Below are positions 1 to 64,000 of a DNA stretch of 64,000 nucleotides, piece after piece. The DNA comes from Prostheceraeus crozeri. Lineage: Eukaryota > Platyhelminthes > Polycladida > Euryleptidae. Numbering within the stretch: position 1 is the first letter of the stretch; each line of letters begins with the position of its first letter. Location of the stretch: positions 62,001-126,000 of the forward strand of contig CAJQUW010001859.1 of NCBI GenBank assembly GCA_907163375.1, in the 5' to 3' direction. Made by a program: the position numbers and the translations under genes. Below the pieces are notes generated by a model. That model searched no databases. It saw only the letters and a list, made by a program, of their open reading frames with translations, and had not been told where the DNA came from.

Positions 1-1
1 T

Positions 2-64
2 ATTCCGATTCATGAAGGACGATCCTATTTCAAACTCCATCTCCGTCGTAAGGAGACTAGGTAA
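2..64 (+). CDS. C-terminal end of a penton-like Polinton structural protein (partial)
   Basis: This is the last 20 codons of a gene that starts left of the window, ending at TAA 62-64. Its tail (GRSYFKLHLRR) closely matches the tail of the next gene (GRSYVKMHLRR). The two are therefore tandem paralogues, 24 bases apart on the same strand. The pattern 'hydrophobic-x-LH-x-RR' near the C-terminus is common in a Polinton structural protein often taken as the minor capsid or penton protein. The family call rests on the neighbour; function is inferred. Confidence 0.6.
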   Translation: MPIHEGRSYFKLHLRRKETR

Positions 65-88
65 TTATGGACAGAGTGACACTCAACC

Positions 89-1006
89 ATGCATGAGGAA
101 ACGATTCACTTGTTGAGTAATACTCAGCCCAATTTGTTTCCTGAAAATAGAACCAATCATTTCAAAAATCGCTTGGTTCCTTCCATCCCCATGGTCCATG
201 GGGATCAATGGGAAGCCGGTATCTCCGTCGTCAATTTCATCAATACCCTTCAGACAATACCCGTGAATGTCAGCTTTAGTGTGGGGACATTGAAGGATCA
301 TCCTGAGACGATTCCGACCGTCTATACATCCTCTATCCTTCCCATCAAAACGGATTCACCGCGAGGAGAACGCGGTAAACAGGGAGAGCAAGGCAAACAA
401 GGCAAACAGGGTGAACAAGGCAAACAAGACAAACAAGATAAACAAGACAAACAAGGCAAACAGGGAGAGCAAGGCATGTTTACGCGCTTCAACATTCCAC
501 GCGGTATTTATTCGGAGAAGACGTTGATGCAGTGTTTGAATCAAAATCGACAGCATGGTCACAATTTCCACTTTTCTATCACTACATTGGCGCCTCATGT
601 CCATGTTGTCTCAGTGGTCGTACCCACACACTACAGTATGAAACTCCATCCTTTGCTCAAAGACATTCTTGGGTTTAAAACAGACTTACTCACTTCCTCA
701 CAGCAAGCGACTGCCCCTTTGAATTTGAATGCCTTCACCTACAATATTCTCCTGTATTGTAATATTGTAGGCTATAATTATGTAGGAGGTATGAAAACAA
801 ACTGTATGTGTGTGATTCCCTACACGGGGAAAGATTATGGAGATAGTATTCATCATGAATTCCAGAATGTCACCTATCGCCCTGTGAAAAGTCAACAGGT
901 GCAAGATATTGAAATCAAACTCATGTCGGATGATGGTCATCCCATCCCTATGACAGACGGACGGTCCTATGTAAAAATGCATCTTCGACGTCGCGCAATT
1001 AAGTAA
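89..1006 (+). CDS. Penton/minor-capsid-like Polinton protein with collagen-like insert
   Basis: An intact 305-residue protein starting at ATG 89, the first ATG that opens this frame after the upstream stop. Residues 20-50 carry the layout 'N-x3-F-x2-RL ... W-E-A-G-I', like the 'WEVGL' motif at the N-terminus of many Polinton structural proteins. The tail GRSYVKMHLRR is also typical. Between them, residues 93-129 form about twelve Gly/Asp-Lys/Glu-Gln triplets, a low-complexity collagen-like stretch. The likely role is a vertex or fibre-like minor capsid component acting in virion assembly. It has no stops or frameshifts, unlike the capsid and polymerase genes. The penton assignment is inferred from family pattern; a fibre-like protein is the alternative. 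Confidence 0.6.
   Translation: MHEETIHLLSNTQPNLFPENRTNHFKNRLVPSIPMVHGDQWEAGISVVNFINTLQTIPVNVSFSVGTLKDHPETIPTVYTSSILPIKTDSPRGERGKQGEQGKQGKQGEQGKQDKQDKQDKQGKQGEQGMFTRFNIPRGIYSEKTLMQCLNQNRQHGHNFHFSITTLAPHVHVVSVVVPTHYSMKLHPLLKDILGFKTDLLTSSQQATAPLNLNAFTYNILLYCNIVGYNYVGGMKTNCMCVIPYTGKDYGDSIHHEFQNVTYRPVKSQQVQDIEIKLMSDDGHPIPMTDGRSYVKMHLRRRAIK
365..475 (+). repeat. Collagen-like triplet repeat inside the penton-like gene
   Basis: In-frame 9-base-scale repetition (ggc-aaa-cag, gag-caa-ggc, aaa-caa-gac) encoding G/D-K/E-Q triplets. The central part has Asp in place of Gly, which would break a collagen helix. Repeat slippage is the likely source. Confidence 0.85.
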
Positions 1007-1034
1007 TTGTCTTTCCCAAGCACATCAAGACACA

Positions 1035-1681
1035 ATGACGAATCTCTTTTTAATCCGTAACCGAACAAATTCCTCTGGACGATTGTTTGGAAGAGGTTCA
1101 TTTATGCAACGCGGTGGATGGAATAAAGTGATTGGACAGAAAACACGCATGATTAGACCCCGTGTCACTGGTGTCAAGAAACCATCCATCCGTCTGCCCA
1201 AATCACTCAAAAAGAGTGTTCCCAGAAAACCATCTCGAAAAACAAATCGAAAAACACCTCGACAACCCTCTCGAAAAGCATCGCGAAAAACATCGCGAAA
1301 ACCTTCGCAAAAGGGACTTGTACATACGGTACAGAAAACATTGGGAAATCGTTACGTTCGACGGAGTTTCTCAATTCTGCGAAACAAGCTGCCACGGATG
1401 CTGTTAGCTCTACCGCACAAGAAGGAGTTGATCGTCTCAAAAAGGGTGTGAAAGCACTCGCCAAGCGCACTTTACAGACTGCTCCCGAACGTGTTGTAGA
1501 AGCTATTCAAAATAAAGTGAGTCGGAAACGCGTCTTCACGGATGAAGAAGGAGATCGGGTGGAAGCACCTGCTCCTAAACGTCGTCGTGGTCATGTGGCC
1601 ATTGCCCATCATACGAAATGGGGAAAAGGAAGTTTGATGGGGCGTTATCGCGGAGGTGCTAAACAACGCATGCTCTTTTAA
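1035..1681 (+). pseudogene. Basic core/pVI-like Polinton protein, broken by a frameshift
   Basis: The first frame starts at ATG 1035. It codes a Gly/Arg-rich N-terminus (GRLFGRGSFMQRGGW) and then a run of Lys/Arg-Ser/Thr-Pro repeats, residues about 55-95. From about 1350 the likely coding frame moves by one base. The new frame codes a helical stretch (FLNSAKQAATDAVSSTAQ), a KR-rich segment and the tail GGAKQRMLF, ending at 1681. The shift is consistent with loss of one base somewhere between about 1310 and 1375. Highly basic proteins with amphipathic helices sit beside the capsid gene in Polintons and adintoviruses and are compared with adenovirus core or pVI proteins. That role is inferred here. 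A sequencing error is possible. Confidence 0.6.
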
Positions 1682-1717
1682 GAACTAAGCAATCTTAGAA
1701 CATCCGTCCCATCAAGC

Positions 1718-3085
1718 ATGGCGGAAACCCCTGCCTTATTGGATGCGCGTTACGATGTATTCCAAAGTGATAAAGTCGATGTCTCGAGTACTTCTCAGTA
1801 TACGAGCGTTCTGACGCCAGTCAATGGATTGGAAAATCCCGGTACCATTCAATTCACGGTCCCTCGACTAGCCATTCATTGGATGGATGTATGCAATGCC
1901 TATTTTCGCGTGGAAGTACAACTCATGAAACATGATGCGGCTAAAGGAGCAGACGTGCCATGTGAGTCGTCAGACAAGGCGATTATTATCAACAATACGG
2001 CCCACTCCCTCTTTTCCGACATTACTATCCGCTTGAATGAACGCACCATTGAAGGAGGCAATGACTTGTATTATTTGAGAGCTTACCTTAGCAATCTTTT
2101 ACAATATACCAATGATGTGAAGAATACACACATGGTCACACAAGGATTTACTGTTCCTCAAGTGATGTATGACACGGAGTATGATGCAGCGACTAAGACG
2201 ATAAAGACTAAGGCGGTAGAGTTTACAGATAAAGAGAATGCACTCAATCAAGCCATTCTCAAACAATGGTAAGACCACAAATTTAAACGTACCTTTGACT
2301 TTCCCCTGAAATGTAATTTGTTCCAACAAGTGATTGCTCTGCCCCCAGGCATGCAACTGGATCTCATTTTCACCTTGAATAAACCGGAATATGCCATTTA
2401 TGATATGGCACATGCTGCAGGGACGACCTCTACAAAGTACAAGTTCAAAATCACCTCTTTCCAATTGTATATGCCCATGCTCACGACGAATGCAGAACTG
2501 CAATTGAAAACTGCGAATCGACGCAAGACAGAAGCCATTTATTATCGCTACAATGGCATGACCGTCCAACGACAAACGATTGAAAGTGGAGTACAAAAGA
2601 AGACGTTTTCCAATGTGGCTGCTCTATTGAGTCCTAAACTCATCTTTTTCGCGGTTGTTCCCAGTAACTCTTGGTTTGATCCAGGAAATCGTAAACTCTA
2701 TTTTGAAAGGCATGGACTCTCTCAAGTCACCATGACCACCAATGGAGCCATCATGACAGGAGGCACCATCAATTGCAAAGATGATGTGATTGCCTACAGT
2801 CAATTCAATCGTGCGATTCAAGTCTATAACACGAATGAATCATGTGATATTGATTTGGAGAGTTTTACCAAATACTGTTACTTTATCGCCTTTGACTGTA
2901 CCTTGGATAAACAAATCGATAGTGTTCAACCCACCAATACACGTCAATATGGACTGGAATTGCAATTTGAGAATACGACCCGGCAAAATATGGATTTATT
3001 AATGTTTGTCATTCATGACGAACAATTCTCCGTCACACCGGAGAATGCTGTCATCTCCAGTGCGTATATCCCACCCGCTATTTAA
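1718..3085 (+). pseudogene. Major capsid protein (double jelly-roll), one in-frame stop
   Basis: ATG 1718 opens a frame that runs to 3085 except for TAA at 2270-2272; both halves are in the same frame, 455 sense codons in total. The first half has features of Polinton major capsid proteins: 'TPVNGLENPGTIQFTV', 'DVCNAYFRVEVQL', 'HSLFSDITIRLN' and a 'YLRAYLSNLLQY' segment. The second half continues with 'PPGMQLDLIFTLNKPEY' and the second jelly roll. The product would form the pseudo-hexagonal capsomers of the icosahedral virion. A stop near residue 184 falls between the jelly rolls, so the copy should be dead unless the base is an assembly error. It follows the basic-protein gene by 36 bases. 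Confidence 0.88.
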
Positions 3086-3204
3086 GTGTTGGCGCGCATG
3101 GACATCCTCATAAGATATGGTGAAGGAGCCCGAGAATCACGTTCCTCCTATCGCTTGGACATCTCTTTATCAACATCGTCTCATTAAAGCTCAGCGTTGG
3201 TTGA

Positions 3205-3837
3205 ATGGGAGACTGGTTAAGCAACACGGAAATCGAAGGAATCATGCAGGGTATGAATCAATTACAAGAGAAACATTTACTCAATGCCTGCATGTGCGAA
3301 GATGATTTTCTCTGTGCTATTCAGTGTAGTTGTCAAACGTTTGCTCATCGCCTTCTCCAATCTTCTTACGTTCCCTTCCAAGGTGTGTTTCCTGCTGATC
3401 TACTTCCTGCTCATTCCCCGGAATCAAAGACACTTATTGTCAATAGTGATCGCTCTCATCAACCTGGCAAGCATTGGTTGGCCTTTTATCAAAATGCGGA
3501 TCAACGCGTGTGCGAATTCTTTGACTCTTATGGACTCACTCCATCTCACTATCCACATGTGACAGAATGGTTATCGACAACACCTTATCCTCTAAACTAT
3601 CGTCGCCCTCTGCGTATACAAGGACCTAAAGCCTATTGTGGTGCTTACTGTATTTACTTTTTAAATCAACGCCCTTTTAACACGTCTATGGAAAAAACAC
3701 TGACCTTCTTTCGAACATTGGATGCTTACGAGAAAGATCAAGAACTCATTCAAACCTACTTGTCCTTCAATGATAAAATTGTCTATTCCTATTTGTATTC
3801 TACATTATCCCATGTTTTGAAGTCAATAAAGAAATGA
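3205..3837 (+). CDS. Adenain-like cysteine protease (PRO)
   Basis: An intact 210-residue protein. It matches the adenovirus-endopeptidase family (C5) found in Polintons. Expected catalytic residues are visible: His90 in 'GKHWLAFY', Asp107 in 'FFDSYG', Gln139 in 'IQGPKAYCG' and Cys145 in the same motif. The family matures capsid proteins during virion assembly. The start is the ATG at 3205; an upstream overlapping frame from 3117 shows no family motif. A poly(A) signal AATAAA (3825-3830) overlaps the last codons. All catalytic residues are kept, so this gene is less decayed than the polymerase. Confidence 0.92.
   Translation: MGDWLSNTEIEGIMQGMNQLQEKHLLNACMCEDDFLCAIQCSCQTFAHRLLQSSYVPFQGVFPADLLPAHSPESKTLIVNSDRSHQPGKHWLAFYQNADQRVCEFFDSYGLTPSHYPHVTEWLSTTPYPLNYRRPLRIQGPKAYCGAYCIYFLNQRPFNTSMEKTLTFFRTLDAYEKDQELIQTYLSFNDKIVYSYLYSTLSHVLKSIKK
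3825..3830 (+). promoter_or_regulatory. Poly(A) signal of the structural block
   Basis: AATAAA lies inside the final codons of the protease gene, whose stop is at 3835-3837. It is the last plus-strand gene before convergent minus-strand genes, so a 3' end here fits. Confidence 0.5.
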
Positions 3838-3857
3838 ATCATGTCAATGATTGTATT

Positions 3858-3863
3858 TTTATT
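3858..3863 (-). promoter_or_regulatory. Poly(A) signal of the minus-strand block
   Basis: AATAAA on the minus strand, about 90 bases past the RING gene stop (3955-3957). It faces the plus-strand signal at 3825-3830, so the two transcripts would overlap only slightly, a compact viral layout. Confidence 0.5.
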
Positions 3864-3954
3864 TCAATGGAATCCTTGAACTTTTTACAGAGGATAATAC
3901 CACAAGGTTTTGTACATGAAACACTATACACTATACACAGAGATTTTCCATACA

Positions 3955-4459
3955 TCATGCACGATAGACAGTGACTGTTGAAGCAATGTCTTGATCACAA
4001 AGGGGACAAGATGACGTTTCAAAGGGATTATAGCATTTAGAACACATAACACTATGAGAACATGGTAGAAAGGGAAGGGACTGTTCCTGTTTAAAACATG
4101 TAACACAGTTGCGTTCACATAATAATTGAAATGTCTCTTCTTCCAATTTCTTTCTAAAGACACTTTTATGGGAAGAGTTATCTGACACATCCGTTGCAAA
4201 TCTCACTTTTTTCACTTTTTTTCACTCCAGATCGCGCCAATGTCATTGTATTGCAATGTGGCAGGGAGAAATCCTCTATCCACCTACGCTCCAAATGGTG
4301 ATTCATAGCGTGCTCATCGAGATCCATGAGTCGATCCACTAATTCACCAGCACTGATCGTTTCATTGAGATGTGTTACAGTTTCTATCGCTTTGAATGAA
4401 TATCCAAGGTCTCTTGCGACAACCCACGACGTTGGGATACTAGTTACTGTCCGATTCAT
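3955..4459 (-). pseudogene. UBA-RING protein of IAP type (E3 ubiquitin ligase-like), frameshifted
   Basis: The likely start is ATG 4459-4457, which overlaps the stop of the TBP-like gene by 20 bases. The first frame codes a helical segment ('VVARDLGYSFKAIETV ... ELVDRLMDLDEH') resembling the UBA domain of IAPs. An A7/A6 homopolymer at about 4205-4225 then shifts the frame by one base. The second frame, ending at TGA 3957-3955, codes a C-terminal RING. Its eight ligands have spacing C-x2-C-x11-C-x-H-x3-C-x2-C-x8-C-x2-C. This matches the IAP RING except for the x8 loop, and is followed by a short tail 'STVTVYRA' like IAP C-termini. No BIR domain is seen. Such proteins would act as ubiquitin ligases on host death or immune pathways; that is inference. 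The shift may be a homopolymer error. Confidence 0.65.
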
Positions 4460-4982
4460 TGAGGGAATCTCCTTCGAATAGGGATTTGAGAATGTGTTCC
4501 ACCAACGATTCCGCTTCTGCAATCGATAAAACACCCGTCACAATCACACTTCCGTTGGAAAAGAAGGAACAGTGTAATTTACCTTTGCGTATTAACGTTC
4601 CGGGAAACAGCTCGCGCTCGTTGGAAATCACTGATGACGATGGCAACTGTTGAATGGTTTGCATGCGGGCTTTTGTATAGTTCCATTGACATTGAACGGT
4701 GCAGGATTTTGTGATTGGGTGGCTGACGTCCAATCCGTAGGGGGTGAGTAATTGGCGCATCTCTTTACAAATACGATCGTAGGTTTCCAGGGAGTGGTTG
4801 CCCAAAATTTGGATACACCCCCTTGGAAAAATCTGTACAGCGACCGAAGAGTTCCATTTCCAATAGACTCGACAAGGGCGTGATGCTCGGTATGTGGCCA
4901 GAGGGAGTTGCGGTAACAATGTCTGCAGTGGTATTGCGGAGGATGCTCTGAGCTCCACCATGCGGTTGCAGATCCTTGACAT
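4440..4982 (-). CDS. TATA-binding-protein-like factor
   Basis: An intact 180-residue protein with two half-similar repeats, the size and layout of a TBP core. Repeat 1 has 'LPLATYRASR' and 'SVAVQIFPRGCIQILG' (residues about 27-61). Repeat 2 has 'NERELFPGTLIRK' and 'SFFSNGSVIVTG' (121-150), each followed by a helix. In cellular TBP the matching segments are '...ELFPGLIY' and 'IF-x-SGK-V-TG'. Three of the four DNA-kinking Phe positions appear kept (52, 126, 140 or 141); the first is replaced by Pro. Start is the first ATG after a TGA at about 5020. The gene overlaps the polymerase 3' end and the next gene by 20 bases. Inferred role: recognition of viral TATA promoters, or interference with host transcription. 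I did not run a profile search. Confidence 0.72.
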   Translation of the reverse strand: MSRICNRMVELRASSAIPLQTLLPQLPLATYRASRPCRVYWKWNSSVAVQIFPRGCIQILGNHSLETYDRICKEMRQLLTPYGLDVSHPITKSCTVQCQWNYTKARMQTIQQLPSSSVISNERELFPGTLIRKGKLHCSFFSNGSVIVTGVLSIAEAESLVEHILKSLFEGDSLNESDSN

Positions 4983-4989
4983 TTTTGAG

Positions 4990-7900
4990 AGTGGGGTGTA
5001 GATACCCCTTCTTCATATAGGCGATGGTTACCGTAGGGAAGGCTCTGATTGGGTAAATACCAACACCGCTTGTCCTCCCAGATACTTAAGGCCTTCTTCA
5101 CTTGCGTCACCGTTCTCATCTCGTGGTGTTGGGATTGGAGGAGGGTTTGTGACACTGTGGTAATGGAATGTTTTTCAAATGCGTCCACATAATTCTGATG
5201 TTTCACTTATAGCTTCTTTGCTTGACACACTCCCTTCATGCGACAGTCGTGGATTTCTTCCTCATTGCCTTTGAGGACAATGTAAGAGTACATCTTGGCA
5301 CTCAAACATACAAACTCCTTCACCCTATCCCCCACACACTCGTCCTTGAAACATCCCAAACGATTCGCATTCTCGGTACGTCTCTCTGGATGACTCACGG
5401 GATAATTTGAGGTATCGAGAACACCTTTCGCCTCCGTATCAATAAAATTTGGGATGTTGTCAAACGAACGCAGCACTTCTTCGCGTGTATACCGGCTGCG
5501 GACTTTGAGGAAGAAGGAGTCTGTGTCCCCACCAATGAGTTCCACTGAGGTGCACGTGTTGTTGGCTTTCCACTGGTCAAACAGCTTGTACATAATAATC
5601 TTGCTGTTGTCCAGGATGCATTGCCCGATATAAATGGGCTTGTTCAAGTCTACCTTGGTCTTGCGCACATTCACCACCACGGCTTTGTCGCTGATGTTGA
5701 AGAAAGATTGGCAATAGGGATGACGTGTTCATTTGCTAAATACATTCGGTAATCGTACAAAATAGTGCTTCACATATTTCCGCACATTCTCCATTGTCTT
5801 GCCGTACAGTGCGTTCACCATCAACTTGTGGAGATTGCGGCGCATTTTCGTTGTTGCCTTGGCGCGTTCTTGCGTATGGTATTGAACATAGGGGCGAATA
5901 TACGGTTCTTGGTTGAAGGAGATCCCGTAATGAACCTTCGTGATATGTAAGCCCTTCTCTACATAATACTTGAGAGCAGCGATATGTACCACATACTCTT
6001 TGCGATTTTCGTGCGTCATCATTAACTTGTTGGCTGAGTGAAAGGGTCGGTTCCCGTTCAACTCTTGCCATAGCTCTTGCATATAGGGAGACATGTCCTC
6101 CCATTTCGCCGTCCCGCGGTAAGGAGCCAATGGTAAATCTTCCGTGGCATCTTGGACGTGTGGGGGATACTCCAAATCGACGCACAGTACATGACCCGTG
6201 GTGCCACTGACATTGTATCGTCTCACCCATTCGTCGTTGATGTCCACCAAGACCTCCGGTCGTACCCAGGCAAAACAATCCTTCGGCAAAGGTCCCATCA
6301 TGGCCGCACCGTATAAATTGTTCGCATCTATATAAAACAGGTGAGTACCTTCTTCTGCTTGCGCGCGGTGTTGATTCACAAATGTCATCCCTCCACGAAC
6401 CAATGCACGTCCAATGCAGACACGTCGCGTATTTCACTTCGAAAGTGTTCGAAGATGTCTGCGAGCAAGGCTACATCCACTGTCAAATAATAGTGGATAT
6501 AATCTTCAAACGTGCTGCACCCCGTCTCTGTCCACGCCTTTTGTGCCACAGCATACTCATCCTCTTCCAACTCCTTCTCACTCAAATCATTGTAAAATGC
6601 TTCCTTCGGAGGCAATTGAGTCTCGTGGATACGATCCCAGCAGTCAAAATATGTATAGGGAAAATATCCTTTCCGAATAGATGTGTGATCGCAATTCGGA
6701 TAGTAGTTGCTCAATATGTGATTTGAGTGAGGAAAGTCACTGATGGTCGTTGACAAATTGATTAGAGAGTCTTTCAAAACTGACATGAATCGATGAATCG
6801 GAGTTTATATATGGTATTGGATGGCATGGGAAGAAAGATGGTCACTCCCAACGTCTTGTCTCCTGACACATAAATGGGCTCGATCCTATACTTATGATCC
6901 AGCTTGGAAAACCCTTGTACAATCACCTGGTGACTGTCATATCCCTTCTAATTGTGAAACAAGATGTTTAATGTGGTCCGGGATTGACGTCGTCGCAGGT
7001 TACATGCATTGCACAGGGTTTGCAGATATTTGCCCGTGATATGATCGTGGTCTCGCACCTTTGTCGTAGGCCCATTCTTTTCACCTTGCTTCTGAGGTTT
7101 TACATCACATCCGCACATGTTACATTGAGCTGACTGTTCATAGTCCCGCATATCATCCTCCGTCAGCGTCATGTTACGCTTCGTCTCTTCCATGTGATTA
7201 AACATCGACATGCTCACCTGTCTGATGTGTGTAATAAAGGCTGGAATGCACTCATTCCCATTATAGATCACCACCGATTCTTTCATGTCCAGGGCCGGAT
7301 GCCACACCACATAGGATCTCACATACGCTGCCGTATGCTTCTTGGACACGGATTCAATCATGCTCTCAATGTCCGCATACATCACAGCGAGGGGTTCAGT
7401 GGTTTTCGCGTGGTCGATAAATTCGTGCGGTTTCGTATCTTCCGGGGTCGTTTCCATCTGAAAAAATCCTCCATCGCATTTGGTTTGATGTTCCAGACGT
7501 TCTTTGTGCGCCATATCCTTTGTCTTTCCAAACTTTATCCCCTTCTCGTAGAAATTAAATCGTAAACTACATAACTGGCATGTTTCAAATCGTTTCACTT
7601 GCGTTTGGCTCATGTTCCGATACCACATGCGAGCACATTTCTGAAAATCCGTCACGGGAAGAAAATGTCCAGACTGATCCTCCATATCGTACCGCGTCAC
7701 CATCACCAGATGAACGATGCGTGTGTTCTCCTTCACAGCTTGACGGACAGGGTATAATTGGCCCACAAATCCTTTACTGTCATGTACGTGGATACGAAGA
7801 ATGACATTGTTCTTCTTCTGTTCGAACTCCTGAATATCCCGTGTATTCATCAACCCCTCTGACGTCATCATGGAAAAGTCTAGATGATAATATTGATTCA

Positions 7901-8849
7901 AATTCAACTTGCGCACTGCAGGAAGCTCAATCTGATAAGTGTTATAGGATGTCTTGGTGCGGGGATCAACACGTTCACGTCGAGGAATGCGATTGTCTTG
8001 GTAGGCAAGTGCATAGAGGACACTGTCTTGAAAACAATGTGATGTATACGTGTTGCGCTGAAACACACATATGCCTTTGCAGAGCTTGATATCTCGGTGG
8101 ATAGGAATCGATGCGCCCATGCGAAAATTAGGGAAGGAACTTGTTTGAACTAGTAACTCCAACACTTCCTTCACCGCAAATCCTGATCCGTCTTCTTGAT
8201 AGTCTTCAATAAATTCTTCAAACTTTGGCACCATGTCACGGAACCATGTATCAAAGTTACGTGCTTGGACGCCTTCGTGAATGTATGAGGGTGTGGTGAT
8301 GTCTCTCACTTCCTCTTCGCCTGTCGACATATTCATCTTGGCAAACCTGAGTCTCATACTCACAAACACTTTCACATCCTCGTGGGGGTGTTGTTGCACA
8401 ATGACACGATACAAGTCCGCATACATTGAATTTAAATATACCTTCCATTCATTCATGGCTTGAGGAGGGGTAAATCGATAATTATATCCGCGACCGTCCA
8501 TGATCCGTTCTTCTTCCACAGCTGCACCGCCCTCTTGCATGAACTCAAACAGGTAGGGACACAAATGTTCATCCCATCCTTCCGCTTCAGCATTCACCAC
8601 TGTATCGCAGTAGCGACACCGTCCCACACACGCATGCTTATGGTACGCCTCTACGTCGAAACTTCAGTCGCAATCCAGACACAGCAAGTCATTGTCATCA
8701 CCATAATTAAACGCGCGGCAATCGTGTTCGTCTCCATACCATTTACAGCACGTCCAACAATAGTTGCGACCCGTCTCCGCTGCTCCATGGGCAATACAGT
8801 CTTGAAAGCGAGAGAAGGACTGACAGCAGAATTCACACGTGTACTGCAT
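4990..8849 (-). pseudogene. Protein-primed family B DNA polymerase (pPolB), multiply disrupted
   Basis: Starts at ATG 8849 with Cys/His-rich zinc-binding segments. Family motifs follow in order: Exo I 'MYADIES', a treble-clef insert with 'VRDHDHITGKY' and 'CNACN', Exo II 'HN...KGYDSH', Exo III 'YLTVDVALLAD', motif A 'YIDANNLYG', 'EDLPLAP', motif B 'KLMVNALYGKTMENVRK', 'KPIYIGQCILDNSK', motif C 'GGDTDSFF', and the C-terminal 'KALSIWEDKR ... LPYG' of Polinton polymerases. In-frame stops are at 8666-8664 (TGA), 6950-6948 (TAG, inside Exo II), 5731-5729 (TGA) and 5209-5207 (TAA). Frameshifts lie near 6780 and 6400; near 6400 the spacer before motif A also looks short. The enzyme would replicate the viral genome with a terminal protein primer. 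This copy cannot make it. The exact 3' end is unclear because the frame overlaps the TBP-like gene. Confidence 0.93.
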
Positions 8850-8886
8850 GGTTAGAATGAGAATGATTTTCTCTGACAGCGCCTTT

Positions 8887-8895
8887 CCTTATATA
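8887..8895 (-). promoter_or_regulatory. TATA box of the polymerase block
   Basis: Minus-strand TATATAAGG lies about 40 bases upstream of the polymerase ATG at 8849. The position suits a polymerase II promoter for the minus-strand genes. Confidence 0.5.
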
Positions 8896-8929
8896 CCCTG
8901 CTGTGACTCATCACACGTGCTCGGCGCCG

Positions 8930-9020
8930 CGTGCTCCGATTGGTGCTCCGTGCTCATACCCCAAGTGCGCCGATGCGTGGGCGTGTGCTCCGTGCTCTGA
9001 TGCGTGGGCGTGTGCTCCGA
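8930..9020. repeat. GTGCTCCG-rich direct repeats near the Polinton right end
   Basis: A 21-base unit beginning GATGCGTGGG occurs at 8972-8992 and again perfectly at 8999-9019, a 27-base period. Shorter GTGCTCCG copies lie just before it. GC content is clearly above the surroundings. Short repeats are common in Polinton terminal inverted repeats, but the left terminus is outside the window, so I cannot confirm one here. Confidence 0.6.
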
Positions 9021-9400
9021 TGAATGGAGCAAGGACATGTACTTTAGTGCAAATGTTGGTGAAAGGGGCTAGACTTGACTACTTATATAGCCCTACCAGT
9101 ACCTGCACTGATACTCATTTCTCAGGACTCGCTATCCTATGAATTAATTTAGGTGTCTTAAGGGTTCGGTTACTCACTCGAATCAATGATATTAAGATTG
9201 ATAGTCTGATGACTACGAAAACCTGATTCATAGCGTACATGCAGAGTGCAGTTTGGTAATGGTTGAATAAGAATCATGGTCCTAGGTCGACTTTACGCTA
9301 ACCAGAGATATGTCGTCTCATTAACAATTTTGTGAACTTGAACTGTTTGAAATTCGTTGATACTTGCATGTAGATAGAATAGAATGATACGATAGAATTC
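9021..9400. other. Polinton/LINE junction region without genes
   Basis: No convincing coding sequence. A second minus-strand TATATAAG lies at 9081-9090. The Polinton right end and the LINE 5' end fall somewhere here; I cannot place either exactly. Confidence 0.4.
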
Positions 9401-9826
9401 ACAGAACGTGGTGAACGGTTGTGTCTGGTGAAGCTCGTGTTCAAGTCTGTGCAACATCATCGGTTCGGATATTTCGTGTCACTCAACTTCGTGGATTTTT
9501 ACATCGATCGAATCGTCTTCGTCTGCTCAGCTTCATCATCTTGTGTGAATTATTCAGTGTGCTCATCGCTATTCGCTATTGGGATTTATCTACCTCTGTG
9601 AACAGTCAGGCTGATATCTGCTCAGTCCGTCAAAGTCTGTACTGCCATCGCTTCAAGCCAAACGTCTCTGATCGATACAGCAACAGCGTTTCTACGCTCT
9701 CCAATTATCAGCGTTCTCTCGATCTACCGAATTTGTCAATCCGCTGGTGTTGTGGTTCTGTAACTGGATCAGCAATCTCAAGGTATCGAGTTCGAATCCC
9801 GTGATATCTTTTTGTTGCGTCTCAAC

Positions 9827-10573
9827 ATGCCTGATCAACGACAATTGAGGTCCAATTCGGTTTCAAACGATACACCTTGCTCACCCACTCTGGCGAGTAT
9901 TCGCACTATTATGGAAGAGTCGAATCTTGAAACTGTTGCATCTCTTCAGGCAGTTAAGCAGGAGCTGGAACTCCTTCGAAGTGAATCTCGTTCCCTTCAT
10001 TCACGACTGGATGGCATCGAGGAGACGTTGAAAACCCACCGTGACATTCAGCAGAGACATAAAGGGGAAATTACCGAGCTTCGAGCAGCGGTTGAACATG
10101 TCTGTTCCACGCACGCAAATATGACCAACGACATGATGAACGAAATGGATGAAAGAGAAAGAAGGAAAGACAACATCGTCATCTACGGGTTGAAGGAAAA
10201 GGAGACTGAATCTCCATCAGAAAGGAGTCAGCACGATAAGGAGAAAGTACAAAGCATTGCCCAGTATCTAGAAATAGAGGGACTGTCCATAACCAAACTC
10301 CATCGTTTGGGGAAAACTGTTGCAGGAAAATCTCGCCCACTGAAAGTATGTCTTCGGGATCACTCCCACAAACTCGAATTTATCAGACGATCGAAAAGAT
10401 TGAAGGATTCGAGTGAATTCAAAAAGACATTCATCAAAGCAGACCTTACAAAGGCACAACAGCAGAAACAATTTGAGTTGCGTGATGAATTACGACACCA
10501 AAGGCAAGCTGGTTATGATGTCGTTATCTATAATGGTCAAGTACGACTTCGCGACAATCTTTTTCGAAAGTGA
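9827..10573 (+). CDS. LINE ORF1, coiled-coil plus RRM-like protein
   Basis: Intact from ATG 9827. Residues about 35-100 are heptad-rich (coiled coil). 'RRKDNIVIYGLKE' then begins an RRM-like fold, as in L1- and CR1-type ORF1 proteins that bind the element RNA and act as chaperones. No Cys-His knuckle is seen. The stop TGA overlaps the GTG where the ORF2 frame opens. Confidence 0.75.
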   Translation: MPDQRQLRSNSVSNDTPCSPTLASIRTIMEESNLETVASLQAVKQELELLRSESRSLHSRLDGIEETLKTHRDIQQRHKGEITELRAAVEHVCSTHANMTNDMMNEMDERERRKDNIVIYGLKEKETESPSERSQHDKEKVQSIAQYLEIEGLSITKLHRLGKTVAGKSRPLKVCLRDHSHKLEFIRRSKRLKDSSEFKKTFIKADLTKAQQQKQFELRDELRHQRQAGYDVVIYNGQVRLRDNLFRK

Positions 10574-13136
10574 TTTTATCGTCTCCCAAGTTTCCGTCCA
10601 TTTTATTGCTCAACGCCAGATCCATCTATAATAAGCTCGATGAGCTCAGATTGATTGTAGCCAGTCATTCTCCTAATGTGATTGCAATAACAGAAACGTG
10701 GCTAACTGATGATATTCCGGACGACTCTTGGCTATCAGGGATTACTGCTTGTTTCGTGCAGATAGAAGAGAGCGGTTAGACGGAGGTGTTTGTGTTTATC
10801 TACACAAATCATTTCAAGCCTCAAGAATTTTACACGATGATATTCCTGGAATAGAATTTGTTGCCGTCCGGATATGTGATTTGAATCTTGTTCTGTTCTG
10901 CGCCTACATCCCACCAAATCTCATCGCGTCTACGCATCATAAAGTAGCAGACTGTATCTGCAGACTGTATGTGCATACTGTATCTTCTTTAGACACTGTA
11001 AAAGAGAGCAAATTTGTTATACTTGGCGATTTCAACGACTTCAAGACCGATATGTTTCGTTCAAACTTTCAAGGTGTCAACAAAGTGGAATCTCCAACAC
11101 GCGGAGCCTCATTTCTGGACCAAATTTGGATAAGTGATGACCTCTCTGAGCATTACCCTGAAGTTGCTAAAGTTTGCCCACCAATTTCTACTTCAGATCA
11201 TAGTTGTGTTATCCTTCGTCCAATCAATGTCATGAGGAACAATAAGACTGTTTCGAGAATCTCCACACTCTATGACTTCAGGAAAACGAATATTGATTGC
11301 TTCTTGTACTATCTGTCGTGCTCGGATTTTTCGCTAGTGTATAAGGCGTCTTCTGTTGATGATCAATGCAAGATGTTTTATCAAGTGTTCTACTCTGCCC
11401 TGAGTGTTATTCCTCAACGTGTCGTTGTAATGTACAAAGAAGATAAGCCATGGCTTACTCCTCTCTTGAAGAAACTAATCGATGATAAGTGGCTTGCATA
11501 CCGTGAGAAGAACTGGCCCGTGTTTAATCATTTTGAGAAAAAAATCAGAGGAGAGATTTTTAAAGCCAAAATGTCATGGAGTGATCGTGCAACACTCAAC
11601 ACTAACAACGCCTGGAACGTTGTGAAAGAATTCCACGGGAAAAACTGTCGCAGCCACTTTCCTGAAGATGGTTCGAAGTTAGTCACCTTCCTAAGCGAAT
11701 TGTCAAATTCTTTTTCTGCGAATTTCAACACCGCTGACGATGCTGACCTGTGCAATATTCTTGACGACGAATCCTGGAACATCAGTATCGAGCTGAGAGA
11801 CGTGTACCAGCCTCTCAAGAAACTGCCATTCAAACAAACCACCGGTTATGACAGTTTTTCGGCTCGCCTGCTGTGGGAAAGTGCGGACATTATTTGTGAA
11901 CCACTGTTGGATATCCACAACTACTCCATCAAGACTCGAACATATCCTCAAGTTTGGAAGAACGCATTAGTATGTCCAGTGCCGAAGAAATCCAACCCGA
12001 ATATTGGTGACTATCGACAGATCTCTCTTGTACCTATTCTGTCTAAAGTGTTTGAACGCTTAATTCTGATGAACATGAAGGACAAGTTTATCCCTTTATT
12101 TGGTGAAAATCAACATGCATTCAGACCTAATGGATCGACGACAAGTGCCCTCGTTGACATTCACGATCGAATTACCCTGCAAATGGAGGACAAACAAACC
12201 ACATGTGTTAGAGTAACTTGCTTGGATTTCGCAAAGGCATTCGACAGAGTACAGTTTCATCGCCTGCTCAACATTCTCATTGCGTCAAATCTCGAACCAG
12301 GATTTATCCTTTGGCTAAAGTCGTACCTGCACGATCGTTGTCAAAGAATAAGCATTCGAAGCAACACTGGTCCATTGATTTCAATCTCATCTGGCGTGCC
12401 ACGGGGATCGGTACTTGGACCTTACATGTTCGCTGTGTTTATTGGAACGCTAAATGTTGCAGCAGACAACCAAACCAGCTCCCTTGTGAAATACGCTGAT
12501 GATCTCACCCTAATTGAAGTGTGCTCGATAGACTCTCCCAACCCCGACTTCCTGAATTTGATCCAAACGTGGTGTCTGGCGAATTAGATGGAACTTAACC
12601 GTAACAAGTGTCACCAGTTAATGATTAACCGAGTTCGCAGATTCTCCGTTGCTCCGTACGACATGATACAAGTTGTTTCCAGCTTAAGTATCCTTGGCGT
12701 TATTTTGGATGACCAGCTTAAATGGACCGCACACTTTAACAAAGCAATTACAACGGCGTCTCGCTGTCTGTATTTGCTCCGAGCTTTAAAGCCATTTGTT
12801 CCTCAAAGACAACTGCTGGAAGTGTATTGTTCCACAATACAGTCGATCATGATGTATGCATCCCCTCTCTTCTGTAAGCTGCCTTCGTCTGTCCTGAAGA
12901 AGCTAAATCGTTTGAAGAAGAGGGCACATCGCGTAATTTGTGATCCAGATTGCAGATGCTCAATCATGCCAGACATTTCTACAACACGTGATAGCTTGGC
13001 TTTGAAGTTCCTCTCAAAATGCAATCTCTCCACGCATCCTCTTCGAAATCGTGTTCCTGCCATTCTCCCGCGGACCCGTTTAGCTCTACGGCAAGACGTT
13101 CTAACTCATTCATTCCTTCACTTGTTCCTTACATGA
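10570..13136 (+). pseudogene. LINE ORF2 (APE-type endonuclease and reverse transcriptase), disrupted
   Basis: Begins with the endonuclease: 'LNARSIYNKLDEL', 'AITETWL'. A one-base frameshift lies near 10735, after which 'GDFND' and 'SDHSC' endonuclease motifs follow. RT motifs are 'CLDFAKAFDRV' (A), 'SSGVPRGSVLGPY' (B) and 'KYADDLT' (C). An in-frame TAG at 12585-12587 falls just after motif C, before 'LNRNKC'. The frame then runs to 13136. No ATG precedes the endonuclease domain, so translation may depend on reinitiation after ORF1. Confidence 0.88.
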
Positions 13137-13303
13137 TAAGAAGAAATGAACGCTCACTGATCATCTCATTGCTTTGCCGTTTTAGTATGTAAATTCCTTT
13201 TGTAACCATGCTTGATATCTTTGTAATTGTGACCGTGCTTGTAATGATTTTCATTTGATGCAATATGCGCCTGATTATTACTATTATTATTATTATTATT
13301 ATG

Positions 13304-13887
13304 TATAATTATCCTTCCATCCTCTGACGCGCCCTGTAGTCGAAAATTTGGGAATAATTTAAATTTTGCTACTGCATCGGCTTTTTACCACAACAATAAG
13401 ATATAAATTGAATAATTAAAAAATAATGTCATTTTCAATGATGCGAATATTCACGAAAATTACGGATTGATAACAAGATGGGTTTCGATGAAGCTAAACG
13501 TTTGCATGCATATTTTGGTTCGTAAATCTCATGATTCCATACACAGTTGCTTTAAAAATTAATAAGGACACTTTGTAATTTGAATAGAAACCCAAGGAGG
13601 TGACACCAGTCTGAAATAAGTGATTTGTACTCACAGAATTAGACAGGTCATCTCTTCTGTTTGACTAGAAAGGAAGCATTGGAACATGCAACGCAGGCTA
13701 ATGAGCGCACAACCTGCTGACATAATACCATAGCAATCGAACAATGAGCAGCCAGTTCAACTTTAGCACGCCAAATTGTGCGAAGCTCCAGTGATTGTTT
13801 TCAACCGGATCACACAGCGAAGAGAAGCTTGTGAACGCTTTTTCATGCGCATGCTATCTTTTTTAATAATATTGGGAAAGACCAACA
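13304..13887. other. No gene seen
   Basis: AT-rich sequence after the LINE tail, with only short chance reading frames. Confidence 0.5.
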
Positions 13888-14178
13888 TTAATTTGCGATC
13901 TGAATTCTTCGAATCTGAAGAAATCTGTTATGTTCATCAAGTCTCAAATGAAAGGGACGTGAAGATTTGCTTGTGGAACTATTAGAACAAAAATGACAAA
14001 TGAACTGATACACAACAAAGCGGACATTGTAATTAATATGATAAGGAAGTTTGCTACATAGAAAGCAATCATCGTGTTTATTATCTACTCTTGCTACGCA
14101 CTGATTCCTATTATAGCCGAGGGTGTGCACAATTGAGGCAGAAACTCGTGCTGGCGGCCTGGAACTCTTCTTCACCAA
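13888..14178 (-). pseudogene. Penelope-like GIY-YIG relic
   Basis: A 96-codon open stretch with 'CFLCSKLP', 'VVYQFICHFC' and 'SSRPFHLRLDEHNR'. This is the order 'C-x2-C ... VY-x-I-x-C-x2-C ... R-x-R-x2-EH' of Penelope-like C-terminal endonucleases. The YIG residues are lost. No RT is recognised next to it. Confidence 0.5.
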
Positions 14179-14179
14179 A

Positions 14180-17100
14180 CTTGTGGATGTGTCAACTCAA
14201 CCGGAATCCCTAAAATTTTGGATCACATGATATTTCAAATTTTACGTGATGAATGTAATCGACCTGACAAAATAAATTAATGAAATCATTTGGAATGCAA
14301 TCAGGGATGCGTTGTCCGTGTGGCGGTGTCGACAAAGCAAGGAGAGACGCCGACATCTACAAATTGAAACAGTTATTAACTTTTTTATCTGAATAACTCA
14401 TGGAATAGTTAGACCTGAGAACATTTTCATCTTCTGCAGCTCTGCTTGTATCATGACTATCATTACTTTAAGGTAATCAATCTACTGTATCATGCTTTTC
14501 ATGCTCATATGTCGTACTTTTTTCACTGTAAGCTTAATTTCCACGGAGGTATCAGAACAGAAACCTTTGAAAAATTTGAAATGATCCATTATTCAAAAAA
14601 TATTTTCTCTGTTTATGAAGAGCAACAGACGCAAATAATGCATAGAAATAATTGTGCTAGAACAAAATGGGCCGATGGATAGATATTCTTACCAGGCAAT
14701 AATTTAATTATTGCATGGTAACATTTATAAAAAATGTAATAAACAAGCCTCATCTCCTTTGAAATGTATCCAATGAGAATGATGTACAAATTTCGCGCGT
14801 GAAGTTAGCGCTTCACATTTTATTTTGCCTGTGTCACTCCTAAAGGCCATGTAATATGCACAAGGCCTATGAGGTCGCTTACTCGCGAATTATGTGCTAC
14901 AGATCAGATTCTAATAACTTGTCCTCTAAAGTATTCAAGAATTGATTTGATAGATTGATATTTAGCGCAGTGCACATTGACGAAGTTTTTTTCTAGGACA
15001 ATTGAGTAAGCTATATAAAAGAAGGCTTTTGACGCTCTAAGGTAATGTGCCACTTAACATTATACTAGAACAGAGAAAATATTCAAAATTCCATGAGTGT
15101 GAAATTAGCGCAGCACCAAATTTAACTCTTTATGCCGTCATAAATAACTACGAGTACAATTGTGCAACTCATAATTATCATGCCAAACTAGCAAGCTGAC
15201 ATCTGCAATCATTAGGGCAATCCAAGTTAAATAAAGTTAATATTTAAACATTGGGGTAGATATTATAATTATGTTAAGGTCTATATTTCTTCAAGAAGAT
15301 ATGGAAAAATGAATAACTCATGTAGCCCGGCTAATTGCTATCCTCTCATTTTATTGTCCTGAGAACCAAACCAGTACCAACAAGACGGAATACTTGGCTG
15401 GAAGCGGCATTATTTTATTCCACGAATTTACCTCGAATCCGTGAGACTGATGGAAGACAGTGGAAATACAGTGAGAGATGACAAAGCATCCGTCTCCGAA
15501 CCGACGCCATGTGCTTCTTGATTTCAATAAAAACTTGTTACTCACAGTTGATTCCTTTAATGGAAAAGATGGAAGGAACATCTTATGCTGTGAACGAAGC
15601 TTTCCAGGACTTGAATAATCTTTCATTCGGAAATGATGTATGTGGACTGTAAACGTAAATCCACTTATGCCTTGTGTGAAATGAGTTAATGGACATCATA
15701 AATACTTCTCGTGATTCGATTGCACCGGACGTTTGCGCGAAACTTCTTGGAGCTCAGCTGACGTCAGTGTGAGTTTTAGCATGCTCAATAAAATGCTAGC
15801 ATAATATAATCGTCATTTTCTTCGGAAAAATGTACAAAATTATGTTATTCTATCAACTGTGCCACTTCCTGACATTAGAAAATCATGTTTCGTTGTCTGT
15901 TCGTCCTCCAATAATTATTAAGTTTCATTGTTAAAGTCGTTTGAAACATGTAATTTCATCAATAACAATAGTCTTGTTTTACCTTTCGAAATATAGAAAC
16001 AGAAGAGGAAAATGATAATAGTATAATAATTGATTTAACTCTTTTAATGAATTCCATTTAATGAAAAGTATTGACTGGAATAAGTTGATTTTGTATGTGA
16101 GCAACGATTTAAAAACAATCATTGTTTTTGTTTAATACTGATGACAACAAAAATACGAAATCATGTAAAACTAACAATTTTGCTAGGCTAAATAAAGTTG
16201 AAAATTTGAAAATATTCTGTTAAAATTCTCTGATTTATAGGTCAAATTTGGATTGCCTTAGTAATTATGTACCAGCATAGAATCCAGAGAATGTGATGTG
16301 ACCCATAAGCCCTCTAACTTGGCGGAAGAAAGTGTTGCGTTGAACACGCATAGGCGGATCCGCCAGTCTAGCTTCCTCAATCAGTGATGTTCTAAGAAAA
16401 ATAGCACAAGTTATTTAGCAAAAATAATTGCATTAACAGTAATGATAATGATTGCAAAATAAATAGCATTAACACCATTGCAAATAGCATAACTTTGCTA
16501 AGTCAATAAAGGAGATTAGCTACTCCGAATGATTCCGCCTGTCTTGTCAATTTTGCATGAAATTATAGTAAATATAAAAACATCAAAAAGTAATTACAAA
16601 AAGCAACAAAAACAGCATTTACTGTTGAAAAACCAGGATTCCAAGAACAAGAACAAGAACAAGAAAAAACAAGAAGTGGAATTTTTGATATTTGATTCCT
16701 GATATTTGATGCTCCGCAAAACATCCTTAAAATATCAAGCTAAGGTATCTTAAACCCTGATAGCTGTTATTCTTTGCAGATATTCAGTATACTGCGACAG
16801 ATCTTTGCAGTTCATTTTCTGCATGCAAAATGTCTTTTTTATGTTTTTTTAATATGTATTAGAGATTTTTTCATGTAGAGATGTTAATATCAAAATCCAA
16901 AAAAAAAACAACTCAATCATCTGAATTCAATAATAAATATATTCAAAGCTATCTACATATTTACAAAAAATGTCAAATAGAAGGAGCTACCGCAAGGCTT
17001 TTGAGCTCAAATCTGCCAGCGTGTTATAAAGGAGAGCTTTCTTATTAGTAGCCTGTATTTTTACCAATGGAGCTTTTCCAGCACGAAATGCTTGTCTCCA

Positions 17101-18530
17101 ACGAAGGGCACACAAGCACCATTTATCTCCTGGTCTCAAACCTGGAAACCAATTGCCTCGAGGTGTGCTCAGGTCATTTCCCATGCTTCTTGTGTATTGT
17201 AGAAATTCCGCTGTCATCTGAAACAATGATAATGGTCTTTCATAGTGGAATGATTGCATCGTGTATAATGATATAAGACAGTGATGATTTTTGTCCATGA
17301 CGTTCTATGTTCTTGTGTAAAACCAGTGAGAACATTCTGTGGCAAAAATAATCACGCGCTCAAGTTGTGTTTGGACTTTGTTATATTTGGCTCAAATTCA
17401 AAATATAAGGGAGATAAGTAAAATATGAAGAAATTTCCTACACTTATTTTTTTACTGCTACCTTGCTTGAGAAGGACATAGGTTATTGGTGGCGAAAAAT
17501 CACATTAAATATTAATTTCAATCCGACACTAAGGCTTAACTTTCAATCGTTATTAAAAAATAGACCACAATGACTTGTATCCATAACTTTCTGCTTGAAT
17601 TTGGACTGTAGATCTGATCGACTTTTTTTTGAAAACAAACGAACTTGTTGCTCCCGGCAAGGATCGTGAGAAGAAGCCTCTTTAAAAATCATTGGCACTG
17701 TAGGAAAATCTCAATTTTTCTGTAGGTTTGTATTTGATGAATATCAGAAATAAACGACCCAATAAAGGGAATTTTTATTATCACCTTTCTTGTCTCAAAT
17801 ACGCACTTGTCCCCAGTTAGATCATACACATATCATGATTACAGAGATGGCCTAAGCATAGGCCCACACCGAAAAATAGTTCTAGAAATCTATCTGCCTG
17901 TAAAATTCCGAATTCAATGGTTGCTGCTGGTCACGCACACAAACCCTGCAGAAGACTGTCTAAGATGTCTATCGATGTAAGATAATCCAGGTTTGTGCAA
18001 GTCATTTCACAAATCTGGGTGTTTTCTAACCGACAAGCGACAATGTTTGAAACTGCATAAAAATGCTCTACGAAACGGTGTAGAATAACAGTCTTTGATT
18101 TTGCGCTATGGCTTTTCCAATGTTATCCATTGTAAACAAAAAGGTCATGCTTTTTGTAGGGTAGCGTGTTTTCTAATCTGGTGATTTTTTGCTCCATGCA
18201 TTGTCATAAAAGAGAATTTATATAAAAGTGACTGATTAGTAGATCTGGGAGAATCTAATTCACTTATTTTTATCTAATTTTTGGGAAGTTGTGGGAGAAT
18301 TTCACCGGGCTAAAACGAGATCCACTAACCAATAAAATTTTAATTATTCTGTGGGTACGGTGATCAACAGACATAGGATAGACAAGGTCAACAGATCAAC
18401 AGATCAACAGGTAGCCAGCGGCTACCCTAATGACTTCATTCAGAATTCACTTGTGAACTTAAATCTAGAGAAAGACAATGTTCATCGAATGCTTCGTCCA
18501 ATTCTCGTAGACCTTTCTTCTTAAAAGTCC
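14180..18530. other. Gene-poor AT-rich tract
   Basis: I find no protein family, RNA gene or clean terminal repeat. Short open frames look like chance. Confidence 0.45.
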
Positions 18531-18539
18531 CTTATGTAG

Positions 18540-18920
18540 ATGAAGCGGAAAATGAATTCCCTTTTGAGAAGGATTGGTCAGCAAGATAAAATTAAATTTT
18601 CTTTTAATGGTGGCAACAATTTAAAGACATTACTGCATCCTCGAAAAGAAATGAAGCAATGCAATAATGATTGTGATGAGCCTGTGCGCTTCGTCCAAAT
18701 ACATAAATGTCATAAGAATCTTTTGATTTATGAAATCACATGTAAACTGTGTAATCAAGTGTGCATTGGTGAGACGGGTCGGTCAGTGCACACCAGACTC
18801 CGTGAACACATTTTCAAAGATAACGTTTCTGTAGTGAAATTGCACTCTTTTCTTGCATTTTATCTTATTACTATCATCCTTTTCAAACTTTGTGAGTATT
18901 GCGTAGTTTATTGCATTTGA
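18540..18920 (+). pseudogene. Penelope-like GIY-YIG relic
   Basis: A 126-codon frame with 'LLIYEITCKLCNQVCIGETG' followed by 'TRLREH'. The match to the Penelope endonuclease pattern 'Y-x-I-x-C-x2-C-x4-YIGETGR-x6-R-x2-EH' is good; Tyr of YIG has become Cys. The remainder after about 18820 is hydrophobic and not family-like, so the domain is truncated. Confidence 0.6.
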
Positions 18921-19055
18921 TGAATTATTTTCCCTAGTTTTGATCATTTGTTGGTTGACATGTCTCATTGCTGGAACTTTGTGAATCTCTGTGTCCGATA
19001 TTTACACGTGAACAAGTTTGCCTAAGCGAAAGGTCATGTAAAGCACCAATACAAT

Positions 19056-19379
19056 TTGTATCCGAAGAAGTTATTCTCGCTTTTCGAATGGCAAGATGGC
19101 TGTAATTTTGCTTCTGTTGATGTAGTGGACTTGTATGGATCTATTCTTGTGTTATATCACTTGTTTGCATTATATCGCATTGTTTGCACTTTCTGGGGAA
19201 ATTCTTACATTAGGGAATCGAGTCGCACCATGCGGTCTAGATTGCGTGAACATTCATCCATATCTACATCTCATGTTTATCCCTATTTGCTTTCACACAT
19301 TAATTCTCCCGCATTGAACTTTGTTAAATGGTCGATTTTACACCATCAAATTAAGAACTTGGACACGCCGTGCTGTTGA
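19056..19379 (+). pseudogene. Second Penelope-like GIY-YIG relic
   Basis: The segment 'LYRIVCTFWGNSYIRESSRT' with 'RSRLREH' fits the same endonuclease; Gly of YIG is replaced by Arg. It lies about 350 bases from the previous relic in the same direction, so either one duplicated or two insertions occurred. Confidence 0.5.
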
Positions 19380-22376
19380 AGCGGCTGAGATTGACTCACG
19401 TCTACCAGAGCTGAATGTAATGCGTCCGTTGTAGTCTATTTTATTCACTTTTATCCAGTTGAAGCAGATCACGAAACGTCGATCTGATACCTATATATTT
19501 TCTCAGTCGAAGACTTATTCCTCCTCCGATCAAAATAAGCAAGAATAGCATGATAGAAAGTTCAGATGCTTTTTCTTGAACTTGATCGCCTATCAAGAGC
19601 GCACATGAAGTTTACTAGGAGTAGGCCTAGAAATACTGTTATACCACATAGTAAATAATGGAACTCGTGCCTGTTATCGTATTTCGCAAAGCCAACCGAA
19701 TTGTCTTTGGTTTTTAATATGTTGATAAGTGATTTTTTTCTTTACAGCTGAACTCACTGTTTGCTCTTGAAGCTATTGCAATTTATAGCAAGTGAAAATT
19801 GAACATTGCTTGTTCGCATTTCATCTGCTTCGATTTTGTGCTCTCCTAGTCACTTGTTTTCTTGAAGTTCTCATCAGCCGCTATCGTTGTCATTTTTGGG
19901 CTGTCTGATGCCTAGCACACCATCTTCACGGTGATCATTTGAGGAATTGCTGTGTTCATTTGAGTGCTGCAGTCATGTGGTGATTCAAGGTTCGGATTAG
20001 TTAAGCATTGAGCAGAAAATTGACATCCAGCATAAAGGAGCACAAAAATCTCAAAAAATTGCGAGGATGTCGCCAAGCCTTAAGTAATGATTAATGAAGA
20101 TCTAATGGAAGAAGTTGACTTAAGAAAAAAAACATGATGTCATCATCCAGTATATACTCGAAAATGATAAAGGACAGATCAATGTCGATGAAGAGCACTA
20201 CAGATACGCTCAGACTCAGATGTTCTAATTCCAGTCCTTCTTGGATTTCAGAGATTACATGCGAATCTACAATGAGAAGACTTCCGCAGACGTCGATGAC
20301 TTATTGGTTGAATAAGAAAAGGTAATTCACATGTACGAAGATCAATATTTCGCAAAAGAGAAGACAACCTCACAGAAGTGTCTAATAAAACTATGTTCCT
20401 TTTACAACAATTCGTTGACTTCCATTTTACGGAGAAAATGACACATCATCATCTTATCAATGCACAAATTCAATGATACCCGACTCGCACTCACTGCGCA
20501 TAGCACAGGCATCGAATGAATAAAAATGACTTTTAAATACCAAGTCAAGAGTCAGCTTGAGACCTTTTTTGAATCTATCAAACAAACAATTCAAACAATG
20601 ATAGGGAAGTTTGGGAATTCAGTTGAAGATTTTTTCAATCAGTGAGTCGAACTTGCTGTGTATTTGTTCTCTTTGATACATTTGGTTTCATGATAATCAA
20701 TTTGATCAAACAACACCCTAGATTTAATGAAAATTAGAGATGAGATTATTCTGTAACATCTATCAGTTTATGTTTTCTTCAATAAGATAAGTAATAATTC
20801 AAATCCTTTCATTTCTTAGTTTAGTCTACAAGCAATTAGAATAATGTAATTGCTTTTTTGAATGTGAGATGATACATACTGTGCCTATAATATGACATGC
20901 TTGACATTCTCTGTAAATAAGATAGTGCATTTCTGCTTTTAAGTGCGAGTAGATGTATACTTAATTCTAAAAGGCACACGCTTTTCGTTTTATGCAGTCA
21001 TTAGTATAACATATTTTAACAGCGTTTGTTTTATGCGTGTATATCGTCAAGCCACATGCAGTTAATGATTCCGCAAATTTCGTTTCTTACGGACCCTCGC
21101 CAGCCAGCGTTTCTGGGTATAAAGGACCGGGGGTGACTGCATAGACATCCATCGTTTGTCCGTTTAATAACCATTTTCTACACGCATTTGGCCATGACAA
21201 AGTTCGTTAGGATTGAAAGTTTGGATATGTTCGATTGAATTTTTGAAAAGGCAAATACATCAAACCAAGGGGCGGGTTTACTTTATACAAACAGCTGACT
21301 TTCAGCGATGTCGATTTTACTCGTATATGCAATATCAGAGTTCGCTAAAAAATAGCATTGGTGACAAAATTAATTGAAAATTCATGAGTTGTTGAATTTT
21401 GCATTAACGCTTTTCATACTAACTTACCACTGCGCAGACGGAATGAACTCCATGATCGAAGCGTCCAACATTGCAATAGCCGTCTCTAAACCATCCTGTC
21501 AGTGGTCGAAAGGAACATGGACTCAATTGTTGATTGTAAACGTTATTGCCTTCGCAAGCTGCAAGGAAAGACAACAAAAGACAAACTGCAAGACTGGCTT
21601 ACTTTGACATTATTGTGAAATAGTCTGCAAATATCCCTGGAAGTGACAAATTTATTTGAAAGTGAAGTGGCTGGTGTTATGAAAGACATTTGATTACACG
21701 TTACGAAACAGTCAGTGATGTAATTGCTGTTGCTGGAAATCTGGTGCCATATGTAATCAGTTGGATGAGTTTTCAGCCAATGAAAGTGTAAGCATATGAT
21801 ACAGACACCGAGTTAAGTTAGATTTCCGTGCATGAATTTACTAACGCTATGCAATGTCAAAAATTTTATAATCACTGTGAATATCATCCAAAGATCAATC
21901 AAAGCAATTCCAGTAAAATAGAATTACATAAGCACACAATAAAACAGAAATCATTAGGCTGTCTATAAATTATTTACGCTGGCAGTGTTACATCAGAGTT
22001 GGGATCATAGCCCTTGTTAAAAGTCAAAGACATGATGGTCCTATCAGGGGTTATAAAAATTTAATTGCAATTAATTTTGGGCAAGCCATCCATTAACTTT
22101 AATTGCAGTTAAAAGAAGTCAGTTACTTGCAACTATTTAATGGGAAGAATCAATCAATTGCAATTATGTAGTTGCGTTAATCAAGTAATTGCAATTATTT
22201 ATCATGCTGTATGAGTAAACTGGTTCTTGATTTTTTACAAGTCGCGCAATAGACTATCAATCTGCATAGTGAATTGAAAAGACGCATTTTCAGAAAATTT
22301 ATACATGTACTTTATTAATTAGATGTGAACATTGATAAATTTTATTGCTGACTTAGGTAATCAGTCAATATACTTA
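19380..22376. other. Gene-poor tract with a coding-like stretch at about 20040-20640
   Basis: Around 20040-20640 one can read acidic, helix-rich peptide stretches across frames, separated by stops. I do not recognise a family. A strongly TAATTG-rich patch lies at about 22060-22200. Confidence 0.3.
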
Positions 22377-22517
22377 GTAAATCAGTCAATCAAATACCTT
22401 CCCCATCACAGCACAAATCAAGAATCAAATAATTATTTGCAATTCATTTTTGACCCAGAGCGAAAAACATCAATTCCAGTTCTAATGAACAATTCTTGAC
22501 CAAGCTTCACATTCGTT
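22377..22517 (+). repeat. Direct repeat, copy 1
   Basis: Runs from 'gtaaatcagtcaat' through 'ccttccccatcacagcac' and 'tctaatgaacaattcttg' to 'cattcgtt'. It is nearly the same as copy 2, about 390 bases on, apart from small indels. Confidence 0.85.
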
Positions 22518-22766
22518 CATGCATCATAGTGAGAAACAAGTGACAAAAAAGTGAGAAACAAGTGAATGAGTTGTTACACGTGCCTTTAGCAGAACACAAA
22601 ATAGAATTTCAAAAGTTATCATAAAAGTTTTGTAATATAGAGATACTAAATGCATTGTGCACCAAATAGTGTTTAGTTGTGAATCAGAGATGTTTCGTAA
22701 ACTTTGTACCTAAACAATCAGTGTGGCATATTTTTCCTATGATGGTGAGTGGTGATGGCATTGCAA

Positions 22767-22926
22767 GTAAATCAGTCAATTAACTACCTTCCCCATCACA
22801 GCACGAATCATGAATCAAAAAATCAATTGCAATTCATTTTTGATGACCTCAGAGTCCCCCACGTCAGAGCGGAAAACATCAATTCCAGTTCTAATGAACA
22901 ATTCTTGGCCAAGTTTCACATTCGTT
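22767..22926 (+). repeat. Direct repeat, copy 2
   Basis: Same landmarks as copy 1, with an extra stretch of about 18 bases near 22845-22865. This is a local duplication or two copies of one short interspersed element. Confidence 0.85.
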
Positions 22927-25900
22927 TTTCAGGACCCACTTCAATTTCCAATGGTCTATTCTATGTCTGTGATGACTCATGCACTCATTTTCATAAAACA
23001 ATGTATTCATGTTGAGAATTTATTTGTTTCACTGAAGAATACCACACGAAATGTTTGCAATGGTGGCTTCAGACCAAAGTAAGTATATAAGGGAAGTAAA
23101 AACTTTGCTTGAGACCTTCAAAATGTATATTTCAAAATTGGTCACCTTGACCTTCCAGTGGAACAATTTTTAGTGACGTGCGTGAAAGTACACTAAAATT
23201 AAAGGTCATTAAAAAGCTAGATCGGTCGACTTAGTTTTAGGAGGACACTTAGGACGTCACAACCAAACTGGACATGATTGCCTTGAAATTGAACAATTCA
23301 ATATTATTTCTCATGATTCAGTTACCATATTTATTCGAATAATGGTGGTAGCTACTATCAAAAACTGCTCATTTTGGGGGGCGACTACTGTTAAAAGGAT
23401 GATCAGTAACTTGACTGATGCGAAGAGACGAAAATTTTGATTTGAAATTGATTTCCTTGTTCACCTGCTGACCACTGGTAAATTATGTGCGTGCATAGAG
23501 CTTGATTTTTATCGCTCATGGTATGAATAATTAGAACGAAGATTCCGCGAAAATTGCGGTACACAGGCAGACCTTATTAGATGGGCAGAATTATAAATAT
23601 TATAAGTCGATTAATGCTTGTAGGCCTCTAAAAATTACCTGTATACCTAGTTAAAAAAACATAAAATAGGCCTCATCTTATTTTTTGCATATACATGTAG
23701 CTGGTATATTCGTGCACCGTAATTTAGGCCTTTATGTTATAACAGTTAGGCCTAATAATGTAGAAATAGGTAAGATACTGGCATATCGAACTTCTATATT
23801 AAGCTTATCATATTTAGAAAATGGGTGTGCATGTTCTCTATAACCGACATTGCTAAGTTCTCTAGAACCGTTGCCTCAAATAGAAGCCGCGGCTACTTTT
23901 CGAGGGCGGCCACTATTCAAGGGCAGGTATTTGAAGAAATAATTCTCAAAATGCAGTTCTACTTTTTATGGCAGCTCACCCAACTTGGCAACAACTAAAT
24001 TATCAACGCACGTGACCACTACGTGCCGAATTCATCTAACTATTAAATGTGTTGATGACCAACCTAAAATTTCTGTCATTACAACGACGATCTCGCCTGA
24101 AGGGCCAAAAACAACAACTTACGAAAGCGTTGGAAAGTTGTAGATATAATCAGTATCAGCATATGAAAGAGCTTAGAAACACAGAAAGATGTGAATCAGT
24201 AGCCGAATTCTAACGATTTCATGGCGCAACTCAGTTGGTATCTCCGGATGAAAGGCATTCTCAGATTCTTTACTGGAAAACAGACAGACAACTTTCTTCT
24301 TATGATATGAATTGAATGACAGGAAAATATAATCCTCAAGGGTAGTAATGATTGACGTTGAACAACCGGCTTTCTCATCTCTCTTAAGACAAAATCAGAT
24401 AATATCTACCACCCACTGTGAGACAAAGTGTCTAATTTCTGGACAAAGTGTCCGAGTATAATATGCTACTTCAGTTCTTCGTCAGAATACTGTTGCTGCT
24501 ATCTTAATAAAAATTGGATGTCGGCCCTATTGCAAAAAATATTGAAAGTGCTGACTGATATCACGCGACTAATCAGTTCGTCTAGGCTAGAGGTGTGCAG
24601 TCTTTGGAAGTTTACTCTCAAACGACGCAAAGTTTTTCAGTTGAATCACGAGAACGAAGTTCAAATCACATACAGCAAAGTAGCATGAAATTTAGCCTTG
24701 CAAGTAATTCATTTCAAACTTATTATTCAATACGAAACAACAGCCTGGAGAAGACGACATCAGATTGAAGAAATAACAAAATGAATCAGATTAAAAATTC
24801 AGCGATCACTGTCAAAAGGTTTGTAGAACTCTGATCTATCTAATAAGCAGCTGTTTATCAAACTGCATTTGACTCAGAAAATACAGGATCTTCTATATGA
24901 GAAACCCCGCAGCAGAAAATACACGTTCTCTTGCATCAGAGGAAGCCGGGTGGCAAGAATGAAGCATATTGTTCTGATAAAGTCTGTGTTGTTGGCGGCG
25001 CTCGGTCCACTACCACAAAGGGTCCGCACAAGCGTCCTTAGCTTCTAACTGTGATATGAGAAACTGCTAGATAAGCAAAGACACTTTAATTTGACGGCAT
25101 ATTTCTTTATGAGTGCCGAAGTATCACTGTAGCTTTCAATAGGCGTGTAAAATACATGGCTTGTAAGTCCCTATTTGACAGACCATTTTTCTTGCTGGCA
25201 AGCGGCATAGCTGCGGGTAAGTAGATCGCACAAAAAGCAGGCTAAAGCAAGCCTATGTAAATCATCTATGATTCGATTCGATTCGGCTCAAAATTTGTGA
25301 TTCGCAGGTCCCTAGTTTGAATAATTGTTTAACACGACAATAGTCCTGCTGCTATATCGCAAATAGTTTTGTGACTTCTCTGTTGCATTCATTTAATCAA
25401 AGAACGCTCAGTGCAACTCAGGTTTGCGAAAATTCTGGTTAAAAAATGAATAAGTAGTGTAAGTGTTAAGGATCTACGCCTGAATCGATTATTATCCTGT
25501 CTCTCTTTCCCGAATTTAGACAGAAGTTCACCCTTCTAAATAGCTCAAAATTCTATGCAAAGATTTGCAATCATGATTTGGGTCCAATCCTGGGAATGGA
25601 TATCTTGCTACCACATCAATTATGTCATCTCAAAGATAAGGTCGCATGTCTAGTTACAAATCTGATTCAACCACGAGTGGCTGATTAAGGGGTTCACTGC
25701 TCTCATATGCCTAATTACATGTTTGACTATATGGCTATATCTTATGCATCATTATTATGAGCGTCATATTTTTCAATGTTGCCATGAATTCTACATAATT
25801 GAATCGGTTGGTTCTTGATAATATGGAAATTAGTTTTAGGAGGCTACTTTTGTTCTTTGTTCACTTTTTCTGTTTTCGAGTGAAACTTTTAATTTGTTGG

Positions 25901-27170
25901 AAACACCGTGTGGAAACTTGCTATTAATCTTATGGTTTGTGGACCGATAGCAATTTTGGCTGCATTCGATTTTCAAGCTGGCGCTTGTGAATAAAAAATG
26001 CATGAATTATTCAAGCACTAGAAACAGCTTAATCTCTCATTAAAACCATCATCATGTTTTCAGACTTTCATCAGATATGTGTAATACAACTCTAAGCTGA
26101 TATTTCTAAATAAGTAGTATACTTATGATCAAAAATAGTTGTGTGTGAAATTACTGCATAATCCAGTTTCACCATACTCATGCTACATGCAAATGGAATG
26201 GCCATCTATTGGTATAACATTTTGAACGTGTCCTCCGACCAATTTCCATCTGATAAAGTTGATTGGTGAAAAAACCCTTAAATTTGAATTGGTGAAGAAT
26301 TTATGAAATTGGTCAGTTGAGCTTTGATTCACAGTTAATTTCAATCTTCGACAAAGTTTTGTCTTTAACAAGTTCAAATTCCTAAATTTGTCAATTCCTC
26401 ATCAATTTTTTCAAATTGCTATTTCATCACAATTTCTAATTAAGTTTATATTGTTTATAATTTGAATTTTGAATGTCTGTTAGCCAATATCCAAGATAGA
26501 TAGATATGATGCCAGTTTATGTTAATCCGTGGTTATAAGAGGAGGCCATATAATTTGGAATGTAATTTACAATAAAATGGCATCACTCTTCATTTTGAAT
26601 ATAGTTCTAGAACTGCGACATCCGGACGACATCCCAAAACATAGCAATAGGCGAAGCCGAATGCTATATCTTTGAATGGAGAACGGATGGATTGGCGGTG
26701 TTGTAGAACGCACTATGGTCAGCTGCTATCGAATATCAAGGCAGTGTCTGTAATGACATCCTATGTCGTTCATAGAATCTAGTTCATTCTATGCTTCTCA
26801 TAGAAATTGATCTATGTCTACGCATCTCCATTCCCAACAAAGGGTAAAGTGATTTTGTTGACCGACTTCATAGAGTCCACTGAATCTAGACGATGTGTGT
26901 GTGTGCAGCTGTGTGCGTCTAGTGTCCGGTCACTTAGTGAACCTGTGTATATACGCATTGATAAGGTTCACTGGGTCGGCAGTGTCCCTTACCAAGTAAT
27001 TGTAAGTGGTCTTGGGATGCAATAAATTGGACTCAACCGGGCATACGCTGCTCATGTCAAGTTCTGTCGCTTAATACATGATGTTAAATTTTATCTGTGC
27101 AGACATAAACATCCTATCCCTATCGAACTTGGCACTACCGAATTCTTCAAACCCCGCGGAATTGATCAAA
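22927..27170. other. Gene-poor tract
   Basis: No family is recognised. GC-richer segments at 23330-23400 and 23860-23930 share imperfect inverted similarity and might be MITE ends, but I could not define termini. Confidence 0.35.
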
Positions 27171-27251
27171 GTTGATGAATTATGCAATAACGCAAAAATA
27201 TTCAATCTCTCACACAGCTGCAGAAGTCGTTATTCTTCGTCAAAGCAGTAT

Positions 27252-27292
27252 AATATTGGCCCAAAAGGAATTATTCCTTTTGGGCCAATATT
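27252..27292. repeat. Perfect 19-bp inverted repeat (hairpin)
   Basis: Arms 27252-27270 and 27274-27292 are exact reverse complements around a 3-base loop. Outside the core, pairing resumes with mismatches to about 27245-27299 (AGCAG against CTGCT). Confidence 0.9.
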
Positions 27293-27399
27293 TTCCTGCT
27301 ATTAAACTATTATGCTATTTCCTGTATTATACCTTGATTGAAGAACTTTGTCAATTTCATGTAGACATTATGATCATTCCAATCATCAGAGCCTTGCAA

Positions 27400-27681
27400 T
27401 TTAGCAGCATCCAGCGATTCGATGATCTTGGAGTAACAATATACAGAACTTGGGATCATTTTTCCACTATCCACAAGAGGAGAAAAAGCTTTATGGTCTG
27501 GTTTGCACTTTGGATTGTGGAGATTGCTAGTGTAGGTAGGGGAAAGTCAGTACGTCGTTTGACGGAAAGAATGAAGGAACATAGAAGAGCTGTGTCTTCT
27601 TTTCAGAGCAACTCTGAAGGTGCTTCTCACACGCAATCGCACAATCATAAGATCAATTGGTCTACAGCCTCAGGGGCGTAG
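27400..27681 (+). pseudogene. Probable Penelope-like endonuclease relic
   Basis: The segment 'GRGKSVRRLTERMKEHRRAV', followed by a Ser/Ala stretch, 'SHTQSHNHKINW' and a stop, resembles the second half of Penelope GIY-YIG domains ('R-x2-EHRRAV ... H-x4-H-x-I-x-W'). The YIG part is poor. Confidence 0.45.
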
Positions 27682-27699
27682 GAAGGATTTTCAAATGAA

Positions 27700-30600
27700 C
27701 CTATGGACCTATGAACCTATGGAAAATAGGTCTAGGTTCCGCTGCCATGCGGCAGAGGGTTACCCTAGTCCCACCTTTCAAAAATATTCAAGAATAAGCT
27801 TTTTTCGGCCATCTCAGAACTCCATTCAAGCCTAGCACATGCACCAACCATCGCATCATCCTGACTATCTTCCAATCTGAGGGGGCGAGAGTAGCAGTCG
27901 TCCCTGCCCAAACTTTGCTAGCTTGACGAAACTGGCAGCACCTCTCATGAATGAAGAAGGTGCCCTATGCTGACTTCAGAGCCGGCAGTGATTGAACAGA
28001 ATCACGACACCCTTTTTATCAGAACTGCCTCTTCACATCGGAATTAGCGCCATGTGGACGGATTATAGATGATGCTCAGATGTTCAGATGATTTTTGCAT
28101 CTGAACTAGCGCTATGTAAAAGGATTATAGGAGATGCTATGCATCTGAACAAAAACTGAAACCATCTAGCATGAGGTGGTAGCTCAGTTCACAGGAGCTT
28201 GCGCCGTGTAGTGCTCCCATTGCACCCAAACTAGCGTTTATAAAAGACTATAGGAGATGGGTGTTTAGAATCTTTTAGTTGAGATCCTTTAAGATAAAAA
28301 GTTAGGCGCCATAGTTTGACTGCTCGAAAGGTGGGCGGAGTCCAATGTGCCCGCCCTTGCACCGCGTCACCGTGTACTATTGGTATATTGAGCTTTTCGT
28401 CTTTGTCCCCCACATATGCAGTAACCGTGGAGTGCAGAGGATTGGAGACCCTGCTCAGCGCAGAGCGAACCGCCGCTGCCTGAAAAATTGTGTGAGCTAT
28501 TTGGAGGATTTCCATCCGAGGAATGGAATAGATGTTTTGAACTGATTGTTTGCAATTCAATAATAATCGATTTCAAAAGTTTGAATTTTGCATTTGATGC
28601 CTTCTCTTCGCTCAGTTGTGTGTCTGCTTTATGCAGTATAAGAAATTCTTGCAGTTTCAATTTCTTTACTACTTTAGCATAGGAGGGGGATAGTGCCGAT
28701 CGTACCGTTTCCCAGGCTACGTCCGCGTACGGCCTTTATGGTGGATGAAAAAGAAGGTAGGAGCATTGAATAGCTATCGTTGGTTGTGCGGCGACTCAAA
28801 AAATGTTGTCATGCAGTGATTTTTTATCAAAATATTCAGTTCTTTTGCGGAGAATATGTTCATGATATTTAAAAAATATTTGATCAAAATGGAAATTTTT
28901 ATAAATTATTCTTGTGCTTACATATAATACCTATTCGACACTTGAGATTCTATTACTTAATAAGCATGAGACTCACTAGATAGAATGAAAGTTTTCTGAT
29001 GAGATCCCTTAGAAATTTAATACAAACGGAAATTAGGTTGATTACCAGAATGATTTTGGCCTTCATGCAAAAAGCTGAGAACCTACTCTGTCTCTTTGGC
29101 TCAATTTTCGCTTTTGTAGACTTTATAAAGCCAAATTAATAGCCTGCATCTCCAGGAGGATATATGGAGCTGCTAAGTTCACTCTTGCATAAATTATGAG
29201 CTGACAGAATGCATTCTATAGTCAATGAAAAGTCAGTGCATAAAATTGAGTTATACATAAATGGTCTAATCATAATATATACGATTATAATTCAAATATA
29301 TTTATATACATGTGAATTGATGCAATTTTCTTAGGCATGAGCTGATGAATCACTAAAATAAGCTAATGATGGTTTTTATCTAAATAATACTATGGACCCA
29401 TTTTGCGTGTATATCTTTCAGTAATTTGAGATAAGTTGTAAAGTATGTCTTAAGCGTAGGAAAATATTTCTTATTATCAATGCTGAGTCTTAAAGTTATA
29501 GTCACTTCCATCGAAGTTAATTGAAAATACAACATTGTCTCTCAACCAGTGACTCGAAGGAGCTGAAACATGCAATTCGCTTCTCTGTGTTGTTATCATG
29601 ATGGTAAGTTCCCTGGCAACTTCTTCAAAACAGTAAGAAAAATCACATCCCACATGTGGCAGTAGAAATAACAAAAAGAGTTCATCTAATGAAATCGAAA
29701 CTGCTATCACATTGGCGATGGAGTTAATACTGAGTTGTCTATCTACCTACTCCATGGTATTATCAATGCAGCATACTGGACTTTGCAGCTGAGTGGTGTG
29801 GTGGTAACAAAGTAGAGCACAATATTTGAAGTGCTTGAAAGCAATCATGTTACGCTTCCTTGTTTTTATTTCTGATCCATTGCTGCGTTTTTCACTTGCT
29901 TAATCTCTACTTTTTTTCTGACGTTTTGTAATTTGCTGCTGCTTATCTCTTTGATAGTGGATGAAGCATTTTGTTTATGATCAGTTTGCATTCCAAGCAG
30001 TTTTTAAGCAAAGCACTGAGATCAGTATAGCAGAGCGTGGTTGAACTTCCGCAAATACCGATTGTCAGTTGCACATTTACACTATACGATTTAAGTCGAC
30101 TGTCGCTGGTCGCAATCAGTCCTTCTTCTGACCTATGATAATCAATTTGCGTTTAAACATAGGCTACGTAATTTGCAATGAATTTATTTTCATAGTTACC
30201 ATTTTAAATAAAAGGATTGGTGATGTTACAACTAATTTAGCCAACCTCTTTAGACGCTCCTTTATTCGTTTCTGTGAATAGCATTTCACTTCCTTTTTGT
30301 CTTCCTGTCATTTTGTGATTGTATATGAGATCAACGCGTCTACTGAATTTGTCCTGTGGACCAAAATAAAGGTTTTTATTGTTATTATTTGTGTTTTCGT
30401 CCAACAAGCTATTTTCCATCTTTGGATACAATGTAATTCATGATTTAATCATGGAGGGTGTGTGATATGAAATTATATTTGCTCCTTTGATTACAGCGAC
30501 TCATCTTGTTATGCGAAAAAACGGAAAGATGATTTTCATCAATACATTGTTCAAATGAATGCAATCAAGCGGCATTGCATCTCTCGAAACATATGGTTAT

Positions 30601-33600
30601 GTTGAGAGATGTATCTTCGAATGTAGATTTCGACTTTCTATTAAATGCAGAAGCCTTGTGTGATACAGTGAAGATTCTAACTGACCTTCTAAGTCGGTGC
30701 GTTTCAAATTCCATTCCTTTACTTATTCATGCCGCTTTTATTGCTCAGTATTCTTTACTTAATTCAGTCATTTAAGATTTTGGCGTCCTTGTCGATAAAA
30801 CCTTTTATTCCTATCCACGCAGTTCTACGAGAATAACTTCAAATAGCATCTGCACCGTCGTAATTGTCTTCCTCTTCATATGTACATTATATCTTACCGC
30901 AGAGCATGTCAGTCAAGAAATGAATCCATTATCAAACATAATATAAAATTCATGTCAGATACCTCTGTGGCCTGTCATGATGTAGATCAAGATATTAAGA
31001 AAATACCTAAGAAAAATAGAATAATTTAGTATTCTAGTATCTGGATCATCAATATTTGAATAATATTTGTATGATTCCAATACATGTTCATGCTACCAGG
31101 TTTACTGCATGCATACTCTCGAATCAACTTTTGCTTTTCAAAAAAATGATAAATTTAAAATTATAATTATATTACATAAGTATATATGAAATTTGAATGT
31201 GAATATGATGAATTATGAAACAATCACACCATCACATGAAAAATAATGGATTAATGCTTGGATTAAAAGTACACACCGAGGGCACACCGCACTTTTTTGA
31301 GGCCTTGAGATGTCATCTTCAGAAAATTCTCAATTCAGCAAAAAATTCAGCAATTTATCTGTTCGCACTGCTCAGTCTAAATTATGTATTGCTTTCACTA
31401 TTTAAAATTTTGCACACACTATACCGGTGCATAGCATATTTTTCTATTTACTTTTTTTGGAATTCATTTTAGTCAAAAAGACAAGTGCAAAATAAATCGC
31501 ACATTCACATCTGCACTGCATATTGCTTGGTTGGAAGACATCAAATCATTAAACGTGAGGCAGGAAAATCGAAATTTCACATCGCAATCTGCAAGACGAA
31601 CGTATTAGGTCCACCTATGTCCAGGTTTGTCCGCTAATGACAAAATTGTATGATTTATATGTGGCGCCTTAATAAAATGCACTTGTATTGGACATGGCTG
31701 TCTTGATTAATAACCTAGTTAGTAGTTTATTTGATTTTAGCGTAATAAAACCATTACTTAACATTGATCTGAACATGTATAGTGAACAGCAATTTGTCAC
31801 ACGAAGTCGATTCGATATCTAAGATTTGAAGATAAATATCAAACATAGAAATTTATGATTGTCATTTGTAACCGAATTATGTTTAGCTGCTCTTAGGGAA
31901 CTCAGAAGTCTGCTGCAATTCGTTTCTTCGGCGCGACTGAAGATTTCATGTCTACATAACTAAGTTGTCCAACTTGTACATTACCTGTTTCTGAGAATCG
32001 GTTCCACGTCATTTCTTTTCGGAGACTTCTTGTCAATGTTAATAATGTAATTGGTTAGATTGCTGGTTCATGTTATATTCCCCTCAGCCGCGCGGGTCGA
32101 CGGATTGTTATCGGTGCGAACAAACAGAAAGTTGGAAATTCTTCTAATAAAATTGTTGTTCATATTCTAATGCAAAATTAGACTTTTAACTTCATCGCGT
32201 ACCTCAGATTTCGTTTTGGGAAATTGAAATCATCTGTGAAGCCCTTCAAAGCTAAAGTGATGAGTGACTGTCATGACTTGACTTTGTTTCATTTGTAATA
32301 TGCTGAACTCCTGAATAAACTCAACTGATGAATAAAATGGTGAGCTGTCACAGATACATAACACATTAAAAGATAAGAGAAATGCCATTCACACACGGCT
32401 CCGGGTAAATAATCTGTTTTACATCTCTTCGTTGTAAAATGCAGAGGTAAGATGAATATGTTCATACTCGCAAGTATTGAAATCAACTTAATAACTACGC
32501 ATGACTTGCTCACTGAAAATTAGTTTAGCTTGACAAACTCTGATATCAAAAGGTCTCCCTATTCAATGGATCTCCTCATCAATGGAAAGATGGATTTATT
32601 CTTAACTTTGAAAGCATTTAATATTTGCTTCAATTGGAAAAACATTTCTGGAGACAAAATTCCCATCGTCTAAACCAAAGTGATTTAAGTCTGTGGTAAT
32701 TTGAAACCTCTTTCTACCCCAATATTTGATTCGAGCGTCTGGGATAGAAAGAACATGAAGAAATGTTTCTCATTTTGCCTTCAGAAAACAGGAAGAATTC
32801 AAAATATAAGGAAGGTAATTTAAGTAATTTAAGTTATATTCAAAATAAAACAAAGATGGAATCTTAAATACTCAGCTCATCGACATCGTCTTGATCATGA
32901 ATAAGAAAATGCTACAATGCAATAAAATCAAACGGACGAAAGGTGCACATGATTAAGGTTAACATGATTCATGTACTTTCCTATTTCATTGCACGAAGAA
33001 AAGGATTTTTCCATCTCTAGTATGTAACTATCTATTTCGAATTCACAGTATCAGTTGTAGGGCATGCGAGTATTCAACTTCTCTTTCATACGTGATCTAC
33101 ACAACAGAGTGCGAGAATACTACTGAATTCTGACTAGAGGTTTACCAGAATATAATGCATCACACTCGATTGAGTTTTACCGTTATCAATTTTGAGAATA
33201 TTCATGACGTGACTTTCATCTATAATTACGAAATGTTGAGAAGAGATTTGAGATATGCTCCTCATTTGTTGTGTCAACAGTTGCAATTAAATTCTGCAAT
33301 GTCAACTATTGACTATTATCAGGTAGAAAGAATTCTTGAGTTCTTGAGTGGATATGGAAATAATAAGCATTCAAATTAACATTATTTCAAGAAGAAGAAG
33401 GGATTGCAGGGAGAAGAAGACAGCATTTACGGAAACATTTGTACGCGACCAAGACTTTCGAAACGTCGTCCAATTAAACATTTTATGCGTATATTGAGGC
33501 AATTTTCGCATAAAATTGAGCAGTTTCCACATCAATAACGGCTACTCACTCCAGTCAGTTTAATACATGTGTGTTCACTCTATTGATATGCTTATTAACA

Positions 33601-34510
33601 TCAATGGGTGATATCCACCAACATACTGTATTCATGTAGGTGGGGAAATCTTTTACAGCTATAGGTGAAAATAGAATCAACTGATTAATGATGTGATCAA
33701 AATTAAAACTATGGACACAATGACCAAAATGAGCATTGAAACTATAAAACATATACCATAAAAGTTGTTGAAAACATTTTGAAGCTACACTTCCACTAAT
33801 AAAAGAATGAGTCCTGAATCGGACTGATAGTTTGTTGTACTATACTGTAAAATCCTATTTACATTTGTCTTACTATTTTAAACTTTATTGTGTTGCTCAT
33901 TGGTATAATTGTTTGGGGAGTGGCCACACTGACTTTGTACTGACATCGCAAGAATATGCTGTTTCCGTGGACATAAACTTGGGCACTCGATCACGAAATT
34001 GAACTCCATAGTTTACTATTCATCGGTATTTACCTAGCATATATACACGTAGGTTCAAAATTCTCGACAGATAAAAAAGGACAGAAAATTCATAGGTGAG
34101 ACCATGTAACTCATGTTTTCTCGAGAATTCAATATTCAAATTTTCGGGGAAATCCCTATCTTCACTCCCGGGATTCGGGATGAGGATTAGCCGGTATCAC
34201 AGGAAATCGCGATTTCGAGATCCTGGGATGCAAATGCTAATTGAAAATATATAGGGTATCTTTAATCATCTTAATAAGCATATTGAACTGGTGTACATGT
34301 AGGCCTTCATATATGTCACTATTGCATTGCTGTCAATATCTCAAACAATATTATCTGCTGATGCCATCTTTATGTTGATTGAATTTGAATCCTATGAACA
34401 TGATGCGATCGGCATAAAATGAGATGCTTGCCACTTTTTGTCGCTTACTCCGTAAGAGGAAGCGATGAGCTTTTAATGAATATTTAATAGAATGACAGAC
34501 TTTTTATTTC
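27700..34510. other. Gene-poor tract
   Basis: At about 28041-28260 a segment with 'actagcg ... attatag-gagatg' occurs three times in degenerate form. A GC-richer block at 28330-28680 is open in several frames, but I recognise no protein. Otherwise AT-rich with nothing supported. Confidence 0.35.
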
Positions 34511-34514
34511 TTTT

Positions 34515-35078
34515 TCAGATAAAGTGAAAACAGCTTGAAAGACGAATCGTTTGAAATTCAAAAAAAATTGAATAACATGCCGATGATTTTTGTCCTTCAA
34601 TAAGATTTACCTTTGAGATAAGTGATTCAAGTATAAGATGTCTTGACACTGCAGTTATAAAGAACGGGTTGTCCATGCAGACAGATTTATATATCAAACC
34701 CACCGATACAGGATAATTTCTATATCATATGTCATGTCATCCTCCTGAGAGTAAAATTCCAATCGCTGTTCCTAAGCATTGCGAATAAGATGCATCTGTT
34801 GTGATCCTTTGCGAGCGAGAGTCCATTTACAGGATCCGTGCCAAACCTTAGTCCAAATCGTTATCCTCGAGGTCGAGTACAGCACTAAATCAATAAAGCT
34901 CTGCGTATAGATAAAAACAAACTATTTAAAAGAAAAACTCGAAAAATATGCAGACAATCCCCATAATTGCACCGTATCATCCATCAATACACGATCAGAT
35001 TAAACTCATTTTCGCGAAACACCAACATTTTCTCAATGAAATTCAATGAACCGTTGGGTTATAGTAAAAACCTCCAAC
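34515..35078 (+). pseudogene. Penelope-like element, part 1 (RT C-terminal region)
   Basis: Across shifting frames one reads 'FEISDSSIRCLDT', 'TDLYIKPTDTG', 'MSCHPPESKIPI', 'IIAPYHPSIHDQI' and 'FNEPLGYSKNL'. This is the order found downstream of the Penelope RT core ('FLDT', 'DLYVKPTD', 'SCHP', 'F-x-PP-x-GY'). Stops and shifts are present. The RT core is missing, so the copy is 5' truncated. It is cut at 35078 by the hAT-like insertion and continues at 38849. Confidence 0.72.
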
Positions 35079-35313
35079 CAGTGGCGGGCGCGATTCCGAA
35101 TCGTGCGACTCAGCGCATGATTGATCGAAAATCGTGCGATTCTGAGTATTTTCAGATTTAGTGACTAGAAGTTTACAGCTAATCTAGCTTGCATTATTTT
35201 TCATTAAAATTTTGTGATAATTTCAATTAAAATTGAGAGCATATGACATTCATCGTCTTTTTAGACTGAAATTATAACTTCCGTATTAATCAATGAGATA
35301 TTCTATTTAGTAA

Positions 35314-35509
35314 TGATGATGATGGTTTAACGTCGCCACTCCCCCTTACTGGGGGCTTGGACGGTGCTGACACAGACTTTCCTGAAGCGTTGTGATCTTT
35401 TTGTCCGGATGCCCTTCCTGACGACTTCCAATGACACTTCCGGGCCTCGACCTCTGAACCAGAAGATCACTGAGCCAAGCACTTAGCCACTGTGCCACAG
35501 AGAACGGCT
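35314..35509 (-). mobile_element. tRNA-derived SINE
   Basis: Read on the minus strand it starts with an A-box-like TGGCACAGTGGCTAAGTGC and a B-box-like GGTCGAGGCCC. Next come the body 'GGAAGGGCATCCGG' shared with LINE-derived SINE tails, and a (CAT)n-type end. Target duplications TTTAGTAA flank it exactly (35306-35313 and 35510-35517). Confidence 0.85.
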
Positions 35510-35820
35510 TTTAGTAAATGTTTGGAAAAACAGCATGATATATCAAAACACATAAAAAGTCGCAAAGAAGGCAAGAAAGTATAATCTATTAATGATTCTA
35601 CTGCAAATCTGCCATCATAGAAGCATGCACTATGAAGTATATTATTTTGCCATTTCTTCTATCAGTCCTGAAATATGCATAATTATGCATCAATTAAATC
35701 AAACTATTAAACGTCTAACGTTTGCAAAACATTAACAAGTATGATACAAAGATGTCCTTAGACTTGAACAATTAAAATCACAAAAATTCAGTGACAGTCA
35801 TAGATGTTTCGCCTTACAGT

Positions 35821-36017
35821 GTTCGTCAGTACGGCTCGGAATGGCCCAGGCTAGCTTAGAATATCTAGAATTGGCACTCTATAACCTTTATGATTGTGAA
35901 CCGTACGGCATAGCCAAGATAGATAAACAGAGCAGCCCGCTGTGCAGTCCTTCAGCTTGCTCAGCCAGTCCAGATATCTTAAGCTACTTTGAGCAATTCC
36001 AAGCCGTACTGACGAAC
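35821..36017. repeat. Long hairpin, about 53-bp arms
   Basis: Left arm 35821-35873 and right arm 35964-36017 pair over most of their length. The outer 22 bases (GTTCGTCAGTACGGC...) have one mismatch. The spacer is about 90 bases. It resembles a foldback MITE and lies next to the 3' end of the minus-strand LINE. Confidence 0.75.
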
Positions 36018-36082
36018 CGAAAAGCGCAGAGTGTACTGTTGCCAAGGATTTTTGTGCTTAAGTAGTTTAAGTCTGAGGTTTC

Positions 36083-38330
36083 ATAAGTCATAAGTCATAA
36101 ATGTTTATTCTGAAATATACAGAAAACGCAAAGCGATGGCCGCAAGGGCACTTACAAGTAAGCGTTGATAACACGTGCAACATATGCATACGCAAAGTTT
36201 AGCATCAATAAAAAATACATGAGATATATATATTTACAAATTTACCGAGTGATGATGATGTACATGCACATCATGAACAAATTATATGACACCTACATAT
36301 TTACAAATTTTAAGAGTCATCATGATATACATCATATAGACTACCATATACAAAATACGTGAAATCTATAGGGCCTATATTTACAAATTTGAAAAGTGAT
36401 GATCACGACATGATAAGAGTTCACTGGATGGGAGTCCTCACAATGGAGCAAAAGAACGTAAATGCTTAACATCTAATATAGAAATGAATGTAACAAAATC
36501 ATCTATACAAAATTCACACTTTAATGATCATGGTCACAATATATGCAAATTCACTCGGATCAATGAGATTGAGACTCTTATTGATCTTCATTATAATGAG
36601 AATCATCTTCAATATGGAATATAGGAATGTATATAAATAAAATTTACCATCAGGTATGAAAAGCACTTGTCAAATAATTTTATACGAAAGCACATATTAG
36701 CAGTCACAGTATGAGCAAAATTCACTTAGATCAACTGATTTGAGTCTTTTCTTGAACATCATGAAGGTTGGAGCTTTCACTATCGAGTCGTTCAATGAAT
36801 TCCATATTTTAATGACGCAAAAGAAAAGCAATCCACTGAGATAGTTCGAATTAACTTTTAAGACTGGCACAATCTGACAGCTGTTACGTGATTGACCTCG
36901 AGTAATTTGAGATGAAAGGTAGGTGGCAAAGAAAGAGTTGAGCGACAAGTCGAAATGATTATAGTATAACAGTTTATACAAGAAGTACAAGTCCAACAAA
37001 ATGCGCCTATATTCTAGAGATATTAATTTAAACAATTGTAAATCTATGAGAATAGCTGTCATACTTGATACCAGATCGTTTACAAACGATGCGGGTGAAG
37101 AATCTCTGGACACGCTCAATACGGAAAACGTCGCGTTTGAGGTACGGTGAAAAGATTACACTTCCACATTCCAAGAGAGGGCGAACAAAGACAACAAAGG
37201 CTTTCATTAAGATACGGGAGTTGTGGCAAACGATAGATTTTAGGATACAGTATGCTCTGGCATATGCGGTTGAGCTGATGCGCGCACAGTGATCACTAAA
37301 TCTGAGATCTGATGAGGTCAAAAAGCCTACGTCTTTCACAGTGACTGAATTTTTCAGGGATACGCTGTCAAGATGATAAGATGTTAAGATGTCAAGTTGA
37401 CGGAAGGAGCATATCGATCTCCAGCAGTAAACAGTAAGCTTTTTTGCATAGAAATCTTCAGTTGCCATGTTCTACACCAATTATCAAATTTGAGAAGAGT
37501 ATGTTTTAGGTCTGAGGAGACTTGTGAAGAGGAGGTATAACTTCTGGTTGACATAAATTTCAAGTCATCAGCATAAAGGCAGGCTGAAGTCTGTCCAACA
37601 AGGCAGTAAAACACGTCATTGACATAAAGAAGGAACAATACAGGTCCAAGAACAGAGCCTTGGGGCACGCCACTTGTAACAGCTACCTCGTCCGAAGTGA
37701 TGGTGTTGATTAGGACTCTCTGAGTTCGATTACATAGATAATTATTAATGCATTGGAGCAATTGACCATTGAAACCATGGCTTGAGAGTTTATGGAGAAG
37801 CTTAGGTATTGATACTGTGTCGAAGCCCTTAGAGAAATCAATGTACACGCAATCGAAGCGTTTATGGAGACTTAATGCAGAACACATTTCGCATATCGAA
37901 CTGAACATGTGTGTAACTGTTGAACATCGGGGAAGGAAACCGTGCTGTTCCATGGATAAAAGCTTATGGTTCATTGTATAGGAATATATTTCATCAGAAA
38001 TTACCCTTTCCATGACCATACAACAGCCAGAGGTAAGTAAGATCGGGCGATAGCTCTTGGGGGAAGAGGAGGATCATTTGTTCTTAAAGACTGGACAGAC
38101 TAGAGCTTTTCTCCAAGTAGATGGTAATTTGCCGGTTGACATGGATAGATCAAAAATGCAACTTAATGGGAATGCGACAGTACTAGCAAAACGTCGAAGA
38201 ATAAGTAAAGGGATATCATCAGGAGTTTGTGATAATTTAGGCGGCAACCGTTCTAGAGCTCTTTCAACAAGTTCCGGAGTAAAATGAATGAAATCCAGAG
38301 ATATTCCGAGGATATCTTTCTATTCTATGC
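36083..38330 (-). mobile_element. Jockey/CR1-like LINE, 5' truncated
   Basis: RT coding is on the minus strand, followed by a 3' UTR ending in AATAAA and a short ATGACTT tandem repeat at about 36083-36110. The repeat is read as the element's 3' tail. It lacks ORF1 and the endonuclease. It sits inside the hAT-like element. Confidence 0.75.
36697..38290 (-). pseudogene. Reverse transcriptase of the minus-strand LINE, frameshifted
   Basis: Fingers start with 'TPDDIPLLILRRF' and 'WRKALVCPVFKNK', then a stop near 38080 and a frameshift into 'SYRPI'. Motif A is 'YIDFSKGFDTV', motif B 'SGVPQGSVLGPVLF' and motif C 'YADDLKF'. The C-terminal connection continues through two more frame changes (about 37430 and 37100) to 'FKKRLKSVDL', ending at 36697. 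Confidence 0.85.
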
Positions 38331-38848
38331 CCAGGCGACCTGGCACTCTACAATCTTCATAATTAGCAAATCTGCAAGTGCAATTGTCACCGGATTATGT
38401 TCATAGTGTGCATGTTAAATGTAAACCAGGCATCAATACGCATTGCTATCAATGTATTTATATTATTTCAATGCGGAGATATAATATCATTGGGACCTAC
38501 TATGCTTGACTGTGCCTTGACAACATGCATGATTCGTAAAAATGGTGTACATGGCCTATGCGAGCGTGTTTAATGTTATAGTTCAATGGTATGTGCGGAG
38601 CTGCCTTAGAGATTTCACACGGCAACTCTGTTTAGCTATACATGATCTTAGGAACGAGAAACCACGCATCGGATTTATCTCAAACGATGAAAGAGTGATT
38701 AGAAATATTGTTTTTTCCTCATCAAGCGAATTTTATTGAGAAGTCACATTCCAAAAAAATCGCACGATTCCTGGTCATTCAAGAATCGCGCGATTGATTC
38801 CGTCGCACAATTAATCGTGCGGAGTCGATTAACTGCTCCCGCCACTGC

Positions 38849-39112
38849 CTCCATCACGAATTAAACAGCTTCTAGTTTCATCAAAATTTCACGATGCTCC
38901 ACCTTAAAGATCAGCGGAATACGGAATAGTGTCAATTTGTGGCTCCGCACAGTGCAAGACTTGCAATATTCTTTCAATAGATAAATCAATAAAATCTGCA
39001 GCATTAAAATTATCATGCAAATACCACGACATGCATCACAAAAACATCATATATTCTATTCGCTCCGATGATTGTGATTTTATTTATTTTGATGAATCTG
39101 GTGGAACTTTAA
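38849..39112 (+). pseudogene. Penelope-like element, part 2 (GIY-YIG domain start)
   Basis: Continues part 1 after the hAT-like insertion with a one-base frame offset: 'IKQLLVSSKF', one stop, 'CGSAQCKTC', 'HKNIIYSIRSDDC' and 'FIYFDESGGTL'. These match the Cys-rich linker and first half of the Penelope endonuclease. It is cut at 39112 by the Harbinger-like element. Confidence 0.75.
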
Positions 39113-40943
39113 AGGTCCATTCATGCGGACGCGGCGCGTCTCACACGTCCAGATTTTTCTTTCAGAACCTTAACCCCTATAGGACTGTTCACACAAGACG
39201 CGTGGGACCACGCGTCCAAGTGATTTCAGAAAAAAAGTTCTGAAATGACGCGCGGTTTGCTTACGAGATAGGAAAATCCATCCCGCGCCAAGCCGCCTCG
39301 CGGCTTGCTCTACCCCCGCACTGAAACCTGACACCATAGGTTGCCAGATGTTCGTGCAGAGAAATGATTGACTTTCGACATAGCTATCCGACAATTCTAA
39401 GAGGACAATTCTGTGAGGACAATTTGACCAAATGAACATCAAAATCCCTTATCAGTGCACTTTCATACTTTGTCAACCATGAAAACGAATTAATGAATGC
39501 ATTTGGAGATGAGTGGTATTTTATTTATTGCAAAACGAGTATCGGAAACGAAGATGAGAAAGTTGTTATTGTTCTCAACTTATCTGATAATCTTCAATAG
39601 AGTGATACTCCCGATTACTATAGACGATGTAAGCTAACAAAGGTCGTTTTGTGAGCTAACTTATGGCAAAGTCAATCCGCGCGTCAATTCTATTTCATGA
39701 TCTGTCACTGGTCTTGTGCCTTGCTATCACCCTATGAATGAAAATGTGTATAATGATATGTGTTTTCTTAAAACCCTATTCTTTACAAATATGAAATATC
39801 AAATCGATTAGTTTTCCCAAAATTATGTAGTTTATATCAATCCCCATATTCCAACGAATTAATTTGCAATGTCAATCACTAAAAAGTATGCCGTACTTAA
39901 TATACAATTGGAAAAAAAATAATTTCAGCAATGTCGGTCTCTTTCATCTGTCTTTAATTGTTCGCCACTCCTTCAAGCATTACGATGAAGTCATTAAAAC
40001 GCTTCATATCGTTTATTTGACGCAGATCGCAGAATTCTAAACCAATTTAGTTGAAACACACTTCATTTAAAAGGAAATTTCTCGAAGAAGATGATGGTGG
40101 TATCTATTTTGCAAACAGAAGACATTTTTTCTCCTTTAAAATGCTCGCTGCATATCGCTGATACTCTCATCGCATGCGCAGTGCGTGATAACAGTCGATA
40201 TAGTTATAATTGTGTTGAGATTTTGACAAAAGGATCGATTTCACTTGGTTTTTATAAATAGTATTGGTAGTGAGATATCTGATCTGATATTCCCTCAAAT
40301 CATGCGACAACCACAACTTATAGATTTTGATGCTCAAGAGAACAGTTTCTGCAGATTCGGATTTGCTTAACGAAAATTAACAGAACGGAATGCCTTTTTT
40401 GTCGCCATGTCATACTGAACTCAGTGCTCTTCTCAGATTGAGACTATTTTCTTGGTCGACCAAAACTCATCATATAATTACTCGGATATTGCTTCGGAAT
40501 AGACTGCCCCTAGCAACACTTAAATTCATAACGAACTGTTCTCGTCTGATGAAACTTGCAGATTTAAGAACCTGATTACATCACACTTTGTTCACGCTCG
40601 TAGATCTAATGCAAAATGTCTCTGTATTTCCTCGAGAATGTGTCGTTTAGATATAATTTTCGATTCATTATGCTTGAAATGTTGCATCTGATTTCATGTA
40701 AATTCTGAAAACTGAGTACGTCATTTAACTATCTCGAGAAAGTGTCATATTCTGGTGTCTTGTTTGGGCTCATTCGAATGCATGTAACACAAGGAACATG
40801 AATGCGTTAATTGCAGTGTCCATAATTATATGGTTTTTGTAGTTCCCCCTCTCCATTCCCCTCTCCCGCCCCTCGTCACGCGGCTCGGTGAGAACAGGCA
40901 TTTTTGTTGGACGCGCCGCGCCGCGTCCGGTTTGAATGGACCT
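39113..40943. mobile_element. Harbinger-like non-autonomous DNA transposon
   Basis: Ends AGGTCCATTCA...CGGACGCGGCGCG and its reverse complement form terminal inverted repeats of about 30 bases. They are flanked by 3-base TAA target duplications (39110-39112, 40944-40946), as in PIF/Harbinger elements. No transposase or DNA-binding gene is recognised in its 1831 bases. A further GACGCG-rich imperfect palindrome sits inside at about 39185-39250. Confidence 0.75.
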
Positions 40944-40946
40944 TAA

Positions 40947-41188
40947 CAGAACACATGAATGAACATCGATGCGATATTGCTCACTAGAATGCCGAAAAAA
41001 TTGTTTCATATCATTGCATGCAACACAACCGCAATGAAACTGAAATTAGAGTATCCATATTGAAAGGATTGTGTGGAAATGAAAAACAAAGAAAAACCAA
41101 AGAACTTACATGTAGATTCATCAGCCAATTCATGACAGATTGGCCACACGGTTATAAAGATTTTCATTTCTTGAAAGTGTATAAATAA
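40947..41188 (+). pseudogene. Penelope-like element, part 3 (C-terminal end)
   Basis: The reading frame of part 2 resumes in phase once one TAA copy is counted: 'EHMNEHRCDIAH', one TAG, then 'NETEIRVSILKG' and a basic C-terminus ending at TAA 41186-41188. The layout matches the end of Penelope endonucleases. Confidence 0.75.
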
Positions 41189-41189
41189 T

Positions 41190-43680
41190 AATCATGGTTA
41201 ATTCACAACAGAGTGCTCTTCCAAGTTATCTTTGAATTGAGGATGTCAACTTTCTTTGCTCTCATTTGATCAGAATCAACAGAATAAACAGGATAGTGAA
41301 GGCTGCGCTGACATTGAAGATTTTTCGAGTTATAATTTTACTTTTGAAAATTCTTTAGTATCTAAAGATTAAAAATCAAAGCCAATATATTGATGCAGGC
41401 CTGCATGTACGGTAACTTATTTCAATGTAATAGTACCTGTCAATTACGAAAATATGTGAAGATCAGTCAAATTAATACATATTTCAAAAGTCCATTTCTT
41501 GTATTAATAAAATAAGCTGATATGACTCTAAATTATTTGTCGGCATGCCAACTATGTTGAATAAGCAGCTATGTCGAATTATCGGTCTGTTGTACTCTAG
41601 CCAATCCTCATGAGCTCGTCCTTCAGACGTATCGTATATCATTGCATTATGATGACATTAATGATATATGATGATGTGGAAGTTCCGGTCTTGTCGCTAT
41701 CCCTTTGAGTTTTGAAGCAGAATATCACAATCGAATGGCATTTCCTTTCAAAACATTTGAATGCCCAACATCTTGATCACATTATCAGCTGTTATTAATG
41801 TACCTAGGAGCAGGAAAATATTGCAGTCATCCCTCCACCATATTTGGAGGGCTAGCGACACATGCAATGTATTTCCAGCTATGTGCTGCATCCATTTTCA
41901 TCGAATATTTATACGCCAATGAATAAAACAGGAATAATTAATGCTTTTATTGAGAGATGTTTCATGAGATTGGCGCCAATACTTATTTGAATCAACAGTG
42001 ACTATAGACTATTCTTATCTTGAGATGTTGAAGGATTATTTTATTCTGGAACTAAGGAGATTCCTATGGTTTTCGACGACTCTTTCTAACAAGATGGCGC
42101 GCCGCCTCATTGGGTTATTTTCTATGCTCGCAGGTGAACCGGTACTTTGCTATCTGTTATCAGTTTTTATGCTTTGGCATAACTTGTGTATGCGTGTGTG
42201 ATTTAAAAGCAAGGGAGTGAAGTATCTCTTCACTTTGACTTATTGGCTACTTGACATTAACTTTGTTGAGAACGAAATATCTTAATGAAGACTATTATAG
42301 TTCTGAAGCGGAAGAATGATTAAACATAGACTAAGTCACTGCTGACATTTTGATATTTTGTGTTGACATATACTAATCACAGAGTTATTTGAGCTCCCAT
42401 TAATCAGTCATTTTCTAGACAACAACAGCCGGCAGGTGTCTTTTTCAGAATGGCAAACCGATCCATCGACCAGATTCACCTCCTCTGAATTTCGTTAATC
42501 CCATACTATATGATTAATCCGAAACTCCGTTCATCCGTGTATCGAGAGAGCTTTACTTTCAAATACACATTGATGAATAAAGTTTCAATTAATTACTCTG
42601 TTTACTCTCCACACTACGGATGTCTCATGATTGAGAACGTTATCAAAATTGTAAATTCTGTCTTACGACAGGATGGCATGAATAAAGTTTCCCTGATACG
42701 GAATCACTGCTGCGTTCTAAGAGACAATCTCGATCTGTTTTATATCCCTGACTGCACCCGGATGAGAAATTATTCCATCGTAACTGAAAATAAACTGAAA
42801 ATGATCGGAAATTCCATTCTAGGATCAGAATTCCCTCTGTGGACAATGACAGATGATTGCCTTTCACGATGCAAACATCGTTTGTTATGGGTTTTAGTTC
42901 TGCACTGAGATGAGCAAATCCGTCGTCACTTTTCATAACTTAACGGAAGTTAAGCTTCCTGAAATTCTTTATTTATGAATAAGTGAAGAATATTTGTAGC
43001 TTTTTGCTATACAAGGCTTCGCCGACAATGCAGCATACGATCATGAAATAACTCAAATTCAGAGATGGAACGATGCTCATTTAAGGGTTTCTCATGTTTA
43101 AGAAGAACAATTATGACTTATTTCAAGTCAAACATCTAACTCAGATAATGTTTTCATCCGTCGTCTTCGTTAAACAAATATTTGATGCATAGGTTTGCGT
43201 TCTCAAAACAAACTTTGTACGAGCTCGTTCAACAATTGAATTATTGGTTCTTGGGAGAGGATTTCTAAATGATTAGCGCACTATTGACGCGTGATGAGAG
43301 GTTGCCAATTAATACTTGTGTATTCGGTGAAATCGCTTATGAATTTGACACCTCTCGAATTTTGCTGCAGATCTCAAAATTCTAAGGATGCGTTCATAAA
43401 TTCACAAATTGACAATGTTATCAAGTAAAACGTGATCAAATTTTGAGAAATCGCATTAGGTAAAGGAATTGTCAACAAAGTTTGCCTAGTCATGAAAAGT
43501 TTCACACTGACCAAGTAGCTTCATTAAGTTCTCATTTAATGTCGGTTCGATCCAATGACTTCTTCTGACTGGAGCCACCAAGCAAGAAATAAATAGATGA
43601 AATGTAATCGAAAATGATTGGATAATTTTACAAGGCAAAAGACTCAAAGTTGACCAAACGACGTGAGATCATGTTAATAT
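41190..43680. other. Gene-poor tract
   Basis: No protein family is recognised. The longest open stretches (42510-42936, both strands) show no known motif. Confidence 0.4.
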
Positions 43681-43917
43681 CGAGAAAGGTAAAAGGTGAC
43701 TCTCTTTTGTTTTACAGTCGAAGTTCTATTAACGTTAAATTACTAAATCACGACAGTACTTCGGCGTCCCGCGCTTTCAAAGGTTGATATTCCTCGGTGG
43801 AATAGGCGGTCCACCTAGTTCTATCGACCTTTGAAGGCGAGAGACGCCGAAGTACTTAACGTTAATAGAACTTCAGCTATAAAACAAAAGGGAGTTACCC
43901 TTTTACTTTTCTCGAGA
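43681..43917. repeat. Large foldback element
   Basis: Left arm 43681-43790 and right arm 43822-43917 are inverted copies around a 31-base loop. Shared blocks include 'GAAGTTCTATTAACGTTAA', 'GTACTTCGGCGTC' and 'CTTTTGTTTTA'. The left arm has an extra segment of about 17 bases (near 43739-43755). Probably a MITE or foldback transposon. Confidence 0.85.
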
Positions 43918-46570
43918 AGACTCAACTCAAATCGTAATCATGCATTAAAAAACGACTCCCCGCCTGATGTCAAGACAGAAATGTGCCACAGCTGGACCGT
44001 CGGAACCGTCGGGACTTTTCTCAAAAGGAAGTAGGTTGTATTCCATAGTAAATTCGCAAGTAAGGTCAATGGATTGCGTAATCAGAGGGGTTTGATCACA
44101 GATGGAGGAGATAAAATTAGAAGGATGTTTTTCATGCCGCCCCATGTATAAATGGTGACTTTATCAAGGTGAACCAGTGTAATCTTTTGGGCTAGCCGGT
44201 TGCCGACAATTTTCAATGGAATGTTGACAGCTCAAGAGTTGGCAAAATTTTCATCTCGCAGGTTTTGTCAAAGTGTTTAAGCCCTTCGTGTCATATAATT
44301 AACTTATCCGCAATTATCTTTCTATGATTTCACAATTATTTTTATACACAATTTATTTATTACACAATTATCATTAAGCATTTCTAGAGTACGCTCATTT
44401 ACCTTGTACAAATTGATAACACTGTTGGGCAAACTAGTGAATTTTCACAAATATAGAGTATTAAATTAATTTGCGGCTTCAGTAGCATGTGGACACAATT
44501 TCCTCAACCATCCATCAAGACGGGAACCTTAGGTTTCTTATTGTTCGTGCATGCAGATTACCGAGATGTCCATGGTACGAATTTTTTATTCCAAGGTCCA
44601 TCCTTTCCCACTGGGTTCACGGACTTTAAACCACGCCTGTGGACTTGGTCGATTTTTGGACTGTGTGTGTGCGAGTTCGTTCAAAAACCACCGAGTCCAA
44701 ATGCAAATTCAAGTTTGGATATACCCGGAGGCATGTGCTTAGGCAATACTAGCAACATCAATAGGATGCCTACGAATAGAGCAAGAGATGGACATGCGAT
44801 AATATTTTGTCTAGAGACACTTAAACAGATTCACTGTTGGTATGCAAGTGTAAATCCACAAGAGCTCATCTCAGGCTCATAGCTGCAAACATTCCGTAAT
44901 TTTCATAATTATAATTCCGTAATCACGGTTTGGTAACATGCATGTACATCGAGATGCACTTTTAATACAGAATACTTTCCTCAATGTCAAAATGTTTATT
45001 GACTTGAAAATTCAGTAGCAAAGTTTCGTTGAAAAATATTGCACGACAATAATGGTAAAAGAATCAAAGTATTCAATGATGCAGTGAAAAAATCCACCAT
45101 GCTGTCGAAGTATTTGAAGATACTGGTAACTCCACATACTGTATATGCACTTTTGAGTGCGATATGAACAACGACAAAACAATCCTTGTAAATTATGGTG
45201 GACATCTATTAATTAGAATCACACTCACTTTCAAATTGACGGTGTCATCAACACAGCACTGCTTATGAACGAAATGGATTGATTTACATTCAAAATAGGC
45301 AGTGCATGAAAGAAAATGTAACCGCAGAAGAGAAGAGTCGATGTACTTTGAAAGTTGTCAGGAACTTCTCGTTGACCAAATAAAGCGAGATTACAACTTA
45401 TTCGGTTGTTGGATATCGGCCGGACTCGGTAGGTTTGGCGATCTGGTTCGAGTCCGAGCCCTGCTTTAAACAAATGCTTTCAACAGCTTATTGTGTCAGT
45501 CTGTATATGCATGTTCATATTCGAAGTTAAAACTGAAAATAATGGCTCATCATACAAATAATCCGTCGTTTTAGTTATCAAGCTGCTACCAACCGCATTT
45601 CAGCAAGTACCGGTTAACACAGTGCTTTGGGCAGTCTATCAAGGGATTCTTTAGCGACCACAGCAAACCTTGAAATGCAGGTAAAAGAGATTATTAGCTG
45701 AGCACATTATGTCCGTTTTACAGTGCTCGTCCGCGTGGGGCTTCCATTCGCGCTTCGAAATCACCTGAAATGCCGTTTTTTATTGCAAAATTTCCTACTT
45801 ACATTAGCGACATCGCCTATAACTTGCAAACTGTAAATTCTATTCAAATAAAGTTTAGTATAAAGTCAAGATACATCTTTCTTAACTTTTATTGAAATTT
45901 GTGACGATCAGTTGAGCTAGTCTGTCCGGTTGAAAAACTAATGGCTCAAAATTCTAAAAATGTCAAAATGCACTCAAATATTTTGTCGTATGGTTGTTTA
46001 AAATAAGGAATTGGTCTCAGTCATTAATTGCTTTTAGAGAAAATCCCTGCGCACGATGTTGGACGCAAAAGCTCTGAGTGCCAAAGTGACAAAGCTCTGA
46101 GCACTGTCAATATCGGGCCGAGTGATTTCCTCTAAATCAAACGACTTCATCTTATACATTGGTATTCGATCAGATATTGAAAATTTCTCGGTCCATTGAA
46201 CACACACCGGCCCATGTTCTATGACCCCCTACCGCAGACTCCCGTACCCGTCGTTCAAATGCTCAGAGTACCACAGAGTACGACTTGAGGCAGTCATACA
46301 TGTATTAATCTTCGTTCACTAGAGCAGTTATCCCACCAGTGAAATCTGCAAAACTATCTACTTGTATGACGTTTTGCTTCAAGCATGGTTATTTCATTCT
46401 CTTGTATCGTGCGACCTAATACCTGCTTTTTGTGATTGCTTAAAGGTGTACTCCGGAGGGTTTCAGCTTTAATTTTAATGTATATAATTGAAGGTCTGAC
46501 TCTAACTACTAGAATCAGGGCACTCAAAGACGCCCAAACTGCATCAGGTTCAGGTTCAATGCCGTTGCCC
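43918..46570. other. Gene-poor tract
   Basis: Nothing recognised apart from short frames. Confidence 0.4.
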
Positions 46571-46572
46571 GT

Positions 46573-47520
46573 TCACCAGGCCGTGGGCGTCCCTCGAAGT
46601 GGTCTTCCTCTCTTCGCTCGTCCTTCCACTTCGCCTTCGATCGTCGCCAACACCAGACTGTCAGGTCTCCGCTTCCAATGCGTGTACTTTGCGCATTTCC
46701 ACCGCTTGATATTCTCCAGTAGTGCACTGTTCTCTGGCACTTCCACTTTGTCTCGCACCCAGTTTGTCCTCCGCTGACACCAGTTGATCATTAATCTCCG
46801 CCAGACCCACATCTCGAACGCATGGATTCTCCTTTTGTCCACTTTTCTCAATTTCCAACTCCCTGTTCCGTACGACTCGATGCTCCTTAAGTTGTTTCAT
46901 AAGTTGTTTCTTCAAGCGCAGGCTGATGTCTTCGCTCTTCCACACATCCACATGCTGGTAGTTGGCATTTCTGGCTATGGCCAAACGTATTCTAATGTCT
47001 TGCTCACTGCTGCCTTTCGCCGCTACAGTGAGTTCCAGGTACATGAAATGCTGTACGCGGTTCATCGCTGTGATCCCAACTGCAGGTGATTGTTGCACTT
47101 GCTGTTCCGAGGTAGCCGCTGAAACAGGTTTTGAGGTGTTGATTTGTAGCTCGAAAATCTCGCAAGGCTTCTTAAGCAGCTGTGCCTCGCGCTCCAACTG
47201 GATCCGATCGCTCGCCAATAAAGCTGTATCATCAGCGTATCGGAGGTTCCACAGAGCACGCCGTCCAACAATTATACCTGCGCGTTCAGTCAGTTCGGCT
47301 TTCCCTCTTCGCGAGATGTCTTCTCCGTACGTGAGAAAAAGTAGCGGCGATAGATGGCAGCCTTGTCTTACTCCCCGTTCAAATCTGAATTCAAGCAGCA
47401 CCATCAGAGCGTAAAAGCGATGAAAATGTTCCTGATGACGTCATTGGTGATCTTCCCAATGAGATCAATGACCTTCCTCCGACCGCTACGAGTCGCTGAC
47501 GAAAGCTGTTGTGCGAAGAT
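46573..47520 (-). pseudogene. RTE-like reverse transcriptase relic
   Basis: Minus-strand coding with 'KVIDLIGKITNDV', motif B 'FERGVRQGCHLSPLLF', motif C 'LRYADDTALLA', the palm/thumb continuation and, after a frameshift near 46850, 'RRIHAFEMWVWRRL' and 'GRAKRGRPL'. This order is typical of RTE-clade LINEs. Motif A and the endonuclease are missing, so it is a 5'-truncated copy. Confidence 0.8.
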
Positions 47521-47569
47521 CCGCCAGTTTCATCAATCGTCAATAAGAAGTAATGGAAAGTGATCGAGT

Positions 47570-49448
<1,879 letters not shown>

Positions 49449-49457
49449 GAGAGATAG

Positions 49458-52400
49458 GGAGAGGAGACAGAAAGATCACGGTATGACAATGATGACCACA
49501 ATAGTAAGGACTTTGATCTCAAAATATTTTATGTAAATGTTAATGGGCTGACTAAATTTAAATTGGAAAACTCAGATATCATTGATGATGCTCAAAACGC
49601 AGATATTATTTGTTTGACAGAAACCCATTTGAATTATGAAAATGAACCCATTTCAATAAATAATTATGAAGGTTATCATACATGTGGTAGACGTAGTAAC
49701 TCATTGGGTAGAAATGTCAAAGGAGTATCTGCATTTTTTAAAGAAGAAATCAGCAATTTAAACGTGACGAAACTAGTCTCTGAAAACGGTAATATCGTGA
49801 TAATGAAACTTTGTCATACCGATTGGAAAGAAATTAAAGAAATGTTTTTAATATTATGTTATAGAGATAATCGTGAATCTAGATATGCAGAGAGAAATTT
49901 TCTAGATAAAATCAAAAATTACATTTCTATTTACAAAATGAAAAATGTTGTTATGATTGGTGACATGAACGGAAGAATAGGTTTAATGAATGACAATGAA
50001 CATCTGGATATACCATCTAGAAATTCGGATGATAAACTCATCAATAAATATGGAAAAGAACTAATTGAATTTTGTAACGATACTTCCCTTATAATCACTA
50101 ATGGTCGATTTGAAGAAGGGAAAAGTACATTTTATAAAAGAAATAAGGATAGCAACTGCACATCTGTAATTGACTACTTATTGATATCAGAAACCATGCT
50201 GAAATATCTGAAGGCCTTTGAAATAATGGAACCAAAACTGTATACTGATCATACGCCGATGACAATTCAATTCAAGATAGATTTAAAAACAAAAATTAAT
50301 AAAATGCGACCAAATGTTCAGAAAAAAAGGGATAAAAAAATTGTGCCATTTAAGTGGACTAACGAAGATGAAGAGAATTTTAAATTTCATGCATTTCAAA
50401 ATAATTGCGATAAACTAAGAAATGATATTCAATGTGGAAATATGCAACAAAAAGAAATTTACGATCAGTTTCTAAAATACACACATGACGCTTCTAAAAC
50501 AGTAAATAAAATAAAATCAAGAGCAATTTACAGTATAGAAACCAGGAAAATTAGACAAGAATATAAAGCGTCGGTTGAAAAGTGGAAACTAAATGAAACA
50601 GATGAAAATCTAGCCCTTCTTCTAGAATCAAAGAAGACATTAAACAAAAAAATCAAAAGAGAAAGGCAAAAATTGCAATCGAAAAAACTGAATGATCTTA
50701 AAGATGCCAAAAATAGCAATAATTATAAAATGTATTGGCAACTGATAAATGGTAAAAAATATCATTCCAAAATAAAAGCCAAAACTTCACTGTGTGCAGA
50801 TGATTTTAAAAAAGAAATTGAAAATAAAGACAAAACTTTAACTAAATCAAATTTGGAATTATGCAAGACAATCGATTTTTCAAGCTTAAATGAACTGAAT
50901 GTAAACACATATGTAACTCTTAATGGGAAGATACAGGAAAAAGAAATCACTGAATCTTTGATGATGATGAATAATTCTAAATCTAGCGGACCTGACAAAG
51001 TTGTATATGAAATATTAAAGAAAAATATTGAATGTACTTTAAAAGTTCTTGAACATTTGTTTAATAAAATAGTAGAGGACCAAAAAACTCCATGGAATAT
51101 AAGCTGGACGACACCTATCTTCAAAAATGGAGATAAGAATGATGTTAATTCATATAGATTCATAAATTTATCCTCATGCCTTGAAAAACTTTTAACGAAA
51201 ATTTTTAACAACCGTTTAAATGATTGGATTGACAGGCATGATTTACTTCATTCAGCTCAGATTGGTTTCAGGAAAGACAACTCCACAGTCGACAGTGTTT
51301 GGATTTTGAAAGAAATAATGCAAATAAGTAAGAATGCTAAAAAGCCACTGTATCTTTGTTTTATTGATCTTTCAAAGGCCTTCGATAGCATACCAAAGAA
51401 TATGCTGATTTCAAAATTAAGAAAAATTTTACCTCAAGGAATGTTCATTAATCTACTAGAAAATATACTCAATTGTAAAACATATAAGATTCTATATAAT
51501 GGAGTAGAAAGCAACATTTTTAATTTAGAAAATGGTATTCCTCAGGGCGACAGTCTATCACCGACCCTATTTTGCTTATATATGAATGACTTGCTACTAA
51601 ACCTAGATGAGAACATATTGAAGATTGATCCTATAAAAGTTGGAAATTTGAAAATTGCTTCTTTAATCTATGCTGATGATATATTGCTAATGAGCGCTTC
51701 GAAACAGGGACTAATTCAACAAATCAAAATCACCCAAAACTACTGCTATGAAAACTGCTTAAGCATTAATTATGATAAAACAAAAGTTATGATTATCAAT
51801 AAAAAGCATGAATATAAACAAGTAAATGTAGAATTAAATGGAAAAATATCATCAATTGAAATAGTGGATGAGTATAAATATCTTGGTGTAATTATATCCA
51901 AAAATGATAAAAGACATATTTCAAAATTATCAGAGCGAGGTAAAATTTCAGCATGTATAACAGGAAAAACAATGAAAGAATTTGGTTACGTAGACGGTGA
52001 AATATTGCGAAATTCGTTTGAAATGCTAACTCTCTCCAAAATGAAATACGGTGCTGAATTATGCTTTGATAAAAATCTGAAGGATTTAAATAAAATACAA
52101 ATACAATTCTTCAAAAAATTCTATCGTTTAAAAAAAACAACACCAAATTATTGTATCATTGGAGAATTTGGAATCAGACCTGTAGAATACCATTTTTTTA
52201 AAGCTGCGATAAACTACTGGCTAAAATTGACTAAATTAAATGATAAACAACTGATTAAGCAAATATTCAACAGTGTTTATGTAAACATAGAAAGTCCAAA
52301 TTTTAATAAATCTTGGATATCACGGATAATCAAATTAATGAGAAAACTCAACATTGATTACTTATGCAACCCTCATGATATTGACGAAAATATAAATTAC

Positions 52401-52859
52401 AAGTCCAAAGTAAATAATCGCTTAATTGAATATTTCAGACAACAATGGATTGAGAGTGCTAAAAATAGTCATAAAGGATTGAAATATTTAGAACTATGCC
52501 GGTTTGAATGTAATCTAAAAACGTATCTGAATTTAACAAATGACAATAAAGTAGTTCTTCCAATTTTGAAAATAAGAACTGGCAACCACACACTATTTAC
52601 TGAAATCGGTAGATATAATGACAGAAGATCATACAATGAATGTATATGTCAAAATTGTGACAGTGATGATATCGAAGATTTGGTGCACTTTGTCTTGCAT
52701 TGTTCAAAATACATTGATATAAGAAGCAATTTCATTCCCTTCTTTAAAGCTGATAATAGAACAGATTTCTATGATGCGATGAACAGGCTGAATCTAAAAC
52801 AGATGAAAATGCTCGCAAGATATATCGAGGAAGCAAATTCAATCAGAAACTCGGATTAA
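49458..52859 (+). CDS. Intact endonuclease-reverse transcriptase polyprotein of a non-LTR retrotransposon
   Basis: One open frame of about 1130 codons after TAG 49455-49457, without internal stops. The endonuclease part opens with 'FYVNVNGLTKFK' and 'ICLTETH', with 'MIGDMNGRIG' and 'YTDHTPM' later. RT motifs are 'YLCFIDLSKAFDSI' (A), 'NGIPQGDSLSPTLF' (B) and 'IYADDILLM' (C). The C-terminus has a Cys-His knuckle ('CICQNC ... HFVLHC'). No ATG lies before the endonuclease, and upstream sequence is the GA tract, so the 5' end is probably truncated. Codon use is very AT-rich. It is the best preserved element here and may be young. Confidence 0.9.
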   Translation, partial: GEETERSRYDNDDHNSKDFDLKIFYVNVNGLTKFKLENSDIIDDAQNADIICLTETHLNYENEPISINNYEGYHTCGRRSNSLGRNVKGVSAFFKEEISNLNVTKLVSENGNIVIMKLCHTDWKEIKEMFLILCYRDNRESRYAERNFLDKIKNYISIYKMKNVVMIGDMNGRIGLMNDNEHLDIPSRNSDDKLINKYGKELIEFCNDTSLIITNGRFEEGKSTFYKRNKDSNCTSVIDYLLISETMLKYLKAFEIMEPKLYTDHTPMTIQFKIDLKTKINKMRPNVQKKRDKKIVPFKWTNEDEENFKFHAFQNNCDKLRNDIQCGNMQQKEIYDQFLKYTHDASKTVNKIKSRAIYSIETRKIRQEYKASVEKWKLNETDENLALLLESKKTLNKKIKRERQKLQSKKLNDLKDAKNSNNYKMYWQLINGKKYHSKIKAKTSLCADDFKKEIENKDKTLTKSNLELCKTIDFSSLNELNVNTYVTLNGKIQEKEITESLMMMNNSKSSGPDKVVYEILKKNIECTLKVLEHLFNKIVEDQKTPWNISWTTPIFKNGDKNDVNSYRFINLSSCLEKLLTKIFNNRLNDWIDRHDLLHSAQIGFRKDNSTVDSVWILKEIMQISKNAKKPLYLCFIDLSKAFDSIPKNMLISKLRKILPQGMFINLLENILNCKTYKILYNGVESNIFNLENGIPQGDSLSPTLFCLYMNDLLLNLDENILKIDPIKVGNLKIASLIYADDILLMSASKQGLIQQIKITQNYCYENCLSINYDKTKVMIINKKHEYKQVNVELNGKISSIEIVDEYKYLGVIISKNDKRHISKLSERGKISACITGKTMKEFGYVDGEILRNSFEMLTLSKMKYGAELCFDKNLKDLNKIQIQFFKKFYRLKKTTPNYCIIGEFGIRPVEYHFFKAAINYWLKLTKLNDKQLIKQIFNSVYVNIESPNFNKSWISRIIKLMRKLNIDYLCNPHDIDENINYKSKVNNRLIEYFRQQWIESAKNSHKGLKYLELCRFECNLKTYLNLTNDNKVVLPILKIRTGNHTLFTEIGRYNDRRSYNECICQNCDSDDIEDLVHFVLHCSKYIDIRSNFIPFFKADNRTDFYDAMNRLNLKQMKMLARYIEEANSIRNSD

Positions 52860-54697
<1,838 letters not shown>

Positions 54698-54842
54698 GTA
54701 TATTTCCAGAAAATTGAAAATCATAATTACAGTGATAAGTGAAATCATGAAAGTCACGTGCTCGAATTACAACTATAAATACAATTTTAGCTACCGTTTT
54801 TACATAGGTAAAACATCCACGACAAGCCGTGGATTTCTCCAT

Positions 54843-56587
54843 TATTAAGGTCTCTAATTACTAAACGATGGGAAGCTTTTAGGGCTGGAAACTTTGCAGA
54901 CTACAATGCGCTTAAATCAAAATGCATCAACCTCATAACGAAAGCGAAGAAAGACTGGTATGAACAAATCAAAACTCGTGATCGAAACATTTGGTCAACG
55001 GTGAGAGAAATATCAGGAAAAACAAGCAAGAATCCCATCAATGCTCTTCTCAGTGACTATTCTGACTCAACAGCTGCAAAAGCTGCAAATGCCATCAACA
55101 AGTACTTTGCTCATGTTTTTCAAGATCGTGATCAGTTGAACTTCTCAGAAATTGAAGATGACCAATGGTGTCCTCTTTCTAGTGTTGAGGAAACTTTCAA
55201 TTTTTTGGATAGTTTGTCATTGTCAAAATCCACCGGCTCTGACGGAATTTTGAACAAATTCTACAAGATTGCTGCTCCATATATTGCTCAGCCTTTGTGT
55301 AACATCATCAATACATCTATAATCGATAGGAAAGTTCCACTGATTTTCAAACATTGCGTCGTTTCCCCCATTCCTAAAGTGTCATCTCCGAGAATCGATC
55401 AACTCCGTCCTATAACTTTGCCAAGTGTTCCAAGTAAATTTCTGGAAAGGCACATTTTGAACTCATTAAAGACTCTCATGATTTCAAATTTTCCACGTTC
55501 GCAGTTTGCTTACAAACCAAAGTCAAGTACAACGTCAGCTTTGATAACTCTGTATGATCATTTGACGAGCCTTCTTGATTCAAAGAGCGTTTCATCCTGC
55601 TTGATTATAAGCTATGACTTTACCAAAGCATTTGATTGTATTTCCCATGGTATCTTACTTCAGAAGCTATTAAGTCTAAAACTACCAACTGGCTTCATCA
55701 AATGGCTTGCGAGCTATCTTGATAATCGATATCAATGTGTGAGGATGCTTGGTACTTTTAGCGATGTCCTACCTGTGACAAGTGGTGTGCCACAAGGGTC
55801 ACTCCTCGGACCATATCTCTTCGTATTGTATTGTCACGATCTGCGTCCAAAACGTTTTAGCACATTCATGATGCAGTATGCGGACGACATCAGTGAAGTT
55901 ATACCCTTTGAACAACTGCGCTCAAGTGATGTTTCAAGTGCCTTTCAAATCGAATTTGATAATATAAGTCAATGGTCACATATGAACAAACTGCACATCA
56001 ACCAACTGAAGACTCGTGCAATATTATTTCACAAAAAAGGTGCGAATCTAGACCTCAAATTGCCTGTCGACATCGAATCAAACTTGAACCTTCTGGGCGT
56101 TACATGGACAGCTAATTTATCATGGGTTGACCATTTTGCAAAACAGGCATCACGTTGCTCAAGTCGTCTCTATCTACTACGCTTGTTAAAGCCGATACTA
56201 TCCCACAATGAATTATGGAAAGTTTATGAGTCGATCATCGAGAGTTTGCTGCTTTACTGTGCCCCGCTTTTCGGCAATTTAAACTCTAGATGCTCTAACA
56301 TCGCCGACAGAATTTTTAAAAGAGCAAGACGCATCATTTGCTCTAAAGCATGCAATTGCCGCTACCGTCAATTAAATCACTTCTTCTTCAAATGTAATTC
56401 CTCTATCAAAAAGCTTCTTACATCAGCGAATTCACCAGACCACCCTCTATTCGATATAGTCCCAAGAATCCGTGGAAATCGAACAATATTCCCTTTCTCA
56501 TATACAAGCCGACGACAAAATTGTTTCACAATTATTTCCTCCATCTTATATAATGATATAAATGGACAGCATGCGTGTATCTTGTGA
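54843..56587 (+). CDS. Reverse transcriptase of the plus-strand CR1-like LINE (5' truncated)
   Basis: About 580 codons without a stop. 'STGSDGILNKFYK' leads the fingers, then 'LRPITLPSVPSKFLE', motif A 'ISYDFTKAFDCI', motif B 'TSGVPQGSLLGPYLF' and motif C 'MQYADDISE'. The C-terminal Cys-rich 'ICSKACNCRYR' resembles the segment 'ICDPDCRC' of the 9.4-13.3 kb LINE, so the two belong to related families. Confidence 0.88.
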
Positions 56588-56716
56588 TCAAAGTACTTTA
56601 TTCACTTTACTTGACTTACCTTCTACGTTTACCTGTCATCACCACTTTGTGATCAATGTGCTTGGTTTTGATTCCTATTTTTCCAAATATAAGGTTATTA
56701 TTATTATTATTATAGG
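54843..56716 (+). mobile_element. CR1-like LINE, 5' truncated, plus strand
   Basis: The coding frame is open from about 54843 (before the GTG at 55001) to 56587. A short 3' UTR and a (TTA)n tail at about 56695-56714 follow. It lacks ORF1 and the endonuclease. Confidence 0.8.
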
Positions 56717-56761
56717 CTCAGGTATCATCAGATATCAGCAACAGAAATCATCGCAAATTGA

Positions 56762-58487
56762 TCATCGATGTTGTAAAAGGAATATACGAATTAGAAAATC
56801 AAGACGTCGACGATTGAAGTTGCAGAAATCTGTCTGAGATTTGAGAGCGTTGAGGAATAATACTGTGTAAAACATGTTTGTCATCATTTGCAGCGTTTTT
56901 GCGGAGTTGTATCGTCTATTCCCTAGATCAGGGAAAAGACCACAGGAGCAATGATCTCGTTTGCCAAAGCCGCATATCAATCTATGGCATCGTTTCTGAG
57001 ATTTCTCAAGATGTTCACTAAGGTATGCCGGAAGCTGCAGAAAGGAAGCAGATGCATATTATGATAGCGAGCGCATCGTCCCATAGTACACACAAGTCAA
57101 TTTCTTAGGAGTGAGCAGTGGCTTGAGCAATCGCAAGGCGTAAAGACGTCGAGGGGCAGTCCGTAGCAAGTGATTGATATGCTCATTCCAGGTAAGTCGC
57201 TTACTTAGAACAACACCCAAAAACCTTATTTCTTCTACATCAGCGACACCTTCCAGCTGCAAGTCGACACAATTCGTTGATTTTTTAAAACAAATGGATT
57301 TGCACTTCGCAGAGTTTATCTTGAGCATATTATCTTGAGACCACTTCAAGATATTCGAATAATCTTCTTTAATATGTCCATTATCAGAATCTTTGTAGAT
57401 AGGCACACTCAGTGTAATGTCATCAATATATTGAATCAGTTGAGTATCATTGTGAAGCGCTTTCAGAGAACCGACAATAAGACAAAACAGAATCGGCCCA
57501 AGTACAGAGCCTTGTGTGACACCGCATTTAACTTGGGTTGTCGAACTGAGAGTGCATCCAATACGGGTTGCTTGTAACCTGTTCTTCAGGTAATCCTTAA
57601 TTCATTTGATGAAGTCGATCGGGAAATTGGCTTCTACGAGTCTTCGGATGACAAGTTCATGGGAAACCATATCAAATGCTCTGGAATAGTCATAAGCAAT
57701 AATCTTTACACCACACACAGATTGAGATTCTAGATGGAGGAAAGCATGATGTAACAAACGTATCACAGCGCATGTAGTTGAGCTAGATGGTCTGCTTCCG
57801 AATTGACTGTCACCAATATTATCCAAAAATAAATGATACACTGACTCAAGCACACATTTTTCGAGGATCTTGGACGGAGTCGATAATAATGATATCGGTC
57901 TTAGTTTATCAACAGACCCTGGGCTCGATTTAGGTATTGGACAGATATGTAGCATTTTCCATCTATTGGGAAAGCGACTTTCGGATATTGAAAGATTGAA
58001 GAGATGGGCAATAGGACTAGCAAGATATTCGGCAGCTTCTTTGTAAATTACAAGCGGTGTCCCATCACTACCCATTGACTTCCTTGTGTTGATTGTACGT
58101 AGTTTTGACTTCACTTGATTAGTTGTAATATCAATGTTCCAAGAGTCAACGGCATTTGAACGTGATATTTCGCATTCAGAACCGGTATCTATGTCTCTTT
58201 CCTGATCATTGAAATTCAAGGTGAAATGTCGATTTATGTGGTTAACAGCAGTCGTAATACTGTCGAAATTGTTGACTAGAGAGAATGTATAGTCCGTTGA
58301 TTTTGTACCGATGTGTGAATTTGCCACTTTCCATAATTGTCTTGTATTTTCGCTTGCTCTCGATGACCATGCACGTTTAGCAGACGTAATCGCCAATTTC
58401 GTTTTTTCTTTCCAGTAATGATACATAGCATAGTCTTTGGCTCTGTATGAATCCCATCGCTGTTGAATACAAAACTTCTGTTAGGAT
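56762..58487 (-). pseudogene. CR1-like LINE reverse transcriptase, minus strand, two stops
   Basis: Minus-strand frame with 'RWDSYRAKDY', 'SMGSDGTPLVIYK', 'LRPISLLSTPSKILE', motif A 'IAYDYSRAFDMV', a TGA at 57604-57602, motif B 'GVTQGSVLGPILF' and motif C 'QYIDDITL' (YIDD instead of YADD). Another stop lies at 57061-57059, and the frame continues to 56762. All parts are in one frame, so only nonsense changes separate them. ORF1 and endonuclease are absent. Confidence 0.85.
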
Positions 58488-58489
58488 TC

Positions 58490-61220
58490 TCACAACTCTC
58501 CTGAACTGTTCAGAAATAAAGACCTAAAAATTATATTACTGCGTTTGCTTTGATTTTCACCTTTTCTCATTGTCATGCAATTATGAAATTTTCTATCTTC
58601 CTTTGTTATTCTATTGTGCTCGTTACTGCATTACCAAGACATATTGCCGGTCTGAAATTTTCTCTGTCATCTTTCCGCAGCACAGAGTTAGATTGTTTAA
58701 GCGTGTCAGTTTGCTAGAAGTTCAAGCTAATTCAAAAACGATGGCCCATGCAGGAACTTGGTAAGTAAGCAAAAAGAAATTCCTAATGCCTTACAGAGTT
58801 GGACAGGAAATAGTCGTTCACTTGCGGATTGCTGTAAATTCCTTCAAAACGCTCCGATCGCCACGAATTCAAGAAGTCATTCATGCGTTTGTTTATTTCT
58901 CGCTAAGCTCTCGCTGCTTCTTTTTAGCGGAATACGGCAGAGGCTGAATTGCACAATGCAGCAATGTGAGGTATTTACCAGATTAACTGACAATTTGTGA
59001 ACTCCTAGAAATGACATGTTAAACGGATTGATCTATACACTTAAAGGATGCGAAAATGTACTAGCACAACAACGCACAAGGCAAAGTAAGAAAGGAAAGT
59101 CAAATGAATGATATGAAGAAATACATTATACATCAAACAATGGAATAATAATGAAAAAATATGTACAAAACATCGAAAAAAGAACCCCCATGAAGATTCA
59201 AATTAACAAAATAGTAGTAAGTAATTGAAAGTAAACAATGAATAAAGATGAAATTCAAAAATTAACAGAATAAGAAGCAATAAAATATGACATGACAAGT
59301 AAAGAGCAATGCTAACAAGAAAATCATAAAATGGCTGGAAACAGTCAAGTGAAGATACTTATCAAGAAAATAAATGATTAAAAATACAAAAGTGCATTAA
59401 AAAAGAGGAAGCAACAATGTTTTACACCACTGACAATCAGAAAGAAACTCTTTTCGCATGCACTGTACTGGTGAGGTATGGCGAACACAATCCACCTCTG
59501 ATATGTGATTTCAAAAGCATTGCGACACGACTTTACAATTTCAAAGTTCGCTTTGGCTTGGGCATTGCGACAATACAAATCGTGGAGAGTGACCCCTGAG
59601 GAGGGTGGTGCCGTTTATCTCGGGCGTGATCGTCCTGTCAAACACCATTTTGAAGGAATTCGTCGATCCGTTTTCAAAGAGGGTGCTCCGTCTGCCTCCA
59701 CATAGCCTGCTCCGCAGGTGGAATTGTAAAAATATATGATATTGCTGCGTTGAGATAGATGCTTTCATTTTTTGCAATCATTTATAAGCATTAAGGTCTG
59801 TTAGGGATGAAGGAATGCATGTGCGGTACGTATAAGAAAGACAAAAGCACATTAACACTAAGCAGCATTTGTAAGTCATTTTAGTCAAATGTTTATTAAA
59901 TGTAAGGTACTCCTGGATGCCCTACTGGCATTACATATGTTGCTTTGTGAAGCATTTTTTCTACAGATGAAACTTCTTTGTGGTAGGCCCTTAATCTGAG
60001 ATACTTCATACATTTGATAAAAGATCAAACAAAAATGTTGGGTTAACCGAATGTTGTGTTCGACAAAGGATCTCCAGCAAACTTAAAAGCAGATGTTGAT
60101 ATGGGTCTTCATATTTTCTGTTGTGCAGATCCTATGATCACCTACATGGTTTGGTTAAAGAACACAATCATTCGGTCGAATGAGTGCAGGAGCACATAGT
60201 GCGAATCTCTACTATTTGGATCATCCATTAAAATTATCAAGAATTATATCTCATGATATGATTATTGATGTAAGGTCGAAATACAATACATAATATAAAT
60301 ATAAGAAAATAATTAATTCAAATCATGGCTTCATCTCTTGAATTACTATCTTCTTATTCAAATAAATGAATTGTTCATGTGGTTCTCCTCTCAATCTGCT
60401 GTCTATATAGATAATAGTATGAGACAGCCACTAGTTTAGCTTTGATAAATTGCGTTGTTTCTATTTTTATGCATCAACAGGATACTTTTAGAACATCAAT
60501 CATAGAAGGCAATTCTCTATTTCCAAGAGGCGGAAATACCAATATTTCATCGAAAGCAGTGTCAATTCAAGTCTAAATTCCGACGAATTATAACACAACT
60601 TCAGGCGTACACATATGGTAAGTTGGGATCGTGAGAAGTCAACTGTTGGGAGTGATGTTTGTATTGGATGAATCTGTCAATGAGGAACAGTGAGTCAAAA
60701 TCAGCAACTGCAAACCAGGTTGCCATGAATAGCAGTGATTTGCGAAACTTAATCCTCACATGAAGTGCAAATTATCGCAAGAAATACGTGTAACCTAAAA
60801 TCTTTCTTTAAATAGTCCTTCAACCAATCATTTTTCTCAATTATTCATGTGTATAAGATCTCTATATATTTCAAATTTTCAAATTTTTGAATCATATTCA
60901 ACAACTGCATGAATATCTCAATTATCTGCCTTTATGAAGTCTCTACTATGTATGTGAATATCAAGTTAAAGATACAACATATACGGTCACACGGTTTCAC
61001 GTGCTCAAACACTTTCAATGCATTATTCAAGACTGCATAGTCGACGGAACCCACTGAATATTGATGATTTCCACAATTCTCCTTGATTCACAAACGAAAT
61101 CCTTCGGTCTACTTCAGCTGCAAAGAAGACATCGGTGAAATAATGATGAGAAGTGGGATATCTTAAGGTGCCGCGTTATCACCATGACTCTTCTGCCTAG
61201 CAATAAGTGAAATCCACTGA
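58490..61220. other. Gene-poor tract
   Basis: About 59040-59420 is very A-rich and purine-biased on the plus strand. A GC-richer patch at 59590-59720 is not recognised. Confidence 0.4.
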
Positions 61221-61224
61221 AAGG

Positions 61225-62010
61225 TCGAGGAAGAATATGTTCTGGCAAATGGCAACAAGATCAATCATCTCTTATGGATGATATGAAATTGTATTGCAAG
61301 AAAGAAGCAGAAACTGACAGTCTCATCTGTACGATAAAGATATTAAGTGATGCAAGGATGAAATTCGGATTTAGAATATGTGCAAGATAAATAGAGGTAA
61401 AAAATGAATAATAAATGAGTCAAAAATGCTCAAGGCCTGCACATCAAGGAAGGAGTCATCCATAATGTGAACAGAGGTGAATATAAGTACTTAGGATACT
61501 GAGGAATCAACCAAAGCCAAAAAAGATTACAAGAGCTTACTGAAAAAATCTTGAAATCAATTCCATGCAAAGTACAAGTTTTATGCTATTGCCATGTATA
61601 TAATCCCTGCGATAAACTACCTGGAAGCATCAAGAGGTGGACTTAATCAGAGTTTAATCAAAATGATTATGGGAGAGATTAATCAAAAAGCAAAGATTAT
61701 GATTAATTTGTGCAAATGTTTGCCTCCAAGACCTGATATTGACCACCTATTCTTAGACCTCCCACGAGGATAAGGAGGTAGGGGATTGAAGAATATCCGC
61801 GACGTACCCGAGGGGGAAGAGAAGAGTTTCAACCACTATATCTGGAATAGTAGTGATGATCTCCTGTTGGCGATGGTGTAAGCAGTTGATTAGTGCACAC
61901 GGAAACCGGGTAAGATTTCAGAAATGTAAAACAGTGGAGATAAAGAAGAGACATGAGAAACATTCTCCATACCGAACCGAAAGCCGAAAGTGGTTGATCG
62001 CATCCCAGAA
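61225..62010 (+). pseudogene. R2-like reverse transcriptase relic
   Basis: Across several frames one reads 'MDDMKLYCKKEAETDSL', 'GEYKYLGY', 'CLPPRPDIDHLFLDLPRG', 'GGRGLKNIRDV' and 'YIWNSSDDLL'. This is the order found after motif C in RTs annotated as R2-type ('MDDLKLYAKS', 'GYKYLGI', 'HPRADVDRLY', 'GGRGL'). Many stops and shifts show that it is old. Confidence 0.65.
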
Positions 62011-62510
62011 AGGCCGAGAGCGTGAGATTGAACATTGAAGCAGAAGATAACATACGTCGTACAAAAGAGGGGAAAAGATCACGAAGTATCAAGACATGAA
62101 AGTAGAAATATATAGTAGCTGTGAAATACAGACATTTGTGTCGTGTGCCAATGCTGAGCATCAAGGTTGAGGACATGCTTTCTTTAAATGTTTGAATATG
62201 CTTAATTTCTTCGTTTTTATCATAGTTGAGTCTCAAAACGAAAACCAAATTCACGTCATATCAGCATCATATTTGTATGATAGAACCATGATAATGATAA
62301 CTTTTGTGAGTTCGACGCTTGTGTTCATAAATGCATGTTCTAAGGACAATAATGTTATAGAAGTTCCTTCCACTTCCTCAGTTTCATTTCATCTTTCCAC
62401 TTCATTTACAACTCACTACTTTTCACAGAATTTGACAATCGTGCATAGGCCTACTATCTCCATTCGAGTACAAAGTATTAAATTATACACTCCGTACACA
62501 ATCCCTCGAC

Positions 62511-63401
62511 CAGTGGTTCTCAACCTTGTAATGTCTCAGTACCACTTGAGATCTTACACGTTCGCCGCGTACCACTTAGTCTCAGAGAAATTCTTTTTAC
62601 GAGCATGTTAGGAAAGATATGATTCTTTTCTATTTCAAAGAAATTCGCTTTTATTCATTTTCTGTAATGAGATATCCTAAACGGGGTGGTGCAGATGATG
62701 CATTGATTCAATCGATGCAGTGGAAAATTTGATTTTACAAGGCAAATTCACGGAATTTGAAAATCTACGTTTCGAGAAATCGATCTCTGATGATCACGTA
62801 GATATCTACATGAATGCTGTTTCACGATACAGGGACAACTAAGATATCTGTATATCTTAGTAGTCCCTGCACCATACTGTGTCAAATATCTACGATCAAA
62901 TGCAGGTTGTGTACATGTATATAGTTTTTAAGAAACGTAGCCTATATTGTGAATACTTTCGGCTTGCCAAAGTTGAAAGTAAATTTCTATGTAATAAGCA
63001 TTTTTCAAAATATGGGTACGTGATTTTGGCTTGCTGAGCTTCAAGCAAAATCCAAAATGTGTAGTTTTGTTTTGTCGATTTCTACCCGTCGGTCGCTTAG
63101 TCATTGCATCGCCTGTCGCATTGATGTCTAAACAACCCAATACAAAGTTTGACGTGACAAGAGCTGTGAAATCTATGCACAAGACAAATCTTCGTCCTTC
63201 GAGTCTATGAAAAGTGAAAAATTGCATCGAATTTTGTCGTCGATCTAATTTTCTTAAGCTGAGCAACACTTTTTTGATAGATTTGGTTTGTAATATGAAT
63301 AGGTTAAATGATCATCATGATACATACGTATAGCCTACTTCGGACAGGTTCTCGCGTACCGTCTGATGAGCCCTCACGTACCACAGGTTGGGGAAACTCT
63401 G
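62511..63401. mobile_element. hAT-like non-autonomous transposon
   Basis: Left end CAGTGGTTCTCAACCTTG and right end (reverse complement CAGAGTTTCCCCAACCTG) match Charlie/MER-type hAT termini. The 8-base flanks CCCTCGAC and CCCTAGAG agree at six positions and resemble the TCTAGA-type hAT target. GTACCAC motifs lie near both ends. No transposase is seen. Confidence 0.7.
62830..62869. repeat. 18-bp hairpin inside the hAT-like element
   Basis: Arms 62830-62847 and 62852-62869 (CAGGGAC...AAGATAT) pair with one mismatch around a 4-base loop. Confidence 0.85.
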
Positions 63402-64000
63402 CCCTAGAGTCATGAGATAGCAAGACATTATTATCTATAGCATTTTTCTTATAGATGTGCAAAATAGATATTTGCTGTCACAGTTAGCAATTTCATTTGC
63501 AACCGTTGCCATATCTATTCAATTGTTATGCTAACCTCTGTCACATAAAGGAAATTAAAATTTAATTAAATACAAAGAAAATTTTGCATGTCCAAATATT
63601 TTCTTTTTACAAAATATAAACATTAATTTCTTTTCGTTGCTAAGTGTTATTCTCTTGTTCTACGCTGAGATCAATATTAACATTTGACTTAGAATTCAAG
63701 GGAGTCAACACAATCTAAGAATATCAAGCCACTCCTCAAGAAACTGATACAATAGATTTTGATAAAAGCTTAGAAGCGTTTCGTCAAACAAAAGACACCA
63801 CACCGACGATGAAATTACATTTCCCTCTTACCCAAGTAAAGCAGCATCTGAAATTAGAGCGAGTAAATGGTCTAAAACAGGCTTGTCAAATGCCTTTGAT
63901 GTGAGCTAGTAAATTGAATATAAGCAATTAAGGCAAGTTTCCAGTTTTTCATTTGAGAGGACACGGTGCATTAAGTTGCCTAAAATTTTCAGATGATGCA
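63402..64000. other. No gene seen
   Basis: AT-rich sequence to the end of the window with nothing recognised. Confidence 0.5.

Follow-up and report, generated by a model that had tools for sequence, protein, structure and literature searches.

It has been proposed that many eukaryotic DNA viruses descend from Polintons, and we know of no account of how these elements choose and read their promoters. The stretch of DNA analysed here (64,000 nucleotides of contig CAJQUW010001859.1 from the polyclad flatworm Prostheceraeus crozeri, hereafter the window) contains part of such an element, with a short intact reading frame for a protein that resembles the TATA-binding protein (TBP). This raises the questions of whether the protein is a TBP homologue, whether the gene regularly belongs to these elements, and what use an element might make of it. 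Positions refer to the window unless the contig or another copy is named, and the features are collected in Table 1.

An earlier note, made from the letters of the sequence alone, had recognized the two-repeat layout of TBP in the 180-residue protein. This reading was borne out. The motifs that it had quoted are present (repeat 1 has QIFPRGCIQILG, repeat 2 both RELFPG and SFFSNGSVIVTG), and the Pfam check that it had proposed gave a match to PF00352 in two stretches of the protein (Pfam-A, E = 7.2e-12, 45.4 bits, curated cut-off 22.9). In a sequence search of the PDB, nearly all of the 34 chains at E ≤ 10 were TBPs, with archaeal proteins first (best E = 1.4e-4). A profile of 72 relatives matched the M. 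jannaschii TBP in the PDB with an E-value of 3.9e-25, and because profile positions 3-175 were aligned, the match covers both repeats. A chance motif match is ruled out by the Pfam, PDB-sequence and profile matches. Judged from these sequence comparisons, the protein is a divergent TBP homologue and not a canonical TBP; we file it as divergent because the phenylalanine of the site that we take to be yeast F99 is replaced, which leaves three of the four DNA-kinking phenylalanines.

Searches of a protein collection returned 9, 62 and 273 matches in succession. Among the best 120 of the 273, four were named, all as TBP, and the rest were unnamed; the remaining 153 could include cellular TBPs. These relatives are known from protein records alone, and their origin is likely also in Polintons. 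No relatives were found in IMG/VR viral contigs, phage records or PHROGs.

The element around the gene is bounded by a terminal 26-mer that occurs inverted at contig positions 46125 and 71083 (the comparison of the terminal inverted repeats spans the terminal 26 bases only). The enclosed 24,959 bp lie within the 15-40 kb of Polinton/Maverick elements, which likewise have terminal inverted repeats. Alignment of 32 other element copies, from a sample of 40 candidates scored among 846, placed the right end at 9083-9089 in 28 cases (three of them via a second piece), at 9075-9076 in two and at 9019 in two. Genome-wide, 61 ends of this kind were located, and among them are 23 inverted pairs spanning 24.6-29.3 kb. 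At least 16 of these 23 elements contain TBP, among the TBP matches listed, in which the other seven have no match; in the 16, the far edge of the TBP gene lies 4,640-4,819 bp from the near element end. TBP is thus a regular gene of Polintons of about 25 kb. A domesticated host gene is ruled out, since the TBP copies lie inside elements with inverted ends and the host TBP is a separate gene, with two matched exons 15 kb apart. A host locus resembling TRF2/TBPL1 was found at one place in the genome, with one frame of 131 aa; possession of TRF2 is what one expects of a bilaterian animal.

The earlier note had further advised a search for the gene in other Polintons, and within this same genome TBP occurs in four lineages: A (with the window copy), B (including an outlier, B2), C and D. 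Close copies of the window TBP are abundant in the 2.05-Gb assembly, with at least 150 matches at 95-100% identity, 149 of 150 without a stop codon; the matches were listed in order of score, so that intact copies are favoured. The fetched loci yielded 60 full-length TBP ORFs, or 56 distinct ones after removal of second fetches; among the fetched copies, some are interrupted or incomplete. Sites with a lineage signature (up to 3 mismatches), which count copies or fragments rather than intact genes, numbered 324 for A, 5,729 for B, 1,570 for C and 3 for D, with none for each of the reversed controls. The whole-genome sum of 7,626 signature sites would amount to a very large Polinton load if most of them are elements. 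Within the pieces fetched, TBP is homologous across all four lineages, the integrase is common to A and B, the protease and putative structural ORFs to A, B and D, and polymerase stretches to A, B and C. The pN/pS ratio within lineages was 0.12 for A (300 pairs), 0.42 for B (66), 0.50 for C (45) and 0.45 for D (3 pairs), values that are biased low, for A most of all, because copies were chosen by protein score.

Table 1. Features of the Polinton in the window, with positions, strand and remarks.
Feature	Position	Strand	Remarks
ORF with collagen-like GKQG repeat	89..1006	plus	weakly similar to lineage B and D ORFs
YTARGYWA	1685..1692	plus	candidate second-class promoter element before plus-strand ORFs
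Two adjacent ORFs	1718-2272, 2318-3085	plus	homologous to lineage B ORFs; first also to lineage D
Adenain-like cysteine protease (Polinton PRO), borderline	3205..3837	plus	Pfam and adenovirus protease chains
RING-finger ORF downstream of TBP	3959..4537	minus	overlaps TBP 3' end; limits by offset from L025:1946-2527
Polinton-encoded TATA-binding protein (TBP), lineage A	4440..4982	minus	180 aa and stop, intact
B-family DNA polymerase region	4628..8849	minus	several broken frames in window copy; start codon 8849 assumed
TATATAAGG box	8887..8895	minus	46 bases upstream of assumed polymerase start codon, window copy
Right inverted end of element (AGTAG...)	9058..9083	minus	left end outside window, contig 46125

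We assign the element to the Polintons because its inverted ends are combined with a chromodomain integrase, a B-family polymerase and a borderline adenain-like protease. The integrase lies in the adjoining part of the same element (locus L009; rve 3.4e-12, Chromo 4.8e-8). The protease scored 20.7 bits with Peptidase_C5, against a cut-off of 21.3, and matched adenovirus protease chains of the PDB at E = 0.001. The polymerase fragment at 6385-6786 of the window copy reached E = 9e-4 with DNA_pol_B_2, below the cut-off; in copy L019 the gene is open throughout the part retrieved, and the match has an E-value of 1.1e-12.

In lineage A the end of the polymerase gene overlaps the start of TBP in another frame. 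The earlier note had pointed to an intact TBP beside a polymerase riddled with stops. The polymerase of the window copy is indeed broken, but the contrast does not extend to the family: in 27 of 29 other copies, chosen by TBP identity, the polymerase frame stays open throughout the fetched part, beyond the point at which TBP starts. Given these 27 open upstream frames, and since an ORF of 543 bases is a small target, we rejected the argument that an intact TBP next to a broken polymerase shows selection on TBP in the window copy.

The RING-finger ORF has 193 aa in several other copies and is shorter here (frame 4178-4534). Its version in copy L025 matched zf-C3HC4_3 with E = 1.3e-10, and it is possibly an element-encoded ubiquitin ligase. 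The two adjacent ORFs at 1718..3085 perhaps represent a structural gene; their lineage B homologue had no match in the PDB. Within the collagen-like ORF, positions 355-471 are a run of 9-base repeats coding for the GKQG-like collagen repeat. Between the integrase and the collagen-like gene, contig 58279-62000 (L009 6279-10000) holds a frame of 1,240 aa that is open to the locus end and had no Pfam match. None of the ORFs tested, taken from the element apart from 5.9 kb on its left side, gave a Pfam match to a packaging ATPase or a double jelly-roll capsid protein.

Beyond the right end, the DNA at 9397-10000, just outside the element, is repeated elsewhere at 90-98% identity; seven places match from 9397-9415 onward, as an unrelated repeat beside the insertion. 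The rest of the window contains RVT_1 ORFs at 10728-12587, 37384-38019, 46661-47404, 49563-52859, 55001-56587 and 57602-58426, which are several non-LTR-type retroelements. The ORF at 49563-52859 also has an endonuclease domain, and that at 10728-12587 has one below the cut-off. Long (GA)n arrays occupy 54053-54694 and 49314-49475. The ORFs at 53985-54842 and 54051-54698, which are long and of low complexity, are explained by the first of these arrays.

What the protein may do was approached through the residues by which TBP contacts DNA and TFIIB. In PMC7221094, the L5.1 phenylalanine of each lobe is assigned to DNA and the C-lobe residues E284 and E286 to TFIIB, and the human TBP variants E284R and E286R are described as reducing transcription. 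We compared these sites in the 56 distinct full-length genome copies (A 30, B 12, B2 1, C 10, D 3), chosen by TBP score, and in a family set of 75 (the 72 members of alignment A4 plus a single copy from each of the lineages B, C and D; 71 of the 72 are unnamed database proteins known from protein records alone). The TFIIB-contact glutamates, E122 and E124 of the window protein, are glutamate in 56/56 and 55/56 genome copies (one Asp) and in 74/75 and 75/75 of the family. The L5.1 phenylalanines (F116 and F207 sites) are each present in 56/56 and 75/75, and the phenylalanine of what is presumably the F190 site in 56/56 and 74/75. The yeast F99 site, in turn, is proline in 56/56 genome copies and in 71/72 of the wider family.

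Further positions, with presumed equivalences, are well kept in repeat 2 (N159 65/75, V161 65/75, T215 74/75); the repeat 1 counterparts gave 60/61 for N69, 2/67 for V71 and 0/75 for yeast T124. Based on these counts for the two repeats, the TFIIB-facing half of the predicted protein is nearly canonical and the other half is rebuilt in one common way. As repeat 1 is without one kinking phenylalanine and without the threonine matching T124, DNA bending may be weak.

The N-lobe was compared by region rather than by the position labels of PMC7221094. The helix-2 region, which serves TFIIA, TAF1, Brf1 and Mot1, has basic residues in the host at positions that are basic in 2 to 28 of 73-75 family members. 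The eukaryotic N-lobe basic patch for TFIIA, TAF1 and Mot1 was thus not found in the Polinton TBP. Other basic N-lobe positions are kept (host R31 in 72/72, R38 in 52/75), and escape from regulators may therefore be partial.

The conserved glutamates direct attention to the source of TFIIB. PF00382, the TFIIB family, had four matches at two loci in 2.05 Gb, and the second host locus may be BRF1, a label that we guessed. No amplified TFIIB of the PF00382 family accompanying the elements was found genome-wide, a result that covers TFIIB recognizable by PF00382; in the same search, no TFIIB of its own, as in the TBP-TFIIB pair of giant-virus type, was found in the element. Since the TFIIB contact is kept and no TFIIB is brought along, host TFIIB would most simply be used.

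The candidate promoter boxes are TATAAAAGG, TATATAAGG and YTARGYWA. The earlier note had seen a TATA box in the block of the TBP gene. This holds for the TATATAAGG box before the assumed polymerase start and fails for TBP itself in lineage A, where none of 30 copies has TATAWA within 90 bases upstream of the gene. In the other lineages, TATAWA precedes TBP at a nearly fixed place: at -43 in 9 of 12 copies from lineage B (a further one has it at -48/-40 and two lack it) and in the single B2 copy, at -43 in 5 of 10 copies from lineage C (another has it at -58 when a later ATG is taken, and four lack it), and at -46 or -47 in all 3 copies of lineage D. Before element ORFs in general, TATAWA at -60..-35 did not exceed a random-position null in any of the four lineages (A 1/31, reached in 628 of 2000 draws; B 1/8, 284; C 1/7, 271; D 1/12, 906). 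The longer TATAWAAGG was found in 0/31 for A, 0/12 for D, 1/8 for B (17 of 2000 draws) and 1/7 for C (46 of 2000). Because TATAWA is not enriched, the TATA argument depends on the constant position of the box in three lineages that have diverged.

The other motif, YTARGYWA, stands 32-37 bases before several plus-strand ORFs of lineage A, where 19 kb of element DNA contain 11 occurrences, every one of them on the plus strand. Sites about 31-39 bases before an ATG were found in lineages A and D (window 57, 999, 1685 and 3217; L009 936 and 1361; L010 4910 and 6333). At -45..-20, lineage A had the motif before 5 of 32 ORFs (null mean 0.26, reached in 0 of 2000 draws), a test that is circular because the motif was found in the same data. 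Lineage D had it before 2 of 12 (reached in 14 of 2000 draws), its sites having been glimpsed before the pattern was fixed, and B and C had it before 0/9 and 0/7. Allowing later ATGs gives six ORFs in A and, near a locus end, one in C. We regard YTARGYWA as a candidate mark of a second promoter class, a lead and not a result.

That the Polinton TBP directs element promoters or competes with the host factor, as the earlier note had proposed, is something we infer. Taking the residues and the TFIIB search together, we consider it somewhat probable that the element TBP brings host TFIIB and RNA polymerase II to the promoters of the element while evading some of the host regulators of TBP. The first element genes would be read from ordinary TATA-type promoters. 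The element TBP would then bind element promoters, with the well-kept C-terminal repeat doing most of the gripping and kinking of the DNA, and would draw in host TFIIB and hence RNA polymerase II. The rebuilt N-terminal repeat may alter promoter choice and may free the protein from some regulators (TFIIA, TAF1, Mot1/BTAF1). The fold, DNA binding, TFIIB recruitment, timing and regulator escape are all predictions here. In an extended form, which is possible but doubtful, there would be a two-stage programme: early genes (polymerase, TBP) would be read from TATAWAAGG-type boxes via host TBP, and structural genes from a second class of promoter via the element TBP with its commonly rebuilt repeat 1, host TFIIB and RNA polymerase II. 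In lineages A and D, the mark of this second class is perhaps a YTARGYWA some 35 bases ahead of the ATG. If the programme is true, it would work with one dedicated TBP and no viral TFIIB; we know of no smaller viral pre-initiation system.

The same residues could also serve a competitor of host transcription, which would occupy host TATA boxes or tie up host TFIIB and so lower host expression. The kept TFIIB contacts and most C-lobe DNA contacts, along with the mostly lost helix-2 basic surface, would suit it. A pure competitor, however, would have no need for the common repeat 1 changes (the proline at the F99 site), and strong host shut-off would be hard to square with so many inherited copies of the element, so that we think this role unlikely. 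Overlap of the lineage A gene with the end of the polymerase gene could instead suggest a factor that has lost its role in transcription and now bends DNA or binds ends during replication, packaging or integration. This too we hold improbable, as a DNA-only role leaves the two nearly invariant TFIIB-contact glutamates unexplained, and as the lineage B gene adjoins the protease, with a polymerase fragment some 3 kb away in L015.

Recruitment of BRF1, a factor of RNA polymerase III, in place of TFIIB, for small element RNAs, is made conceivable by the second TFIIB-family locus of the host, if the guessed label holds. PMC7221094 also states that Brf1 and Brf2 bear an arginine able to meet the first glutamate. 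We nevertheless rate this reading as very improbable, for the element genes are protein genes and the boxes were found before ORFs. The broken polymerase of the window, together with the incomplete or interrupted state of part of the fetched copies, might point to a decaying relic of a captured gene with no present function. Such a relic is a rather poor prospect given that four lineages keep TBP, that its diagnostic residues hardly vary and that pN/pS is 0.12 to 0.50, although for residues and ratios alike the copies were chosen by score.

With the classical Polinton/Maverick set, the element shares the B-family polymerase, chromodomain integrase and inverted ends and, as a borderline match, the adenain-like protease; TBP does not, to our knowledge, belong to that set. 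In the literature searched, from which most subscription journals fall outside, we found no report of a Polinton, Maverick or adintovirus TBP. The words TATA and TBP are absent from the text of PMC11071308, PMC10120064, PMC10328495 and PMC4642659, and occur in PMC12220804 only as unrelated matches in the reference list. The passages with both words in PMC11464507, PMC12085832, PMC7786948 and PMC11788076 concern giant viruses or references. The Polinton TBP is thus apparently unreported in the accessible literature.

TBP homologues in some large DNA viruses, which the earlier note had mentioned, are on record in PMC7221094, PMC4602308, PMC11464507 and PMC12085832. Those of phycodnaviruses, megavirus and ASFV (B263R) resemble the Polinton protein in being virus-encoded with two TBP lobes. 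According to PMC7221094, viral TBPs keep the L5.1 phenylalanine in 90%, show about 40% conservation at C.L3.2, often with loss of the TFIIB glutamates, and are, outside the poxviruses, nearly always accompanied by a TFIIB-like gene of the virus. The Polinton TBP, in contrast, keeps both glutamates, and no amplified TFIIB of the PF00382 family was found. Mirusviruses, large plankton viruses with TBP in 59% of genomes (PMC10132985), can be likened to this case by description, not by sequence; the Polinton TBP sits in an animal element of about 25 kb. Putative mirusvirus-related elements of a green alga have sporadic TBP genes (PMC10675990).

The herpesvirus TBP mimic ORF24 of KSHV is likewise a viral TBP-like factor, which replaces TBP on viral promoters and works with host Pol II. 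It needs all four phenylalanines and is without the TFIIB glutamates (PMC12529657), whereas the Polinton TBP shows the opposite pattern, with three phenylalanines and both glutamates kept. The animal paralogue TBPL1/TRF2 is also a divergent TBP with an altered repeat 1, its N.L5.1 residue being Trp (PMC7221094). It differs in being a host gene, at a single locus here, whereas the Polinton TBP is multi-copy and lies inside mobile elements.

For those who annotate genomes, an apparent 'TBP expansion' can be a mobile element. The findings suggest that viral TBPs are seemingly not limited to large viruses with a TFIIB of their own. These elements also offer many naturally occurring variants of TBP, with which one can ask what residues determine the choice of promoter. 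A dedicated TBP would give a concrete handle on how Polintons choose their promoters.
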